Assembly: GCA_041228335.1 (NCBI GenBank)
Contig: CP166130.1
Location: 892,638-956,637, forward strand
DNA length: 64,000 nt
Reading direction: 5' to 3'
Source: Alphaproteobacteria bacterium LSUCC0684
GTDB lineage: Bacteria > Pseudomonadota > Alphaproteobacteria > Puniceispirillales > UBA1172
Numbering within the stretch: the first letter of the stretch is position 1; the number at the start of each line of letters is the position of its first letter. Of the stretch, positions 1 to 64,000 are shown piece after piece. A program made the translations under genes and the position numbers. Below the pieces are notes generated by a model. It searched no databases and was not told the DNA's origin. It worked only from the letters and a program-made list of their open reading frames with translations.

Positions 1-1041
1 ATGCAGCATGAAGCCCGTAAGGCACCAGTTGGGCCGGTTGTGGCCTTCATTGCGTGGAATTTTCCAGCCACTAACATGATGCGCAAAGTTGCAGGGGCGC
101 TTGCTGCTGGCTGTTCAATCACCATCAAGCCTAGTGAAGAAACGCCGGCAACGGCAATCGCAATCGGCAAGGCGTTAACCGATGCGGGGTTGCCAGCGGG
201 AGTTTTGAACATCGTATTTGGCGTACCGCCAGAGGTCTCAGAGCACCTTCTTGCGTCACGAATTCCCCGTAAACTCAGCTTTACCGGCAGTGTTCCGGTG
301 GGCATCCATTTGCAACAGCTTGCCGCAAAGAACATGATCCGTTGCACGATGGAGCTTGGCGGACATTCGCCGGTGATGGTGTTTGAGGATTGCGATATAG
401 AAACTGCGGCACAACTTTGTGCGGCAGGAAAATTCCGTAATGCCGGACAGGTCTGCATTTCACCGACAAGGTTTTTTGTTCAGGACAGCATTCACGACAA
501 GTTTCTTGCCGAATTCAAGAAGCATGTTGAGGCGGTGAAGGTGGGTGATGGCCTTGATGAGACAATGAATATGGGGCCGCTTGTTGCCGAGCGGCGGATC
601 GACATCATGGACGGGTTCGTCGCTGACGCCATTGACAAAGGGGCCGAGTTGCTGACTGGCGGGTCACGCATTCAGAGTCCGGGCTCCTTCTTCATGCCAA
701 CCCTTTTGCAGAATGTGCCTGACACGGCGAGGATTATGACTGAAGAGCCGTTTGGTCCGATTGCTCCCACTGCAAGTTTTTCATCCCTTGATGAGGTCAT
801 TGACAGAGCGAACAGCCTGCCCTTTGGCCTTGCGGCCTATGCCTTTACCGGCAGCCCAAAAACAGCTGGCGTGCTGAAAACTGAAATTGAAACCGGAATG
901 CTGGCGATCAATTCACTGCATGTCCATTCGGTAGAAACGCCATTTGGCGGGCTGAAATTCAGCGGGTATGGCTACGAAGGGGGTATTGAGGGGCTTGAAG
1001 TGTTCCTTGCTACCAAATATTCAAGCGAGATTTATAGCTAG
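1..1041 (+). CDS. Aldehyde dehydrogenase, C-terminal part (5' end outside window)
   Basis: NAD(P)-dependent oxidation of an aldehyde to the acid. The visible 346 residues hold the nucleotide-binding and catalytic parts: the general-base Glu in MELGGHSP (E118 here) and the nucleophilic Cys in GQVCISP (C152). Family members are usually about 480 residues, so roughly 130 N-terminal residues lie left of the window and the ATG at base 1 is probably an internal Met. It ends 26 bases before the 3' end of the convergent choline-sulfatase-like gene. It resembles the aldehyde dehydrogenase at 41517-42959, which has the same MELGGHSP and QVC[IV]SP motifs. The substrate cannot be read from the sequence; betaine-aldehyde or semialdehyde types are both possible. 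Confidence 0.88.
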   Translation: MQHEARKAPVGPVVAFIAWNFPATNMMRKVAGALAAGCSITIKPSEETPATAIAIGKALTDAGLPAGVLNIVFGVPPEVSEHLLASRIPRKLSFTGSVPVGIHLQQLAAKNMIRCTMELGGHSPVMVFEDCDIETAAQLCAAGKFRNAGQVCISPTRFFVQDSIHDKFLAEFKKHVEAVKVGDGLDETMNMGPLVAERRIDIMDGFVADAIDKGAELLTGGSRIQSPGSFFMPTLLQNVPDTARIMTEEPFGPIAPTASFSSLDEVIDRANSLPFGLAAYAFTGSPKTAGVLKTEIETGMLAINSLHVHSVETPFGGLKFSGYGYEGGIEGLEVFLATKYSSEIYS

Positions 1042-1067
1042 ATCCGTTTGATCCTCTCGCCGTCAGT

Positions 1068-2630
1068 TTATCCCTGATTGCGGGGGGTTTGTGGCGGCGT
1101 GGTTGGAACAAAGGGAAATCGTTTACGCGCCTTTGTTGCGGTGGTGTTCGGATCAATCGCTCCACGAACATAGGCTCTGGTTGCGTCAAATGGCGGGGTG
1201 TAATCCCATGAAGGGAATACACCCTGTTTCATTGCCTCCTGCACGAATAACCGCATCTTTTGTGATGCCATCACACGCTCAGCAAGAGCCGTTTCGTCCC
1301 AGCGCGATGACACTTTAGCGCGCATCTCTCTGATGATGTGTGAAAATACCGTATCCTGCGCCAGATTGTGCTGCTCGTGCGGATCATCGGCCAAATCAAA
1401 AAGCATTTCCGGGTCGTCGCCACAGCGAACATATTTCATTTGCCGATGGCGACACATCAATGCCGGTGCATGCACACCCTCACCACAATATTCGAAAAAT
1501 ATCAGATCATCATCGCTGTCGGCGGCGGGCAGATCAAACAGGCTTTTGCCATCCACTGGTGCTACGAATTCATATTTGTTCTTGTTTGTTGCAATGTCGG
1601 TGAAAGTCGGCAGTAAATCGGCAAGCGTTGTCAGGGCGGTCTCACAATGTCCCTTCTTGATCTCTGGACCCATGGAAATCATCGGGACGCGGACAGACCC
1701 TTCATAGGGATTGAATTTATACCACATGCCGCGCTCACCAATCATGTCGCCATGATCGGAGATCACGAAGATATAGGTGTTGTCCATGAGATTGGTTCTT
1801 TCAAGTGTCTCAACGAGGCCACCAACCAGTGAGTCAAAATAGCTTGTCATGGCAAAATAGGCATGCCGTGCTGTTCGCAATTGGTCTTCAGTGATGTCGA
1901 ATTCATCCTGACGTATGGTCATGAAATAGCGTTGTGACCAGGGATCGCGTTCGGGGTAGGGGATATAGTCTACAGTTGGCATGGGGATCGCGTCGTGGTC
2001 ATAGAGATCCCAGAATTCTTGCGTTGTCACGAAGGGGTTGTGGGGATGAGTGAATGATGCGTGGACCAGAAACGGGCGTTGGTCGGCGCTCCTGGCAATG
2101 TCAAACAACTCTTGTCGTGCAGTGTTGAAAACATGGTCATCGTAATCAATTTGCAGGCTTCGTTGGCAGATACCTGCCTCAACAACGCTGTGAAGGCTCA
2201 TCCTCGAGGGTGAGTATTCCTCGTCAATCTTTGACCAGTCGGCAGTCCAGCCATAATCCGAGGGGTATATGTCTGTGGTTAGACGGCGCTCAAATCCATG
2301 CAGTTGATCCGGCCCAACAAAATGCATCTTGCCAACAAGTGTTGTCTGGTAGCCGAGCATACGCAGATAATGGGCATAGGTTGGTTCAGATGATAGAAAT
2401 TCCCCGGCATTATCATAAACACCGATATTTGATGGCAGGCGCCCCGTCATCATGGATGCGCGCGATGGGCCGCAGACAGGACTGTTGCAATATGCATTAA
2501 CAAATACGGTTCCGTTTGTGGCAATCTTGTCGATATTTGGTGTCTTGGCGAACGGTGTGCCGTATGTGTTCAGACATAATGCGGTAAGTTGGTCGGCTTG
2601 AATTACCAGAATGTTGGGCTGTTTGCTCAT
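1068..2630 (-). CDS. betC: Choline-sulfatase-like sulfatase
   Basis: Type I sulfatase (formylglycine enzyme, alkaline-phosphatase superfamily), 520 residues. The maturation motif is C53-G-P-S-R57. BetC landmarks are present: the N-terminal metal site QADQ, the stretch GKMHFVGPDQLHGFE, LTTDIYPSDYGW, and the C-terminal FPSWDYTP tail that in choline sulfatases helps form the oligomer. Choline-O-sulfate hydrolysis to choline and sulfate is the family role; other sulfate esters cannot be excluded. There is no signal peptide, so it is probably cytoplasmic, matching uptake of the intact ester. It lies 21 bases behind the sulfatase at 2652-4151, probably co-transcribed with it. A second BetC-like paralogue is at 10012-11637. 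No choline oxidation genes are adjacent. Confidence 0.88.
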   Translation of the reverse strand: MSKQPNILVIQADQLTALCLNTYGTPFAKTPNIDKIATNGTVFVNAYCNSPVCGPSRASMMTGRLPSNIGVYDNAGEFLSSEPTYAHYLRMLGYQTTLVGKMHFVGPDQLHGFERRLTTDIYPSDYGWTADWSKIDEEYSPSRMSLHSVVEAGICQRSLQIDYDDHVFNTARQELFDIARSADQRPFLVHASFTHPHNPFVTTQEFWDLYDHDAIPMPTVDYIPYPERDPWSQRYFMTIRQDEFDITEDQLRTARHAYFAMTSYFDSLVGGLVETLERTNLMDNTYIFVISDHGDMIGERGMWYKFNPYEGSVRVPMISMGPEIKKGHCETALTTLADLLPTFTDIATNKNKYEFVAPVDGKSLFDLPAADSDDDLIFFEYCGEGVHAPALMCRHRQMKYVRCGDDPEMLFDLADDPHEQHNLAQDTVFSHIIREMRAKVSSRWDETALAERVMASQKMRLFVQEAMKQGVFPSWDYTPPFDATRAYVRGAIDPNTTATKARKRFPFVPTTPPQTPRNQG

Positions 2631-2651
2631 TTGATTGGGTTTCGTCCGGTT

Positions 2652-4151
2652 TTAGATCCTCATCGGATCCTGAGGTTTCTTGGATGGAGGTCGGTTGCCA
2701 CGAAAATTGCCGAGATTTGACCATGAAAGGATTTCGATTGTGGCGTCTTTTTTCTGCTCAAGCATCTTTGGATCATGCCATAAGTTATGAACTTCATCAG
2801 GATCGTTGGCAAGGTCATAGAGTTCGCCGTCTTTAGACCCCGGATAGACAACATATTTCCAGCGTATATCTCTGCGCATGATCAAATATTCGGCACCGGA
2901 TTGGATGTGATCGCGGCCGAGCTCGGCGTAGACATAATCACGAAGCTTTGCATCGGGATTGGCATGATCCCATACGCCGTCAGCGAGCATATTGTTTAGC
3001 GCCAGAGCTTCCCAGTTTTTTGGTGGGGTGATGCCCGCAAAATTCAAAATGGTGGGCGCCAGGTCCATGAGTTGGACCAAATCATCGCATTGCAGATTTT
3101 GCATAATCTTGCCCGGTGCCCGGAATATGAGTGGAACGCGTGTCACGCAGTCATACATGGTCCATTTTTGGATATGGCCATGCTCGCCAAGAGCATCGGC
3201 GTGATCCGAGCAAAAAATAACAATGGTATTTTCCAGATAGCCACACTTGTCGAGGCAGGACATTATCTGCCCCACTTTATGATCAATCATTGAGACATTT
3301 GCCGAGTAATACCGGTGCAATCTTTGGATGTCGTCGTCAGTTATGTTTTTTCGCCAGGCAACACTGTCGATATTGAAATCAACCATACTCTGGCGGAGTT
3401 GACGGTGCATTTTCGGCTGTTTGGATAATTCATGTGATGATGCAGAACGGTGAGGAAAGGCTGTGTCCTCGTATAGTTTTAGAAAATCATCTGTCGGATC
3501 ATATGGAGGATGGGGGCCCGGAAATCCAATCTGCAGGAAAAACGGGCTTTCTGCCTTGCGATCCTCAAGCCACCAAAGGGCGGTATCCCCGACAAAATTG
3601 TCAGGATGCATCTCGTCATCGATTTCCCAGGTAAAGCAACCGAGATTTTTCATGAATGCGTCCCGGTCGTCCCTGACCCGCGTATATCGGGATGGTTTTT
3701 CAAGCCCTTTTGCTTTCAGTGCCTTGTCCCATTCATCGTAAAGCGCTCTCTCATGATCCTCCAGAAATAGGGGGCGGTCCTTGTTTTCGACAAAGAAGCG
3801 TTGATGAAACCCTCCCTTGGCGTCATATGGATTGATGTGCATTTTGCCGATGTTGACGCAATGATACCCGGCCTCTGCCAGCCATTTCACCCAATTCGGC
3901 TGCCAGGTTTCGAAATTTGTATAGACATTGGTGGTGTGTGGATAGGCGCCAAGAAAGACGCTTGCACGTGAAGAAACGCATACAGGCGATGTGACAAAGC
4001 AGTTTGTAAAAGAAAGCCCTTCTTTCACCAGACGGTCAAGATTCGGGGTGTTCATCCAGGGGCAACCGAGCTGACTGATCGTGTCTGCACGTTGCTGATC
4101 GGTCATTATTAAAACGATGTTAGGCTTGGTTTCTTGCGGGTTCGCTGGCAT
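2652..4151 (-). CDS. Type I sulfatase with atypical CVSSR maturation motif
   Basis: Sulfatase of 499 residues with the metal-site start IVLIMTDQQRAD, a GKMHINP segment and a downstream CSDHADALGEHG metal site. The expected formylglycine motif C-x-P/A-x-R reads C58-V-S-S-R62, with Ser instead of Pro at the third position. This is unusual for substrates of the formylglycine-generating enzyme. No signal peptide is seen, so it is probably cytoplasmic. It is the first gene of the leftward pair and shares the intergenic region 4152-4271 with the ROK regulator, suggesting joint control. It could be a sulfatase on a sulfated carbohydrate or a related phosphonate/phosphodiester hydrolase; the substrate is unknown. 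Confidence 0.85.
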   Translation of the reverse strand: MPANPQETKPNIVLIMTDQQRADTISQLGCPWMNTPNLDRLVKEGLSFTNCFVTSPVCVSSRASVFLGAYPHTTNVYTNFETWQPNWVKWLAEAGYHCVNIGKMHINPYDAKGGFHQRFFVENKDRPLFLEDHERALYDEWDKALKAKGLEKPSRYTRVRDDRDAFMKNLGCFTWEIDDEMHPDNFVGDTALWWLEDRKAESPFFLQIGFPGPHPPYDPTDDFLKLYEDTAFPHRSASSHELSKQPKMHRQLRQSMVDFNIDSVAWRKNITDDDIQRLHRYYSANVSMIDHKVGQIMSCLDKCGYLENTIVIFCSDHADALGEHGHIQKWTMYDCVTRVPLIFRAPGKIMQNLQCDDLVQLMDLAPTILNFAGITPPKNWEALALNNMLADGVWDHANPDAKLRDYVYAELGRDHIQSGAEYLIMRRDIRWKYVVYPGSKDGELYDLANDPDEVHNLWHDPKMLEQKKDATIEILSWSNLGNFRGNRPPSKKPQDPMRI

Positions 4152-4271
4152 GTGATTAACCGAGGATTATTAACAAATTGTAATATTCAGTTGACAATAA
4201 TTAATTAAGTTAAAAAAATAAATACGAAATATGAAAAAATCAGCAACGTTAAACATTAAATATAGAAGTTC
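4152..4271. promoter_or_regulatory. Divergent control region between sulfatase pair and ROK operon
   Basis: This AT-rich 120-base gap separates two divergent transcription units, so it must hold promoters for both. A TTGACA hexamer lies at 4191-4196 on the + strand, but no good -10 box at 16-18 bases was found. An imperfect dyad TATTAACAAATTGTAATA is at 4168-4185. Binding by the adjacent ROK regulator is inferred from position only. Confidence 0.4.
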
Positions 4272-5513
4272 ATGCAGTTCCAATTCAAAGAGACTCAAAA
4301 TATCCGCCGACAAAATAGGGCGCAGGTCATGGCGCTCATTTTTGAGAATCCAAAAATTGACCGGACTGAACTGGCCGCGAGAATCGGAGTCAGCAACGCT
4401 GCCATAACAAACATCACAGGCGAACTGCTGGCGGCTGATCTGATTGAAGAGGTCAAAACGGACAAGAGTACGGTAAACAGAGGCCGTAAACCGGTGGGCC
4501 TGAAAATAAATGGCCAGGGTGGCTTTGTGCTTGGCGTCAATGTCCTGGCGACGAATGTCAGTGTTGTTTTGGCAGATATTTGTGGTCGTGTAATTGACCG
4601 TGTGGACCTCAATCCGCGTCGAATTGAAGATCCAAACAAAACGCTTGATGAGTTGAAAGTCGCAAAGAACGAGCTTCTCGAGAGAAACAATGTGCCGGCC
4701 AATCGCCTGTTCGGGGTGGGGTTTGCAATCGCCGGCTTTCTCGATCAGCGCACCGGCGAGTTGAAGAGGGCACCGTATATCGGTTGGCCTCCGTTCGATC
4801 TGACAGCGCGTCTTAAACAATTATTTCAGTGTGATTTGGTGGTCGGAAATGTCACGCGTTCTGTTGCCCTTGCAGAGAATCGCTATGGCGTTCTGTCCAG
4901 ATATAAGGATCTGATTTTGATCAGGTCCGGTCTTGGCTTGGGCGGTGCGTTCATTTCTGAAAGACGGGTACTTGAAGGCAGTCAGAATTTTGCAGGTGAT
5001 CTTGGCCATGTTTGTGCTGAACCCGATGGAGGCCTGTGCTCATGTGGGAAAAGAGGTTGCTTGAACACAATAGCGTCTGGCTGGGCAGTGATGCACATGC
5101 TTGGTGACGCTATTGTTTCCTATGCAACGATCAATCAGTTCCAGCAGCAGAATGCGCGTTTGTCCGAACTGGTATCTGATGAGGCAAAGGCATCTCCGGA
5201 TGTCGTAGATGCGTTGACTGTGGCGGGTGAGAAACTGGCCGCGTATGTGTCGCCGATCTGTCAGGCGTATGACCCCGAGGCAATCTGTCTTACCGGACCA
5301 TTGGGGCGTCACCCTGCATATGCCAATGCTTTCAAAAAGAGGATGGCTGAAAGCAGCCTGCCATGCCGTGTTATCACAGCCAGTGAAGAGGAAATCATGT
5401 CACCTGCCATGGCAACTGTCTATTTGGCGCTTTCAGATATCGTTTATTCATCCAGATTTGACTTTGATCAAATCTCCAGGCGCCATTCAGGCATTAAGGC
5501 GGCTATCAAATGA
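4272..5513 (+). CDS. ROK-family transcriptional regulator
   Basis: NagC/XylR-type repressor of 413 residues. A winged helix-turn-helix occupies about residues 15-65 (RTELAARIGVSNAAITN). It is followed by the ROK domain with the GLGLGGAF phosphate-loop region and the zinc motif CSCGKRGC (about residues 256-263). Family members sense sugars or sugar derivatives and repress linked catabolic genes. It is the first gene of the rightward operon, and its stop overlaps the TRAP permease start by four bases (ATGA). It faces the leftward sulfatase pair, so it probably controls all sulfatases and the transporter. The ligand is unknown; a desulfated sugar or polyol is plausible. Confidence 0.88.
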   Translation: MQFQFKETQNIRRQNRAQVMALIFENPKIDRTELAARIGVSNAAITNITGELLAADLIEEVKTDKSTVNRGRKPVGLKINGQGGFVLGVNVLATNVSVVLADICGRVIDRVDLNPRRIEDPNKTLDELKVAKNELLERNNVPANRLFGVGFAIAGFLDQRTGELKRAPYIGWPPFDLTARLKQLFQCDLVVGNVTRSVALAENRYGVLSRYKDLILIRSGLGLGGAFISERRVLEGSQNFAGDLGHVCAEPDGGLCSCGKRGCLNTIASGWAVMHMLGDAIVSYATINQFQQQNARLSELVSDEAKASPDVVDALTVAGEKLAAYVSPICQAYDPEAICLTGPLGRHPAYANAFKKRMAESSLPCRVITASEEEIMSPAMATVYLALSDIVYSSRFDFDQISRRHSGIKAAIK

Positions 5514-7402
5514 CAACATCAAACGCCCTGCGCGTCAGTGAAATGGCAAATTTCGTCACAAAATGTCTATGTGTTGGACTGGTTTTGTTTTCACTCTACA
5601 CGGCGCTTTTTGGTGTACTTCCTGATATTATCCAGCGTGGAGTCCATCTCTCCACGGTTCTGTTGCTGGTTTATGCAAAGTTTTTTGGGGACACCGGCAC
5701 TGAGGGTGGTGGTATCCTGACATACCTTCACCGAATCAAATTTTTTGTCTTTGGTATTTTGGCCGCCTTTGGTGCGGGGTATCAGTTTATCTTCTATGAT
5801 GAAGTGGTAGCCCGGTATGGTGAGATCACCACTTTTGAAATCCCCGTCGCGATTATCGCCATTATCCTGTTGCTTGATGCGACGCGCCGTACAATCGGCT
5901 GGTCAATGGTCGGTTTGGCTGTATTTTTCCTCTTTTACGCGTCATTTGGGCGGCACTTCCCGGATTTGATCTCGCATCGCGGATATGATCTTCAGCGTAT
6001 TCTTGAACAGGTGTATTTGGGTGCCGACGGTATTTACGGGACCCCACTGGGCGTAAGCGCGACTTTTGTCATCATCATTGTTGTTTTGGGCGCTTTGTTG
6101 GAAAAGACGGGGGCCAGCGGTGTTCTTATGGACATTGCAGTGGCGGCAACAAGGACTTCCCGCGGCGGCCCGGCGAAATCTGCTGTTATCGGTAGTAGCC
6201 TCATGGGGATGATTTCGGGAACTGCCGTTGCAAATGTTCTAACCACCGGAACGATCAGCATCCCCCTCATGCGCCGCGGTGGCTACAAACCCGCTGTTGC
6301 TGGCGCCGTCGAGGCTGTGGCATCGACAGGAGGTCAGTTGATGCCGCCGATCATGGGCGCAGCAGCCTTTCTCATGGCCGACATCATGGAAGTGCCATAT
6401 CTGGAGATCACCAAAGCGGCAATCATTCCAGCAATTATTTTCTATGTCGCGGTTTTTGCCTCGGTTCACCTTGAGGCGGTGCGAACAGGGTTGAAGCCAT
6501 TGCTGGATGTCGATGTGCCCAGTGTATCCGGTTCGTTACGACGAAATGGTCATGTTCTGATCTCCATACCGGTTTTTATCGGCGCGCTCATAATGGGCTA
6601 TTCGGTGATGTATTCATCGTTAGCTGGCATTGTTTGCCTTATGTTCCTCTCACTGCTGCGAAAATCGAGTCGTCTTGGCTTCAGGCAGTTGGTGGAGGCG
6701 GCGTCATCTGCCTGTGAGGCCATTGTACCAGTCGCGCTGGCTACCGCGACGGCGGGCATTGTTATCGGTGTTGTGACCCTGACCGGATTGGGACTCAAAT
6801 TCAGTTCTTTTATCGTAACCATTTCAGGAAACAATCTGGTTGTTGCCTTGATCCTGACAATGTCTGCCTCGTTGGTCCTTGGTATGGGATTGCCGACTGC
6901 AGCATCCTATATTCTGGTCGCCACGCTGACAGCACCGGCACTCGTCAATATGGGCGTGGACCTTATGGCAGCACATATGTTCGTGTTTTATTCAGCAATG
7001 TTGTCTTCAATCACGCCGCCGGTGGCGTTGGCGGCATTTGCAGCTGCCGCGATATGCAGAGAGCCACCAATGCGGGTGGCTGTAATATCGGTCAAGTTTG
7101 GATTTGTGGCATTTATAATCCCTTATTTTTTCGTGCTTGAGCCTCGCTTGCTGGCTGAGGGGCAGCTGATTGAAGTGCTGGAGATGTTCGTCTTGGCAAC
7201 AATAGCTGTCCTGGCGCTGGTCTGTGCAATTCAGGGGTATGCCTTCACCAAATTATCAATCCTGGAGCGGTGTATCCTGCCGTTGGCTGCATTTGCGTTG
7301 CTGATGCCGGGTACAATTTTAACTGCAATCGGAATAGCTGTTCTTTTGGCCATGGGGGCAGTTTGGAAGATCGGCCTATCGGCTAGGGGGGCTGGCACCT
7401 AG
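5510..7402 (+). CDS. TRAP transporter fused permease (4TM + 12TM)
   Basis: Membrane part of a TAXI-type TRAP transporter, 630 residues, in which the small DctQ-like part (about residues 1-170) is fused to the large DctM-like part. DctM hallmarks are present: the glycine-rich GTAVANVLTTG stretch, ASTGGQLMPPIMGAAAF, and LGMGLPTAASYILVA. Such fused permeases work with TAXI binding proteins and use an ion gradient to import organic acids or similar solutes. The start overlaps the ROK stop, and the binding protein follows 45 bases downstream. The position between a regulator and sulfatases suggests uptake of a sulfated organic compound; this is inference. Confidence 0.92.
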   Translation: MTTSNALRVSEMANFVTKCLCVGLVLFSLYTALFGVLPDIIQRGVHLSTVLLLVYAKFFGDTGTEGGGILTYLHRIKFFVFGILAAFGAGYQFIFYDEVVARYGEITTFEIPVAIIAIILLLDATRRTIGWSMVGLAVFFLFYASFGRHFPDLISHRGYDLQRILEQVYLGADGIYGTPLGVSATFVIIIVVLGALLEKTGASGVLMDIAVAATRTSRGGPAKSAVIGSSLMGMISGTAVANVLTTGTISIPLMRRGGYKPAVAGAVEAVASTGGQLMPPIMGAAAFLMADIMEVPYLEITKAAIIPAIIFYVAVFASVHLEAVRTGLKPLLDVDVPSVSGSLRRNGHVLISIPVFIGALIMGYSVMYSSLAGIVCLMFLSLLRKSSRLGFRQLVEAASSACEAIVPVALATATAGIVIGVVTLTGLGLKFSSFIVTISGNNLVVALILTMSASLVLGMGLPTAASYILVATLTAPALVNMGVDLMAAHMFVFYSAMLSSITPPVALAAFAAAAICREPPMRVAVISVKFGFVAFIIPYFFVLEPRLLAEGQLIEVLEMFVLATIAVLALVCAIQGYAFTKLSILERCILPLAAFALLMPGTILTAIGIAVLLAMGAVWKIGLSARGAGT

Positions 7403-7447
7403 CGCGATCGAAGACAACACCAGATCAGCTCTAATTCGGAGGAGAAA

Positions 7448-8434
7448 ATGAAAAAATCAAAATTTGTTACAGGTGCTTTTGCAGCTCTGGGCTTGATGTT
7501 CGGATCTAGTGCCATTGCTGAAACCTATTTATCTATCGGCTCAAATCCGGTCGGCAATACGGCGTATCAATGGGCGGCAGGAATTTCTGAGTTGGTCAAC
7601 AAGAATGTTCCAGGAGTAAAGGCCGCAGCAGAGGGCACCAAGGGTTATGTAGCCAATGTGCAGCTGATGCTCGATGGCAAGGTCGAAGCCGGGTTTTCAA
7701 ACACGCGGCTTGCCTATGAAGCCCATCATTCTCAGGGCTCCTACAAAGGGCAAAAGCAAGGCCAGATTGTGGGTTGGATGTCGGTCAAGCCGATTTATAT
7801 GCAGGTTATTGTTAAAGAGGACTCTGACATCAGATCGCTCTCGGATCTCAGGGGCAAGCGGGTTGGCATGGGGCAGCCGGGTGGAACCTCAATGCTTGAT
7901 GCTGATTTGTTGATGGAGACAGTTGGATTGACGCCCGGACAGGATTTCAAGGAATTCAGGGTGAAACTACCGACAATGGTAGACATGCTTGGGGATAATC
8001 AACTTGATGCACTGATCTGGAGCGGAACGCCTCCCATGCCGCCTGTTATCAAGCTTAAATCACAGCATGATGTTCGGTTTCTCGACATTCCCCGCGATAT
8101 CTCGGAGAAAATAATGAAGGTGTCACCCGCCTATACGAAAGGGGATCTGAAGGCCAATGTCTATGCGGACCAGCCAAATGAAGTGAAGTCATACATGCTC
8201 GGGAATGTTCTGCTGATCAAGGCAGACATGCCGGAGGAGATCGTGTATCAGGCGACGAAGGCGGTGATGGAGAACCTTGATTTCATGGCAACGGTTCACC
8301 CGGCTTGGAAGACCGTTCAGAAAGATGCGATCGTAAACGGGTTTACAATACCAGTTCATCCGGGTGCCTTGCGCTATTACAGGGAAGCAGGCGTTGCAGG
8401 CATCGAAGAGTTTGCCAAACGCGTCGGAAACTGA
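7448..8434 (+). CDS. TAXI-family TRAP solute-binding protein
   Basis: Periplasmic binding protein of 328 residues with a signal peptide (MKKSKFVTGAF..., likely cleavage after SSAIA, about residue 24). The mature part starts YLSIGSNPVGNTAYQWA, typical of TAXI receptors, and contains the segment LRGKRVGMGQPGG. A strong ribosome-binding site (GGAGGAG) precedes the ATG. It delivers its ligand to the fused permease just upstream. The hairpin after the stop (8442-8467) probably sets a higher mRNA level for this gene than for the sulfatases behind it. The ligand is not known; the sulfatase context suggests a sulfate ester. Confidence 0.92.
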   Translation: MKKSKFVTGAFAALGLMFGSSAIAETYLSIGSNPVGNTAYQWAAGISELVNKNVPGVKAAAEGTKGYVANVQLMLDGKVEAGFSNTRLAYEAHHSQGSYKGQKQGQIVGWMSVKPIYMQVIVKEDSDIRSLSDLRGKRVGMGQPGGTSMLDADLLMETVGLTPGQDFKEFRVKLPTMVDMLGDNQLDALIWSGTPPMPPVIKLKSQHDVRFLDIPRDISEKIMKVSPAYTKGDLKANVYADQPNEVKSYMLGNVLLIKADMPEEIVYQATKAVMENLDFMATVHPAWKTVQKDAIVNGFTIPVHPGALRYYREAGVAGIEEFAKRVGN

Positions 8435-8441
8435 TGTTTTG

Positions 8442-8467
8442 GCCACACGTCCTATTGGGCGTGTGGC
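8442..8467 (+). terminator. Intercistronic hairpin after TAXI binding protein
   Basis: Perfect 8-bp stem GCCACACG/CGTGTGGC with a 10-base loop, followed by a pyrimidine-rich tract ending in TATTTTTAT. It lies between the binding-protein stop and the next sulfatase. Such hairpins often act as partial terminators or 3'-end stabilisers behind binding-protein genes. Confidence 0.6.
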
Positions 8468-8497
8468 TTCTCCCTATTTTTATAGAATTCTGAGCCA

Positions 8498-10015
8498 ATG
8501 AAAATCGTCTTTGTACTGCTGGACTCGCTGAATCGTAATGCAATGACGCCTTATGGTTCGACATCTGTTCATACACCAAATTTCACACGGTTTCAGCAGC
8601 GTGCGGTCACTTTTGACAATCATTATGTCGGTAGCCTGCCCTGTATGCCGGCAAGGCGCGATCTTCACACCGGCCGAAGCCATTTCCTGCATCGCAGTTG
8701 GGGGCCGCTTGAGCCATTTGACGATTCTTTTCCCGAATTGATGAAGCAGAATGGCACCTACACGCATTTGATCACCGACCATCATCATTATTTTGCTGAC
8801 GGCGGCGCTACCTATCATCAGCGTTTTTCGTCATGGGAGCTGGTGAGGGGGCAGGCAATAGACCGCTGGAAAGCCGAGGTTGCGCCTGATCTTGAGGCGT
8901 TGAAATCAGCCTATCACCCTGTTCAGCACCATCGCACCAATTATATGATCAATCGGCAATTCATGCCCGAGGAAGTTGATTATTGTGCGCCGCAATTATT
9001 TGCACTCGCAGATGAATTTCTACACCGCAATCATCATGCCAAGAACTGGCTTTTACAGCTTGAATGCTTTGACCCTCATGAGCCGTTTCACGCGCCATCA
9101 CGCTTCCGTGAGCTCTACAAAACGCAATATGAAGGGCCTATTCTGGATTGGCCAATTTATGACAGAGTTACAGAAACCCCCGAAGAAATTGCTGAATTGC
9201 GCGCCAATTATTCAGCATTGGTGACGATGACAGATGAATATTTCGGTCGCTTGCTTGATTTTTTTGACGAGAAAAACCTGTGGGCCGATACCGCACTTGT
9301 TCTGACTACCGATCACGGGTTCCTTCTTGGTGAGCATGATTGGTGGGCAAAGAACCGTATGCCCGTCTATGACGAGATCGCACATATTCCACTGATGATC
9401 TATCACCCTGATTTTGCCAATATGGGCGGTAGCCGAAATAGCGCCTTGACACAGACCACGGATATTATGCCCACTATGCTGGATATGGCGGGTATACCCA
9501 TTCCCGACGATGTTACCGGACATTCACTGATGCCGGTTTTGCAGGGTCAGAAAAGCAAACGGGAGAGCGTGATCTTCGGCTATTTTGGTGCGGCGGTGAA
9601 CGTTTGTGACGGACGCTACAGCTATTTCCATTATCCGACCGTCTCGGGCGCCGATCATCTTCATGAATATACATTGATGCCCACACGGATGACGACCCGT
9701 TTTTCTATCCGTGAGTTGCTTGGCGCCACCTTGCACCCATCCTTTGCTTTCACCAAGGGTGTGCCGGTGTTGCGCCTTGACCCTAAAATAAATGATGAGG
9801 GAGAGCCAGTCGAAGTCCAAGGCATGGACTTTGTCGATACACAATCGCAATTGTTTGATCTGGTAAATGATCCGGGGCAACTTAAGCCACTCGAGGCCCC
9901 CGACATAGTGGAGCGCTTGCGTCAACAGATCATCAAAAATATGATTAACCTTGATGCACCGGATGAATCCTATCATCGATTTGGTTTTGCTGTTCCCGGG
10001 AAGCATGCGAAATGA
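8498..10015 (+). CDS. Type I sulfatase, CMPAR motif
   Basis: Arylsulfatase-A-type protein of 505 residues. The formylglycine motif is C49-M-P-A-R53 within LPCMPARRDLHTGR. Metal-site elements include the N-terminal VLLDSLNR, and TTDHGFLLGEHDWWAKN near residue 270. There is no signal peptide. It differs clearly from the BetC-like pair and belongs to the sulfatase group with a CMPARRxLHTGR signature. It is the third structural gene of the ROK operon, and its stop overlaps the next sulfatase start by four bases, so the two are probably translationally coupled. The substrate is unknown. Confidence 0.88.
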   Translation: MKIVFVLLDSLNRNAMTPYGSTSVHTPNFTRFQQRAVTFDNHYVGSLPCMPARRDLHTGRSHFLHRSWGPLEPFDDSFPELMKQNGTYTHLITDHHHYFADGGATYHQRFSSWELVRGQAIDRWKAEVAPDLEALKSAYHPVQHHRTNYMINRQFMPEEVDYCAPQLFALADEFLHRNHHAKNWLLQLECFDPHEPFHAPSRFRELYKTQYEGPILDWPIYDRVTETPEEIAELRANYSALVTMTDEYFGRLLDFFDEKNLWADTALVLTTDHGFLLGEHDWWAKNRMPVYDEIAHIPLMIYHPDFANMGGSRNSALTQTTDIMPTMLDMAGIPIPDDVTGHSLMPVLQGQKSKRESVIFGYFGAAVNVCDGRYSYFHYPTVSGADHLHEYTLMPTRMTTRFSIRELLGATLHPSFAFTKGVPVLRLDPKINDEGEPVEVQGMDFVDTQSQLFDLVNDPGQLKPLEAPDIVERLRQQIIKNMINLDAPDESYHRFGFAVPGKHAK

Positions 10016-11637
10016 CCAAAAAACCCAACATCTTGATGATAATGGCGGATCAGTTGGCCGCGCAGGCTCTGTCTGTTTACGGGAATGGGATATGCCAGAC
10101 CCCCAATCTTGAGCGTCTTGCCTCACAAGGTGTGACCTTTACGAACAATTATTCAAACAATCCGCTATGTGTTCCGAGCCGGGCATCCATGTTAACGGGC
10201 AAACTCAGCCCTGAAATCAAGGTCTATGACAATGCCAATGAAATTGCCTCATCATTGCCGACGATGGCGCATTACATGCGCGCACTGGGCTATCAGACGT
10301 TTCTATCCGGCAAGATGCATTTTATTGGCCCTGACCAACTTCATGGATTTGAGGAGCGCCTGACCACCGATGTTTATCCGGCGGATTTTCAGTGGATTGC
10401 CGATTGGTCAGCGGGGCCGGCATTCGTCCCGTCAGGAACGGCGTTGAATGGGGTTGTTGAGGCGGGCCCCTGTATCCGCACGATGCAAGAAGATTATGAT
10501 GATGATGTCGAGTTTCAGGCGCGCCGCAAGATCTTTGATTTGGCGCGGCAGGAAGATGGAAAACCGTTCTTTGGTGTGATTTCGTTCACGAGCCCGCACA
10601 CGCCCTTCAATGTCACTCAGAAATTTTGGGACCTCTATGATCATGAACAAATAGGCCTTCCCGATGTGCCAGCGATTCCCTTTGCCGAACTTGATTACTT
10701 TTCCAAAGCGTTGTTTTTTGCGCATGGGCGGCATCGACATACCGTCACCGAGAATCATCTGCGAAATGCACGCCACGCCTATTTTGCAATGATCTCCTAT
10801 CTGGATGAAAAGATTGGTAATATTTTAGAACAACTGGATGACACCGGACTACTTGATAACACGGTGGTGATGTTTACATCGGATCATGGTGAGATGCTCG
10901 GCGAGCGTGGCATGTGGTTCAAGCAATGTTTCTGGGAGTGGTCTGCCCGGGTGCCGCTGGTGATTTCGGTGCCGGGCGGCCGCCGGAATGAACAGGTTGC
11001 TGTAAACACGTCTCTGGTAGATTTGCTTCCAACACTGATAGGGTTGGCTGGTGGCGCTGCAGGGCTGCCTGAAGAGATGGTTCATGGCCTTGCGGGAACA
11101 GATCTTGGCGCTTTTTTAACTGGAGATGATGAAGATTGGCCTGATTGTGTCATTGCCGATTATCTGGCCATTGGCCCTTGTGTGCCGTGCCGGATGGTCA
11201 GGAAGGGGCGCTATAAGTATATATTCACGCATGGCAAGCCTGATCTACTTTTTGATCTTGTCGATGACCCGCAGGAATTGAACAATCTTGCGCTCGACGC
11301 TAAGCATGAACCGGCACTTGATGAGTTGAAACAGGTGGCAATGAAAGATTATGATCCGGTCGGGTTGATGGAAGAGATAATAATCAGCCAGCGATATCGC
11401 CGTTTTGTGGCGACCGTTGGCGGGCGTCAACCATCATGGGATTATATCGCGTATCAGGGTGATGCTGAACGCTATGTTCGCCGGGACGGTGTTGATGGAA
11501 CGAAATCGCGACTTCGACTGCCGCGAGTGGCTACAATACCGCCTGATATGCCTGATCTTGCCGCAGACATCATTGACCGGATGATGGCGGGTGAATTGGA
11601 TTTTGACCAGATGAAAGATGCATGGAATGCAGGGTAA
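10012..11637 (+). CDS. betC: Choline-sulfatase-like sulfatase (second copy)
   Basis: A 541-residue sulfatase with maturation motif C53-V-P-S-R57 and BetC landmarks: GKMHFIGPDQLHGFEER, LTTDVYPADF, and the C-terminal PSWDYIAYQ tail. It is paralogous to 1068-2630, with the same order of motifs, but shows clear divergence in the middle, where QEDYDDDV and SFTSPHTPFNV stand out. Expected reaction: hydrolysis of choline-O-sulfate or a similar alkyl sulfate in the cytoplasm. The start overlaps the upstream sulfatase stop (ATGA). Two BetC-type enzymes in one locus suggest related but different substrates. Confidence 0.88.
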   Translation: MTKKPNILMIMADQLAAQALSVYGNGICQTPNLERLASQGVTFTNNYSNNPLCVPSRASMLTGKLSPEIKVYDNANEIASSLPTMAHYMRALGYQTFLSGKMHFIGPDQLHGFEERLTTDVYPADFQWIADWSAGPAFVPSGTALNGVVEAGPCIRTMQEDYDDDVEFQARRKIFDLARQEDGKPFFGVISFTSPHTPFNVTQKFWDLYDHEQIGLPDVPAIPFAELDYFSKALFFAHGRHRHTVTENHLRNARHAYFAMISYLDEKIGNILEQLDDTGLLDNTVVMFTSDHGEMLGERGMWFKQCFWEWSARVPLVISVPGGRRNEQVAVNTSLVDLLPTLIGLAGGAAGLPEEMVHGLAGTDLGAFLTGDDEDWPDCVIADYLAIGPCVPCRMVRKGRYKYIFTHGKPDLLFDLVDDPQELNNLALDAKHEPALDELKQVAMKDYDPVGLMEEIIISQRYRRFVATVGGRQPSWDYIAYQGDAERYVRRDGVDGTKSRLRLPRVATIPPDMPDLAADIIDRMMAGELDFDQMKDAWNAG

Positions 11638-11684
11638 CGAATTTGGTCTCTTTATTGATTTCATTGTGATACCAATATCCCACC

Positions 11685-12614
11685 GTGAGTGACATTTTTT
11701 CAACAATCTCTGCTGTTTTGTTACTGGTATTCGCCGGGCATATACTTTGGCGCCAAAAATTTGTTCCTGTCTCTTTTTGGGATGGACTCTCAAAGATCTG
11801 CTATTGGATTTTGTTTCCATGTCTGCTCTTTGATTTGATGTCCACGCTTCAGTTGGATGCACCGTTTTTGCTGCCATTTGGTCTTACGATACTTGTGGGC
11901 TCGACTTCAGTGGTTTTCTTCGGACTTTTCTCGGGATGGCTGATTGGAGCAAGTGGGTCAACCACCTCATCGCTTGTTCAGGGTGGGTTGAGATGCAACG
12001 GTTTCTTGATGTTGGCATTTGTACAGGGTGCCTTTGGCATGGCTGCCCTTGAGATTGGTGCCCTGAGTGTTGCGATACTCGTTCCAATCGCCAATATCGT
12101 TTCCGTTCTGGTGATTTTCTTGTTGGGCGACAGTAAGAAGGACGCCGATCTTGGCCAGGCTATTTTTACTGAATGTGCCCGCAACCCCCTTATCGGGGCG
12201 ATCATCCTCGGTGGGCTGGTCAATGTCTTTGCTGTTCCGATCCCGGGTTTTGTCAATGTATCAACCGAACTGCTCGGCCGATCTTCATTGCCCATGCTGT
12301 TGTTATGCGTGGGGGCATCAATCAGAATTGCCGGATTAGGGGCTCACAAGATGGCATTGTTTTTGGCAGTGTTGTCAAAGCTTATTGTCCTGCCATCCAT
12401 CATGATGATCGCCGGCCTTTTCCTTGGTTTGGAAAAACAGGTTCTGCTCGTGCTGGTTGTTTTAGCGGCGGCCCCTACAGCCGCTTCATCCTACACGCTG
12501 GCACAGCAGCTTGGAGGAGATGTCCCGCTCATGGCTGAGATCATTACCGTACAGACGTTGGTGTCGGCTATCGCCATTCCAGGGTGGGTCATGGCAATGA
12601 CCATGTTGCTGTAA
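11685..12614 (+). CDS. AEC-family (auxin efflux carrier-type) permease
   Basis: Integral membrane protein of 309 residues with about ten hydrophobic segments, starting with FSTISAVLLLVFAGHILW and ending with AAPTAASSYTLAQQLGG, a motif typical of the Mem_trans/AEC family. It uses a GTG start at 11685; no in-frame ATG gives a better N-terminus. Members carry malonate, malate or other small anions, and some are exporters. It sits 47 bases behind the last sulfatase and probably ends the operon, so it could move a desulfated product or counter-ion. This role is inference. The 249 bases after it (12615-12863) show no gene or clear terminator. Confidence 0.85.
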   Translation: MSDIFSTISAVLLLVFAGHILWRQKFVPVSFWDGLSKICYWILFPCLLFDLMSTLQLDAPFLLPFGLTILVGSTSVVFFGLFSGWLIGASGSTTSSLVQGGLRCNGFLMLAFVQGAFGMAALEIGALSVAILVPIANIVSVLVIFLLGDSKKDADLGQAIFTECARNPLIGAIILGGLVNVFAVPIPGFVNVSTELLGRSSLPMLLLCVGASIRIAGLGAHKMALFLAVLSKLIVLPSIMMIAGLFLGLEKQVLLVLVVLAAAPTAASSYTLAQQLGGDVPLMAEIITVQTLVSAIAIPGWVMAMTMLL

Positions 12615-12863
12615 GGCCAGAAATTGCACATTTCGTAAATTGGGGCAGAAGATGATGCCTTCATGCCTGGTTTGATTGAATTCTCATCATTCGACATATT
12701 TGAGATCTGACAAACATGTGGCCACGGTCACTGGTAACGAAATTCGCCTCATGACTTTTGCACTCTTGGTTCAACATATAATCTGTTTTTTAAAATTGCG
12801 TGTAAGCTGCTGGTGTCACCTGCGATTACAACTCGGTGCATTGAGCCAAGATAGAGGTCAGCA

Positions 12864-13784
12864 TTATTCTAAATTGGAGTTCTCAAGGGTTTCTTTTGAA
12901 AATTTTTCATCAAAATATTCAAGTACGGCTGTGCAATCCTTGCCGCCAAATCCAGCTTTTGCTGCGTCATCAAAAATTTGCCTTGCGAGTGGTCCAAAGA
13001 CGGCATTGCCTTTCATGTTGCTGAACATGGCCATGGCCATGGACAAATCCTTGATACCCATGTTGATCGGAAAGTCGGCGGCGGTGTCCCCGCGCAGAAC
13101 CTTTTTCGGAAAATTGGTCAACAACTGGCCGCGTCCAGCTGCGGTGTTCTGCAATAGATCAACGGTTAACGGACGGTCCAGCCCTGCTGCTTTAGCAAGT
13201 GCAAGCACCTCAGCGGTTAACACATGATTGATCATGCTCATATAGTTGTTCACCAGTTTCAACCGCAGACCATAGCCGATGGGTCCTGCGTGAACCACAC
13301 GTTGTGACAATGCCTTAAGCAGATCAGAGATACGTTCAATATCGCCCGTATCGCCACCGACAAGACTTATCAGATTGCCTGTTGCAGCCTCGGCTGGTGA
13401 AAGGCAGACAGGTGCGTCAATGAGGATAGCACCCAGGTTCTGAATCTGTTGCGCCTGCCGTTCAAGCTGGTCAATTTGGCCAGTCGACATTTCGATTACA
13501 ATGTCTCCGGATTGGATTCCGGCAGAAGCACCGTTGTCACCAAAAAGCACCTCTTCAACATGCCCGCTGGTCGGTAGGATGGTGATAAGGCGGGATGCAA
13601 GTTTCATTGCTTCCTCTGGGGATTGGGCTATCACACAGTTTGTGGTTTCTTCGAAGTAACTGCATTTTGTCTTGTCGATGTCGTAGACAACTAGATCCCA
13701 TCCTGTCTTGATGAGATGAGCCGCCATCGGCGCGCCCATTGTGCCAAGCCCGATGAAGCCAATCCTCTCCTGTCGCCTTTTCAT
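12864..13784 (-). CDS. YihU-like beta-hydroxyacid dehydrogenase
   Basis: NAD(P)-dependent 3-hydroxyisobutyrate dehydrogenase family, 306 residues. The N-terminal Rossmann motif is GFIGLGTMGAPMA. The catalytic Lys lies in LKLVNNYMS, and the segment NTAAGRGQLLTNFPKKVL is much closer to E. coli YihU (sulfolactaldehyde reductase; compared from memory) than to GarR or MmsB. However, the residue matching YihU Arg123, which contacts the sulfonate, is Leu here (DAPVCLSPAEA). The substrate is therefore probably a related three- or four-carbon aldehyde or hydroxyacid without a sulfonate, or one bound differently. Its start overlaps the transketolase C-subunit stop (ATGA), so it is the third gene of that leftward operon. 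Confidence 0.85.
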   Translation of the reverse strand: MKRRQERIGFIGLGTMGAPMAAHLIKTGWDLVVYDIDKTKCSYFEETTNCVIAQSPEEAMKLASRLITILPTSGHVEEVLFGDNGASAGIQSGDIVIEMSTGQIDQLERQAQQIQNLGAILIDAPVCLSPAEAATGNLISLVGGDTGDIERISDLLKALSQRVVHAGPIGYGLRLKLVNNYMSMINHVLTAEVLALAKAAGLDRPLTVDLLQNTAAGRGQLLTNFPKKVLRGDTAADFPINMGIKDLSMAMAMFSNMKGNAVFGPLARQIFDDAAKAGFGGKDCTAVLEYFDEKFSKETLENSNLE

Positions 13785-14788
13785 GACGCCATGGCCTGTT
13801 TGATCTTCGACGTGATGTCGTCTGCGGTCAGTCCATATTTTTCAAAAAGAAAATCCCGGCTTCCACCTTCAGCGAAACAATCCTGAACACCGATGCGAAA
13901 GAATGGTCGCGCGATATTGTTGTCAGCCATTACCTCGGCAATGGCTGACCCAAGCCCGCCAACGACGGTGTGGTTCTCCGCAGTGACAATGATTTTGCTT
14001 TGCCTGATCACGTTGAGAACACCTCCAATATCAAGAGGCTTGATGCTCGCGCAATCAATAACACTGATGCTGATACCTTGCTGCTTTAAATCCCGTGCGG
14101 CTTGCAACGCTTGTTCAATCATCAGGCCTGTGGCAAAAATTGCGGCGTCGCTCCCCTGATGAAGACATCTGACTTTACCGATCTGCAGAGAAGGGAAGTT
14201 GTCGGGACGTAAATCTTGTTTTGTTGCTCGATATAAGCGCAAGTAGACTGGTCCGTCATGCGCCAGTGCCGCCACCACCGCATCCGCGTAATCGGCAGGG
14301 TTGGCAGGTTCCAGCACAGTCATATTCGGCAATGCCCGCATTAGTGCAATATCGTCGATCGCCTGATGTGAAACTCCCAGAAGCGAGTCAATACCGGGCA
14401 TGAATCCGACCAGTTTTACATTTGTTTTGGGGTACGCAACCTGCATCGCGATTTGATCGAAGCTGCGTCTTGACAAAAAAACTGAAAAGGAATGCACAAA
14501 CGGAATGAAACCTGCCCGGGCAAGACCAGCCCCGACGCCAACCATATTGGCTTCGGCGATTCCTGCCATGATAAATTGGTCAGGTAGATGATCGCGGACT
14601 AAATCGGTTTCTGTCGGTGCCGTGAGGTCAGCAGTCAGCGCCAAAATTGATCTATTAGCTCGTGCGGCGGCAAGCAGTGCCTCGCCATAGTATTTGGGAA
14701 CCGATTTCTGGCTTGCTTGCTGTTTGACAGTGAAATCATCAAGATGCAGGGCATTAGCCTTTGCTATCTCTTTATCTGATTCAGTCAT
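13781..14788 (-). CDS. Transketolase, C-terminal subunit
   Basis: Pyrimidine-binding plus C-terminal part of a split transketolase, 335 residues. The catalytic Glu lies in MAGIAEANMVGVGAGLA, and PYR-domain features include FSVFLSRRSFDQIAMQVAY and GVSHQAIDDIALMRALPN. A longer frame opens at 15022, but its first 78 codons only overlap the N-subunit gene in another frame. The ATG at 14788 overlaps the upstream stop by eight bases and gives the usual subunit length. It forms the active enzyme with the product of 14781-15617 and transfers two-carbon units between sugar phosphates. Split transketolases are common in dedicated sugar clusters, including one version of sulfosugar breakdown. Confidence 0.9.
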   Translation of the reverse strand: MTESDKEIAKANALHLDDFTVKQQASQKSVPKYYGEALLAAARANRSILALTADLTAPTETDLVRDHLPDQFIMAGIAEANMVGVGAGLARAGFIPFVHSFSVFLSRRSFDQIAMQVAYPKTNVKLVGFMPGIDSLLGVSHQAIDDIALMRALPNMTVLEPANPADYADAVVAALAHDGPVYLRLYRATKQDLRPDNFPSLQIGKVRCLHQGSDAAIFATGLMIEQALQAARDLKQQGISISVIDCASIKPLDIGGVLNVIRQSKIIVTAENHTVVGGLGSAIAEVMADNNIARPFFRIGVQDCFAEGGSRDFLFEKYGLTADDITSKIKQAMAS

Positions 14789-15617
14789 GGCCTGCCTCCA
14801 GCCAGCCAAGGGCTTCAACAGCAGCGTCCTTCGGCAACACCATATTGTGACTCTTCCGGCCTTCAAGAAAGGGTACACCCTTTCCCGGTATGGTATGGGC
14901 AATAATGCAGGATGGACGTTCCTTGTTAGCCTTGGCCGCTTCGAAACTGGCAAACATCGCATCGAAATCATGCCCATCGATAACCATTGTATGCCACCCA
15001 AAATTTTCGAGCTTGGTGTCAACTGGATCTATTGCTGCAACATCACGCGCGTCCCCTTCAACCTGCATGTAGTTTAGATCGATAATCATGATCAGATTTG
15101 AGAGGTTGTGCGTAGCTGCAAACATAGCCGCTTCCCATACCTGGCCCTCTTCCAACTCGCCGTCACCAAGCATCAAATAGATGTTTGAGTTCCTCTGTTG
15201 AAGCTTGGCGCCCATTGCCAGCCCTGCGGCAACGGACAAACCCTGCCCAAGTGATCCACAAGTGCATTCAATCAGTGGCTTCAACCGCTCGGAAGCGTTG
15301 ATTTCCAGCACAGATCCGTCAAGGCAGTAATCTTCCAGCATCTCCAGAGCAATCAATCCAGCTCTGGCGAGGGTGCCGTAATAAACTGCTGTGTTATGTG
15401 CCGTTGACAGTATGAACCGGTCTCGGTCTGGCCATTCAGGATTATTGCTGTCGAAACGGAGTTCCTGAAAAAAGAGATGGGTGAACAGATCTGTTGCTCC
15501 AAGACCTTGCTGAACATAGCCTTGACCATGGCGTGCAACCATGCGGATTACATCCTTGCGTATGGTTTTAGCGATGGCTTGTAACTCACTCAGTTTTGTT
15601 CTGTTACCTGTTTTCAT
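14781..15617 (-). CDS. Transketolase, N-terminal subunit
   Basis: Thiamine-diphosphate-binding subunit of a split transketolase, 278 residues. The diphosphate motif GDGELEEGQVWEA and IIDLNYMQ (the GDG...N region) are clear. The conserved His residues are in STAHNTA and IECTCGSLGQGLSVAAGLA. It is the first gene of a leftward three-gene operon with the C subunit and the YihU-like dehydrogenase. A perfect 16-bp palindrome lies 88 bases upstream of its start, so LacI control is likely. The enzyme probably channels a sugar-phosphate product of this cluster into central metabolism. Confidence 0.9.
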   Translation of the reverse strand: MKTGNRTKLSELQAIAKTIRKDVIRMVARHGQGYVQQGLGATDLFTHLFFQELRFDSNNPEWPDRDRFILSTAHNTAVYYGTLARAGLIALEMLEDYCLDGSVLEINASERLKPLIECTCGSLGQGLSVAAGLAMGAKLQQRNSNIYLMLGDGELEEGQVWEAAMFAATHNLSNLIMIIDLNYMQVEGDARDVAAIDPVDTKLENFGWHTMVIDGHDFDAMFASFEAAKANKERPSCIIAHTIPGKGVPFLEGRKSHNMVLPKDAAVEALGWLEAGHD

Positions 15618-15704
15618 GCAGTTTCCGGCCCTGTATCATCTTTTTTCCCTTCTTCTCGGCTTAAAACACCTTCATCTGTTCCCGGGAAGTGGTAGACCTT
15701 CTGA

Positions 15705-15720
15705 ATGATACCGGTATCAT
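15705..15720. promoter_or_regulatory. LacI-type operator, perfect palindrome
   Basis: ATGATACCGGTATCAT is a perfect 16-bp palindrome with the central CCGG typical of LacI/GalR operators. It lies 88 bases upstream of the split transketolase operon. On the leftward strand the sequence TATGAT at its edge could be a -10 box, so bound repressor would block transcription. Two near-copies lie at 18695 and 21900. The LacI gene is adjacent at 15827-16870. Confidence 0.85.
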
Positions 15721-15826
15721 ATTCCAAATCAAGTAAGTTTTATGTCTGGAATGACGGATCAGGGTAACTGGGAGAGCATTTGGTGGTGATATCAGAGCTT
15801 TGTATTCAATACCGCGATCTCATAGT

Positions 15827-16870
15827 TCATGCGGTATCACGGACTTTCAAGTCAAACCCGACATCATTAATTCGGTTGATGTCATTTTCACCTTTTATAA
15901 GGCGGATGGCAATCTCGGCGGCTTTCAGGCCAATACGTTGGCGCGGTACCGAAATAGTTGTCAGTGCAGGCTTGTGAATTGCGCCTATGGAGGTATTGTC
16001 AAAGCCTGCCAGCGCGACGTCATCTGGTATTTTGATATCGTTACGCTGGCATTCCATGAGTGCACCAAACGCGATGATATCCGACGAAGCAAAAACACAG
16101 TCAAGGCCATGTCCTTTGGTCAGCAAGCTTTTCATCGCTGCTGCGCCACTGGCAAACTCATACGTCGCTTCGCGTGTTATTGAGGGATCAAATGGCCAGC
16201 CATGCTTTTGAATTGCTGCCTTGTAGCCGCGCAAACGGTCTTGGGATCTGTCATTGTTCTCTAGAATTCCGCCAATATAGCCGATGTTCTTATATCCACG
16301 CGAAATCAGGAACGATGTCATTTCAAATGATGCTTGATAATTCGACATGCCCACACAGATATGGTTGCTTTTGTCTGATATATTCCAGATCTCAACTGTT
16401 GGTATCCGATATTGAGCAATCAGTTCTTCTGCCGCTTTGGTATGTGTGTGGCCAGTCAGTATCAGTGCATCAGCACGGTGAGAAATAAAGGTGCGGATAA
16501 TGTCTTCTTCTCGTTGCAGGCAATATTCATTGCTACCAATCAAAACCTGAAAACCTTCGGGCATCAGGCTGCTGGTGATAGACTGAATTGTGTCGGCAAA
16601 GATTGAATTGGATAGCGTTGGCACGATGATGCCAACCATATTGCTGCGGCGGTTTGACAGGCTGCCAGCAGCAGCATTGCTGATAAAGTTAAGTTCAATA
16701 GCCGCCGCTTCGACTTTTTTTCGTGTGGCAGGTTTGACCAGATGCGACTTGCTTAGGGCACGGGACGCGGTGATCGGCGAAACGCCGGCAATTCGTGCTA
16801 CATCACGAATAGTAACCGGCTTGTGATGCAATTTTGGTGGCACGGTTGACCTCGTATACTGCTTGCGCAT
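15827..16870 (-). CDS. LacI-family transcriptional regulator
   Basis: Repressor of 347 residues. The N-terminal helix-turn-helix and hinge read TIRDVARIAGVSPITASRAL at about residues 19-38. The periplasmic-binding-protein-like sensor domain begins at NMVGIIVPTLSN and includes AGFDNTSIGAIHKPALTTI. It sits in the middle of the catabolic cluster, and three CCGG-centred palindromes lie at promoters on both sides, so it is the probable local repressor. No copy of the palindrome was seen before its own start; an inverted repeat CTTGGGTAA / TTACCCAAG spanning about 16874-16956 may serve that purpose. The inducer is unknown, probably a cluster substrate or intermediate. Confidence 0.9.
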   Translation of the reverse strand: MRKQYTRSTVPPKLHHKPVTIRDVARIAGVSPITASRALSKSHLVKPATRKKVEAAAIELNFISNAAAGSLSNRRSNMVGIIVPTLSNSIFADTIQSITSSLMPEGFQVLIGSNEYCLQREEDIIRTFISHRADALILTGHTHTKAAEELIAQYRIPTVEIWNISDKSNHICVGMSNYQASFEMTSFLISRGYKNIGYIGGILENNDRSQDRLRGYKAAIQKHGWPFDPSITREATYEFASGAAAMKSLLTKGHGLDCVFASSDIIAFGALMECQRNDIKIPDDVALAGFDNTSIGAIHKPALTTISVPRQRIGLKAAEIAIRLIKGENDINRINDVGFDLKVRDTA

Positions 16871-17036
16871 TGACTTGGGTAAGACAGACTATCTCCGGCT
16901 TACGATCTGATCAAATGCTACCCGTCCATATATGCTGGGCAAGCTTTTACCCAAGGTAAATATAACACAAGAGCCCGTCATATGATGAACATTAGTATCA
17001 CAGACAGTCTGAAGATCGTTAAGGATTTAAATATGC

Positions 17037-18638
17037 TTATTGAGTGCAATGTTGCAGAATATGATGGGCGGCTTTTTCACCAATCATGAGTGAAGGTGCA
17101 TTTGTGTTGGCCGATGTAATCTTTGGCATAACTGAGGCGTCTGCGACATATAGCCCCTCAACTCCATTGACGCGCAATTCTGGATCGACCACTGCGCTGG
17201 AATCTGCCCCCATACGGCATGTCCCCACAGGATGGAAAACTGTACCTCCGTTGTTACGGATGTAATTTAGAATCTTCTCATCGTTATCAACATCGCTACC
17301 GGGGACAATTTCGGTATCCCACAAACCCCGAAAAGCAGACATGTGATAAATTTCCCGCATGATTTTGACGCCTTCAACCATAACTTTTTGATCATGTTTG
17401 TCAGACATGTAGTTTGGTTGTATTTTGGGGCTCTCGGTTGGGTCTGTTGACCGGATTTCAACAGACCCCCGAGACTTTGGATGACATTGCCATACGGTTG
17501 CGGTGAAGCCGGGATAGTCATGCAAGGGTTCGCCTGGTTTGTCGACGGAAAGAGGCATGACAAGAAGTTGCACATCAGGGCGGCCGTTTTTAGCATATTT
17601 TGTGCAGGCACCGGCACCAACCTGGCCGGCACCAACTGACAAAATTCCAGATCCGTCCTTCAGCCACTTCAGACCATGAAGGGCCATTTTTAGCGGATTA
17701 CGGCTGTCTGTGTTCAATGACATCCCGTTTCGCATTTGGACGATTGTTCGCATTTGATAGTGATCCTGAAGGTTCTGGCCCACCTCATCTGACCGATGAA
17801 TAACAGAGATATTGTGCTTGCGAAGCAATTCGGCAGGACCAATGCCAGACAACTGCAAGATCTGTGGTGATTGCAGGGCGCCCGCACTGACAACGATTTT
17901 TCTCGCTTGATAGACTTCTTGAACACCGTTGCGCCGGGCAATGATGCCGGTTGCGCGGTTACCCGAAAAAGTGATCTTTTCTACCAGTGTATCAGAAATA
18001 ACAGTCAGATTATCGCGGTGGGCAACAGGGTGCAGGAAAGCGCGCGCCGAGCTCGACCGCCATCGTCCATCAAGCGTGAGTTGGTACCTGCCGGCACCAA
18101 GCGACTGACTGCCGTTGAAATCGTCAATTTCGGGTAGACCCCATTCAATCGCTGCCTTTAGCCACGCCTCACAGGCGGGGTGCTGCAGACGAAGATCGTC
18201 AACCTTGAGTTCGCCAAAACTGCCCCTGAACTGACTCTCGCCACCCTTATACCCCTCCAGTTTTCTGAAAAAGGGTAGAACCGTCTGAAAGTCCCAACCT
18301 GTTGCGCCCAGTGCTTGCCAGTCGTCAAAGTCCTCTCTCTGACCCCGGATAAAGATTAGGCCGTTTATGCTGCTTGATCCACCGATGATGCGTCCACGAG
18401 GCCATTTTATGGCCCGACCACCGCTACCCTCGCATGGCTCTGTTTCGAAAACGCGTGAAAATGCCTGATTATATATTGTTTTGTAGTACCCAATTGGCAG
18501 GCGAGACCAAAATCTGCGGTCGGAACCGCCGGCCTCTAACAGAAGAACTTTGTGATCGGGATTTGCGGATAATCTATTGGCAATGAGGCAGCCTGCTGAA
18601 CCTGCGCCAACAATAATAAAATCGTAATTGTGTTCCAT
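17037..18638 (-). CDS. GMC-family FAD oxidoreductase (choline dehydrogenase-like)
   Basis: FAD-dependent alcohol or sugar oxidoreductase, 533 residues. The dinucleotide motif is IIVGAGSAGCLIANRL at the N-terminus. GMC signature 1 is GRIIGGSSSINGLIFIRG and signature 2 contains SAGALQSPQILQLSGIG. The catalytic His is in FHPVGTCRMG and the second catalytic residue region is NTNAPSLMIGEKAA. The frame is open to 18740, but the ATG at 18638 starts the canonical N-terminus and leaves the operator at 18695 outside the gene. It is divergent from the enolase-superfamily gene with a shared operator. The substrate may be a sugar, polyol or sugar alcohol; BetA-type choline oxidation is less supported by this neighbourhood. 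Confidence 0.88.
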   Translation of the reverse strand: MEHNYDFIIVGAGSAGCLIANRLSANPDHKVLLLEAGGSDRRFWSRLPIGYYKTIYNQAFSRVFETEPCEGSGGRAIKWPRGRIIGGSSSINGLIFIRGQREDFDDWQALGATGWDFQTVLPFFRKLEGYKGGESQFRGSFGELKVDDLRLQHPACEAWLKAAIEWGLPEIDDFNGSQSLGAGRYQLTLDGRWRSSSARAFLHPVAHRDNLTVISDTLVEKITFSGNRATGIIARRNGVQEVYQARKIVVSAGALQSPQILQLSGIGPAELLRKHNISVIHRSDEVGQNLQDHYQMRTIVQMRNGMSLNTDSRNPLKMALHGLKWLKDGSGILSVGAGQVGAGACTKYAKNGRPDVQLLVMPLSVDKPGEPLHDYPGFTATVWQCHPKSRGSVEIRSTDPTESPKIQPNYMSDKHDQKVMVEGVKIMREIYHMSAFRGLWDTEIVPGSDVDNDEKILNYIRNNGGTVFHPVGTCRMGADSSAVVDPELRVNGVEGLYVADASVMPKITSANTNAPSLMIGEKAAHHILQHCTQ

Positions 18639-18694
18639 ATTACTCAACTTTTGTAGCACAGTTGATTGCATTGACATTTCAAAAATACATCGTG

Positions 18695-18710
18695 ATGATA
18701 CCGGTGTCAT
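18695..18710. promoter_or_regulatory. LacI-type operator between GMC and enolase-superfamily genes
   Basis: ATGATACCGGTGTCAT differs by one base from the perfect palindrome at 15705. It lies 56 bases from the GMC start (18638) and 31 bases from the enolase-superfamily start (18742), so one site can control both divergent units. It overlaps the region expected to hold both promoters. Confidence 0.82.
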
Positions 18711-18741
18711 TAATTTTTTGAGATCCTCTCCGATACGCAAA

Positions 18742-19968
18742 ATGGAAATGAAAAAAAAGAATGTTGATGAAGAGGGTGCGCTTAGCGTTGCAGTAAGGCA
18801 ACTATCTGGCCAAACTCAGGAAATCAAGCATGTTGAGGCTATTCTTTTACGAGCAAAGATTGAAGTCCCGGTGCGAACATCATTTGGCACCATGAACGAC
18901 CGTCCAGCATTGCTTGTGCGGGTCACCGACGCAGATGGTTGTGTCGGGCATGGAGAGATATGGTGCAATTTTCCATCACATGGCGCTGAATACAAGGCTG
19001 CCCTGTTGGTCAATGAATTTGCGCACTGGCTTAAGGGACGGTGTTTCAGTTCCCCAACAGAAATATTTGATGGGTTAAACGATGCCTTTAAGGTGTTAGC
19101 TTTGCAGACTGCCGACCCCGGCACGGTGTCGCAGGTAATTGCTGGCGTGGATCAGGCCTTATGGGATCTGGTTGCGCGCCGTCAAGGGGTAAGACTTTGT
19201 GAGTTATTTGGCTCGCCAGGCAAATCTGTAAAGGCCTACGCTAGCGGAATTCATCCCAAAGAAGCAAGCGATCGTGCCGGGCTTGCCCGAGATTGTGGGT
19301 TTAGGGCGTTTAAGGTTAAAGTAGGGTTTGGTGGGGATATTGACCAAAAAGGCTTGGTTGCCGCCCGAGATGTTATTGGTGACGATAACCGGTTAATGAT
19401 CGATGCCAATCAGGCTTGGCTGTCGCCAGAGCAGGCCGCCGATAACATTAATACGTTGCGTCGGTTCAATTTGGCATGGGTTGAGGAGCCGCTGCGTGCC
19501 AGCGCCAGGCAAAAAGAGTGGCGGTCCATGGCTGAAATGATTGATGTGCCACTTGCAGGTGGAGAAAATTTGCCGACATTGGATAAAGTTGACGCCTATT
19601 GGCGAAAAAAACTGTTTTCCTTCATTCAGCCAGATATCGGAAAAATTGGCGGTTTCACCGGATTGCTTCGCATCTTTGGCAATCCTGCCACTGCCCATCC
19701 CCTAACGGATGGTGTGTATTGTCCGCACTGGTTGGGTGGAATGATCGGTCTTGCTGCATCGGCACATATGTTGACTATTGTCGGCGATGCTGGTTTTCTT
19801 GAGATAGATGTGAATGAAAACCCGATCAGGGAAAGTTTGGCGGGTTGGGATCTGAATCCAGCGGAGGACGGGCGCATACACCTGCCAACGGGCGATGGTA
19901 TCGGTATTGTTCCGGATTTGTCCAGGATGATGGAAAAAGGTGTTGATGTTACGATAATGTCGGGATGA
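18742..19968 (+). CDS. Mandelate racemase/muconate lactonizing enzyme family protein
   Basis: Enolase-superfamily enzyme of 408 residues. The N-terminal capping domain starts near residue 30 (IEVPVRTSFG). Barrel residues are the K-x-K motif in AFKVKVGFG (about 189), metal ligands Asp in LMIDANQAW (about 219), Glu in WVEEPL (about 247) and Glu in AGGENLP (about 274), then Asp in IQPDIGKIGG. A GVYCPHWLGGMIGLAAS segment closes the active site. Such enzymes dehydrate or epimerise sugar acids by taking a proton next to a carboxylate. It is the first gene of the rightward LacI-controlled unit and precedes the TRAP genes by 28 bases, so its substrate is probably the imported sugar acid. ATG 18748 is an alternative start. 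Confidence 0.88.
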   Translation: MEMKKKNVDEEGALSVAVRQLSGQTQEIKHVEAILLRAKIEVPVRTSFGTMNDRPALLVRVTDADGCVGHGEIWCNFPSHGAEYKAALLVNEFAHWLKGRCFSSPTEIFDGLNDAFKVLALQTADPGTVSQVIAGVDQALWDLVARRQGVRLCELFGSPGKSVKAYASGIHPKEASDRAGLARDCGFRAFKVKVGFGGDIDQKGLVAARDVIGDDNRLMIDANQAWLSPEQAADNINTLRRFNLAWVEEPLRASARQKEWRSMAEMIDVPLAGGENLPTLDKVDAYWRKKLFSFIQPDIGKIGGFTGLLRIFGNPATAHPLTDGVYCPHWLGGMIGLAASAHMLTIVGDAGFLEIDVNENPIRESLAGWDLNPAEDGRIHLPTGDGIGIVPDLSRMMEKGVDVTIMSG

Positions 19969-19996
19969 CTATCTTGTGGTGGGAGGTAACACAGGC

Positions 19997-20551
19997 ATGA
20001 CTTGGGCAATCAGATTTTTGTCAGCAATCAATGGGGTTCAACTGGGTGTGTTTCGGTGGGGGGCGATGTTACTTGTGCTGGCGATCGCAGCTATTGTGTC
20101 GGCTGGTGTGTTCTTTCGATATGCTCTTAATGATAGTCTGTCATGGTCAGAAGAACTGGCCAAATATGCAATGTTGTGGCTGGTGTTCCTTGGTGCACCG
20201 ATTGCGCTACGCCTTGGCGCTCACCCGAATATAGAGGTCGTCATTTCGAGATTCCCGTCACGGATGACTCGGCTCATACTGACTATCATGCATTTGGCGG
20301 TATGTCTGTTTTGTGCCTTCCTTGCCATTAAAAGTCACGATTTCGCTTGGAATGGACGAACGCAGGTTGCCATTTCGGTAGGCGATATCTCGATGTATTG
20401 GTTTTTCGTCTCAATACCTTTGGGGATGGCTAGCATGGCACTCGTGTCCCTGCAGCAATTTTTAGAAGACGCATCCTCTCTTTTTAAAAATAGCAGGTTA
20501 GAACAGGATGCTTTCGTGGCTAAACACAAGCCGGTTCTTGAAGAGTTTTAA
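19997..20551 (+). CDS. dctQ: TRAP transporter small permease (DctQ type)
   Basis: Four-helix membrane subunit of 184 residues with the typical RYALNDSLSWSEELAKYAM segment and a second half DISMYWFFVSIPLGMASMAL. A GGGAGGT ribosome-binding site at 19981-19987 selects the ATG at 19997 over the GTG at 19976. It pairs with the large subunit 25 bases downstream to form the ion-driven importer fed by the binding protein at 21949. Substrate class: probably a sugar acid, judged from the enolase-superfamily and UxaA-type neighbours. Confidence 0.92.
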   Translation: MTWAIRFLSAINGVQLGVFRWGAMLLVLAIAAIVSAGVFFRYALNDSLSWSEELAKYAMLWLVFLGAPIALRLGAHPNIEVVISRFPSRMTRLILTIMHLAVCLFCAFLAIKSHDFAWNGRTQVAISVGDISMYWFFVSIPLGMASMALVSLQQFLEDASSLFKNSRLEQDAFVAKHKPVLEEF

Positions 20552-20576
20552 GTAGGGTAATTATGAGGGCTCTGAA

Positions 20577-21863
20577 ATGATTCCTGTCACTTTTATTTGG
20601 ATCTTGCTTGGCCTGATCAGTGTCGGAATGCCGATTGTCTTTGCGCTTGGAGCAGCTCCGATGCTGGGCTTGATTCTGGCTGACAAAGAAGCCTTCCTGG
20701 CGATTATAGCGCAGAAATTGTACATTGGGATTAATCAATTTCCCCTTCTCGCGATACCAATGTTTATCCTTGCAGGGGAGATCATGAATGTTGGCGGAAT
20801 CACTGAGCGCCTGGTCTATTTTGCAAGGGTTCTGGTGGGGCATCTGCGAGGGGGGCTGGCACATGTTAATGTTATCTCGTCAATTTTGTTTGCCGGTCTG
20901 AGTGGATCTGCAGTTGCTGACACGTCGGCTCTTGGCTCAATGCTTATACCAGCGATGGAAAAACAGGGGTATTCGCGTAAATTTTCTGCTGCCGTGACAG
21001 CAGCATCGTCAGTGATCGGGCCGATCATACCGCCAAGCATCATCATGGTTGTTTATGCCTACATCATGGAAATATCAGTTGCCGCGTTGTTCCTTGCTGG
21101 TATCGTGCCGGGCTTGCTGACCGGGGCTGGGCTGATGATGATGGTGTCAATCATTGCGCGCCGCCGCAAATATCCGGTTGCTGACAGTTTCCCGGGAATG
21201 CGCGTTGCTGTTCGCGCTGGCCTTGATGCCTTCTGGCCACTTCTGACGCCAATTATCATCATGGGTGGTATTCTGTCTGGTGTCTTTACCCCGACTGAGG
21301 CAGCCGGTGCTGCTGTGGTCTATGCCGTTATATTATGCGCATTCATGAAAAGTCTGCCATTGACCAGGGTAAAAAACATGCTGTTTCGTACAGCGGTATC
21401 ATCCAGCGTGATATTGTTGGCGGTTGGTATGGCCAGTGTATTCGCTTGGATCGCCACCCTCTCCGGCGTGCCAAAGATCCTGACGGCCTTTTTGTTTGAA
21501 TACACTGACAACAAATATGTCGTTTTGTTGCTGATTAATCTGCTGCTCGTGATTGTAGGTATGTTTCTTGACGCTGGCCCGGCGATACTGGTCCTTGGGC
21601 CAATCTTAACCCCGACGGCAATTGCTGTTGGGGTTGATCCTCTGCATTTCGCCATCATTATGTGCGTGAATCTGACGATCGGTCTAGCCACGCCCCCAAT
21701 GGGACTGATTCTGTTTGTGGCGTCAGCTGTCAGCCGTGAGAGGATTGAGTCCGTGGTATCGGAGATGGTGCCCTTTTACATCGTTCATATCGCTATTATC
21801 ATTCTTGTCACATATGTGCCTGCGATTTCCATGACGGTGCCAAAGCTTCTGGGATTTGGTTAG
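20577..21863 (+). CDS. dctM: TRAP transporter large permease (DctM type)
   Basis: Membrane subunit of 428 residues with many hydrophobic helices. DctM marks include PLLAIPMFILAGEIMN, SGSAVADTSALGSMLIPAM, IGPIIPPSIIMVVYAY, and the C-terminal GLATPPMGLILFVASAVS. It forms the transport path with the DctQ subunit upstream. The binding-protein gene follows after an 85-base gap containing an operator palindrome, so dctP may also have its own promoter. Confidence 0.93.
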   Translation: MIPVTFIWILLGLISVGMPIVFALGAAPMLGLILADKEAFLAIIAQKLYIGINQFPLLAIPMFILAGEIMNVGGITERLVYFARVLVGHLRGGLAHVNVISSILFAGLSGSAVADTSALGSMLIPAMEKQGYSRKFSAAVTAASSVIGPIIPPSIIMVVYAYIMEISVAALFLAGIVPGLLTGAGLMMMVSIIARRRKYPVADSFPGMRVAVRAGLDAFWPLLTPIIIMGGILSGVFTPTEAAGAAVVYAVILCAFMKSLPLTRVKNMLFRTAVSSSVILLAVGMASVFAWIATLSGVPKILTAFLFEYTDNKYVVLLLINLLLVIVGMFLDAGPAILVLGPILTPTAIAVGVDPLHFAIIMCVNLTIGLATPPMGLILFVASAVSRERIESVVSEMVPFYIVHIAIIILVTYVPAISMTVPKLLGFG

Positions 21864-21899
21864 ACCTTAAATTACGTTTATTTAATTTATTTACAATTT

Positions 21900-21915
21900 A
21901 TGATACCGGTGTCAT
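21900..21915. promoter_or_regulatory. LacI-type operator before dctP
   Basis: ATGATACCGGTGTCAT is identical to the site at 18695. It lies 33 bases upstream of the dctP start and overlaps a TATGAT sequence (21899-21904) that could be a -10 box. This suggests an extra repressor-controlled promoter for the binding protein. Confidence 0.82.
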
Positions 21916-21948
21916 TATTTTTTAAACAATCAATTGGGAGGAATCAAA

Positions 21949-22995
21949 ATGAAATCTCTTATCCGCAACATAATCGTAGCAAGTATTGTGGCCACTTGTC
22001 TGCCTGTGGCCTCATTTGCGGCTGAATTCACATTAAAATACGGCCATGTGGGTCCAGTAACTTCAGATGACCAGGTGCCTGGTGAATTTCTGAAGTCATT
22101 CCTTGAGAGCCGTTCTAATGGGCGTATTGCTGTTGAAATCTATCCTGGCGCTCAGCTTGGAAACTTCCGCGATATGATCGAACAGGTGCAATTGAACACA
22201 CTGGAGCTTACGCATACAACGGTTGGTGGCATTGCCAGCTTCTGGCCTGAACTTCAGGTAACAGATATCCCTTATATGATGAACGGGGATTCGATTGCCG
22301 AGCGTATTTCACAGAGCCCATTCTTTGATGAAGTGCGTGAAGAGATTTTGAAAACGACTGGAAATGTGCGCCTTGTTGCTGTTGGCAACACTGGCCGTTG
22401 GCGGAATTTCTTTACCACTAATAAACTGATCAAGTCTGCCGCCGACATGAAGGGCGTTAAGATGAGAACCATCAACTCACCATTGCAGATCGAATTTATT
22501 AAGGCGCTTGGCGGCAACCCCACGCCAGTTGCCTGGGGTGAGCTGTATACGTCTTTGCAAACAGGTGTTGTTGAGGGGACAAAGAATGCGGCAACCGATA
22601 TCATTCCGACAAAGATGTATGAGGCTGTGAAATATGTAACGCTTGATGAGCATGCGTATCTCTTTGCCTTCTGGTGGATGTCAGACGCTTGGCTCCAGAG
22701 CTTGCCTGCCGATCTGCAGGATCTGGTGATTGACGGCGTACAGCAGGCGTCAATGATTCAGTCTGACTGGAACAAGGAATATGACGCCCGTGCACTCAAG
22801 GAGTTTGTTGGTTTTGGTGGTGAAATTTATGTGCCATCGCCAGAGGAAAAAGCAACCTTTGTAGAGGCGCGCGATAAAATGAAAGTTTGGTTCGCTAACA
22901 AATACGGTGACACATGGCTGAAGAAATTCGAGAAAGCTGTTGCTGATGCCGAAGCTGATGTTGCCGACAGGAACAAGCGTGTTATCGGCCGTTAA
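21949..22995 (+). CDS. dctP: TRAP transporter solute-binding protein (DctP type)
   Basis: Periplasmic receptor of 348 residues. The signal peptide MKSLIRNIIVASIVATCL ends near ASFA (about residue 24). The mature protein begins EFTLKYGHVGPVTSDD and has the DctP stretches MKGVKMRTINSPLQIEFIKALGGNPTPV (shared carboxylate-contacting Arg region) and VVEGTKNAATDI. GGAGG at 21937 and the ATG at 21949 fix the start; the TTG at 21934 is too far upstream. The Arg in KMRTI normally binds the ligand carboxylate, supporting an acid substrate. A strong terminator follows the gene. Confidence 0.93.
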   Translation: MKSLIRNIIVASIVATCLPVASFAAEFTLKYGHVGPVTSDDQVPGEFLKSFLESRSNGRIAVEIYPGAQLGNFRDMIEQVQLNTLELTHTTVGGIASFWPELQVTDIPYMMNGDSIAERISQSPFFDEVREEILKTTGNVRLVAVGNTGRWRNFFTTNKLIKSAADMKGVKMRTINSPLQIEFIKALGGNPTPVAWGELYTSLQTGVVEGTKNAATDIIPTKMYEAVKYVTLDEHAYLFAFWWMSDAWLQSLPADLQDLVIDGVQQASMIQSDWNKEYDARALKEFVGFGGEIYVPSPEEKATFVEARDKMKVWFANKYGDTWLKKFEKAVADAEADVADRNKRVIGR

Positions 22996-23026
22996 TCCTC
23001 CAAAACGATCTTGATTTTGGACTTTT

Positions 23027-23058
23027 GGCGGGCCCGTAGAACTATGGGCCCGCCTTTT
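23027..23058 (+). terminator. Rho-independent terminator after dctP
   Basis: A perfect GC-rich 9-bp stem GGCGGGCCC/GGGCCCGCC with a 10-base loop that can extend the stem, followed directly by TTTTAT. It ends the enolase-TRAP transcript; the SDR operon starts 47 bases later. Confidence 0.92.
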
Positions 23059-23104
23059 ATATGAGCTAAAACTTAGCTCAACAACCTGTATCTGGTGGGT
23101 GCAT

Positions 23105-23833
23105 ATGTTTGACGGAAAGACAATAATAGTGACAGGCGCATCGGGTGGTATTGGTGTTCCTCTGGTCAGTCGTCTAACCGATCTTGGCGCCAGGGTAATC
23201 GCCATAGATGTCAATCCACGCGGGGCGGAGATTTTACAATCTCAAATATCCGATACAAGTCGGCTTGTTTATCACTGTTCCTCTCTTGAAGATGAGGCAG
23301 CGTGTCGCGCGATTTTGGATCAGGAGACTCGTATTTATGGACTTGTTCATCTTGCCGGCATTTTCGTGCCGGATGATATGACTTTCGGCGATTTGGAGAC
23401 AGTTTATGACCCGGTAATGGCAGCAAATGTTCGTAATGTCTATGCCCTTTACACTACAATCCGGGCGGCTCTGCTGGAAGAAATTTGCGCGCGTGTTGTG
23501 CTGGTTAGTTCACTGGCCTTTCGACGAGGTGCGCCAGGCCATACCGCCTACAGTGCCGCCAAAGGCGCCCTTGTTGGGTTGGCGCGGTCACTGGCTAGAA
23601 AAGATGCGCCACAGATCTTGGTGAATGTTGTGGCGCCTGGCTTCATCGATACTACAATGCCGCAGAAAATTATCGCCAAGCGTGGCATTGACACAGTTCT
23701 TGGAGAGATACCAATGAAGCGGCTTGGCACTGCGGATGAGGTGGCAAGCGTAATTCAGTTCCTGCTGGGTCCTGACTCGGCGTATGTCACCGGTCAGGTG
23801 ATAAATGTTGATGGGGGCATCATATGCAGCTAG
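23105..23833 (+). CDS. SDR-family oxidoreductase
   Basis: Short-chain dehydrogenase of 242 residues. The NAD(P) motif is TGASGGIG near the N-terminus, the acidic residue after beta-2 is in AIDVNP (favours NAD), the catalytic Ser is in VLVSSLAF, and Tyr/Lys are in YSAAKGALVG. The C-terminus VTGQVINVDGGI is typical. It is the first gene after the terminator and begins a tightly overlapping run of catabolic genes (SAF domain, UxaA-type, two more SDRs). It is probably a sugar or sugar-acid dehydrogenase; specificity is unknown. ATG 23105 is preferred over GTG 23099. Confidence 0.88.
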   Translation: MFDGKTIIVTGASGGIGVPLVSRLTDLGARVIAIDVNPRGAEILQSQISDTSRLVYHCSSLEDEAACRAILDQETRIYGLVHLAGIFVPDDMTFGDLETVYDPVMAANVRNVYALYTTIRAALLEEICARVVLVSSLAFRRGAPGHTAYSAAKGALVGLARSLARKDAPQILVNVVAPGFIDTTMPQKIIAKRGIDTVLGEIPMKRLGTADEVASVIQFLLGPDSAYVTGQVINVDGGIICS

Positions 23834-24084
23834 ACGTCGAGGTTGGTAGACGGTTTGTAGTGCTGAACCCATCCGATAACGTGGCAACCTTGTTGGATGA
23901 GAAAACCGAAGTTAATCGGCTCAGCGACGGTATGCGCATCGCAGATCATGTGCCCTTCGGTCATAAAGTTAGCCTGCACCCCATTGCCGTTGGTGATGCA
24001 ATTGTCAAATATGGCGTAATGATTGGGATGGCTACAAAGCCTATCAAAAAGGGTGAGCATGTGCATGTCCATAACTGTCAGTGA
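23824..24084 (+). CDS. SAF-domain small subunit of UxaA-type dehydratase/lyase
   Basis: Protein of 86 residues that matches the N-terminal SAF domain of altronate dehydratase, here encoded separately. It starts inside the SDR gene (10-base overlap), and the large-subunit gene starts inside it. The motif IADHVPFGHKVSLHPIAVGD and the ending IKKGEHVHVHN are typical. Two-gene versions are known for (R)-sulfolactate sulfo-lyase SuyAB and for sugar-acid dehydratases such as that of the Campylobacter fucose pathway. Which of these applies cannot be decided here. Confidence 0.85.
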   Translation: MQLDVEVGRRFVVLNPSDNVATLLDEKTEVNRLSDGMRIADHVPFGHKVSLHPIAVGDAIVKYGVMIGMATKPIKKGEHVHVHNCQ

Positions 24085-25270
24085 ACCTGAAATTCTTGAT
24101 TTTGCCAACAGCCTCGAATGGCGAGGGTATCGAAGACCTGATGGCCGGGTAGGTGTCCGCAATCATAGAATTGTACTGTCAACTGTTGCGCTGACCGACT
24201 GGCTTGCTGGCGCGATTGCTGCTACCGATGAAGCCGCATTGTGTATCGTCGGAGCCATTCCCAGAGGTTTGCAGCAAGTTGATGAAGCCATGGTTGAGCG
24301 CTTTATCCAAAGCGTGTTGACTCACCCCAACATAGGCGCAGCGCTGGTGATCACACATGACGCCGCATCTTCAGAGAATCTGTCAAAAAAAATCAATGAG
24401 ATAGTCCCAACTGAATATCTTGCTTTCATGAAATGTGCTGGCCGTCGGCAAGCGGTTGCCGAAGGTGTTGAGAAACTGCAGACGCTTGCCTGGCGACAGG
24501 AAAAGCTGGAGCAACACCGAAGCAACGTCAGTTTGGGGGCTGTTTCGATGGCGCTGGAATGCGGTGGTAGTGATATGTCCAGCAGCATATGCACCAACCC
24601 TGTCATCGGCGATATTTGTGACCTCATAGTCCATGGCGGCGGATCGGCCGTGGTTTCTGAAACCTCAGAGTTCATTGGCGCGGAGATGGTGTTCGATCAT
24701 CGGTGCCCTGACCCGGCAGTAAAGCAGGCTGTGCTTGATTTCATTACCTATCGTGCCGAATTAATAGAACAGGACTGTGGTAAAGATTACCGTGGCACTA
24801 ACCCGACACAGGAAAATATTGACGGTGGACTGACCACTTTGATTGAGAAGTCGATGGGCGCGGTGAGTAAGACAGGAACAACAGATTTTATCTCCGCACT
24901 TGAATTTGGAATGTCACCAAATGCACCAGGCTTGCATTTTATGGATACCCCTTTCTTCAGTCCGGTTTCTCTTACCGGCATGATGATGGCTGGCTGTAAC
25001 CTTGGACTATTTGCAATGGGTGTGTTCAACCCTTCCGGAAATCCGTTGTGCCCCACAATAAAAATCTGTGGCAATCCAAAAACTTTGCGTCATTGGGGTG
25101 ATGATATAGATGTTGAATTAGATGGCTATTTTACGGGTGAACTTGACCGTGTTGACGCGCAAATAGCCGTACTTTCCAGGATGAATATGGTTTTCAACGG
25201 TGCTGATACCGCTGCAGAAGCGATTGGCGAAGGGCAGTTCATGTTACCTAGATTGAAGGATGCACTATGA
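24059..25270 (+). CDS. UxaA-family dehydratase/lyase, large subunit
   Basis: Catalytic subunit of the altronate dehydratase / D-galactarate dehydratase / sulfolactate sulfo-lyase family, 403 residues. The start region YRRPDGRVGVRNHRIVLST is a family hallmark. Conserved Cys and Glu metal-site candidates occur in ECGGSDMSSSICTNPVIG, and the end GNPLCPTIKICGNP is typical. The frame opens at TTG 24023, but AAGGGTGA before ATG 24059 (or ATG 24065) is the better start. It eliminates water from a sugar acid, or sulfite from sulfolactate, with a divalent metal. Its stop overlaps the next SDR start (ATGA). Confidence 0.87.
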   Translation: MCMSITVSEPEILDFANSLEWRGYRRPDGRVGVRNHRIVLSTVALTDWLAGAIAATDEAALCIVGAIPRGLQQVDEAMVERFIQSVLTHPNIGAALVITHDAASSENLSKKINEIVPTEYLAFMKCAGRRQAVAEGVEKLQTLAWRQEKLEQHRSNVSLGAVSMALECGGSDMSSSICTNPVIGDICDLIVHGGGSAVVSETSEFIGAEMVFDHRCPDPAVKQAVLDFITYRAELIEQDCGKDYRGTNPTQENIDGGLTTLIEKSMGAVSKTGTTDFISALEFGMSPNAPGLHFMDTPFFSPVSLTGMMMAGCNLGLFAMGVFNPSGNPLCPTIKICGNPKTLRHWGDDIDVELDGYFTGELDRVDAQIAVLSRMNMVFNGADTAAEAIGEGQFMLPRLKDAL

Positions 25271-26016
25271 TCAAAGACAGTCTTCTTGTCGTTACAGGTG
25301 GCAACAGGGGCATAGGCAGACAAGTTGCCCTGTCCGCGGTGGATGCAGGATGGCGGGTTGCAATAAGCTATGGCCAAAACCGACAATTGGCCGATGAAAT
25401 GGTTGCCGGCTCAAATGGCAGAATGAAGGCTTTTGCGCTGGATGTTTCCAACCCTGATAGCGTCACGTCGTTCTTCGCCTGCGTTGAATCTGAAATGGGA
25501 TCGGCAAGCGCACTGGTTACAGCCGCCGGCATTGATAAAGGACCCCGGTCAATTGCTGAGATTGATCATGAGTTTGTTCACTCGACAATGGCGATAAATG
25601 TGGTTGGCCTGATACTTTGTTGTCGGGAATTCGCTGCACGCGCCATCAAAAAAGGCGAGGGTGGAGTTGTCGTCAATGTGTCATCAATGGCAGCCACTAT
25701 TGGTGGTCGGTCACTTAAAAGTGTTTATGCGGCCAGCAAGGGTGCAGTAGATGTGTTTACCATCGGTGCGGCAAAAGAACTTGCGCCGCATGGCATTTCG
25801 ATGTTTTCGGTCCGCCCTGGCGTAACCCGTACCGATATGACTGGTGATGTGCTTGCCGATCCGGTTACCAAGGCATCAATTGAGGCATCAATTGCCTGCG
25901 GCAAGGTGGCTGAACCTGTGGATATTGCGACGCCGGTGATTGAACTGATTTCCGGAAAATTCAAATATGCAAGTGGGTCATTAATCAACCTTGGCGGCGG
26001 TGGTTTTGTTATTTGA
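25267..26016 (+). CDS. SDR-family oxidoreductase
   Basis: Short-chain dehydrogenase, 249 residues. Cofactor motif TGGNRGIG; catalytic Ser in NVSSMAATIGG; Tyr/Lys in YAASKGAVDVF; C-terminus YASGSLINLGGG. The lack of an acidic residue after beta-2 (AISYGQNR) suggests NADP preference. It is translationally coupled to the UxaA-type gene (ATGA) and 16 bases from the next SDR. It probably acts on the same sugar or sugar-acid pathway, perhaps on a keto-acid intermediate. It resembles 3-ketoacyl-ACP reductase-like SDRs in general form but lies in a carbohydrate operon. Confidence 0.87.
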   Translation: MIKDSLLVVTGGNRGIGRQVALSAVDAGWRVAISYGQNRQLADEMVAGSNGRMKAFALDVSNPDSVTSFFACVESEMGSASALVTAAGIDKGPRSIAEIDHEFVHSTMAINVVGLILCCREFAARAIKKGEGGVVVNVSSMAATIGGRSLKSVYAASKGAVDVFTIGAAKELAPHGISMFSVRPGVTRTDMTGDVLADPVTKASIEASIACGKVAEPVDIATPVIELISGKFKYASGSLINLGGGGFVI

Positions 26017-26032
26017 ATGATAGGACGATGTG

Positions 26033-26746
26033 ATGAGTGATATTGACCAGCGTGTCTGGCTGGTGATTGGTGCAAGCCGAGACGGTATTGGTGCTGCCAT
26101 TGCCAAAGCCGCGGCCGCCCAAGGCGACCGGGTGGTGATCACAGGCGCTGAACCTGAACCATTGTCCATGCCGGCAGGGGTTTCCGCATACCATCAGCTT
26201 GATGTGTGTGACACATCGGCGGTGATCTCGCTTGCGAGCGAGTTTTCCCACCTTGATGTGCTTGTAAATTGCGCCGCGATTTCGCGGCGGGATCTTGAAG
26301 ACGATCTTGAAGTGTTTCGCCATGTTATAGACGTCAACCTTATCGGCAATTTTGACGTGGTGAGGAAATTTGAAAATGCGCTAATTGCAGCAAAAGGGAC
26401 GGTTATCAATATTGCTTCCATGTACAGTTTTCTGGGCAGTCCAAAAGTGCCTGCTTATGGGGCAAGCAAAGCCGCGATACATCAGCTAACTAGATCACTG
26501 GCGCTTAAATATGCACCGCAAGGCGTGAGAGTTAATGCCATCGCTCCAGGATTTGTTGTTACCGAACAAACCGAACGAGGTCGCGCTGATACCCTGCATT
26601 ATGAAGCGGTAATCGCACGCACACCATTTGCCCGTTGGGGGGTGCCTGATGACATTGCTGGCCCGGCCCTTTTTCTGGCCAGCCAGCAAGCGGCGTTCAT
26701 TACAGGTCACACCCTTGTTGTGGATGGGGGCTATTCCATTGGTTAG
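26033..26746 (+). CDS. SDR-family oxidoreductase
   Basis: Short-chain dehydrogenase of 237 residues. The glycine-rich loop is IGASRDGIG, the catalytic Ser is in INIASMYSFLGS, and Tyr/Lys are in YGASKAAIHQL. The C-terminal ITGHTLVVDGGYSIG is typical of sugar and gluconate-type SDRs. An AGGACG ribosome-binding site supports ATG 26033 over GTG 26030. Three different SDRs within 3.7 kb imply several oxidation or reduction steps, or epimerisation by an oxidation-reduction pair. Confidence 0.87.
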   Translation: MSDIDQRVWLVIGASRDGIGAAIAKAAAAQGDRVVITGAEPEPLSMPAGVSAYHQLDVCDTSAVISLASEFSHLDVLVNCAAISRRDLEDDLEVFRHVIDVNLIGNFDVVRKFENALIAAKGTVINIASMYSFLGSPKVPAYGASKAAIHQLTRSLALKYAPQGVRVNAIAPGFVVTEQTERGRADTLHYEAVIARTPFARWGVPDDIAGPALFLASQQAAFITGHTLVVDGGYSIG

Positions 26747-26809
26747 AGCGAAGTTTTTCGGGATTTCGGTCATCGATAGAAGCAGGTGCAGATATTAGAG
26801 GATGGCGTT

Positions 26810-27331
26810 TTGAGAGCATCAGCGGGTTTGATAAAAATATTGAAGGCTTCAGGTGTAGAGACAATTTTTGCGCTGTCCGGCAATCAGATTATGCCACTTT
26901 TTGATGCCTGTCTTGATGAGGGTGTCCGCATTGTCCATGTCTGTCATGAAGCCGCAGCGCTCTACATGGCAGAAGCACATGCCCGCATTACCGGTGGCAT
27001 CGGAGTCGCCATGGTTACCGCTGGTGCCGGTCTTTGCAATGCAATTGCCCCTTTGTTCACCGCGACGCAATCGCAAACGCCGGTTCTTTTGCTCAGCGGT
27101 GATTCCGAGGCTAGTCTCGATAACAGGGGTAGTTTCCAAGAAATGGATCAGGTCCAGATCACCAGAGCGGTGACCAAATTTTCTCAGCGGATTTGTCAAA
27201 CCTCTGAACTTGAACTCATAACAAATGCCGAAATTGCGCCTGCGTTTGAGCGTGCCTTTGCAAGTGGCAAACCGGCCTGTATCAACGTCAGGATCCGTGG
27301 GTTTGGTGCCCCGACTTTCGCAAATGAATGA
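26810..27331 (+). CDS. Stand-alone PYR domain of a thiamine-diphosphate enzyme
   Basis: Protein of 173 residues matching only the N-terminal (pyrimidine-binding) domain of acetolactate-synthase-like enzymes: LIKILKASGVETIFALSG, the activating Glu in CHEAAALYMAEAHAR, and TAGAGLCNAIAPL. No diphosphate-binding (GDG...N) domain follows; the kinase gene starts eight bases before its stop. A TTG start at 26810 after AGAGGA gives the standard N-terminus; GTG 26786 is the outer possibility. It resembles the alpha subunit of two-subunit sulfopyruvate decarboxylase (ComD-type) in size, but no beta subunit is nearby. It may need a partner from elsewhere, or be a decayed gene. Confidence 0.78.
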   Translation: MRASAGLIKILKASGVETIFALSGNQIMPLFDACLDEGVRIVHVCHEAAALYMAEAHARITGGIGVAMVTAGAGLCNAIAPLFTATQSQTPVLLLSGDSEASLDNRGSFQEMDQVQITRAVTKFSQRICQTSELELITNAEIAPAFERAFASGKPACINVRIRGFGAPTFANE

Positions 27332-28226
27332 GCCTTTGAGAATAATTGTGGCTGGTCGTGCCACCGTTGATTTGATTATGGAAATCGATCAGTTTTCGGC
27401 ACGAGGTGAAAAGATGCGTGCGCATAATTCAAGTTTTGTGGTTGGTGGCCCTGGGGCGAATGCAAGCATTGCCATGGCTCGTTTTGGTAGCCTTCCCGCG
27501 CTCGTGAGCTATATCGGTGATGATATGATGGGGCAATTCATCCATCAGACGCTCAGGGGTGAGTCGGTTGATATGTCAATGAGTCCGCCAATACCTGGTG
27601 CGCGATCATCGGTCTCGGCGGCATTTGTTAACCAAAAGGGTGAGCGCCAGACAATAAATTTTGCTGGGCAGGGGTTCAGCAAACTGTCTCCGGTCATTGC
27701 AACTGGTGAGGCGCCATGTGCGGTTTTGGCCGACAACCGTCATCCGGAATTGACAGTTTGGGCAATTGACCTTGGACGCCTGCATGGAGTTCCGGTCGTG
27801 ATTGATGCTGAAGCGCCGTTTACCGCAGATCATGCCCGCGGTGCAACGCACCTTGCGTTTTCGAGACAGGGCCTAGACTCCTTTGCGTCGGGTCAAAGCA
27901 TTGAAGCCGGATTAAGACATGCGCGTGAAGATACCGGGTGTTGGGTATGTGCAACGGATGGCGAGAACGGTGTCTGGTATTTGCAGGGTAATGCGATGAA
28001 AAATGTCCCGGCATTTCCGGTTGATGCCATCGATACCATTGGCGCAGGTGATGTCTGGCACGGTATTTTTACCCTTTGCCTTGGTGAAGGACAGGATGAA
28101 ATAGCCGCGATCAGAACGGCGAATGCCGCAGCGGCGATGAAATGCAGACAATTTGGTGGAATAAAGGCATCACCTGACCGGCAAAGCTGCGATGCCTTCA
28201 TGGAGGAAAAATCGATATGCAATTGA
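27324..28226 (+). CDS. PfkB-family sugar kinase, YihV-like
   Basis: Ribokinase-family kinase of 300 residues that phosphorylates a sugar or keto-sugar with ATP. N-terminal substrate motif VVGGPGANASIAMARFG; C-terminal signature DTIGAGDVWHG with the catalytic Asp. Compared from memory with E. coli sulfofructose kinase YihV, it shares KGERxxIN, VLADxR and the AAAMKCRxFGG ending. The Asn and Arg reported to contact the sulfonate in YihV (N109, R138) have counterparts in TINF and LADNRH, though similar motifs occur in other PfkB kinases. It overlaps the PYR-domain gene by eight bases and the aldolase gene by ten, so kinase and aldolase are probably consecutive steps. Confidence 0.88.
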   Translation: MNEPLRIIVAGRATVDLIMEIDQFSARGEKMRAHNSSFVVGGPGANASIAMARFGSLPALVSYIGDDMMGQFIHQTLRGESVDMSMSPPIPGARSSVSAAFVNQKGERQTINFAGQGFSKLSPVIATGEAPCAVLADNRHPELTVWAIDLGRLHGVPVVIDAEAPFTADHARGATHLAFSRQGLDSFASGQSIEAGLRHAREDTGCWVCATDGENGVWYLQGNAMKNVPAFPVDAIDTIGAGDVWHGIFTLCLGEGQDEIAAIRTANAAAAMKCRQFGGIKASPDRQSCDAFMEEKSICN

Positions 28227-29242
28227 CACCGGGAAAGCTTTTGGGCATGCGCAGAATGGCGGACGAAAACGGATTGTTTAAAATGGTGGCTGCTGACCAG
28301 CGGCCACCAATCAAGGATCCGATAGCAAAGAAGCTTGACCTGCCCGAAGCACCATGGTCCGAAGTGGCCAGATTTAAAATGGAAATTGTCCGTCAACTTC
28401 AAGGGCCGAGTTCAGCTGTCTTGCTGGATCCGCATTACGGAATCCCGGCGGCCTTTGATGTTCTCGGGAGAAGCAAGGGGCTTGTCGTCACGCTTGAGGA
28501 CTCGGTCTTTAAGGAGACTGGTGAGGGGCGTTTTTCGGCAAATATTGATGAATGGTCGGTTGGTAAAATCAAGCGGCTTGGCGGTGACGCGGTTAAGGTT
28601 CTTGCGTGGTATAGGCCGGACGCATCACCTGAAAATATAGCTTTTCAAAAAGATTATGTGAAACGGGTTGGCGATGAATGCGCCCGTTTTGATATTCCGT
28701 TTTTGCTTGAACTGTTGCTCTATCCTTTGGCCAGCGAGGCGGCCACATCGCGCGGATATGTAGAGATGAAGGCAAAGGCAAGTGATCAGGTATTGGCCTC
28801 AGTTGAGGAGTTTGCCCGCCCGGAATACGGGGTGGATATGTTCAAGTTGGAAAGCCCGGTGAACGCCGACGCGATTGATGGCTCAACCAATGTGCAGGCA
28901 TTATTTGATGAAATGGGCCGGCTTGCCGGGCGACCTTGGGTTATGTTGTCTGCAGGTGCTGGAAAAGAAGCTTTCCGTGATATTCTCTCGCATGCCTTCA
29001 AAGCTGGCGCTTCAGGTTTTCTTGCCGGTCGTGCTATATGGCAGGATGCTTTTGCAGCTTATCCTGATTGGGATAAAGTCGTCGAGGGGCTTGCTGACGG
29101 TAGTCTTGGCTATCTCGAGGAAATCGCGACGCTGGCGGACGCAAGTGCACATCCATGGCATCACCATTCCTGTTATGGCGCAAATGGCGCTGTCTTTCAT
29201 CCTGTTGATGCAATGTTTCGATCCGGCTATGACACGATCTGA
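28217..29242 (+). CDS. Class I aldolase, LacD/YihT-like
   Basis: Aldolase of 341 residues related to tagatose-1,6-bisphosphate aldolase LacD and sulfofructose-1-phosphate aldolase YihT. Family marks are AADQRPP near the N-terminus, SSAVLLDPHYGIPA, the Schiff-base Lys210 in DMFKLESPVN, and GASGFLAGRAIW, which matches the YihT version more closely than LacD. It is expected to cleave the phosphorylated ketose made by the upstream kinase into dihydroxyacetone phosphate and a three-carbon aldehyde. It is the last overlapping gene of the run. The YihU-like reductase at 12864 could act on the aldehyde product. Confidence 0.87.
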   Translation: MQLTPGKLLGMRRMADENGLFKMVAADQRPPIKDPIAKKLDLPEAPWSEVARFKMEIVRQLQGPSSAVLLDPHYGIPAAFDVLGRSKGLVVTLEDSVFKETGEGRFSANIDEWSVGKIKRLGGDAVKVLAWYRPDASPENIAFQKDYVKRVGDECARFDIPFLLELLLYPLASEAATSRGYVEMKAKASDQVLASVEEFARPEYGVDMFKLESPVNADAIDGSTNVQALFDEMGRLAGRPWVMLSAGAGKEAFRDILSHAFKAGASGFLAGRAIWQDAFAAYPDWDKVVEGLADGSLGYLEEIATLADASAHPWHHHSCYGANGAVFHPVDAMFRSGYDTI

Positions 29243-29267
29243 TACTATAGATCAGAAAGAAGATGAT

Positions 29268-29372
29268 ATGTCCAAGTTGTCCAAAGCCATAGAGATGACC
29301 ACATTCTGTTTTCAGCAAATGCTTTCCCATAAACATCAAACCATCAACCAGGCTCATTTTGTCATTAGATAG
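29268..29372 (+). CDS. Possible small protein (34 aa)
   Basis: An ATG at 29268, preceded by AGAAAGAAG, opens a 34-codon frame (MSKLSKAIEMTTFCFQQM...) between the aldolase stop and the exporter gene. No family is recognised and the frame may be chance. Confidence 0.25.
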   Translation: MSKLSKAIEMTTFCFQQMLSHKHQTINQAHFVIR

Positions 29373-29379
29373 CCAGCAT

Positions 29380-30267
29380 ATGGATATGCCGGCCCCAAGA
29401 CAGCATAAAGCCGTGCTGGTTATGGTTTTTGCACTTACTCTGGCAGCGTTGAGCGCCGCCTTTATGAAGCTTCTGGCAGAAACCATGTCGCCGCCGCTCA
29501 TCAGCTTTTTTCGCTTTGCCGGCTATTTCCTCCTGTTGCTGCCGCTTGCCCTTTTCCGGCATGGGTGGCGAGTGCTCAGACCGCGGCGGCCTCTTGTACA
29601 AATTATCCGTGGGCTGACACTGGCTCTGGGAAACATGGCATTCATGTATGGTGTTCAGTATGTTGATTACGCCAATGCAATTGCCATTGTTTATGTCTAT
29701 CCCTTCATTATGGTCAGCCTGTCGACCTGGGTCTTGGGTGAGTCCGTGTCACAGAAGGCCTGGCTTGGAGTTTTTGGTGGATTTTGCGGTGTTGTTCTGG
29801 TGATGAGACCGGAGGTTGCCGGGATTGATTTGAATGGCTTGTTTATCGTTTTTACCGGTTTGATGGTTGCCATCCAGATGCTTCTCAACCGTAAATTGGG
29901 TGTCATGATGGACCCGGTTATCGTCGCCGTATGGGGTGCATTTACGGCTACCATTTTATCCGGCTTTACCCTTCCCTTTGTCTGGGGCATGCCGACAAAG
30001 TCAGAGATGATTCTGATCATGGGTCTTGCGTTAATGACCGCATTAAGCCAGACATTGATGATTTTCGCGATGTCATTGGCTCCGGCAGGCAGGATCGCCC
30101 CCTTCACCTATGTTGAAATTGTTGCGGCGGTCATCATCGGTTTAATCATGTTTGGAACCGTGCCAGACGCTATTTCGTGGATCGGCATGGTTCTGATTGT
30201 TGCCAGCGGCATTATGGTGAAAAGAATGCCGGGTGCGCTACGCCTTCGCCGTGGTGAAAAAATCTGA
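29380..30267 (+). CDS. EamA/DMT-family transporter
   Basis: Ten-helix drug/metabolite transporter of 295 residues with two EamA repeats. The first repeat includes ISFFRFAGYFLLLLPLALF and AIAIVYVYPFIMVSLSTW; the second starts near GLFIVFTGLMVAIQMLLNR. Such proteins usually export small metabolites. The frame opens at TTG 29359, but the ATG at 29380 is a better start. It lies 137 bases behind the aldolase and may export an end product (for example a C3 acid or diol) of the cluster, as exporters do in sulfoglycolysis. This is inference. Confidence 0.85.
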   Translation: MDMPAPRQHKAVLVMVFALTLAALSAAFMKLLAETMSPPLISFFRFAGYFLLLLPLALFRHGWRVLRPRRPLVQIIRGLTLALGNMAFMYGVQYVDYANAIAIVYVYPFIMVSLSTWVLGESVSQKAWLGVFGGFCGVVLVMRPEVAGIDLNGLFIVFTGLMVAIQMLLNRKLGVMMDPVIVAVWGAFTATILSGFTLPFVWGMPTKSEMILIMGLALMTALSQTLMIFAMSLAPAGRIAPFTYVEIVAAVIIGLIMFGTVPDAISWIGMVLIVASGIMVKRMPGALRLRRGEKI

Positions 30268-30277
30268 AATAAATCTG

Positions 30278-30583
30278 TCAACGATTTGTTTGTTGCCTGA
30301 CACCTTGGCCAAATGTGCCAGCCTCTACTGCCGTATCGAGAAAAACTCTTATCCCCAACTCACGGGAATAGATCATCTCCATCCTGATGCTATACCAGTA
30401 CCGCTCAAGCCTGTCAGAGAGTGCCGCCGCAGACTTGGCCGCTTTTGCCTCAGACTTGGCGCGAACGCAAACCTCGATCTTTTTCTTGTTAAACCGATGA
30501 CGGAGATCCGAAGGCACCGCCCTCGAGAAGTAAAATATGTCGTTTCTTTTGTTTAAATATACCGGAGACCTTACCCACACCAT
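30278..30583 (-). pseudogene. Integrase remnant (N-terminal part of a DUF6538-type tyrosine recombinase)
   Basis: A 101-codon frame whose start, YLNKRNDIFYFSRAVPSDLR, matches the N-terminus of alphaproteobacterial phage integrases with a DUF6538-type arm-binding domain. The central and catalytic domains are absent; the frame stops 11 bases from the end of the EamA gene. It begins 86 bases from the left tRNA-Leu repeat and reads away from it, as integrases often do. It is probably what is left of the integrase that brought in an older island on the left. Confidence 0.65.
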
Positions 30584-30668
30584 AGCAATTCAAACTCCTG
30601 TTCCCGAACATTAATCATTTGGAAACAGACACATGAGCCTTGAATCTAAGACCTTGATACTTGGTTTA

Positions 30669-30682
30669 TGGTGCCCAGGAGA
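30669..30682. repeat. Left attachment repeat (attL)
   Basis: TGGTGCCCAGGAGA, identical to the last 14 bases of tRNA-Leu(CAG) including CCA (57661-57674, as written on the + strand). The identity stops on both sides (A/C before, T/A after). It marks the left end of the integrated element. Confidence 0.82.
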
Positions 30683-30810
30683 TGCACTGCATTTTTATCC
30701 CAGAGTTTTTCAAATTATTTCAAAATCGAAAAAAATATGATATATTACAACAATATAAAACATATAATTGTTTCAGCATGTGTCATGTGATGCCATGACA
30801 TCTCGGATAT

Positions 30811-30836
30811 AAAGGTGGATAAATAGGTGGATAAAT
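30811..30836. repeat. Integrase arm-type repeat, left copy
   Basis: Two tandem units AGGTGGATAAAT, in the same orientation as the right-end copy at 57582-57609. They lie 128 bases inside the left att repeat and overlap the ribosome-binding site of the integrase gene. Probable binding sites of the integrase N-terminal domain, which may also let it repress its own synthesis. Confidence 0.6.
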
Positions 30837-30837
30837 A

Positions 30838-31995
30838 ATGGGTGCCAGATTTAAACTTTCTCAAGCATTCATAAAATCATGTGGCCCAGGAAAATATAAT
30901 GATGGGGCAGGGCTGTGGCTCCATAAAAGGCCTGATGGCGGCGGCCAATGGTTTTTCCGTTATACATTGTTTGGCCAAAGAAAAGAAACAGGGCTTGGTG
31001 GATTAAATAATGTTAATTTAGCAAATGCCAGAAAGAAGGCGGACCATGCTAGGGCGTTAGTTGCATCCAATATTGACCCGATAAATGAAAAGCAACGACT
31101 GAAAAATGATTATGCCAGATCATCAAACACAATAAGTATGATTGCCTCGCTTGCATTTGAAGCAAAGAAGGCAGAGCTCAAAGGTGACGGAAAGAATGGC
31201 AGATGGTTTTCTCCATTGGAATTGCATGTTCTGCCAAAGATCGGGAAAATGCCAATAGAGCAAGTCAACCAGCATGACATAAAGACCTGTATAAGCCCCA
31301 TTTGGCACAGCAAGGGGGAAACTGCAAAGAAAGCCATGCATAGGCTTAACATTGTGATTAAGCACGCTGCTGCAATGGGCTTGGATGTAGATATTGGAGC
31401 TGTTGAAAAAGCTAAAGCTCTGCTTGGTCAATCCAAACAGATAAAGAGTCATATTCCCTCTATGTTATGGGTAGACGCCCCAGCATTTTACAAATCACTA
31501 AATGAAACTACTCAAGCTGGATTGGCTTTAAAATTACTAATGATAACTGGTTTAAGGTCAAAACCAATAAGGCTAGCTCATGTATATGAATTTTATGGAG
31601 ATATTTGGACAGTTCCAGGAGATAAAATGAAGGGCAAAAAGAACCAAACCCCAGATTTCAGAGTGCCATTATCTTCAGAGGCAAAACGGATTATTAACAT
31701 CGCTAAAGATAGATCGCAGAATGAGTTTATTTTCTCCAACCATAAAGGAAAAATCCTCAGTGATGCTGCCATGTCGAGCATTATGAAAAGGGCAGAGATT
31801 AAAGCAAGACCACAAGGGTTCAGATCAACATTAAGAACATGGATAACAGAAACACAAAGCGTTAGTTTTGAAGTGAAAGAAATGGTTCTAGCGCATCGTC
31901 CAGCCTCTAAAGTGGTCAGGGCATATGAGCGAACTGATTTTCTGGATCAGCGCAAAGAAATCATGGAGAACTGGGCCGCATACTTACTTGGTTAA
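30838..31995 (+). CDS. int: Tyrosine-type integrase (DUF4102 arm-binding type)
   Basis: Site-specific recombinase of 385 residues. The N-terminal arm-binding domain includes YNDGAGLWLHKRPDGGGQWF and the SAM-like core-binding domain spans about residues 100-195. Catalytic positions are R240 (TGLRS), Q326-x-x-R329 (PQGFRST, where most relatives have His first), H353 (LAHRP) and Y363 (RAYER). The His-to-Gln change is unusual but the other catalytic residues are in place. It starts 155 bases inside the left att repeat and reads rightwards. A tRNA-fMet 3' fragment begins 23 bases after its stop. It is low in GC like the right-end replication genes. Confidence 0.9.
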   Translation: MGARFKLSQAFIKSCGPGKYNDGAGLWLHKRPDGGGQWFFRYTLFGQRKETGLGGLNNVNLANARKKADHARALVASNIDPINEKQRLKNDYARSSNTISMIASLAFEAKKAELKGDGKNGRWFSPLELHVLPKIGKMPIEQVNQHDIKTCISPIWHSKGETAKKAMHRLNIVIKHAAAMGLDVDIGAVEKAKALLGQSKQIKSHIPSMLWVDAPAFYKSLNETTQAGLALKLLMITGLRSKPIRLAHVYEFYGDIWTVPGDKMKGKKNQTPDFRVPLSSEAKRIINIAKDRSQNEFIFSNHKGKILSDAAMSSIMKRAEIKARPQGFRSTLRTWITETQSVSFEVKEMVLAHRPASKVVRAYERTDFLDQRKEIMENWAAYLLG

Positions 31996-32018
31996 GTAAA
32001 TTCAAAATATACCTTCAA

Positions 32019-32045
32019 CAGGTTCAAATCCTGCCCCCGCAACCA
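32019..32045 (+). repeat. tRNA-fMet 3'-end fragment (second att-like site)
   Basis: 27 bases match the T-arm and acceptor 3' half of initiator tRNA: CAGGTTCAAATCCTG followed by CCCCCGCAACCA. The 5' half of the tRNA is absent, and the first T-stem pair is broken, so it is not a working tRNA gene. It resembles an attachment-site copy left by an element that uses tRNA-fMet. No second copy was seen in this window. Confidence 0.7.
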
Positions 32046-32075
32046 ATCTTAACCACGTATTTACATATGTAAATT

Positions 32076-32915
32076 TTAATAAAATGCTTTACCCGGCCTT
32101 GGGTCTTTCCATCGTTCAGAATTTGGCGTTGTACAAAAAGAGAATTCATCATACCCATATACATTCCAGTTAACGGAATTGTTCAGTTCAAGAGTGCCCC
32201 AGGCAGCTGCTGGTTTTCCTTGGGTCGTGAATGTTTCCGTTAATGATTGCTGGGTAAAATAGTAAATTCCATTAATATTCGTAACAGTATTCCAGTGGAC
32301 ATGACCTGAAAGACAGATAACAGGTTGAGGGCAATTGGTGAGAATTGCACGTATTTCCCTATCGGCATCATATTTTGAACAGGCGGGTTGGTTTTCAAAA
32401 TAGTAATTTCCGATCTGACTATGTCCTGAAAGAGGAACATGACTGACCACAAGGCAGGGTTTATCAGCATTTTTCATTACATGTTCAAGCCATATCAATT
32501 CATGATTATCAACCAGAAAACCAACATTTATATTGCTGAGATCAATTTTTGTATTTGCACGCCAGAGCACAATCTGCCAATCGCCCGCGTCAATAACTTC
32601 GGAAGCAAGTTCCTGGCCAAGTATCACTTCGTTTTGTTCAATCGAAAGGTTGACGCGATCATGATTGCCACAAATGTGAAACACAGGCGAGTCCATGGTT
32701 TTGAATATATCAGCGATTTCAGTTTGATTTTTGATATCTGTATCACCATCCATATCTGAAATGCGATCTCCCATCTCAAGAATGAGATCAGGCTGTTCCT
32801 TGTGAGCAAATTCAGCAAAATTCTTTAGCAACCCAAGCGCCTGATCGCCTGATTTAGTTGCTGAAGACGGGCCGTGATGAATATCGGTAATAATGGCTAT
32901 ACGTGTTGTAATCAT
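32076..32915 (-). CDS. Metallophosphoesterase
   Basis: Calcineurin-like phosphoesterase of 279 residues with the five metal motifs in order: TDIHHG, MGDR, GNHD, SHVPLSGHS and SGHVHWN. There is no signal peptide. The layout resembles CpdA/Icc-type cyclic-nucleotide phosphodiesterases and glycerophosphodiester-cleaving relatives, so the substrate may be a phosphodiester. It is the last gene of a leftward set with an EamA transporter and a LysR regulator. In an element that also carries an importer of the glycerol-phosphate/sugar type, a phosphodiester substrate is plausible but unproven. Confidence 0.85.
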   Translation of the reverse strand: MITTRIAIITDIHHGPSSATKSGDQALGLLKNFAEFAHKEQPDLILEMGDRISDMDGDTDIKNQTEIADIFKTMDSPVFHICGNHDRVNLSIEQNEVILGQELASEVIDAGDWQIVLWRANTKIDLSNINVGFLVDNHELIWLEHVMKNADKPCLVVSHVPLSGHSQIGNYYFENQPACSKYDADREIRAILTNCPQPVICLSGHVHWNTVTNINGIYYFTQQSLTETFTTQGKPAAAWGTLELNNSVNWNVYGYDEFSFCTTPNSERWKDPRPGKAFY

Positions 32916-32940
32916 TTCACTTACATCAAAAAAAACGTCT

Positions 32941-33801
32941 TCATCTTTTTCCGGGGGTGAAATATCCGAAAGAGAGGCCTACCCCGAAAACAAGGATGAT
33001 CAAAGAAACAAGAAAACGCATTGTCAAAACTTCGTCAAGAATTACCATACCTCCAAGCATGGTGATTGCAGGGATTAAAAGCTGGGCAACCCCTGCTATA
33101 GAAGTTTTAGTTCGGGGAAGGATGCTGTACCAGTATGCATAGCTCAGCCCCGATGTCACAGCACCTGATAACAGCGCTAATACGATCCCTTTTTCTGTCA
33201 ATACAACTGGTCCATCATGAGGAAGAATAAGGAGCATCACGAGAGAAACAGGTAATGCTAAGGCAAAATTAGCTCCGGTCGATGCCATGGAATATCGGGT
33301 CTGCCGGCCATAGAAAGAATACATTGCCCAACCGCTGGCAGCGGCAATCATCGCCATGACAGCCGTCATTTCAGGCGCATTTGCCCCTTTTGGCCAGAGC
33401 ATGACTGCGAGGCCTATAAGCGCGATAACTGCTCCAATACTGCGTGTTTTCGGGATTGTTTCACCAACAAAAAATGCTGCGCCAAACATTACAACCTGAA
33501 CAACAGCAAACTGGATCAGTGCCCCGGCCCCTGCATCAAGGCGGGTATGAGCAAAGGCGAAAAACACCATATAAACAGAAATGGCAACCGCCGATTTTAC
33601 TGTTGCTGATATGTCCAGCAAACGAAATTGTCCGGCCCGGCCGAGTAACAACAGGATCAGCCATAGGGCGACAGCACCAGAAGCAAGACGTATCAGAGCA
33701 AAACTGCCCGGGTCGATGGTTTGTTCAACAAAGGCAAGGCGGGCAATCACTGAATTCCAGGCCAGAATTGCAACAGCTAAGAATACCTGCCAGTTCGACA
33801 T
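32941..33801 (-). CDS. EamA/DMT-family transporter
   Basis: Ten-helix transporter of 286 residues with two EamA repeats; it begins MSNWQVFLAVAILAWNSV and ends with the repeat GVAQLLIPAITMLGG. ATG 33801 is preferred over an upstream TTG at 33822. It lies 25 bases before the phosphoesterase gene. It probably exports a small metabolite; nothing in the sequence reveals which. Confidence 0.83.
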   Translation of the reverse strand: MSNWQVFLAVAILAWNSVIARLAFVEQTIDPGSFALIRLASGAVALWLILLLLGRAGQFRLLDISATVKSAVAISVYMVFFAFAHTRLDAGAGALIQFAVVQVVMFGAAFFVGETIPKTRSIGAVIALIGLAVMLWPKGANAPEMTAVMAMIAAASGWAMYSFYGRQTRYSMASTGANFALALPVSLVMLLILPHDGPVVLTEKGIVLALLSGAVTSGLSYAYWYSILPRTKTSIAGVAQLLIPAITMLGGMVILDEVLTMRFLVSLIILVFGVGLSFGYFTPGKR

Positions 33802-33911
33802 TTCTTTGCCTGAAAAAGACAATGGATTTCTCCGATAAAATATTTGGCATAAATGCTGAACAGGTCTGCATTCAATGGTTTATGTCACGGTTATTTAAGT
33901 GATGATTGGAT

Positions 33912-34838
33912 TTATTGAAAAGTAAAATTTTTAATCCGTTCATCGGTGGCAAAAACATCACGGCAGACATTTGCCAGCGTATGCACGAGATTTGTCGGCT
34001 GGTAATGCGTTCTGAAAGCCATACCAAAGCGGGTGACAGGAACAACATCAGATATTCTGCGATAGGTCAGTTGATCACCTGTATAACTCTGGTCATGAGA
34101 GGGGCGCATCAGCATAATTGAAAACCCTTCATCTAGGGCAACCAGACTGCGCAGCATCTCATACCCTTTGACGGTGTGCCGTATTCTGGGACGGAGGCCG
34201 CGCTGGGTGAAGAGAGACATAAAAAACTGGTTCGTGACCGGCAGATCAAAGCCGACCATGTCACGTTTAATCAATTCTTCGAGCGTAACGGTTTCCTGTT
34301 TTGAAAGCGGGTCATTTGCCGAGAGCAGCGCATAGGGGCGCATTTCTGTCAGGGATTCAAATTCAACCGCAAAAATAGGCTGCATATCATATGTCAGGGC
34401 CATTTCGATATGCCCGTTCGACAGGAGTTTGTTAAGTTCATCAATATCAGCTTCATGAATTTTGATATTGATATTGGGAAAGTACATTTTTAACCGTTCA
34501 AGGATTACGGGTATTATAAAAGGAGCCGTGGGTGTGAAGCAGCCAAGATCAACTGACCCTTTGAGAGAAGTGCTCAGACTTTGGGCCTGTGAATCAAAAT
34601 CTTCGGCCTGTTCGAGCAATTTTTTAGCATTGACTACAAACTGGCGGCCAACCGGTGTGGGCGTGATTTTATGAGGGCGTTCCCTCACAAAAAGACTGAC
34701 CTTATATTCCTGTTCCACTTCATTCAGAACAGAGCTGATTGCTGGCTGAGATATTCTGAGATGTTCCGCTGCTGCAGTAACACTGCCATGTTCAACAACA
34801 GCAACAACATATGACAACTGTCGCAAAGTTAACTTCAT
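33912..34838 (-). CDS. LysR-family transcriptional regulator
   Basis: Regulator of 308 residues. The winged helix-turn-helix is at residues 1-60 (TLRQLSYVVAVVEHGSVTAAAEHL) and the effector domain starts near residue 90 (SVDLGCFTPTAPFIIP). It is divergent from the ABC importer operon with a 142-base gap holding a 23-base near-perfect dyad, so it probably controls both directions. The effector is likely a substrate or intermediate of the importer pathway. Confidence 0.9.
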   Translation of the reverse strand: MKLTLRQLSYVVAVVEHGSVTAAAEHLRISQPAISSVLNEVEQEYKVSLFVRERPHKITPTPVGRQFVVNAKKLLEQAEDFDSQAQSLSTSLKGSVDLGCFTPTAPFIIPVILERLKMYFPNINIKIHEADIDELNKLLSNGHIEMALTYDMQPIFAVEFESLTEMRPYALLSANDPLSKQETVTLEELIKRDMVGFDLPVTNQFFMSLFTQRGLRPRIRHTVKGYEMLRSLVALDEGFSIMLMRPSHDQSYTGDQLTYRRISDVVPVTRFGMAFRTHYQPTNLVHTLANVCRDVFATDERIKNFTFQ

Positions 34839-34847
34839 TCCGCACTC

Positions 34848-34870
34848 TATTATAATTTTAAATTATAATA
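34848..34870. promoter_or_regulatory. AT-rich dyad, probable LysR site
   Basis: The sequence TATTATAATTT-T-AAATTATAATA reads almost the same on both strands (one central mismatch). It starts nine bases upstream of the LysR start, in the gap before the ABC operon. LysR regulators commonly bind such AT-rich dyads near their own promoter. AT-rich chance palindromes are possible. Confidence 0.45.
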
Positions 34871-34980
34871 AAATACAATATTACATATTTTGTAAATACT
34901 AATACGCAGTCATAATTGTTTCATAAAAGCCTAATATAAAAGCTTTATAAAATTTGTTAATCGGGGGGGATTAACGGTCT

Positions 34981-36114
34981 GTGGCAAAAATAACGCTTAA
35001 TAATATTGCAAAATCATTTGGCCATACAAATGTTCTCAATGGTGTCAGTTTATCTATAACCGATGGAGAGTTCATTTCATTAGTTGGCCCGTCTGGTTGT
35101 GGCAAATCCACTTTATTGAGAATTCTGGCAGGTCTTGAAACTCAAAATGGTGGTGAAGTTATCATTGATGACAAGGTTGTGAATGATCTTGCCGCCAGTG
35201 AACGTGATCTTGCCATGGTGTTTCAGTCCTATGCGCTTTATCCCCATCTTACGGTTAAAGAAAACCTTACAGTTCCATTGCGGCTGCGGGATATGTCATT
35301 TTTTCAGCGGCTACCGTTAATCGGCCGTTTCCTGCCCGGCTCAAAGCAAAAACTTCAGGTGATCAAGCAGGCGGTGAGTGATGTAGCCGGGATGCTCAAG
35401 ATCACGGAGCTGCTGGATCGAAAGCCAGGACAGCTTTCAGGGGGGCAACGGCAGCGAGTTGCCGTAGGGCGTGCCATGGTCCGGAATCCGGTTGCGTTCC
35501 TGATGGATGAACCTTTGTCTAATCTGGATGCTGCCCTGCGTGTTCACATGCGGGCAGAAATTGCTGACCTGCATCGCCAGCTGAAAGCAACATTCATTTA
35601 TGTCACTCATGATCAGGCCGAAGCACTGACAATGTCTGACCGCATCGCTGTAATGATGGGAGGAAATATCCTGCAATTCGATACACCCGGAAAAGTTTAT
35701 TCAGATCCAAAAGATAAGCGTGTTGCAGAGTTCATAGGTTCACCCAAGATGAATATGTTATCGGCTACCATTGACAGCAAGGGCAAGATTTCCATTGATG
35801 GATTAGGAGCTGTTCCACTTACCGCAAAGGGTTATCAGGGGGCTGGTTTTGTTGGTTTTCGCCCTGAACATGTAACCTTTGCCAAAAGCAAGGGGTATAT
35901 GAGTGCCGTTACCCGGCATGTGGAAAATCTGGGTTCTGAGCTTTACGCCCATTGCCAGCCGGATGCCGGTGGCGAGGTGGTGATAGTCCGGGCAGAGATG
36001 GATCAGCTCGAGTTGCTTGAGCCGGGCAGCAAGATCAATCTGGTGATCGATTTCTCCAAAGCCTTTTTGTTTGCTGACGATAACAGCCGTATCCCCATAA
36101 AAGAGGGTCGTTAG
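34981..36114 (+). CDS. ABC transporter ATP-binding protein (MalK/UgpC type)
   Basis: ATPase of 377 residues. Walker A GPSGCGKST (36-44), Q-loop FQSYALYPH, signature LSGGQRQR (about 152), Walker B FLMDEP, and H-loop in VTHDQAEA. The C-terminal regulatory OB domain has the FRPEHV motif typical of MalK/UgpC. An insert of about 25 residues (FFQRLPLIGRFLPGSK) lies between the Q-loop and signature. GTG start with the purine-rich GGGGGGGA before it. It powers import by the two permeases directly downstream (0 and 4-base junctions). Substrate class: sugars, polyols or glycerol-phosphate derivatives. Confidence 0.92.
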   Translation: MAKITLNNIAKSFGHTNVLNGVSLSITDGEFISLVGPSGCGKSTLLRILAGLETQNGGEVIIDDKVVNDLAASERDLAMVFQSYALYPHLTVKENLTVPLRLRDMSFFQRLPLIGRFLPGSKQKLQVIKQAVSDVAGMLKITELLDRKPGQLSGGQRQRVAVGRAMVRNPVAFLMDEPLSNLDAALRVHMRAEIADLHRQLKATFIYVTHDQAEALTMSDRIAVMMGGNILQFDTPGKVYSDPKDKRVAEFIGSPKMNMLSATIDSKGKISIDGLGAVPLTAKGYQGAGFVGFRPEHVTFAKSKGYMSAVTRHVENLGSELYAHCQPDAGGEVVIVRAEMDQLELLEPGSKINLVIDFSKAFLFADDNSRIPIKEGR

Positions 36115-37080
36115 ATGAGACCTGGGCATTCATCTTCCACGCCGTTTTGGCTCACATTTCCTGCAGTGGCGTTGATGTTCCTCATTCTGATCCTGCCCAT
36201 CATTATTGCAGCTATACTTTCCTTTACTGATTACAGTCTCGGCAATGCGGGTGCTGAATGGGTGGCGTTTGAAAATTATGAACGCATGCTGACGCGGCGG
36301 ACCTATATCAAAATGATCATTGCCACAGTTACCTATGTGGGGGTCGTTGTGCCGGCATCACTGATCCTCGGATTATGTGCTGCGCTGTTGATAAATTCGC
36401 TCAAATTTGGCCAGGCGATCTACAAGACAATATATTTTCTCCCTGTTATGGCGGCATTACTGGCTATGGCTATAGTCTGGGAATTCGCCCTGCATCCAAC
36501 CATCGGCATTGTCAATGAAATTCTCGAAGACGGCTGTGCGGTGCCCTGGGTAAAATTCCTTTTATCCTTCGGGTTCCTGCCCTGGACAGATCCTTCCGCC
36601 AGCTGGTTTGCGACAGGCTGCTCAGAGGGTTTCCCTCTCTGGCTGGGTGACAGGGATTATGCCATTTGGACGATCTGCTTTATCGGCATATGGCAAGGGT
36701 TTGGTTTCAATATGGTTCTTTATCTCGCCGGGCTGACTTCCGTGCCACGGGAACTCTATCACGCTGCACAGGTTGACGGCGCAAAATCAGCCTGGGACAG
36801 GTTCTGGCTTGTCACCTGGCCAATGCTGGGGCCAACCAATGTTTTTGTTGTGACGATCACCTCAATCCGATCTTTTCAGGTTTTTGATACGGTCGAAGCC
36901 CTGACACAGGGCGGCCCGAGCAAGACAACATTCGTGATGATGTTTGCGATTTATGAAAAGGCGATCAAGGAAAACCAGATCGGTCTGGGTGCGGCCATCA
37001 CCATTGTATTTCTGGTGCTGGTATTACTGATGACACTGTTTCAGCGTCAATTTGTTGAAAAGAAGGTGCATTATTCATGA
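36115..37080 (+). CDS. ABC transporter permease (MalF/UgpA type)
   Basis: Membrane subunit of 321 residues with six to seven helices. The EAA loop is in YHAAQVDGAKSAWDRFWLVTWP. Between helices 3 and 4 lies an extra loop of about 50 residues carrying two Cys residues (DGCAVPW and ATGCSEG), unusual for this family and probably periplasmic. The start directly follows the ATPase stop and its own stop overlaps the second permease. Confidence 0.9.
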   Translation: MRPGHSSSTPFWLTFPAVALMFLILILPIIIAAILSFTDYSLGNAGAEWVAFENYERMLTRRTYIKMIIATVTYVGVVVPASLILGLCAALLINSLKFGQAIYKTIYFLPVMAALLAMAIVWEFALHPTIGIVNEILEDGCAVPWVKFLLSFGFLPWTDPSASWFATGCSEGFPLWLGDRDYAIWTICFIGIWQGFGFNMVLYLAGLTSVPRELYHAAQVDGAKSAWDRFWLVTWPMLGPTNVFVVTITSIRSFQVFDTVEALTQGGPSKTTFVMMFAIYEKAIKENQIGLGAAITIVFLVLVLLMTLFQRQFVEKKVHYS

Positions 37081-37970
37081 CACACATCTTTGATATCAAG
37101 GAAACCCTGAAACACGCTGTGCTCATAGTTGCAGCAATCATTGTTATTTTGCCGTTCTATGTGATGAGCTCTTATTCGCTCAAATCTCCCAGCGAGATCG
37201 AAGCCAATCGGGGAGGATTCATCGGCGCACAGCAATTGATGGAAGATGACAAATGCACAGCCATTAAGGGAGATGTGGAAGAATGTTATTTCCGGCCTGT
37301 TGTCTATAACTATACAATGGCCTTCAAAAAAGCACCCTTGCTGCGATACCTCCTTAATGGGGTTTTTGTCACTGTTTCCATATTTATCTTACAGGTGCTG
37401 ATTGCCCTGCCATGTGCTTATGCGTTGGCAAAATTACGTTTCTGGGGCCGGGAACTGGTTTTCACCATGGTCCTTTTCTGTCTGCTGATCCCGGTTCATG
37501 CAATAGCATTACCACTTTATATCATGCTGGCAAAACTGGGGCTTACCAATACCTATGCCGCGCTGATCATTCCCTGGACGATCTCAGTCTTCGGCATATT
37601 CCTCATGCGACAATTTTTTATGACAGTCCCGGATGATCTGCTTGATGCCGCGCGTATGGATGGGATGTCGGAATTTTCAATCATCTGGAAAGTTATGCTG
37701 CCGACGGCCATTCCGGCCCTGATGGCCTTTGCCATTTTCTCTGTGGTCGCGCACTGGAATGACTATTTCTGGCCGCGGGTGGTGATCACAGGCAACCGGG
37801 ATCTTTTTACCCCGCCGCTTGGATTAAGAGAATTCAAAGGCGATGCCGATGGCAGTGCATACGGTCCGATGATGGCAACAGCCATGATCATTGTTGCTCC
37901 TTTGATTGTCGGTTTCTTGCTCGCGCAGAAACGATTTATCGAAGGCATAACACTCAGCGGGATGAAATAG
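37077..37970 (+). CDS. ABC transporter permease (MalG/UgpE type)
   Basis: Second membrane subunit, 297 residues. The EAA loop is DAARMDGMSEFSIIWKVMLP. The first external loop (about residues 40-75) is longer than usual and contains two Cys (DDKCTAIKG and EECYF). ATGA overlap with the first permease. With the ATPase and binding protein it forms a complete importer. Confidence 0.9.
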   Translation: MTHIFDIKETLKHAVLIVAAIIVILPFYVMSSYSLKSPSEIEANRGGFIGAQQLMEDDKCTAIKGDVEECYFRPVVYNYTMAFKKAPLLRYLLNGVFVTVSIFILQVLIALPCAYALAKLRFWGRELVFTMVLFCLLIPVHAIALPLYIMLAKLGLTNTYAALIIPWTISVFGIFLMRQFFMTVPDDLLDAARMDGMSEFSIIWKVMLPTAIPALMAFAIFSVVAHWNDYFWPRVVITGNRDLFTPPLGLREFKGDADGSAYGPMMATAMIIVAPLIVGFLLAQKRFIEGITLSGMK

Positions 37971-38084
37971 AAAGGAGAGTTATCCCACATCACAACCACA
38001 AGGCGTTGCCTGACTCCAATGAAGCAGCGTCATGAAATTTTCACACGCAAAGATGTTGCGGTGAAATTGTATAAGGAGGAAAAA

Positions 38085-39335
38085 ATGAAGAAAATGTTGA
38101 TCGGAATGCTTGCGGCTGCGGTGATGTCATCCAATGCTGTCGCAGCAGACAAGGTAACGATTGAGGTAGGATATCCCTATTCCCACCTGTTTGATGTGAC
38201 CTTTCAGAAGATAATGCCTGGTTTCAATGCCGCACATCCTGATATTGAGGTTAAATTCCGTGCGACATACGAAAACTACGAGGATGCCACCAATACGGTT
38301 CTTCGTGAAGCTGTTGCCGGGAATCTGCCTGATGTCACCATGCAGGGCCTGAACAGACAGGCACTGCTGGTTGAAAAGGGTATTGCCAAGTCACTGGAAC
38401 CATTCATTGCAAAGGAAGCTGATTTTGAAAAAGATGGTTACCATCAGGCAATGCTGGGGCTTTCAACTTTTGGCGGTGATGTCTATGGCCTGCCATTTTC
38501 AATTTCATTGCCGGTTGGCTATTACAACGAAGACCTTATGAAGGAAGCAGGCATCACCAGCCAGCCAAAAACATGGGATGAAGTTGTTGCGGCATGTAAG
38601 AAAATGCATGCCAAAGGGATCAAAAACCCAATGTTCTGGGGCTGGAACATTACAGGGAACTGGTTCATGCAGGCCCTGATGTGGACTCAGGACACGCCAA
38701 TTGTCAAGGATGGCAAGATGAACTTTGGTGGTTCTGAAGGATTGAAATCCCTTGAAACTATGAAAAAGATCTTCAGGGGCTGTGACATGCAGAACCTTTC
38801 ATTCAAGGATGCTCTGGCTTCATTCTCTGCCGGCGAAATAGGGATGCTGTTCTGGTCAACATCTGCTCTTGGCTCAGTAACCCGTGCTAAAGGCGATGCC
38901 TTTGAGCTGAAAACAGGACCATTTCCTGGAATGACCGGCACACCAATGGGTCTGCCTGCCGGGGGCAATGCTGCTATGCTGACATCTGCATCTGATGATC
39001 CGGCTCGAGTGGCAGCAGCCTGGACTTTCCTCAAATATATCACCTCCGGTGAAGGTGCAGCGGCGGTTGCCCAGACAACAGGATATATGCCACCAAACAA
39101 GGCTGCCAACGAGATCATCCTTGCGGATTTCTATGAGAAGAATCCTAATAATAAGACAGCCGTTGACCAGCTGCCATTGTTGAGAGACTGGCTTGCCTAT
39201 CCTGGTGATAAGGGCCTTGCGATTACTCAGGTAATCTACGATGGCATTGAAGGTATCGTCACAGGTGAATATGACGATATGGCCGATCTTCAGGAAGAGC
39301 TGATGGAAGAAACTTCAGATCTTCTTCCAAAGTAA
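38085..39335 (+). CDS. ABC transporter solute-binding protein (family 1)
   Basis: Periplasmic receptor of 416 residues. The signal peptide MKKMLIGMLAAAVMSS ends near NAVA (about residue 20). The mature protein starts KVTIEVGYPYSHLFD and shows UgpB/MalE-type features such as FSISLPVGYYNEDLMKEAG and PMGLPAGGNAAM. AAGGAGG at 38073 fixes the ATG at 38085; the open frame extends to 38019 without another good start. Relatives bind glycerol-3-phosphate derivatives, oligosaccharides or polyols. A 12-bp hairpin follows the gene. Confidence 0.92.
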   Translation: MKKMLIGMLAAAVMSSNAVAADKVTIEVGYPYSHLFDVTFQKIMPGFNAAHPDIEVKFRATYENYEDATNTVLREAVAGNLPDVTMQGLNRQALLVEKGIAKSLEPFIAKEADFEKDGYHQAMLGLSTFGGDVYGLPFSISLPVGYYNEDLMKEAGITSQPKTWDEVVAACKKMHAKGIKNPMFWGWNITGNWFMQALMWTQDTPIVKDGKMNFGGSEGLKSLETMKKIFRGCDMQNLSFKDALASFSAGEIGMLFWSTSALGSVTRAKGDAFELKTGPFPGMTGTPMGLPAGGNAAMLTSASDDPARVAAAWTFLKYITSGEGAAAVAQTTGYMPPNKAANEIILADFYEKNPNNKTAVDQLPLLRDWLAYPGDKGLAITQVIYDGIEGIVTGEYDDMADLQEELMEETSDLLPK

Positions 39336-39353
39336 GATCTCTCTGACTATTGG

Positions 39354-39384
39354 GCTGTCCACTGGTGAAATGCCAGTGGGCAGC
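39354..39384 (+). terminator. Hairpin after ABC binding protein
   Basis: A 12-bp stem (GCTGTCCACTGG with CCAGTGGGCAGC, one G-T pair) and 7-base loop, without a T-run. Probably a 3'-end stabiliser or partial terminator that separates the abundant binding-protein mRNA from the enzyme genes. Confidence 0.6.
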
Positions 39385-39468
39385 ACAAGTACAGAACAAT
39401 CCATACTTTGACATACAGAATTTAATTTCTTTATCAGTTGCCAGAGTTCAGGCCAGCAGGTGCCAGTT

Positions 39469-40716
39469 ATGACAAAAGACAACACTTCCGGAAAGCCTGC
39501 TTCAGGTCCTTTGTCAGGGGTCAGGGTTCTTGATCTCGGACGAATCCTTGCTGCCCCGTCCTGTACTCAGACGCTGGGTGATCTCGGTGCTGATATCATC
39601 AAAGTCGAACATCCTGAAAAAGGTGATGACATCAGAACCTGGGGCCCGCCCTTTCTGAAAGATGATCAAGGCAGTGATACCACGGAGAGCGGTTATTACA
39701 TGTCCACAGGCAGAAATAAGCGTTCAATTACGATTGATTTTTCCAGACCTGAAGGCCGGGACCTGCTCATCAAACTCATGGCAGAAAGTGATATTTTTGT
39801 TGAAAACTATAAGGTGGACGGGCTCAAGAAATATGGACTCGATTACGAAACTGTCCACCGCATTCATCCCAGCTTAATCTATTGTTCAATTACAGGTTAT
39901 GGCCAGACAGGGCCTTACCGAGACAGGCCCGGATATGACATGGTGGCGCAATGCCTTGGTGGACTTATCAGTATTATAGGTGAAGAAGACAGTCCCCCGG
40001 CCAAAGTGCCTGTTGCGATCAATGATATCATGACAGGCATGTATGCCAGTATAGCAATACTGGCAGCTTTGCGTCATCGTGACCACACAGGGGCAGGGCA
40101 GCAGATTGATCTTGGTCTTCTCGATGTTCAAATTGCCTGGCTTTATAATCAGGGTGTAAATTATCTGCTTAATGGTGAAATACCATCGCGTCTCGGGACA
40201 AGCCATCCGAATATCGTTCCCTACAAGATTTTCAAGACAGCTGACGGGTTTATGCTGCTAGGCATTGCCAGCGATTACCAGTTTGAAAAATTCTGTGATC
40301 TTACCGGAAGGCGTGACCTGCTTGAACGCCACGGGTTCAGAAACAATGCTGAACGTGTAAATAACAGGGCTGAAGTTGACAGGGAAATCGAAGATATCCT
40401 AGCGGGCAACACATCTGATTACTGGGTTGAGGCCTTGTCAGAAATCAAACTTGTCTGTTCAAAGGTCAATACAATGGATCAGGCACTTGCAGACCCGCAG
40501 GTTGCTGCCCGGGAAATGGTTATACAGATGCAACATTCCCTGAGGCCATCTGAGCCGGTTGATTTGATTGCAAGTCCAATGAAATTTTCGGAAACCCCTG
40601 TCAGTTACAGGCAGGCCCCGCCAACACTGGGACAACATACAGATGAGATCCTTAAGGAAGTTCTCGGTATGACAAGTGAAGAAACGAGATCATTGCGCCA
40701 GAACGGAATTATTTAG
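39469..40716 (+). CDS. CaiB/BaiF-family CoA-transferase (class III)
   Basis: Formyl-CoA-transferase-type enzyme of 415 residues. The N-terminal block SGVRVLDLGRILAAPSCTQTLGDLGADIIKVE and the catalytic Asp157 in RPGYDMVAQ are clear. It moves CoA between carboxylic acids, for example to activate an imported or oxidised acid. ATG 39469 is preferred over GTG 39460. It is the first enzyme gene after the importer, so CoA activation may be the first step on the imported compound or on its acid product. Its single-domain size rules out two-domain DddD-type DMSP enzymes. Confidence 0.88.
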   Translation: MTKDNTSGKPASGPLSGVRVLDLGRILAAPSCTQTLGDLGADIIKVEHPEKGDDIRTWGPPFLKDDQGSDTTESGYYMSTGRNKRSITIDFSRPEGRDLLIKLMAESDIFVENYKVDGLKKYGLDYETVHRIHPSLIYCSITGYGQTGPYRDRPGYDMVAQCLGGLISIIGEEDSPPAKVPVAINDIMTGMYASIAILAALRHRDHTGAGQQIDLGLLDVQIAWLYNQGVNYLLNGEIPSRLGTSHPNIVPYKIFKTADGFMLLGIASDYQFEKFCDLTGRRDLLERHGFRNNAERVNNRAEVDREIEDILAGNTSDYWVEALSEIKLVCSKVNTMDQALADPQVAAREMVIQMQHSLRPSEPVDLIASPMKFSETPVSYRQAPPTLGQHTDEILKEVLGMTSEETRSLRQNGII

Positions 40717-40738
40717 AACCAAGTCAGAGATGGAGACC

Positions 40739-41497
40739 ATGATGAGTACAGTGCAAAAAAATACCGTGACCTTCGCCGGCTGTGGTGATGCTTTCGGTTC
40801 TGGCGGGCGGTTTAACACCTGTTTTGTCGTTGATGTGGAAGGTCTGCGATACGCTATCGATTTTGGAGCTACTTCCCTGGTTGCATTAAAACAGGTTGAT
40901 ATTTTGCATTCTTCCATTGATGTTGTTGTAATCTCACATATTCATGCTGATCATTGTTCAGGTATTCCGTCTATGCTGCTGGATTCCATGCTGGCGGCGA
41001 AACGGACAAAGCCTCTCATTATCGCTGGCCCGAAAGATACGGAACAACGCTTGCGGGACATGATGGAGAGTATGTTGCCGGGCAGTAATATCATGGTACC
41101 AAAATTTGACCTTAGTTTTGTTGAAATGGAACTCCATCAGCCCAATAAGGTTGGTGAGCATATGATCGTCACGCCATATCCGGCAGATCATACACCGAAA
41201 ACACATCCAACCTCGCTCCGCATTGAAGCAGGGGGCAAGATCGTCGCGTATTCGGGGGACACGGCCTGGACCGAACATGTCACAAAGGTATCAGATGGTG
41301 CTGACCTGTTCATTTGTGAATCGTATTTTTATGAAAAGCCAATCCGGTTTCATCTCAATTATCCCGATGTTGTTGAACATTGGGATGAATTCAATGCCAA
41401 GAGGATCATTCTCACACATATGGGCCCGGAAATGCTGGCAATGGCAAACCGCGTCCCTGAAGAATGTGCCTATGACGGTCTGAAAGTTAACATCTAG
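40739..41497 (+). CDS. MBL-fold metallo-hydrolase (RNase Z-like)
   Basis: Metallo-beta-lactamase-fold protein of 252 residues with HIHADH (H67-x-H69-x-D71-H72), a His in PADHTPKTHP, the bridging Asp in YSGDTAW and a final His in ILTHMG. This is the zinc pattern of RNase Z/ElaC relatives, but in this operon it is more likely a small-molecule or thioester hydrolase. GGAGA at 40732-40736 supports ATG 40739 or 40742; the open frame reaches back into the CaiB gene. It lies between CaiB and an aldehyde dehydrogenase in the same operon. Confidence 0.84.
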   Translation: MMSTVQKNTVTFAGCGDAFGSGGRFNTCFVVDVEGLRYAIDFGATSLVALKQVDILHSSIDVVVISHIHADHCSGIPSMLLDSMLAAKRTKPLIIAGPKDTEQRLRDMMESMLPGSNIMVPKFDLSFVEMELHQPNKVGEHMIVTPYPADHTPKTHPTSLRIEAGGKIVAYSGDTAWTEHVTKVSDGADLFICESYFYEKPIRFHLNYPDVVEHWDEFNAKRIILTHMGPEMLAMANRVPEECAYDGLKVNI

Positions 41498-41516
41498 CAC
41501 TGAAAGCAACGCATCG

Positions 41517-42959
41517 ATGGCAAAAACAACAATGTTTAAGATGTTCATCGCCGGCGAATGGGTCGAAGGTGGTGGTGGTCAGACGCAGGATATTATCAAT
41601 CCAGCAACAGAGGAAACCATCGGCCAGCTATGCATGGCCAACGGGGCTGATCTTGAAAGAGCCCTTGTTTCTGCCGAACAGGGGCTGAAAGACTGGGGCC
41701 TTGTCTCGCCCTGGACACGGGGGACGATCATGAAAGACGCGGCCGGTCTGATCCGTAGCAGAAGCAAAGATATTGCAATGCTGATGACACGTGAGCATGG
41801 CAAGACGCTCGCAGAAGCAGATGTCGAGATTACCCGTGCGGCAGATTTTATTGAATGGGGTGGAGAAGAGGCGCGGCGTATTTCTTCACGGATGTTTGCT
41901 GCCCGCGATGCTGATGCGCGTGTAATGATCGAATATGTGCCCGTCGGAGTCATTGCGGCTTTTGCCCCCTGGAATTATCCTGTACTTCAACCGTCAAAAA
42001 AACTGGCGGCATCTCTTGGAGCCGGATGTTCCTGTATTCTCAAGCCGGCGGAAGAAACGCCTGCATCCACTAATGCGTTGCTGCAATGCCTTCTTGATGC
42101 AGGTTTGCCCCCTCATGTGATCAACCTTGTTTATGGGGAGCCAGCGGCAATTTCATCCTGTCTTATCCGGGATGAGCGTATTGCCAAAATCACTTTCACG
42201 GGGTCTGTGCCTGTAGGCAAATTGCTTGCGTCAGAAGCAGGTAAGTATATGAAATCATCGACTATGGAGCTTGGTGGGCATTCCCCTGTTATTGTCTATC
42301 CAGATGTTGATCTTGAACATGTCACAGATATTCTTGTGGCGAGGAAGTTTGCCAATTCGGCACAAGTTTGCGTTTCACCAAACAGGTTCTTCATTCATGA
42401 CGATATTATTGACAGTTTTACCGAAAAGTTCTGCACCAAGGCTTCAGCACTGACAATTGGTGAGGGGACAGAACCTGAAGTGAACATGGGGCCACTTGCA
42501 AATCAGCGACGGCTCGAGGCGATGGAATTATTAGTAGCTGATGCTGTTAAACGTGGGGCAGAACTTGTTCTAGGGGGTGCCCGTCTCAACAGGCCCGGCT
42601 ATTTTTATCCGCCGACAGTACTTAGAAACGTATCGCCACAAAGTGACCTGATGACGATTGAACCTTTTGGCCCGGTGGTCCCGATCAATGGTTTCAATGA
42701 TGATGATGAAGTTCTGAAGCAGGCGAATAGCACCGATTACGGCCTTGCAGGGTATATTTTTACCAATGATGAACGCAGACAGGCGTATCTCGCTGACCGC
42801 CTGCAGGTGGGGACAATCGGTATCAATGATATCCCGACCCATACCGCTGATATTCCGCTTGGCGGCTGGAAGGATAGCGGTATAGGCATCGAGGGCGGGA
42901 TTGAGATGACACAGGCCTACCTCAAGAGTCAGTTTCGTTATGTGAAACACCAGATTTGA
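41517..42959 (+). CDS. NAD-dependent aldehyde dehydrogenase
   Basis: Full-length ALDH of 480 residues. N-terminal MFIAGEWVEGGGGQ; cofactor-site FAPWNYPVLQPSKKLAASL; general-base Glu251 in MELGGHSP; nucleophile Cys285 in SAQVCVSP. Relatives are succinate-semialdehyde, betaine-aldehyde and lactaldehyde dehydrogenases. It sits 19 bases behind the MBL gene and 39 before an alcohol dehydrogenase, so alcohol to aldehyde to acid is the likely two-step oxidation, followed by CoA activation by CaiB. Confidence 0.9.
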   Translation: MAKTTMFKMFIAGEWVEGGGGQTQDIINPATEETIGQLCMANGADLERALVSAEQGLKDWGLVSPWTRGTIMKDAAGLIRSRSKDIAMLMTREHGKTLAEADVEITRAADFIEWGGEEARRISSRMFAARDADARVMIEYVPVGVIAAFAPWNYPVLQPSKKLAASLGAGCSCILKPAEETPASTNALLQCLLDAGLPPHVINLVYGEPAAISSCLIRDERIAKITFTGSVPVGKLLASEAGKYMKSSTMELGGHSPVIVYPDVDLEHVTDILVARKFANSAQVCVSPNRFFIHDDIIDSFTEKFCTKASALTIGEGTEPEVNMGPLANQRRLEAMELLVADAVKRGAELVLGGARLNRPGYFYPPTVLRNVSPQSDLMTIEPFGPVVPINGFNDDDEVLKQANSTDYGLAGYIFTNDERRQAYLADRLQVGTIGINDIPTHTADIPLGGWKDSGIGIEGGIEMTQAYLKSQFRYVKHQI

Positions 42960-42998
42960 TTATGTACGGAAATTACAGATGTATTTCAGGAGAGGGGT

Positions 42999-44123
42999 AT
43001 GAAAATAAAAGCAGCGGTTTTAAGGCAATGTGGTCTGCCACTTCCGTATCGCGACAGTAAACCTCTTTCTATAGAAACTGTTGAACTTGATCCGCCGGGT
43101 TCTTATGAAGTGCTTATTGAAATCAAGGCAGCTGGTCTCTGTCATTCTGATCTTGTGGCAATTGACGGCGAACGTGCAAAGCCAATGCCCATCGTCCTCG
43201 GCCATGAAGCAGTGGGGGTGATTGCAGAATGTGGCGAAGGGGTCAGCAGGTTTGAAGTCGGGGATATTGTGGTCCCTTCTTTTGTTGCGAGCTGCGGAAA
43301 ATGCAGAATGTGTACAACGGGCCGACCATCACTGTGTATGCCTGCGTCTGAAGCTAATGCCGCCGGCTTACTGTTCGGGGGGCACAGCCGCCTGCATCTG
43401 AATGGAGAACGCATTTTTCACCATTCTGGAGTTGCGGCGTTTGCTGAATACGCTGTAGTCTCTGAACATTCACTGGTCAAAATAGAAAATGATATTCAGT
43501 TCAAGCATGCAGCTTTATTCGGATGCGGTGTCATGACCGGGGTCGGTGCTGTATTAAACACATCGCCCCTGAAGGTAGGAGACAGTGTCGCTGTTATCGG
43601 TCTGGGAGGTGTTGGCCTTAGTGCACTAATGGCATCAAAGGCAGGAGGGGCATCAGATATCATTGGAATTGACATCAATGCGTCAAAGCTGGAAAGCGCT
43701 CTTGAAATTGGCGCAACAGCAGTCTTCAACGCCAAGGATGCAGATATTATCAAGAAAGTCATGTCAGCTACCAATGGCGGTGTTGATGTTGCCATTGAAG
43801 CTGCGGGTGTTCCCGGTGCGCTTGAACTTGCATTTGCTATTACAGCGGTTTCAGGGAGCACCGTTGCCGCAGGTTTGCCCAATCCGAAACGTGAGATCAA
43901 AATTTCTCATTTCACACTTGTTGCGCAAGAACGTAAACTTCTTGGCAGTTATATGGGGAGTTGTGTTCCGTCCAGGGATATCCCATTGTTTATGAACATG
44001 TTTAAGAGCGGCAAATTTGCAATCGATAAACTTGCCAGCAATACAGTCAAACTTGATGAACTCAATGAAGCCTTTGACATGATGGTGGAAGGATCAATGT
44101 TGCGCAATGTTCTGGTGTTCTGA
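42999..44123 (+). CDS. Zinc-dependent alcohol dehydrogenase
   Basis: Medium-chain ADH of 374 residues. Catalytic zinc ligands C48 (GLCHSD) and H69-E70 (LGHEAVG); structural zinc ligands C99, C102, C105 and C113 (CGKCRMCTTGRPSLC). Rossmann motif VIGLGGVGL near residue 200, followed by IDINASK, which favours NAD. The length and sequence place it near the class III / aryl-alcohol dehydrogenase group. A strong GGAGAGGGG ribosome-binding site precedes the ATG. A 29-codon frame overlaps its stop (TGATG). Confidence 0.9.
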   Translation: MKIKAAVLRQCGLPLPYRDSKPLSIETVELDPPGSYEVLIEIKAAGLCHSDLVAIDGERAKPMPIVLGHEAVGVIAECGEGVSRFEVGDIVVPSFVASCGKCRMCTTGRPSLCMPASEANAAGLLFGGHSRLHLNGERIFHHSGVAAFAEYAVVSEHSLVKIENDIQFKHAALFGCGVMTGVGAVLNTSPLKVGDSVAVIGLGGVGLSALMASKAGGASDIIGIDINASKLESALEIGATAVFNAKDADIIKKVMSATNGGVDVAIEAAGVPGALELAFAITAVSGSTVAAGLPNPKREIKISHFTLVAQERKLLGSYMGSCVPSRDIPLFMNMFKSGKFAIDKLASNTVKLDELNEAFDMMVEGSMLRNVLVF

Positions 44124-44212
44124 TGTTTGACCTGTTCGCAATGAAGGTGGTTTTTAACTGCCTGGTCCCGGACATGATCATCCTTGTAACCGGAGCCGGT
44201 TCAGGGAGATAA
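44123..44212 (+). CDS. Small ORF (29 aa), possibly an SDR remnant
   Basis: The frame starts at the ADH stop (TGATG) and ends with IILVTGAGSGR, which looks like the nucleotide-binding start of a short-chain dehydrogenase (TGAGSGxG). It may be a decayed gene start left when the Na/Pi-type gene was joined here, or a coupling peptide. No further SDR sequence follows. Confidence 0.3.
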   Translation: MFDLFAMKVVFNCLVPDMIILVTGAGSGR

Positions 44213-44216
44213 ACTG

Positions 44217-45896
44217 ATGGGGTTACTTTCCTTTGTGCTTCAGGTGCTTGCGGCGACAACACTACTCCTCTATTCAGTGCGCATGATCCAGACAGGTATT
44301 GATCGTGCCTATGGAGCCAATTTCCGGGCTCGGTTGAGTGCAACAACCTCTGTGCCCGGATCAGTTATGATAGGTATTATCATCGCACTGGTGATGCAGA
44401 GTTCGATTGCTGTGGCCGGTCTGGCCTCCGTTATGGCAGGTACGGGCATACTGCAGTTCGGAACGGCATTGGCGATTGTCGTGGGTGCAGATCTTGGATC
44501 AGCCATCATGGTCCAGGTATTGTCTCTTAATCTGCAATGGCTTGCACCGCTACTGATGTTTGCCGGCGGGACAATGTTTCTGCGTTCAGATATTCGGAAA
44601 ACAAAACAGATCGGGCGTGTGCTGCTAGGGGTTGCACTTGTTCTTGTCTCACTTCAACTGATACGGACAGCAGTGGCGCCAATAGCTGCCAGTGATGCTT
44701 TGCCCCTCCTTTCGGAAATTTTTGAAAAGGATGCGGTCACAGCATTTCTGATCGGTGGTGGTCTGGCATTTGCGATGCATTCATCACTCGCAACAATTCT
44801 CATGATCCTGACCCTTGTTTCGACCGGATTCATCAGCCTTGAAGCTGGTGTTTTTCTGGTGCTGGGAGCCAATTTTGGCAGTGCGCTCGTCCCTGTCTGG
44901 CTATGTCGCGGGATGAACAGTCTGTCGCGGCGTGTGCCCTGGGGAAATTTTGTTTTCAGGGGAGTAGGTGCCGTTATCTACCTTTTTGTAATGCAGAATA
45001 TTATGCAATCGGTCGATGTCAGCGGCATGTCCGAGGCCCAGGCGCTGGTTGCTTTGCACGTGATCTTTAACACCAGCCTCATTCTTGCCTTGCCATTACG
45101 ACATGCTGTCGGACGTTTTGTGGAACACATGATCAACACTGATCAGCAGAACAGCGAACCAAAAGATGTCAATCATCGTTCGGTACTTGATTTTAATATT
45201 ATTGAAAATACTGATCTGGCACTGGCCAACCTGCGTCGTGAAGTCTTGCGTATGTCGTATCTTGTATCATCGATGATTAATCCCCTTATGCTCATGCTTA
45301 AAAACTGTGACAATGAAAGTCAGGCAGAGCTGAATAGAGAAAACAACCATTTGTCAGATGCTTTTGATATGGTCAGAAATTATGTCTCAGCACTGTCTGC
45401 GATAGAGTTGCAGAAAAAACAAAAAAAGCAGGTTCGCAACCTGTTTGAATATGCAACGCAGTTAAGCCGTACAGGCGAGATCATTGTCAATAATCTGCTG
45501 CCCGGTATCGAGGATGATGCAAAGGCAGGGATTCAGTTTTCCACTGCTGGTGAAGAAGAATTGATGGAAATTCATGAAAAGCTGAAAGCCAATATCGCTA
45601 TTGCTTCTAATCTTCTGCTCGCCATCGAAATCAATACGGCGAAACTGGTCATTGAAAACAAGGATGAAATTTCAAAATTACTGCGTAAAAGTCAGAAAAT
45701 GCATTTTGAGCGTATTCGCAGAGGCTCAGGACAAAGTGTACAATCAAGTAACATGCATTTGGAAATTTTACATTCCTTCAGGGAAATTAATGGCCGTGTT
45801 GCTTCAGTAGCCTATCCACAGTTGGAAAAGGCAGACCTGCTCACAGAAAGTCGTCTTGTCATGGGCGAATTAACAAAGGATACCCCATCTTCATAG
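44217..45896 (+). CDS. Na/Pi-cotransporter family protein (NptA/YjbB type)
   Basis: Protein of 559 residues. The N-terminal half has about eight helices with the duplicated QSS motif of this family (ALVMQSSIAVAGLASVMAGTG and a second AMHSSLATILMILTLVS). The C-terminal half (about 320-559) is a soluble PhoU-like helical domain. Members export or exchange phosphate with sodium. It closes the rightward operon. A link to the phosphoesterase at 32076, if the imported substrate is a phosphate ester, would make phosphate efflux useful; that is inference. Confidence 0.88.
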   Translation: MGLLSFVLQVLAATTLLLYSVRMIQTGIDRAYGANFRARLSATTSVPGSVMIGIIIALVMQSSIAVAGLASVMAGTGILQFGTALAIVVGADLGSAIMVQVLSLNLQWLAPLLMFAGGTMFLRSDIRKTKQIGRVLLGVALVLVSLQLIRTAVAPIAASDALPLLSEIFEKDAVTAFLIGGGLAFAMHSSLATILMILTLVSTGFISLEAGVFLVLGANFGSALVPVWLCRGMNSLSRRVPWGNFVFRGVGAVIYLFVMQNIMQSVDVSGMSEAQALVALHVIFNTSLILALPLRHAVGRFVEHMINTDQQNSEPKDVNHRSVLDFNIIENTDLALANLRREVLRMSYLVSSMINPLMLMLKNCDNESQAELNRENNHLSDAFDMVRNYVSALSAIELQKKQKKQVRNLFEYATQLSRTGEIIVNNLLPGIEDDAKAGIQFSTAGEEELMEIHEKLKANIAIASNLLLAIEINTAKLVIENKDEISKLLRKSQKMHFERIRRGSGQSVQSSNMHLEILHSFREINGRVASVAYPQLEKADLLTESRLVMGELTKDTPSS

Positions 45897-45902
45897 ACAA
45901 CC

Positions 45903-46607
45903 TTAACTGGCCTTGGGTGAACGCAATCCGGCCATGCCTGAACGGGACATGCTTGGTTGCATGGAAAAACCCTTGGTCAAGGTTATGGGGAGGTCAATGT
46001 CGGCAAACAGACTAAATAACTGATGCTGCTCAGACAAATCCCATGAAACGCGCTTACCCTTGCCATGGGGGTAACTGTATCCGGGTCCCATTCGCATCGT
46101 AAGCGTCTTGTCTTGGTGTGAGAAATGTTCTTTAAGATGGATCATGAAAAGACGCGTTACTGATTCAATCATAAGCCAACCGGAAGTGCCGATACAGAGC
46201 GCATGAAGGGGCTGAAAATCATCGCCGAAACACTGCTGTATCCGTTTGTCGATCTTATCACCTAAGGTGGTAACGAAGATGCAGACCGCATCGCAACCTG
46301 CCAGATTCCTGTCAAAGGCAGGACAGGTGAAAATCGTGTTGTCTTCCAGAACGATCACGCCTTTCTCCAGACTTCTGATCGCGGCTACAGTCATATAGGA
46401 TTGAGGGATAGCCAGGCCGCGAGCGATCTCAATCGCTTCAATTGCGCCTAGCCTGACCTTGGCAGGAACCTTAGCGGGATCCTTGTAACCATATGTTTTC
46501 AGCACACGGTTCAAATCGACTTTAGGTGCCGCACAGTTCATCCGGAACAGGTTATTACTGCCGTCAAGAGACTGCATTGTAACTTCCGGGTCTCGACGAC
46601 TATTCAT
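45903..46607 (-). CDS. Methionine-synthase activation-domain-like protein (corrinoid reactivation)
   Basis: Protein of 234 residues related to the activation (AdoMet-binding) domain of B12-dependent methionine synthase, seen in RMGPGYSYPHGKGKRVSWDL and SEQHQLFSLF at its C-terminal part, and GCDAVCIFVTTLGDKIDKR in the middle. Stand-alone versions occur beside corrinoid methyltransferase genes and are thought to help reductive methylation of an oxidised corrinoid. It points towards the rightward metabolic operon but belongs functionally with the leftward methyltransferase genes. AAAGGAAC precedes the ATG. Confidence 0.8.
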   Translation of the reverse strand: MNSRRDPEVTMQSLDGSNNLFRMNCAAPKVDLNRVLKTYGYKDPAKVPAKVRLGAIEAIEIARGLAIPQSYMTVAAIRSLEKGVIVLEDNTIFTCPAFDRNLAGCDAVCIFVTTLGDKIDKRIQQCFGDDFQPLHALCIGTSGWLMIESVTRLFMIHLKEHFSHQDKTLTMRMGPGYSYPHGKGKRVSWDLSEQHQLFSLFADIDLPITLTKGFSMQPSMSRSGMAGLRSPKAS

Positions 46608-46723
46608 CGTATTGTTCCTTTCGGAAGATAGTGATTTGTATGTGATGTGAGTGTTTTTTCAATCAAAGAATAGAAAAATATATGATAGAATAACAATGGT
46701 TTAACTTTAGTTCGGATCAGGTC

Positions 46724-47209
46724 ATGACGAATTCCAGACAGCGTCAATCTTTTTGGGATGCTTCCAAACGGGAAGCTTATGACAAGGCAGCGGAAACAAC
46801 CAAGCAAAGTTTTGTCGACAAGCGTGAAGGACAGCAAATTGCTGGCAATCTGAAAGAGTCTGTTAAGGCACTGGATGAAGAGGCGCGGGCTTTTCTGGAA
46901 TACCTTCTGCTGATCAAAAGGCGTGTTGTAATTGCCCTTGATGAAGAAGATTTGTTTGATGCGCTGGTGGAAAAAGGGTTTTTGCAAGTGCCGCCCGGTG
47001 TCGGTGTTCTCTTCAAACGCTACAACCAGACGACTTATTCTGTACCAAGTGCCATCTGGGCTGCTATGACAGAGCAGGGTAGTGATGATGTTTTCCCCAG
47101 TAATGAAGCTCCTGATATGCGGGCGGAAAAGTTGAAAAGCCGGTTTTCCCATCGCATTGATGCTACAATTAAATCTGAAGACGGGTTTATCGATTTGCCG
47201 AACATATAG
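46724..47209 (+). CDS. Hypothetical protein, partner of DprA-like gene
   Basis: Unrecognised protein of 161 residues, mostly charged and helical (KESVKALDEEARAFLEYLLLI near residues 45-65), with no signal peptide or membrane segment. It lies 18 bases before the DprA-like gene in the same direction, on the opposite strand to the surrounding methyltransferase genes, so the two form a separate transcription unit. A possible promoter TTCAAT-N17-TATGAT is at 46658-46686. Function unknown; the pair is a candidate nucleic-acid-sensing or defence unit. Confidence 0.7.
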   Translation: MTNSRQRQSFWDASKREAYDKAAETTKQSFVDKREGQQIAGNLKESVKALDEEARAFLEYLLLIKRRVVIALDEEDLFDALVEKGFLQVPPGVGVLFKRYNQTTYSVPSAIWAAMTEQGSDDVFPSNEAPDMRAEKLKSRFSHRIDATIKSEDGFIDLPNI

Positions 47210-47227
47210 GCGAGACAGGCTGAAATA

Positions 47228-48403
47228 ATGCAATCTCTGTCTGAACATACCAGCATCACAGCATTGCTCTGTCTTCGCATGCCTGAGGATGGACCACTCA
47301 AACCATTGTCTCAGCGCGAATTTCGTGCGCTTTGTCATATAATGGAATCTGGCGGCAAACTTTTGTCGGATATCATCACATTGCCTGAGGCAACGCTGCT
47401 GGCACTGTTCCACAAGAATGTGGATATTGCGCGCCGTGTTATCGCCTTGCGACGGCGTTCGGCTGCAATCAATGAATTGATCACATCCTGGTTGCAGCGT
47501 GGCATCTGGATACTTGGTGATCAGGATCAATTCTTTCCCCGGCGACTCAAGCACCGACTGACAACATCCTGTCCACCATTGCTGTTTGGATTTGGCTCCT
47601 GTGAGGGGCTTGACAGCGGTGGGCTCTGCATTGTCGGGTCGCGACGCAGCTCGCCTGAGGCGTTGATCTTTTCTGAAAAACTGGCAGAACGCTGCGCTGA
47701 TGAAAATATCACTGTAATTTCCAGTGATATGCGTGGTGTTGATAGAATGGCCATCCAGACAGTTCTGGCCAATCAGGGGCAGGTTAAAATGGTGCTGTCC
47801 GACCGGCTTGAAAAAGCGATTGAACATCCTCGGTATGAGACGGCTGTCGATAATGGCCGCATAACTTTTATCACCCCATTTGCTCCAAATGTAGGATTTT
47901 CCATTGGTAATGCGATCCGCGCCAACCGCTATCAATATGCGCTTTCTGATATCACAGTGGTGGCGGAAACCCGCAGAACCGGCGGTGTCTGGAAAGGTGC
48001 GGAGGAAAACCGGAAAAAGAAGTGGGTTCCCGCCTTTGTCAGATACAGTGACGATATTCCCCCGGGTAACAGGGCATTGATGCATCTTGGTCTGCAACCT
48101 GTTTCGTTTGGAGATATTGCTGATGCTGAAAACCTGCAGCAATTTTTCCTTGATCACCAGGATCATGGTTTTAAGCGACAGGGAGATCAGAATAATTTCG
48201 TGGAAATAAACAATTCCAGCTTGTTCAGACTTTTTATGAAAGAACTTAAAACTTTTGCCGCCAATATCAGAACCGAAGCTGAAATTGCTGAATATTTCGG
48301 GCTTGAACAGATGCAGGTTCAGGCCTGGCTTCGCCGTGGTGAGGCTATTGGTAAAGTACGCAAACAAAAGGGCAGGGAAACAGGCTGGATCTTCCAGAAA
48401 TAA
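47228..48403 (+). CDS. DprA/Smf-like (SLOG-type) protein
   Basis: Protein of 391 residues. An N-terminal helical part (about 1-130) is followed by a degenerate DprA Rossmann domain: CIVGSRRSSPEALIFSEKLA, ISSDMRGVDRMAI and MVLSDRLEKAIEHPRY correspond to the DprA GSR, SGxAxGID and VLGxGLD segments. The C-terminal part (AEIAEYFGLEQMQVQAWLRRG) looks like a winged helix. True DprA loads RecA during transformation, but this copy is diverged, paired with an unknown gene and carried on a mobile element. SLOG-type DprA relatives are frequent in conflict systems. A long antisense frame over it is not a gene. Confidence 0.75.
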   Translation: MQSLSEHTSITALLCLRMPEDGPLKPLSQREFRALCHIMESGGKLLSDIITLPEATLLALFHKNVDIARRVIALRRRSAAINELITSWLQRGIWILGDQDQFFPRRLKHRLTTSCPPLLFGFGSCEGLDSGGLCIVGSRRSSPEALIFSEKLAERCADENITVISSDMRGVDRMAIQTVLANQGQVKMVLSDRLEKAIEHPRYETAVDNGRITFITPFAPNVGFSIGNAIRANRYQYALSDITVVAETRRTGGVWKGAEENRKKKWVPAFVRYSDDIPPGNRALMHLGLQPVSFGDIADAENLQQFFLDHQDHGFKRQGDQNNFVEINNSSLFRLFMKELKTFAANIRTEAEIAEYFGLEQMQVQAWLRRGEAIGKVRKQKGRETGWIFQK

Positions 48404-48449
48404 ACGTTCACTAATCCTTTTATATGATGCCTGAACCTTGTTATGGATG

Positions 48450-50321
48450 TTATTGCATATCGCAGGCATCGACAAAAAGCTCCTGGAATTCCATGCGAGT
48501 GGCCAGTGCGACATGTTCAATCCTGGATGCGATAGAAGTTGTCAATTGTCGTTCAGTTTCTGATAGCAATGCCAGTTCTGCCCCTTGCTGGGCGGCATTA
48601 CCTATATAAATAATACGATCCTGTTCCAGGTCAGGCAGAAGCCTTATTCGGATTGCGCTAGCCAGATTAATATAATTTCCAAACCCTCCCGCCAGTAACA
48701 ACTTGTCTATTTCCGCATCGGAAATATTCATGACGCGCTGCAGCATCAGGATGGCAGAATAAATCGCGCCTTTGGCAAGTTGTAACTGGCGGATATCCGT
48801 CTGCGTAATAATGATTTCCTGATCATTGCCTGAGTCTTTTGAGTCCACGAGCCTGAAGCCGCGGGTTTTCTCATTCTGAACGAAGCGTTCAGCCAATGTT
48901 TCGGGCAGTGTGTCAAAATCCTTGTGCATTAAACGGCCACGGTTGTTGACAAGGTCACGGTCTCGCATTTTGGCTACAATATCTATAAGGCCGGAACCGC
49001 AAATCCCTATAGCGGGAGTACCCTCAATTGTTCTGACAGCAACATCATCCTCAATTTCAATGGCATCAATAGCCCCCATGGCGGCCCGCATACCATTTGA
49101 AATTTCCCCTCCTTCCAGTGCGGGGCCTGCTGGAGCTGAGCAGGCCATCATTCGGTCTTTATTGCCGAGCACAACCTCACCATTTGTGCCGATATCAACG
49201 AGCGCCTGTATCTGGTCGCTTTCGTAAAGTCTGCTGGCAAGGAGAGCAGCTATCGTATCAGCACCCACAAAACCTGCGATTATGGGGAGGGTGCAGATAT
49301 GGGCATTTGGCACGCGTTTGAGTGGAATTTCAGCTGCCGGAATTGTCAGCGGCTGACGCAGAACCGGCGCATAGGGGGCAAGCCCTACGTAACTTGTATC
49401 AATACCAAGAAACATGTGATGCATGCAGGTATTGCCAACCACAACAATCTTATAGATGTTGGCGGCATCAATTCCTGCCTTGGTACTGGCTTCATCAACA
49501 AAATCATTGATTGCAGTGAGGACCTTGCCCCGCAGAGTTGCCAGTTTTTTGGCGTCAAACTGGGCAAAGGAAATTCGTGACATGAGGTCACCGCCATGAA
49601 CAGCCTGAGGGTTGACGCCACTGACAGAAACTATCTGTTCACCTGTCTTTAAATTGAGCAAACTTCCGGCAATTGTCGTTGTGCCGATATCAAAAGCCAT
49701 GCCATAGGCATGGGCAGTTGTATCACCTGGTTCGAGATCAACAATGAGGTTGTCAAAGACAGTCACGGTCAAACCATTGCGGGCATTGCGCAATAATTCG
49801 GGAATGCGACGGACAACGGCAAAGGTTGGCTTTAACTGTCGGGCACCATCAATACCGCGGATGATTTCTTCAAGATCGGAAGTTTCCTCATTTTCATCCA
49901 TAGGGGGCTTGGGGGTGACGAAATACTTTTCAACGCCGCTTTCAATACCATCATTCAGAAGATCGACTGCGGGCTGGGCATTTAGCACCTTAAGCCCTGA
50001 TTCTGACTTGGGTGAAGACGGCGATATGACACAATCCGCTTCCACTTTGGTCTGGCAGCCAAGCCGGAACTGTTCCTGCAATTCTTCAGGGCTAAGCTGT
50101 AACCTGTCCTGCATGGTTTCTTGTGAAACCTTACCTGATAGGATTTTGATGCGGCAACTACGGCAACTGCCGCGTTTGCCGCAGGTGGTCTCGATATCGA
50201 TTTTGGCTTTCAGTGCAGCCTCAAGGACTGGAGTACCTCTGGCAACCTTCAAATCAACCGTTGAAGATGTTGAATCAGCAATATTCTTGAAAGTAACCGT
50301 GACCATATCTGTTTCAGGCAT
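48450..50321 (-). CDS. RACo-like corrinoid activation protein ([2Fe-2S] + ASKHA ATPase)
   Basis: Reactivator of corrinoid proteins, 623 residues. The N-terminal ferredoxin-like domain has C47-x5-C53-x2-C56 and C89 for a [2Fe-2S] cluster. After a linker comes the DUF4445/ASKHA ATPase domain with FDIGTTTIAGSL near residue 230 and LVDIGTNGEVV plus CSAPAGPALEGG further on. It uses ATP to drive reduction of inactive Co(II) to Co(I). ATG 50321 is preferred over TTG 50345. It lies 31 bases behind the CmuB-like gene, in the same operon. Such reactivases are known mainly from anaerobes' O-demethylases and acetogens. Confidence 0.9.
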   Translation of the reverse strand: MPETDMVTVTFKNIADSTSSTVDLKVARGTPVLEAALKAKIDIETTCGKRGSCRSCRIKILSGKVSQETMQDRLQLSPEELQEQFRLGCQTKVEADCVISPSSPKSESGLKVLNAQPAVDLLNDGIESGVEKYFVTPKPPMDENEETSDLEEIIRGIDGARQLKPTFAVVRRIPELLRNARNGLTVTVFDNLIVDLEPGDTTAHAYGMAFDIGTTTIAGSLLNLKTGEQIVSVSGVNPQAVHGGDLMSRISFAQFDAKKLATLRGKVLTAINDFVDEASTKAGIDAANIYKIVVVGNTCMHHMFLGIDTSYVGLAPYAPVLRQPLTIPAAEIPLKRVPNAHICTLPIIAGFVGADTIAALLASRLYESDQIQALVDIGTNGEVVLGNKDRMMACSAPAGPALEGGEISNGMRAAMGAIDAIEIEDDVAVRTIEGTPAIGICGSGLIDIVAKMRDRDLVNNRGRLMHKDFDTLPETLAERFVQNEKTRGFRLVDSKDSGNDQEIIITQTDIRQLQLAKGAIYSAILMLQRVMNISDAEIDKLLLAGGFGNYINLASAIRIRLLPDLEQDRIIYIGNAAQQGAELALLSETERQLTTSIASRIEHVALATRMEFQELFVDACDMQ

Positions 50322-50352
50322 TGACTGTCTCTCAATACAAGACAAAAACGAT

Positions 50353-51315
50353 TTAGCGATGAGCCATGATGTAGTTCATGCACATTTCATCGCGTCCCAT
50401 CAGTGCCTCATTGGCGAGGTGAAACTGATTAAAAATTGCGGGACTATTGAGAATAGGATCTATCATCAGTGTGTCGCATCCTGCGATGACAGCAAGAATG
50501 CAGAATGCTTCATTGATCACCTTGCGCTGGGGCAGTCCAAATGATGTATTTGAATGGCCGCCAAAGATATGAACATCAGGAAATTCTTCATGGATCATCC
50601 TGACCGCATCAAGATAATGTTTGGCAAAATCACCACCGGCACCAACGGGGAAAGCCAGAGGGTCAAGAAAGCGGTCTTTCATGGGAATATCATCATCATC
50701 CATCATCTTCATGATCTGCTTCAGATTCTCAACCCGTTCTTCTGCATTGTTCGGCATTGTTTCTCGGCCAGATGCATTGGCAAACAGCATGGCATTGAAC
50801 TCGCGGGCCATGGGGATGAGATCCTGCCGGCCATCTTCAAGGTTGACGGAATTAATCGCAGGACGGCTTTTGGTAGTGTCATAAACCGAAAGACCGGCTT
50901 CTATCGTCTTTGAGTCTGATGAGTCGATGGCAAGCGGCAGATCAGTCATTCCCTGAACAACAGGGATGATCCATTTCATCCATTCATGGCGTTCATTTGG
51001 GTCAACGGCAATTTCATCAATGCAGACATCAATGATTGTAGCACCGGCTTCAACCTGGGCCATGACAATCCATGAAATATAATCCATATCCTTGATCCGC
51101 ATGGCTTGGGCAATGTGTGTAATTTGGGTTTTGCGTAATTCCTTGGGATCTTCAGGATAGACACTGCTGACATCAAGAAAGGCATCATCGCCAGCAAGAT
51201 TCCGATATTTTAACATCGCTTTGCCGCCGTCAACATGGATTCGCGGGCTGGTTGCCTTGATACGCCGAGTTGCGTTGAAATTCTCTCCAATGATCTGAAG
51301 GGCGTTTTCCTGCAT
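50353..51315 (-). CDS. Methylcorrinoid:tetrahydrofolate methyltransferase (CmuB/MtrH-like)
   Basis: Pterin-binding TIM-barrel protein of 320 residues. The start IIGENFNATRR, the IDSSDSKTIEAGL motif and PAINSVNLEDG are hallmarks of the dihydropteroate-synthase-like methyltransferases. It should move the methyl group from the corrinoid protein to tetrahydrofolate, giving methyl-THF. Strong AAGGAAA ribosome-binding site. It follows the CmuA-like gene after a 94-base gap with a hairpin. In chloromethane degraders the equivalent pair is CmuA/CmuB. No folate C1 oxidation genes (metF, folD, purU) are in the window, so those would come from the host. Confidence 0.87.
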   Translation of the reverse strand: MQENALQIIGENFNATRRIKATSPRIHVDGGKAMLKYRNLAGDDAFLDVSSVYPEDPKELRKTQITHIAQAMRIKDMDYISWIVMAQVEAGATIIDVCIDEIAVDPNERHEWMKWIIPVVQGMTDLPLAIDSSDSKTIEAGLSVYDTTKSRPAINSVNLEDGRQDLIPMAREFNAMLFANASGRETMPNNAEERVENLKQIMKMMDDDDIPMKDRFLDPLAFPVGAGGDFAKHYLDAVRMIHEEFPDVHIFGGHSNTSFGLPQRKVINEAFCILAVIAGCDTLMIDPILNSPAIFNQFHLANEALMGRDEMCMNYIMAHR

Positions 51316-51379
51316 TATAATTTCCTTTTCATCATCAGTCGTTACTATAATTGTTCTTTATCTTTGAATTTTCAGAAAT

Positions 51380-51399
51380 GAGCCCTGAGAACAGGGCTC
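51380..51399 (-). terminator. Hairpin between CmuA-like and CmuB-like genes
   Basis: Perfect 8-bp stem GAGCCCTG/CAGGGCTC with a 4-base loop, just behind the CmuA-like stop. The following bases are T-rich but lack a run, so it is probably an attenuating or stabilising hairpin within the operon. Confidence 0.5.
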
Positions 51400-51409
51400 A
51401 TTAATTGAT

Positions 51410-53263
51410 TCAGGCTCTGACGCCGATCAGTTTTTTGCAGATATCAACGGCAATAGGTGCATTGTCACCATAGCCGGTGGCGTTGATGCTATTAGCAAAA
51501 TCTTCTGTTACCGGTGCTCCCCCGACAATAACGGGGATGTTGAGGCCAGCTTCTTCAATTTCCTTAATCGACATCTGCATGAACGGCATGGTCGTTGTAA
51601 GCAAGGCAGACAGGCCGATCACGTCAGCCTTCACTTCACGGGCTGTTTCGATAATTACTTCGGCCTTGGTGTTAACGCCAAGGTCGATCACTTTGAACCC
51701 GGCCCCTTCAAGCATCATACCGACAAGATTCTTGCCAATATCATGTAAATCACCAAAGACTGTTGCGAGAACGATTGTGCCCTTGCTTTCAGTTTGGGTT
51801 GCCGTCAGAATAGGCTTCAGGACAGCAAGGCCTGCTTTCATGGCGCGGGCTGCCAAAAGCATTTCAGGAACAAACAATTCCCCTGCAGCAAAGAGATCGC
51901 CAACCTCACCCATTGGCGGGATTAATCCCTCATCAAGAATAGCCAGCGCATCACAGCCCATATCAAGGGCTTCCTGAACCAGTTCAGGGCAGGCGTCCTC
52001 ATCAAAATCCATAACTGACTGATAAATATCCTGATAAATTTGATCTGCTTTGTCGTTGCGGAAATCGCTGGTTCCGGCATTGTCGGTGTTTATTCCCATA
52101 AAGCCCTTGCCACCGGCAATTTCAGGGGCAATACCATCCGGCCCGGAAAATACTTCACCTTCGTAAGGGCGAATGCCTTTGTTAAAATCATTCACGGCAT
52201 CAATGGCAAAGCGAACATTTTCAGGAGGCGTTTGGGCTGAGAACGAACACAAGTATAGGAAGAATTTTTTTCCGTGTTCCCCACGGCTTCCCACTTCCAT
52301 ATATTCATGTATCCGTTGGGTTATTTGTTCTTTGTTACCGTTCTGAAGCAACAGCGTGCCAACTCCGAAACTAAGAGCGCAGCCTTTAGTGTCCGCATAA
52401 GCGCGGGCCCGTTCAGTTCCTACCCGGAAACAGTCAGGATCCTGTATCTTCAGATATTGCGGCGTCACATGGAGTTTCACATCCCAGTAATTTTCGATAT
52501 TTTCAGCAAAACTGTCACCCCACCAGTTATCTGACCGGATACCGCGGCCTCCGCCGCAGAGCTGTCTTAACTTATCAAGATAGGGAACTGAAAATTCCTG
52601 GAGGATATCTTCAGTGATGAATGGAAGAGAGCCTACGGCATCTTTCCCGTTGGCAATGTAAGCTCCAGGAACAACTTTGAAATAGGTATTGATGTAAGGT
52701 GCAAGAACTTCCTCAACAAGAAAGTTCAGTAGTTTATGTACAAATTTTGGGTTTTCGTTCATGGCTAAGATTAGATTTTCAAATTGCATCACCTGAGCGG
52801 CAAGATTGATTGGTGAGCAATAATGTATCGGATGGGTGTATCCGGTGAGTTCATGACAAATCTGCAGGACTTCCATCACCCATGGCATGCGCGCTGTTTT
52901 CAGCGGATCAGGTGCTTTTGCCTTAGCAAGATCTTTTTCATTGGCTATGATGACTTCTGTATTATCCAGTGCAGGATATAGGGTGTCAAACCATGCCATT
53001 TTCCCGCCCAAGGCTTCTGCTTCGACGGAATAGACATCCCAAACCATATCAGGGACATGAAAACCCATCTCTTTCTGCACATCCAGGCTGCCGCGAACAA
53101 ATAATTCAGGGTTACGGAAAAACTCATGGCCGTTGTGTCCACCATAAGCCATGCAGAACTCTGCCATCTGTGTTGTAACCGGAATAACGTCTGACTCACC
53201 GCCATCCATTATAGACTTATAACCTGCTAATTCCTTACCGAAGTCATATTCAAGGTCTGACAT
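51410..53263 (-). CDS. CmuA-like methyltransferase/corrinoid fusion protein
   Basis: Two-domain protein of 617 residues. Residues about 1-380 are a uroporphyrinogen-decarboxylase-type methyltransferase (MtaA/MtbA/CmuA group), with HYCSPINLAAQVMQFENLI and the C-terminal barrel region FGVGTLLLQNG. Residues about 400-617 are a corrinoid-binding domain with cobalt ligand His507 in GDLHDIGKN and the VIVGGAPVT loop. This fusion order and size match CmuA of chloromethane-using bacteria. It should take a methyl group from a small donor and place it on its own cobalt. ATG 53263 follows GGGA and lies after the candidate promoter; ATG 53278 is the outer start. The real substrate is unknown. Confidence 0.85.
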   Translation of the reverse strand: MSDLEYDFGKELAGYKSIMDGGESDVIPVTTQMAEFCMAYGGHNGHEFFRNPELFVRGSLDVQKEMGFHVPDMVWDVYSVEAEALGGKMAWFDTLYPALDNTEVIIANEKDLAKAKAPDPLKTARMPWVMEVLQICHELTGYTHPIHYCSPINLAAQVMQFENLILAMNENPKFVHKLLNFLVEEVLAPYINTYFKVVPGAYIANGKDAVGSLPFITEDILQEFSVPYLDKLRQLCGGGRGIRSDNWWGDSFAENIENYWDVKLHVTPQYLKIQDPDCFRVGTERARAYADTKGCALSFGVGTLLLQNGNKEQITQRIHEYMEVGSRGEHGKKFFLYLCSFSAQTPPENVRFAIDAVNDFNKGIRPYEGEVFSGPDGIAPEIAGGKGFMGINTDNAGTSDFRNDKADQIYQDIYQSVMDFDEDACPELVQEALDMGCDALAILDEGLIPPMGEVGDLFAAGELFVPEMLLAARAMKAGLAVLKPILTATQTESKGTIVLATVFGDLHDIGKNLVGMMLEGAGFKVIDLGVNTKAEVIIETAREVKADVIGLSALLTTTMPFMQMSIKEIEEAGLNIPVIVGGAPVTEDFANSINATGYGDNAPIAVDICKKLIGVRA

Positions 53264-53580
53264 TTTGTTTCCCAACATACATTAAACACTAAGACAAAAT
53301 GCATTTGTCAAAGTTATTCAATCAAATGAGCGGATTACAGTACATAACCATGCGCACTATGATTGACGGAGCGAATTATGAATGTTGGGCTGGAGCATAA
53401 AAGCGTTATAAGCCCTTTTGTATATCGGATATGTAAAGCCTATATCCGAATTGAATTATCGTAATAAATAAATTTTCTGTGGTCAATATTATTGCATTAT
53501 GGTCAGGGCGTTTAGTGCGAGATGCCTTACAGGTGACAACTTCTTTTGGTATAATAATACACTTAATCGGGGTGTAATAA
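53264..53580. promoter_or_regulatory. Intergenic region before the methyltransferase operon
   Basis: 317 bases without a convincing gene. On the leftward strand TTGACA (53306-53311) and TTTAAT (53281-53286) form a possible promoter with a long 19-base spacer. An 8-bp inverted repeat TCGGATAT/ATATCCGA lies at 53425-53449 and could be an operator. The first copy of a 117-base direct repeat begins at 53546. Confidence 0.4.
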
Positions 53581-53662
53581 ATGATAGCAAAAGGTAACCT
53601 AAAAATAGGTATTGAATGGCGTTTTGGTGCTGATTGGCCTGACCAGCGATGCGGTATAAAGC
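53546..53662 (+). repeat. Direct repeat, first copy (second copy 53744-53860)
   Basis: About 117 bases repeated with a 198-base offset and roughly one in seven bases changed. It covers an upstream stretch with AATCGGGGTG and the first 27 codons of the HGG-type gene. It reflects a tandem duplication followed by decay of the first copy. Confidence 0.8.
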
Positions 53663-53742
53663 ATCTACATCCACGTAAAATCAAGGTGCAAATAACGGCG
53701 GTTGCGCGCCCTATGTGTGGCGACTTACGGATAGTCATATAA
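53581..53742 (+). pseudogene. Truncated first copy of the HGG-type gene
   Basis: A 53-codon frame starting MIAKGNLKIGIEWRFGADWP, nearly the same as the first 25 residues of the gene at 53779, then diverging into unrelated sequence before the CxxH and HGG motifs. It is the decayed partner of a tandem duplication. It may still be translated but lacks the conserved part. Confidence 0.65.
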
Positions 53743-53743
53743 T

Positions 53744-53860
53744 TTGATATAATAATACCCTTAGTCGGGGTGTTATAAATGATAGCAAAAGGTAACGTAA
53801 AAATAGGTATAGAATGTCGTTTTGGGGCTGATTGGCCCGGCCAAAGATGTGGTGCTAAAA
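53744..53860 (+). repeat. Direct repeat, second copy
   Basis: Partner of 53546-53662. This copy leads into the intact HGG-type gene; the upstream part with AGTCGGGGTG is also conserved, suggesting that the promoter or ribosome-binding region was duplicated with the gene start. Confidence 0.8.
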
Positions 53861-54111
53861 CCCGTCGAGGCACTGCGTGCCAACGCCCCGCCAATAAGAA
53901 GAATGGCCGTTGCAGACTACATGGTGGAGCAAGCACAGGCCCTAAAACAGATACTGGACGTGCAATGATTACAAAAGCAAATACCAAGCATGGTGAATAT
54001 ACAAAAGATAAAATTTTAAAACGAAAAGAAAATGCGAAAATTTCGAAAGAGTTCTGGGCAAGGACAAAAATGATTGAAATTAGGCTACGTGCTGCTGGTG
54101 TTATTGATTAG
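53779..54111 (+). CDS. Small phage-type protein with HGGxSTGPKT motif
   Basis: Protein of 110 residues. A Cys/His cluster RCGAKTRRGTACQRP...GRCRLHGG looks like a small zinc site, followed by STGPKTDTGRAMITKANTKHG. This HGGxxTGxKTxxGR signature is common in small proteins of alphaproteobacterial phages and mobile elements; its function is not known to me. It is rich in Lys and Arg, consistent with nucleic-acid binding. It is the only rightward gene in the right part of the element and converges with the helicase-type gene. Confidence 0.75.
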   Translation: MIAKGNVKIGIECRFGADWPGQRCGAKTRRGTACQRPANKKNGRCRLHGGASTGPKTDTGRAMITKANTKHGEYTKDKILKRKENAKISKEFWARTKMIEIRLRAAGVID

Positions 54112-54124
54112 CAAATATGAGCAT

Positions 54125-54246
54125 GGTTAGGTTAGTTAGGTTAGTTGGGTTTTTTGACTACATAAAAAATAGATGAAACACATCAGTTTGATGATTTTAA
54201 AAATAAACAGGATGTAATGACCTAACTATCCTAACTATCCTAACCC
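54125..54246. repeat. Inverted repeat made of TTAGGTTAG units
   Basis: Left arm 54125-54149 holds two tandem TTAGGTTAG units plus TTGGG. Right arm 54221-54246 holds, on the other strand, two TTAGGATAG units plus TTAGG. 22 of 25 positions pair. The 71-base loop is AT-rich and starts with six Ts. The right arm overlaps the stop of the helicase-type gene. It could be a bidirectional terminator between convergent genes or an iteron-like replication site of the element. Confidence 0.7.
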
Positions 54247-55601
54247 ATTGTGCAAATCTTCCAGTCAACAGCATTGCCGCTTTGGCCAACTTGAATTAGT
54301 TGTAATCCATTGATTATTTTACTTTTTATCTTCTTCAAATGCCTGCCAACTGATGCTGTGCTAATTTCACCTCTATTTATACAACCTAGCGTTTCGAGTG
54401 CCTCTAGAAGATACTGATCCCTTCGACACTCAGGCGAATTCATAATATCCCTTGTTTTGAACTTTCCCTCACCAAAATGCTTTTTGAGTGTCTCGAGCAA
54501 AACCTGCTGAGCATACAGAGTAGGGTCAGTTGCTCTTATGTTTTTCTGACTATCAACGGGATTAGGCATTCCTAACCAAACTAATGGATCCCTGATTAAC
54601 CTTGACCATTTTTCGAAAGAGCCCAAGGGAGTTGTATTTGATTTTGTTACATTTGCTCTTGTGCCATGGGCTTTAAAAATAATCATACAATGAAAGATAA
54701 TATTATCCCTTTCAGCAACTGCTCTTTCTTTTATATCAAAATCGAATTTTCTTGTTTCTGGTCTCTCCATTTGTGCATCTAATTCACAGATCAATGTTCT
54801 TCTGGTTATGTCACCTTCAAACACCATGTTGTTACCTGTTGCGACGATCATGCAGGTTTTTTCTGCATCAATGAGTTTGGATACGCCGAGTGGTCTAATT
54901 CTAATTGATGGTTGCGTTAATATTTGGCAAAGAACATCGCCACCTAGCGGTTCATCACAATTGTCTAGGCTTATTAATGTATCTCCAGCGAGCATTGCTG
55001 AATGAAGACGTTTTTCTGTTTCTGCTTCGTCTTTTCCTTGGGACATAACTGAAATTGTTTTTCCTGTGGTGATTAGTGATATCACATCAGCAAGTAAGGA
55101 TTTTCCTGTGCCAGCCGCGGGAGCATTAAACGCATGTAAAGGGATATTGTCTAAATTCACCTGATTTACTGCTGATAAAAGTGCGGATAAAGCAACACTG
55201 AAGTCTGTTTCGCTTGCAAAAGGGAAGGTTTTGAAAAAGTCCCTCAAGTAATACAAACTAGATATGGCTTCTTCTCTTGATGGATTGTGGGGAAGGGTAG
55301 AGAGAAGGGGGACATCCCTGGTCAAGAAAACCTCAGTTTCGGCGTTATAACCATATTTAAATTCTGCCTCTAGATTTCTGTTCAGATAAGGGCATTGTGA
55401 GATTGTTCTTACTGTAGGCAATAAAGAGAATTTACCCCTTGCAAGAAGTGATCGAAGTGTTTGTTGGGAAGGGTCTGCATTGACCCATCCGTATCTTGGT
55501 TTGAACTCCATGCCCTGTATTATAATTCCAAGGCGATCTAACAGAGTATCTTTGTCATGAATGAGAACTCTTACTTTTTCGGTTTTATCATTTTTGATCA
55601 T
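54240..55601 (-). CDS. Phage/plasmid-type ATPase (helicase-like) protein
   Basis: Protein of 453 residues with Walker A APAAGTGKSLLAD and Walker B DTLISLDNCD in the centre, then ITRRTLICELDAQMERPETR, a pattern typical of phage and satellite replication ATPases working with primase. The N-terminal third contains segments that resemble the end of a primase-helicase protein. Its start overlaps the primase-polymerase gene by 14 bases, so the two are translated together and could be one protein split in two. It is low in GC, unlike the cargo and core genes. Confidence 0.82.
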   Translation of the reverse strand: MIKNDKTEKVRVLIHDKDTLLDRLGIIIQGMEFKPRYGWVNADPSQQTLRSLLARGKFSLLPTVRTISQCPYLNRNLEAEFKYGYNAETEVFLTRDVPLLSTLPHNPSREEAISSLYYLRDFFKTFPFASETDFSVALSALLSAVNQVNLDNIPLHAFNAPAAGTGKSLLADVISLITTGKTISVMSQGKDEAETEKRLHSAMLAGDTLISLDNCDEPLGGDVLCQILTQPSIRIRPLGVSKLIDAEKTCMIVATGNNMVFEGDITRRTLICELDAQMERPETRKFDFDIKERAVAERDNIIFHCMIIFKAHGTRANVTKSNTTPLGSFEKWSRLIRDPLVWLGMPNPVDSQKNIRATDPTLYAQQVLLETLKKHFGEGKFKTRDIMNSPECRRDQYLLEALETLGCINRGEISTASVGRHLKKIKSKIINGLQLIQVGQSGNAVDWKICTMG

Positions 55602-56670
55602 CTTTTAGCACCTCCACAAGTTGGCCATTAAAGCGATAAAATTCCAATAAAGATGCCCTCATTACCTTTTCAAATTCATTCAAAGTTTCATGGGTTTTGC
55701 CCTCATACATTTTAATTTTGGTTTTGCCATCGATTTGGTTGTTTTGCTTGTTCGAGCTTTTCTGCTTAAATTGGAACCCATTTCTTTTTGCCAAGAAAAT
55801 TAATGACGCTATGGTGATACTGGTTGGGTTCGCGCATTGTCCATATTTAATGGATGTAAATTCAGGGTCGTTTTTTGACGATTGAGCAGACCAGGTTTCA
55901 AAAATTTCACGCCCTTTTTCCCCACCCCATGAATTCAAACACATAGCTACTTTTATCCAATTATCGTAAGGAAGATCTGAATTGGGGTAGAATGCCAATA
56001 TGTCTTCAATATCCTCAACCGTGAGGGCGGGGTATTCATCATTCTTGCAGGATGTAATTTCAGACATTTTTTGGATTTCTTCTTTTTTATCTGAAATAAG
56101 TCCAGCGTTCCTGAATATTTTTTCTGAAGCCTCAATGATTTGATCAATTTGTTCTGACGTAATTTCTGGAAGATCATCAAATTTTAATTGTTCAAGATCA
56201 TTATTCGGCCAGTTATATGGTTGATTGGTATCTGGATGAATATGATCAACAATCAACTGCTGTCCTTTTCCGAGTACTTCCACTTGATGATTTTTCGAAA
56301 AAACTGTTCCGAAGCGATTAGTGCTTTTTTTTGTAATTGGGGTTCTATTCCTGAAAAGAAGGCAAGTTTTCGGCTTGTTTCCTTGTCTTTCGGGAGCACT
56401 AGTGCCCATAAGGTCAAAAATTGCGTTTTTAATTTTAGTTGATAGGTCTGGATCTAATACATCAATGTCGACAGCAACAACTTTTCCGCAAAGCACTCCA
56501 GTACCAGTTGCTGTGGGATATTTAGCTTCCCAAGTCAAAATGTCCTCTTTAGTAGGATAACCTTCATCTTTATTCCAGTTTTTGAGTGCGGGCCTTTTAG
56601 TCCCATTCAGAATTGGAATTGGATGAAAACCATTAGCTAGTAAAGAGAGTCTGAGGACGGTGTTACTCAT
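55588..56670 (-). CDS. Bifunctional primase-polymerase (prim-pol)
   Basis: Protein of 360 residues. The N-terminal prim-pol domain starts LSLLANGFHPIPI and has GVLCGKVVAVDIDVLD with the metal-binding D-x-D, and QVEVLGKGQQLIV. A PriCT-2-type domain follows at about 225-300 (LAFYPNSDLPYDNWIKVAMC). It makes primers for element replication. ATG 56670 with AGGTGA spacing is preferred; GTG 56679 and ATG 56676 are outer options. It overlaps the AlpA stop. Confidence 0.85.
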   Translation of the reverse strand: MSNTVLRLSLLANGFHPIPILNGTKRPALKNWNKDEGYPTKEDILTWEAKYPTATGTGVLCGKVVAVDIDVLDPDLSTKIKNAIFDLMGTSAPERQGNKPKTCLLFRNRTPITKKSTNRFGTVFSKNHQVEVLGKGQQLIVDHIHPDTNQPYNWPNNDLEQLKFDDLPEITSEQIDQIIEASEKIFRNAGLISDKKEEIQKMSEITSCKNDEYPALTVEDIEDILAFYPNSDLPYDNWIKVAMCLNSWGGEKGREIFETWSAQSSKNDPEFTSIKYGQCANPTSITIASLIFLAKRNGFQFKQKSSNKQNNQIDGKTKIKMYEGKTHETLNEFEKVMRASLLEFYRFNGQLVEVLKDDQK

Positions 56671-56866
56671 CCCCATCACCTATTTTGCCAAAATTTGTGG
56701 AAATTTTATCTTCTTTCCACTTGAATAAAACCTCTTCCTCCCAACCTATTACGCGGGCGCTCAATTTGACGGGTTTTGGGAATTCACCTTTGTCGACAAG
56801 CCTGTAAATGGTTGAACGACTCAAGCCAGTTAGTGTAACTAAATCATTTACTCGGTAAAATTTCAT
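56663..56866 (-). CDS. alpA: AlpA-family regulator/excisionase
   Basis: Protein of 67 residues with a MerR-like helix-turn-helix (VNDLVTLTGLSRSTIYRLVDKGEFPKPVKL) and the typical IGWEEEVLFKWKE end. In P4-like elements AlpA controls integrase expression or acts as excisionase. It is the gene between the 175-residue protein and primase, overlapping the latter's start. Confidence 0.88.
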   Translation of the reverse strand: MKFYRVNDLVTLTGLSRSTIYRLVDKGEFPKPVKLSARVIGWEEEVLFKWKEDKISTNFGKIGDGDE

Positions 56867-56920
56867 TATGACACCTCTTGGTTGCTTCTGAAAAACATAA
56901 CCAAGAGGAATGAAGTTAGG

Positions 56921-56952
56921 GTGCTACAAATGAACGACTATCCTTGTAGCAC
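56921..56952. repeat. Inverted repeat GTGCTACAA/TTGTAGCAC
   Basis: Perfect 9-bp arms with a 14-base loop in the 87-base gap before alpA. There is no T-run, so it is less likely a terminator and more likely a protein-binding site or mRNA structure controlling alpA and the replication genes. Confidence 0.55.
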
Positions 56953-56953
56953 G

Positions 56954-57481
56954 CTAAATGTTGGCAACAAATGGATAACGCTTAGTGAAACGATCAACGG
57001 CTTTAGTAATTGCACGTGAAGTAATATTCCCAAATCCATGATTGTTAAAATGATTTCTTAGGGAATTGTGAACGATCTCAACGGCAGTATTTCCGATATC
57101 TGATTTTCTATTTGAACGTGGGGACAATGGTAGATGAAAGAGTTGACTCAATAAATGAGTTAACCACGCCATCAGATAGTCACGCCTATCTTTTTTGCGG
57201 TAAGAAATAGCGTTAGAAAACTTATCGAGATTAAGCAAAAGCAAGTCTGAATGAAGTTCAGAAAAAAACACTGGAATTTTTCGCTGATTTCCAATGTAAC
57301 TATTTAACACAACTCCAGCAGCAATTCTTCCGCCAGGCATTTGATAAAATAGATCCAGTGCAATTTTTGCAGTCGTTTTGTTGAATCTATATCCATTGTC
57401 ATAATGGTATTTATTCAAACGCAGAAATATCATATCCGCATCGAATGCTTCATTTCCTTTTTTAGATAACCAACTTGTCAT
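56954..57481 (-). CDS. Hypothetical protein in replication operon
   Basis: Protein of 175 residues, not recognised. It is basic and mainly helical (LNKYHYDNGYRFNKTTAKIALDLF; FSNAISYRKKDRRDYLMAWL), without membrane or signal segments. Its ATG directly abuts the stop of a 28-codon frame (TAGATG), and alpA follows 87 bases later. It probably belongs to the element's replication or control operon. Confidence 0.6.
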   Translation of the reverse strand: MTSWLSKKGNEAFDADMIFLRLNKYHYDNGYRFNKTTAKIALDLFYQMPGGRIAAGVVLNSYIGNQRKIPVFFSELHSDLLLLNLDKFSNAISYRKKDRRDYLMAWLTHLLSQLFHLPLSPRSNRKSDIGNTAVEIVHNSLRNHFNNHGFGNITSRAITKAVDRFTKRYPFVANI

Positions 57482-57568
57482 CTAGTCCAGATTGTCAGCT
57501 ATCAAGTTTTCAAGGAAAACTTCTGCCTTTTCTGTTCTTTGGCTCTCTGTAGTACTTTTGTTGTCCAT
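57482..57568 (-). CDS. Small ORF (28 aa) at head of replication operon
   Basis: A frame MDNKSTTESQRTEKAEVFLE... that ends exactly where the 175-residue gene starts (TAGATG). This spacing suggests translational coupling as a leader peptide. It has no clear ribosome-binding site and no recognised family. It lies 13 bases inside the right arm-type repeats. Confidence 0.4.
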   Translation of the reverse strand: MDNKSTTESQRTEKAEVFLENLIADNLD

Positions 57569-57581
57569 CAAAAAACAAAAT

Positions 57582-57609
57582 AAAAGGTGGATAAAAAGGT
57601 GGATATAAA
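57582..57609. repeat. Integrase arm-type repeat, right copy
   Basis: Two tandem units AGGTGGATAAAA / AGGTGGATATAA, the same orientation and nearly the same sequence as 30811-30836. They lie 51 bases inside the right att repeat. The paired placement at both ends supports the element boundaries. Confidence 0.6.
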
Positions 57610-57660
57610 ATCCGATTATTAATTTAATTAATTGATTTAATTAATAAATTTACAATAAAC

Positions 57661-57747
<87 letters not shown>

Positions 57748-57770
57748 ACAGGGGTGGAACATTTGTGGCC

Positions 57771-57798
57771 ACAATAATCACCTTAACGCCGCTGTCAA
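57771..57798 (-). promoter_or_regulatory. Probable promoter of tRNA-Leu
   Basis: On the leftward strand TTGACA (57793-57798) and TATTGT (57771-57776) are 16 bases apart. The expected start of transcription is about 17 bases before the tRNA 5' end. Confidence 0.6.
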
Positions 57799-57914
57799 TT
57801 GTTTTCCTCCTTCGCGGCGGTGAAAAATTACCCTGTGCAGAACCCGTCCGGCACCCTATATATTTAAGGTGAAAAAAACATATCGCCCAAGCTGTTTTAT
57901 GAGAAGGAATACGG

Positions 57915-58862
57915 ATGGAAATCAAGCGTTCAACCATTGCCATCATCGGTGGGACAGGGTTCATCGGCCGCCGGATCGTGGAGGTCCTGGCCGAAGAGGG
58001 CGCGCGCATCAAGGTGCTCGCCCGTAACGCCGACCGGGCCAAATTCCTCAAGCCCATGGGCGGTGTAGGGCAGATTTCCATCATTTCGGGGAACGCCCTC
58101 AATGCAAAGGCACTGACCGAAATCATGTCCGGGGCGGATGCGGTGGTCAACACGATCGGTATTCTTGCCGAAAGCGGGCAGCAGCGGTTTTCAGCCCTGC
58201 AGGCGGAACTGCCGGGGCAGATCGGCCGTCTTGCGGCTGAACTCGGGCTTAAGAAAGTGGTGCATCTTTCGGCCATCGGCGCTGATCCATCCTCCCATAT
58301 CCGCTACGCGGCCTCCAAGGGGCAGGGGGAGCAGAACCTGCATCACGCTTTCCCGAAGGCAACGATCCTGCGTCCATCGCTTGTTTTTGGTGAAGGAGAC
58401 GGGTTTTTCAACAGATTTGCCAGAATGGCCGTGCTGGCGCCCGGCCTGCCGGTGATCGGCGGCGGCAGCAATCTTGTTCAGCCGGTCTTTGTCGGGGATG
58501 TGGCTCAAGCGGTGAAGGTTTCGCTTGCAAATGACGGCACCGAAGGCCAGATCTTTGAGCTTGGCGGGCCGGAGCAGATGAGCTTTCGTGATACCATGGC
58601 GTATATCCTGAAAGAGATCAGACGCCGCCGGGCCCTTATCCCGGTTCCGTTCGGGCTTATGTCGCTTGCTGCCATACCTTTGGGGCTTTTGCCGGATCCG
58701 CCGGTGACGCGCGATCAACTCAAGCAACTCAAGATTGATAATATTGTCGGCGCCAATGCAAAGGGGCTCGCTGATCTCGGGATTACGCCGACCCCGATCA
58801 GCCTTGTTGTTCCGGGATATCTCGAACGGTTCCGCCCCGGCGGCAGGTTCTCTTCCCGCTAG
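57915..58862 (+). CDS. Complex I NDUFA9-subunit-family NAD-binding protein
   Basis: Atypical short-chain dehydrogenase-like protein of 315 residues. The cofactor loop is IIGGTGFIGRRIVEVL; further marks are VNTIGILAE, VVHLSAIGAD, ILRPSLVFGEGDGFFNRFA and QPVFVGDVAQAV. Alphaproteobacteria and mitochondria have this as an accessory subunit of NADH dehydrogenase that binds NADPH. It is a normal core gene, GC-rich, and ends four bases into the convergent uppP gene. Confidence 0.9.
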   Translation: MEIKRSTIAIIGGTGFIGRRIVEVLAEEGARIKVLARNADRAKFLKPMGGVGQISIISGNALNAKALTEIMSGADAVVNTIGILAESGQQRFSALQAELPGQIGRLAAELGLKKVVHLSAIGADPSSHIRYAASKGQGEQNLHHAFPKATILRPSLVFGEGDGFFNRFARMAVLAPGLPVIGGGSNLVQPVFVGDVAQAVKVSLANDGTEGQIFELGGPEQMSFRDTMAYILKEIRRRRALIPVPFGLMSLAAIPLGLLPDPPVTRDQLKQLKIDNIVGANAKGLADLGITPTPISLVVPGYLERFRPGGRFSSR

Positions 58863-59656
58863 ACGAAATAGACCATGCCGAGAAGAGCACCGCCAAGAAT
58901 GATCCGGTAGATCACGAAAGGCATGAATCCGACGCGCGCGAGGATGGCCATCATGACGTTGATGGAACCCAGCGCCACCACCATGGCAATGACGGCGGCA
59001 AGGGTGATTTCCACCCATTTTTCGCCGCCCCCCACGGCCAGCAGATCAATCCCCTTGAGCACGCCTGACCCGAGGATGACCGGGATCGAAAGGATCATGG
59101 AAAATCTGGCGGCGGCGCGGCGGCTGAGCCCCATGCCGCGGGCGGCGGTCATGGTGATGCCGGAACGGCTTGTCCCCGGGATCAGGGCCAGGACCTGCGC
59201 AAGCCCGATGATGACGGCATCCAGCATGCTTGTTGTAGTTAATCGGCGATGACCTGTTGAACGGTCAGCAATGCCCAGCACAATACCGAAGATGAGCGTG
59301 GCCCAGGCGATGACTTCGACACTCCGCAGGATTTCAAGAAGCGCATGGTTCCGGTTCAAGAGGAAGCCCGCTACAAGTACAGGAATAGTGGCGATGAGAG
59401 CGGAAACCGAAACCCCGTAAAATTCCCTGTATTGCCGACCGAAGGTGAAGAAGGAAATGAACATGCGGGTGATATCCCGCCAGTTGTAGATCACGACGGC
59501 CACCAGCGTGCCCATATGTACGGCAACATCCATGGTCAGCCCCTGATCAGGCTGGATCGAGAGGCCATGCAAGAGGTTGAGATGGCCGGAAGACGAAATT
59601 GGCAGGAATTCGGTGATGCCCTGAAGAACGGCAATTAGAAGGATCTGCTCAATCAT
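58859..59656 (-). CDS. uppP: Undecaprenyl-diphosphatase UppP (BacA)
   Basis: Membrane enzyme of 265 residues that removes a phosphate from undecaprenyl diphosphate, recycling the lipid carrier of peptidoglycan synthesis; its loss raises bacitracin sensitivity. Motifs GITEFLPISSSGHL near the N-terminus with the catalytic Glu/His region, and ALIPGTSRSGITMTAARGMGLSR in the second half. About eight helices. Full family length. Confidence 0.96.
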   Translation of the reverse strand: MIEQILLIAVLQGITEFLPISSSGHLNLLHGLSIQPDQGLTMDVAVHMGTLVAVVIYNWRDITRMFISFFTFGRQYREFYGVSVSALIATIPVLVAGFLLNRNHALLEILRSVEVIAWATLIFGIVLGIADRSTGHRRLTTTSMLDAVIIGLAQVLALIPGTSRSGITMTAARGMGLSRRAAARFSMILSIPVILGSGVLKGIDLLAVGGGEKWVEITLAAVIAMVVALGSINVMMAILARVGFMPFVIYRIILGGALLGMVYFV

Positions 59657-59859
59657 GCCCTGACTTGTCTCACTTCATTTCCTGTCTGTATCGCACAAAA
59701 TCATCCTTCCGGCAATTTCTTTCCCGGTTCTGATACTTTATGGTTCTTCTTTACCCTCACTAAAAGGTCCGAATCGGGCCTAAAATATACAAAAGATCAC
59801 AAATTCATGGGTCCTTGATGGTCAGAATTGGCGCCAATATCCTAAAAAGGGTAAATATG

Positions 59860-59888
59860 TTGACCTTTTACAGCGGCGCCTATATGAT
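59860..59888 (+). promoter_or_regulatory. Probable promoter of gltDB
   Basis: TTGACC (59860-59865) and TATGAT (59883-59888) with a 17-base spacer, upstream of gltD by about 65 bases. This is close to the consensus for the main sigma factor. The rest of the 296-base gap (59657-59952) shows no gene. Confidence 0.7.
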
Positions 59889-59952
59889 GGGCATGTACGG
59901 GTAACCCGGTACGAGAACTCTTCCAGATAAATTCCACGTTGAGGATTGAGTG

Positions 59953-61395
59953 ATGACGACCGATCGCATGCTTCAGTTTGTTCATACCGGCAAAGCCATG
60001 CCGGAGAAACGCGCCGCGGATGCGCGAAAGGATGATTTCGATGAAATCTATGATGCGTTCTCGGAAACCGCCGCAACGATGCAGGCCTCGCGGTGCTCGC
60101 AATGCGGGGTGCCGTTCTGCCAGACAAACTGCCCGCTGCACAACAATATCCCGGACTGGCTGATGCTGACCGCCGAAGGCCGGATGAAGGAAGCATGGGA
60201 AGTTTCGTCGGCCACCAACACCTTTCCGGAGATCTGCGGCCGTATCTGCCCGCAGGATCGCCTGTGTGAAGGCAATTGCGTGCTTGAGAAAGGATTTGAA
60301 TCGGTCACCATCGGCGCGGTGGAAAAACACATAACCGAAACCGCTTTTGAAAATGGCTGGGTCAAGCCGCCGCTTCCACGCGAAGAGCGCCCGCAGAGCA
60401 TCGGGATCATCGGCGCCGGCCCGGCGGGGCTGGCGGCAGCCGATCTCCTGCGCCGACGCGGGTACCAGATTGAGATCTATGATCGCTATGACAGGGTTGG
60501 CGGGCTGCTGATCTATGGAATTCCCGGCTTCAAGCTTGAAAAGCATGTTGTTGAGCGGCGGGAACGTCTGCTCAGGGATGCCGGGGTCAAATTCACCCTC
60601 AACTGCGAGATCGGCAAGGATACAAGTTTCAGCGCGATCCGGGACGCGCATGACGCGGTGCTGATTGCAACCGGCGTCTACAAGGCCCGCGATCTTGATA
60701 CCGATGGCGATGGGCAAAAGGGGATCATCCCGGCCCTCGATTACCTGACGGCATCCAACCGGCTTGGCATGGGCGATGAATTGAGTGCCGATGAAAAGGA
60801 AACCTATTCCGCCAAAGGCCGCAATGTGGTGGTGATCGGCGGCGGTGACACGGCCATGGATTGCGTGCGGACGGCCATCCGTCAGGAGGCCGCCAGCGTC
60901 ACCTGTCTTTATCGTCGTGATCGCGCCAATATGCCGGGGTCGGTGCGCGAAGTCATGAATGCCGAAGAAGAAGGCGTGGTCTTTGAATGGTTGACCCAGC
61001 CGGACGGATTTGACGGCGATGGCCATGTCGAGGCGGTCCGCTGTTCGAAAATTCATCTTGGCCAGCCGGATGCCACCGGCAGGCGGGTACCGCAGCCGAT
61101 CGACGGCTCGGGTTTCTCGAAACCTGCCGATATGGTGATCAAGGCGCTCGGTTTTGATCCCGAAGATATTCCGGGCATGTTTGCCGAGCCTCGGCTGAAG
61201 GTCTCACGCTGGGGGACGATTGCGATTGACTGGAAGTCGATGATGACGAGCGTTGACGGTGTTTTCGCGGCCGGCGATATCGTCCGCGGGGCCTCGCTTG
61301 TTGTCTGGGCTGTCCGTGATGGACGTGATGCGGCGGAGCAGATTGACGCCTGGCTAAAACAAAAGGCCAGCGGCGCCGATAAACTGGCGTCCTGA
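59953..61395 (+). CDS. gltD: Glutamate synthase small subunit
   Basis: NADPH-dependent glutamate synthase beta subunit, 480 residues. The N-terminal Cys cluster (SRCSQCGVPFCQTNCPLHN and ICGRICPQDRLCEGNC) binds [4Fe-4S] centres. FAD motif IGIIGAGPAGLAAADLL, NADPH motif VVVIGGGDTAMDC, and C-terminal FAAGDIVRGASLVVWAVRDG. It passes electrons to GltB to make glutamate from 2-oxoglutarate and glutamine. GAGG before ATG 59953 decides the start over GTG 59950. gltB follows 11 bases downstream; the order D-B is the reverse of the E. coli order. Confidence 0.96.
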   Translation: MTTDRMLQFVHTGKAMPEKRAADARKDDFDEIYDAFSETAATMQASRCSQCGVPFCQTNCPLHNNIPDWLMLTAEGRMKEAWEVSSATNTFPEICGRICPQDRLCEGNCVLEKGFESVTIGAVEKHITETAFENGWVKPPLPREERPQSIGIIGAGPAGLAAADLLRRRGYQIEIYDRYDRVGGLLIYGIPGFKLEKHVVERRERLLRDAGVKFTLNCEIGKDTSFSAIRDAHDAVLIATGVYKARDLDTDGDGQKGIIPALDYLTASNRLGMGDELSADEKETYSAKGRNVVVIGGGDTAMDCVRTAIRQEAASVTCLYRRDRANMPGSVREVMNAEEEGVVFEWLTQPDGFDGDGHVEAVRCSKIHLGQPDATGRRVPQPIDGSGFSKPADMVIKALGFDPEDIPGMFAEPRLKVSRWGTIAIDWKSMMTSVDGVFAAGDIVRGASLVVWAVRDGRDAAEQIDAWLKQKASGADKLAS

Positions 61396-61406
61396 GGAGA
61401 CGGAAG

Positions 61407-64000
61407 ATGACGAAAGCTGAAATGAACGCCCATAGCGCCCTTGCCGGCATTGAATGGCTCAAGCGGCGCAAGGCCATGGAAGACAAGCTGATCAAAGCCG
61501 GTGTCTGGTCACCTGAAATGGAACATGACGCCTGCGGCGTCGGGCTGGTCGTGGCGATTGACGGCAAGCCCCGGCGTGAGGTGGTCGAAAAGGGCATCGA
61601 AGCATTGCAGGCTATCTGGCATCGCGGCGCGGTAGACGCCGATGGCAAGACAGGAGACGGTGCCGGTATCCATCTTGAAATCCCTCTTGATTTCTTCCGT
61701 GAACACATCGCCCGCACCGGTCACAGCCTTGATGATGGCAGGCTTGCCGTCGGCATGGTTTTCCTGCCGCGAACGGATATGGCCGCGCAGGAAAGATGCC
61801 GCTGCATTGTCGAAGAGGAAATTCTGCGGGCGGGGTACCGGATTTACGGCTGGCGGCAGGTGCCGGTTGATATCTCCATTATTGGCGAGAAAGCCAATGC
61901 CACGCGGCCCGAAATCGAGCAGGTCATGTTCTCCATGCCGGAAGCCGAAGACGCCACCACCGCGGAACGTGAACTCTATGTCATCCGCCGCAAGATCGAG
62001 AACGCGGTTCTCGCCCAGCGGATCATGGAATTCTATCTCTGTTCCTTCTCCAGCCAGTCGATCATCTACAAGGGGATGTTCCTGGCCGAACAGGTGACGG
62101 CCTTCTACCCCGATCTGCTGGATGAACGCTTTGTGTCCCGGTTTGCGCTCTATCATCAGCGCTATTCCACCAATACGTTCCCGACCTGGAAACTGGCCCA
62201 GCCTTTCCGGGTGCTGGCCCATAACGGGGAGATCAACACCCTGCGCGGCAACCAGAACTGGATGCTCTGCCACGAAGACAGAATGGCATCACCTCTCTTC
62301 GGCGATGATATCCGGCATCTGAAGCCGGTGATCGAAGGCGGCGCATCAGACAGTTCCGCCCTTGATGGCGTCTTTGAACTCATGCTTCATGCCGGGCGTG
62401 ATCTGCCCATGGTAAAGACCATGATGGTGCCTGAAGCGGTGCTCGAAAACGCCTCGCAGGAGATGAAAAATCTTTATGGCTACTGCAACGCGGTAATGGA
62501 GCCCTGGGACGGACCTGCCGCTCTTGCAGCGGTTTCCGGTGACTGGGTTATCGCATCGGTGGACCGCAATGGCCTGCGCCCGATGCGGGTGACGATCACC
62601 GAAAGCGGCCTCTTGCTGGCAGGGTCGGAGACCGGCATGGTCAGCCTTGATGAGGCGGGCATCATCGAAAAAAGCAAACTCGGCCCGGGCCAGATCATCG
62701 GCGTCAACATGAAGGAAGGCAAACTCTATCACGACGCCGAACTGAAAGCCCGGTTGATGCAGCGGCGGGACTGGGGCAGATGGCTTGGCCGCTCGAGGGT
62801 CATGGATGACCTGTTGAGCGAGACCGGCGCCAGATCCGAGACCATGCTGGATCAGGATATGCTGCGGCGGCGCCAGTATTCGGCAGGCTGGACGCTTGAA
62901 GATATGGAACTTCTGCTTCAGCCGATGGCCGAAGGCGGCAAGGAAGCCACCGGGTCCATGGGCGATGACACGCCGCTTGCCGTGCTGTCGAACAAATATC
63001 GCGGCCTGCATCATTTCTTCCGGCAGAACTTCTCCCAGGTCACGAACCCTCCGATTGACAGCCTCAGGGAACGTCACGTCATGACCTTGCGGACTCGGCT
63101 TGGAAATCTTGGCAATATTCTGGATGAGACGCCGGAGCAATGCGACCATCTTCTGCTCAACTCACCGGTACTCAACAGCAGCGAATTTGCCGCCCTGATC
63201 GCATGGCTTGGCGACAAGGCCGCCATCATTGACGCCACCTTCATCCCCGGTGATGCGGCGGAAGGGCTTGAAGTCTCGCTCAACCGGATCGAACGTGAGG
63301 CCGAAGAAGCCGTCCGGGGCGGGGCTGAACATATCATGCTCTTGGATCGCAATGTCAGCGACAGAAGGATGGCTATCCCGACTATTCTGGCGGCAGGCGC
63401 GGTGCATGCCCATCTCGTCCGCCAGCAATTGCGCACCTTTGCCTCGATCAATGTCTCTTCTGGCGAATGTCTTGATGTGCATCATTTCGCGGTGCTGATG
63501 GGGGTTGGGGCGACGACGGTCAATCCGTGGGTTGCGGAAGAATCCATCCGCGACCGTCACGACCGCGGCCTTCTCCCCGGCATCACGCTTGAGGATGCAA
63601 TCCATAATTACAAGATGGCGATTGAAAACGGCCTTTTGAAAATCATGTCGAAGATGGGCATTTCGGTCCTGTCTTCGTATCGTGGCGGCTATAATTTTGA
63701 ATCGCTCGGCCTGTCACGTTCGCTCGTGTCTCGATATTTCCCGCCCATGACCTCACGCATTTCCGGCATCGGGTTGAGCGGGATTGAATCCCAGCTCAGG
63801 ACCATTCACGAAAACGCCTGGGCCGAGGCATCGGTAATGCTGCCGGTTGGCGGGTTTTTCCGCTTCCGGAAATCCGGTGAGGCCCATGCCTTTGATGCCG
63901 ACGTCATCCATTCGATGCAGCATGCCTGCGATACGGGGAGCTACGACAGCTGGAAATCCTACACGTCCAAAGTGTATAAGGCAGGTCCGGTCAATCTTCG
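61407..64000 (+). CDS. gltB: Glutamate synthase large subunit (3' end outside window)
   Basis: The first about 864 of some 1,500 residues. The amidotransferase nucleophile Cys is in EHDACGVGLV near residue 44, later than usual because of a leader of about 40 residues that may be partly removed on maturation. Further marks: YHQRYSTNTFPTWKLAQPF, HNGEINTLRGN, then the central domain. It releases ammonia from glutamine and adds it to 2-oxoglutarate using electrons from GltD. GGAGACGGAAG precedes the ATG. No frameshift was seen to the window edge. Confidence 0.95.
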   Translation, partial: MTKAEMNAHSALAGIEWLKRRKAMEDKLIKAGVWSPEMEHDACGVGLVVAIDGKPRREVVEKGIEALQAIWHRGAVDADGKTGDGAGIHLEIPLDFFREHIARTGHSLDDGRLAVGMVFLPRTDMAAQERCRCIVEEEILRAGYRIYGWRQVPVDISIIGEKANATRPEIEQVMFSMPEAEDATTAERELYVIRRKIENAVLAQRIMEFYLCSFSSQSIIYKGMFLAEQVTAFYPDLLDERFVSRFALYHQRYSTNTFPTWKLAQPFRVLAHNGEINTLRGNQNWMLCHEDRMASPLFGDDIRHLKPVIEGGASDSSALDGVFELMLHAGRDLPMVKTMMVPEAVLENASQEMKNLYGYCNAVMEPWDGPAALAAVSGDWVIASVDRNGLRPMRVTITESGLLLAGSETGMVSLDEAGIIEKSKLGPGQIIGVNMKEGKLYHDAELKARLMQRRDWGRWLGRSRVMDDLLSETGARSETMLDQDMLRRRQYSAGWTLEDMELLLQPMAEGGKEATGSMGDDTPLAVLSNKYRGLHHFFRQNFSQVTNPPIDSLRERHVMTLRTRLGNLGNILDETPEQCDHLLLNSPVLNSSEFAALIAWLGDKAAIIDATFIPGDAAEGLEVSLNRIEREAEEAVRGGAEHIMLLDRNVSDRRMAIPTILAAGAVHAHLVRQQLRTFASINVSSGECLDVHHFAVLMGVGATTVNPWVAEESIRDRHDRGLLPGITLEDAIHNYKMAIENGLLKIMSKMGISVLSSYRGGYNFESLGLSRSLVSRYFPPMTSRISGIGLSGIESQLRTIHENAWAEASVMLPVGGFFRFRKSGEAHAFDADVIHSMQHACDTGSYDSWKSYTSKVYKAGPVNL

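Follow-up and report, generated by a model that had tools for sequence, protein, structure and literature searches.

The described systems closest to the locus presented here concern a TAXI-type importer, a choline sulfatase, and the maturation of sulfatases. VcGluP/VcGluQM of Vibrio cholerae, a TRAP system of the same class, pairs a TAXI binding protein with a fused membrane subunit, and the glutamate-binding positions of VcGluP are Y45, S75, Q93, E125, Y200, and M201 (PMC11574862). In the solved choline sulfatase BetC, the quaternary ammonium group is clamped by W129 and by H145 of a W143-Y144-H145-N146 hairpin (PMC9063841), while E386 is required for activity on choline-O-sulfate but dispensable for aryl sulfate (PMC5870055). 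With respect to maturation, the existence of a third system in E. coli was suggested in 2007 (Benjdia et al., as cited in PMC6189696), and the choline sulfatase of S. meliloti turns over slowly when unmodified (PMC6189696), so that a missing maturase need not mean inactivity.

The window analyzed in this study comprises 64,000 nucleotides (G000:C1:892638-956637) of the complete 2.70 Mb chromosome of Alphaproteobacteria bacterium LSUCC0684 (genome label G000). Our analysis confirmed the genes and coordinates given in an earlier sequence-only reading, namely four distinct sulfatase-family genes (S1–S4) placed around a TAXI-TRAP importer and a ROK regulator, together with an AEC permease, in two divergent units (Table 1): S2 followed by S1 in the leftward unit; ROK, TRAP permease, TAXI, S3, S4, and AEC in the rightward unit, where genes are separated by short gaps or overlap (by 4 bp for both ROK/permease and S3/S4). 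The locus is nevertheless wider than was described there, as the conserved set also takes in positions 1-1041 and 17037-29242. All four S1–S4 proteins carry the PF00884 Sulfatase domain (124–184 bits, cut-off 25) and an active site of the C-x-(P/S/A)-x-R type. The claimed lack of signal peptides was borne out as well: the domain begins at residue 3–10 and the open frames allow no upstream extension to accommodate one, hence the four enzymes are cytoplasmic. Among the accompanying elements, the ROK protein is a probable local repressor, the AEC permease is possibly an exporter or a second carrier, and the divergent intergenic region would likely act as a control region, although sites found in a promoter/terminator scan were no more frequent than in shuffles.

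Table 1. Features of the sulfatase locus and of the catabolic genes further along the window (positions within the window).
Feature	Position	Strand	Characteristics
Aldehyde dehydrogenase (ALDH), 3' part	1..1041	+	Full gene 478 aa, start upstream of window
S1, choline-sulfatase-family (TIGR03417)	1068..2630	-	CGPSR active site, no signal peptide, clamp replaced by PSRMS
S2, arylsulfatase-like	2652..4151	-	CVSSR active site; accessory, in some relatives only
S2-ROK divergent intergenic region, A+T-rich	4152..4271		TTGACA-type promoter-like site at 4191
ROK-family regulator, NagC/Mlc-like	4272..5513	+	N-terminal winged helix
Fused TRAP permease, DctQM fusion type (TRAP_fused)	5510..7402	+	622 bits, cut-off 321 (TIGR02123)
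TAXI-family TRAP solute-binding protein	7448..8434	+	227 bits, cut-off 84 (TIGR02122); apparent signal peptide
S3, cytoplasmic FGly-type hydrolase	8498..10015	+	Divergent CMPAR active site; between sulfatases and phosphonate monoester hydrolases
S4, choline-sulfatase-family paralogue	10012..11637	+	CVPSR active site; clamp replaced by PSGTA, E386 by Ile
AEC-family permease	11685..12614	+	Sporadic in relatives
GMC-family alcohol dehydrogenase	17037..18635	-	Genome's best match; 58% identity to cassette GMC of a relative
Enolase-superfamily (MR/MLE) sugar-acid dehydratase-like	18745..19968	+	Genome's best match; ~40% identity to cassette MR genes
DctQ, DctM, DctP (second TRAP importer)	19976..22995	+	
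Sugar-acid block	23099..29242	+	SDR, UxaA/galactarate-dehydratase-like, two SDRs, truncated TPP enzyme, PfkB kinase, LacD-type aldolase

The company of the importer is conserved. A search of 61 genomes for the TAXI protein yielded six orthologues (48–80% identity) in addition to the window's own copy, and S3/S4-type sulfatases adjoin TAXI in all seven of these loci (own copy included), vs. none, within ~1.5 kb, in the 23 fetched loci of TAXI paralogues (identity of 29% or less). This consistency rules out a chance arrangement. The core of the orthologous loci consists of TAXI, permease, S1, S3, and S4, with a frequent ROK and an occasional S2, and an unbroken single-strand row ROK-permease-TAXI-S3-MR-GMC-S4-ALDH is observed in locus L093. 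These data support the importer and the cytoplasmic sulfatases as one conserved functional unit, which makes desulfation of imported esters inside the cell, as supposed in the sequence-only reading, a natural interpretation.

A broader view was provided by S3, the most widespread member of the cassette, whose alignment was used to scan ~85,000 prokaryote species; the best 77 loci of the 476 relatives were read, and the resulting counts describe the company of S3 and not that of sulfatases in general. Among these best 77 of 476, the 18 well-flanked marine loci, mainly from SAR116 with some from other Alphaproteobacteria, contain TAXI beside S3 (15 loci), choline-sulfatase-like genes (15), GMC dehydrogenases (9), and MR/MLE dehydratases (8). 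The Burkholderiales-group loci (26) are characterized by GMC (19), MR (15), and choline-sulfatase-like genes (15). No close TAXI relative was found in these 26 loci or in the 18 Rhizobiales-group S3 loci; the one importer checked per group was a TctC-type binding protein (Burkholderiales) and a sugar-type ABC system (Rhizobiales). The enzyme set is kept where the importer differs, with GMC dehydrogenase, MR/MLE dehydratase, aldehyde dehydrogenase, and choline-sulfatase-like genes accompanying S3 across distant loci.

The importer itself has the composition of a TAXI-TRAP system, with both the TAXI protein and the fused DctQM-type permease above their family cut-offs and encoded 45 bp apart. 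A glutamate-type ligand was considered and rejected: in alignment with VcGluP, none of the six ligand residues is kept (Y45 to A, S75 to Y, Q93 to N/T, Y200 to W, and M201 to S/N, with E125 unaligned), and because of this the ligand, as far as binding-site alignment can tell, probably differs from glutamate. Neither a description of a TAXI-TRAP/sulfatase pairing nor a report of sulfate esters as a TAXI substrate class was found in the literature searched, in line with the earlier view that this arrangement is uncommon.

Catabolic genes complete the conserved set. The ALDH gene adjoins S1, shares 90% identity with its counterpart in the relative G045, and is found beside a GMC dehydrogenase gene in relatives. 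The sugar-acid block (23099-29242) directly adjoins S4 in G045, with 73–89% identity; a comparison of the two genomes gives 73–95% over most of the block vs. 39, 65, and 66% for three genes outside it. The high block identity to a member of a different family and the adjacent integrase suggest that the block was horizontally transferred as an island, the baseline for this comparison being the three genes only. This integrase, of the phage tyrosine type, is encoded at 30838-31995, just past the block; the TPP enzyme gene next to PfkB (26786-27331) encodes 181 aa vs. the full 551 aa in G045 and is apparently truncated. A specific-equivalog cut-off is reached by none of the GMC, ALDH, MR, UxaA-like, kinase, and aldolase proteins; the GMC protein is choline-dehydrogenase-like but falls below both choline-dehydrogenase cut-offs (for TIGR01810, 462 bits vs. 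732). A convergent operon at 12864-16870, possibly part of a sulfonate or pentose pathway, combines a LacI regulator and a transketolase divided over two genes with a HIBADH-family dehydrogenase whose best NCBIfam match is sulfolactaldehyde reductase (226 bits, under the cut-off of 348).

On balance, we favor the interpretation of the locus as a substrate-utilization unit for the import of a small sulfated compound, its cytoplasmic desulfation, and oxidative catabolism. Judging by family functions, the substrate class is most likely a sulfated polyol, monosaccharide, or sugar acid and not choline-O-sulfate, because ROK, GMC, ALDH, MR, the UxaA-like dehydratase, the kinase, and the aldolase all point in this direction, the neighboring catabolic genes favoring sugar sulfates. 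In the proposed scheme, (i) a small anionic sulfate ester would be captured in the periplasm by the TAXI protein and brought in through the fused TRAP permease; (ii) sulfate would be removed in the cytoplasm by S1, S3, and S4, joined by S2 in certain strains, where the individual sulfatases probably differ in the position that they attack or in their substrate within one family of compounds; (iii) GMC and aldehyde dehydrogenases would convert the product oxidatively into a compound resembling a sugar acid, which would then undergo dehydration by the enolase-superfamily enzyme and cleavage by the neighboring set of dehydratase, kinase, and aldolase. The unit would be controlled by the ROK protein; the transport substrate, the order of reactions, and this regulation are what we infer from the gene families involved. 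Arguing against a single pathway, GMC and MR are located on transcripts separate from the sulfatases in G000, and MR has only the modest identity to cassette MR genes given in Table 1. Utilization of sulfate esters is further called into question by S3, whose actual substrates may be phosphonates or phosphodiesters, and by sulfatase activity not being certain where no maturase is recognizable.

The first of these concerns leads to the alternative that survives best, although we regard it as unlikely: phosphonate or phosphodiester use, in which S3, and possibly the whole set, would be phosphonate monoester hydrolases (PMHs) and not sulfatases. Indeed, S3 combines similar scores for PehA (143 bits) and arylsulfatase (131 bits) with the C-x-P-A-R active site seen in PMHs, and PMH and sulfatase structures tie among its structural matches; its predicted structure (mean pLDDT of 73.7, poor around the active site) confirms the fold only. 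However, the PehA score is far below the cut-off of 900 (NF045661), S1 and S4 keep the full sulfatase residue set, phosphonate genes are absent from the locus, and inspected alignments show DHHHY in S3 where PMHs show GYTDT and sulfatases GKxH. The GYTDT motif is carried instead by a CGPAR hydrolase encoded elsewhere in G000 (L015 5709-7343), likely the genome's PMH, which adjoins an aminotransferase and a phosphodiesterase of the phosphonate-catabolism type. The description of S3 as a sulfatase in the sequence-only reading is insecure, S3 being as near to PMHs as to sulfatases.

Utilization of the imported compound has also to be weighed against sulfur scavenging, in which esters would be taken up mainly for their sulfate and the catabolic genes would be coincidental neighbors. 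Sulfatases are often used by soil bacteria for sulfur supply, but seawater is rich in sulfate, the regulator belongs to the sugar-sensing ROK type, and S3 is accompanied by dehydrogenase and dehydratase genes in distant groups with different importers, so we consider this explanation decidedly improbable.

Sulfatase maturation presents a separate problem. The absence of a maturase from the window, pointed out in the sequence-only reading, is an understatement, as none is recognizable in the whole genome. All eight sulfatase-family proteins of G000 have a cysteine-type active site, and no canonical FGE was recognizable anywhere in the complete genome by PF03781 and true-FGE queries. The genome-wide FGE search envisaged earlier returned one FGE-fold protein only: the genome's single PF03781 protein, also the sole match (34 bits) to a true FGE, has GGSWWYGDRQM in place of GGSFLCHxSYC, is apparently exported, and upon inspection was rejected as an FGE since both catalytic cysteines, kept in the FGEs of relatives, are gone. 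This protein (L011 5571-6353; genome C1 110579-111217) has an apparent signal peptide, is conserved in many relatives, and is encoded in the vicinity of a copper-type P-type ATPase and a CcoG-like ferredoxin protein. No anSME was found in the genome or in 14 genomes searched.

A true FGE (>200 bits) is present in 9 of 101 genomes of the order; it is encoded between S1 and S3 in L095 and near the cassette in L087. Such an FGE is absent from 26 of the 33 genomes that have a choline-sulfatase-family protein above cut-off, several of these 26 being drafts but G000, G022, G016, and G004 single contigs. Across 292 alphaproteobacterial genomes, 51 carry TIGR03417 proteins, and a PF03781 match at E<=1e-45 (a threshold at which divergent FGEs may escape and other fold members may be included) is found in 28 of these 51 vs. 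77 of the 241 others (p=0.003). With 23 of the 51 genomes having no such match, the notion that an FGE-less genome is a rarity was rejected; the maturase gap is real in G000 and common in the class. We tentatively suggest, at somewhat less than even confidence, that G000 and nearly half of the sampled choline-sulfatase-bearing Alphaproteobacteria may use a maturation route other than FGE and anSME, or an unmodified cysteine, and that this is combined with TAXI-TRAP import of sulfate esters. That the sulfatases are mostly inactive relics left after the genome lost its maturase appears very unlikely: the lack of both FGE and anSME in a complete genome and the truncation of the nearby TPP enzyme gene would fit such decay, but all of the S1–S4 genes are intact and their active sites conserved, S1, S3, and S4 are 76–84% identical to their counterparts in FGE-bearing relatives, a genome of 2.7 Mb still maintains eight intact family members, and the pattern recurs in many related genomes.

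S1 and S4 exceed the TIGR03417 cut-off of 433 (606 and 564 bits, respectively), the upper group in the sampled class scoring 682–899. We have aligned 81 proteins, 22 from the BetC group and 59 from the S1, S4, and S5 groups. Catalytic residues are conserved throughout, the S1 and S4 groups retaining C54, N75, H104, Y123, W129, H201, and K309, whereas the YHN hairpin is present in all 22 BetC-group proteins and in none of the 59 others. Thus S1 and S4 keep W129 but have lost the rest of the clamp, and E386 is retained in S1 only (Table 1). The genome's separate BetC, at G000:C1:1269275 (721 bits), has KWYHN intact; its neighbors, an OpuAC betaine-type ABC binding protein, a Rieske oxygenase, BKACE, and a 3HCDH dehydrogenase, are as in choline and carnitine catabolism. 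Another clamp-less choline-sulfatase-family paralogue of G000 (L012 6643-8205, PSGMS) has as neighbors a DctP-type TRAP importer and a CoA-transferase, which gives this genome a second pairing of TRAP and sulfatase genes. Choline-O-sulfate, which had been put forward as a candidate substrate, was rejected on these grounds, and its utilization with S1 and S4 as choline sulfatases and with GMC and ALDH making glycine betaine is hardly credible, the family scores of S1 and S4 and the resemblance of GMC and ALDH to BetA and BetB being outweighed by the missing hairpin, the loss of E386 in S4, the intact BetC elsewhere beside betaine- and carnitine-type genes, and the GMC score under both choline-dehydrogenase cut-offs.

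Overall, the locus is real and conserved, and it is probably a mobile utilization locus in which a TAXI importer replaces the usual carriers. Sulfated organic matter forms large pools in marine waters, and little is known about the use of small esters by the abundant SAR116 group, for which this locus provides a candidate route of uptake and degradation. The main value of the analysis lies in: (i) a corrected reading of the "choline sulfatases", with the warning that many proteins of this name have no choline-binding site, and (ii) a system in which the maturation question can be studied cleanly. FGE-less genomes with sulfatases lend themselves to testing the suspected third route of maturation, and a cassette shared by FGE-bearing and FGE-less relatives makes this question testable by comparison.

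A side-by-side comparison with known systems reveals the following likenesses and differences. With the FGE (SUMF1 type) and anSME systems, the genome shares just the apparently exported FGE-fold protein devoid of catalytic cysteines. Relative to VcGluP/VcGluQM, the locus differs at all six ligand determinants, and its genomic partners are sulfatases. The PMHs (PehA, RlPMH, SpPMH) resemble S3 in scores and active site and differ from it in having GYTDT instead of DHHHY, with S3 far under the PehA cut-off. Finally, S1 and S4 share the fold, the type of C-terminal tail, and the catalytic residues of BetC from the betICBA system of Sinorhizobium meliloti (PDB 6FNY/7PTH), and the GMC and ALDH of the locus resemble BetA and BetB; in contrast to betICBA, the clamp is gone from both sulfatases and E386 from S4, GMC remains under the choline-dehydrogenase cut-offs, ROK replaces BetI, and the locus adds S2, S3, the TAXI-TRAP importer, and the nearby sugar-acid enzymes.
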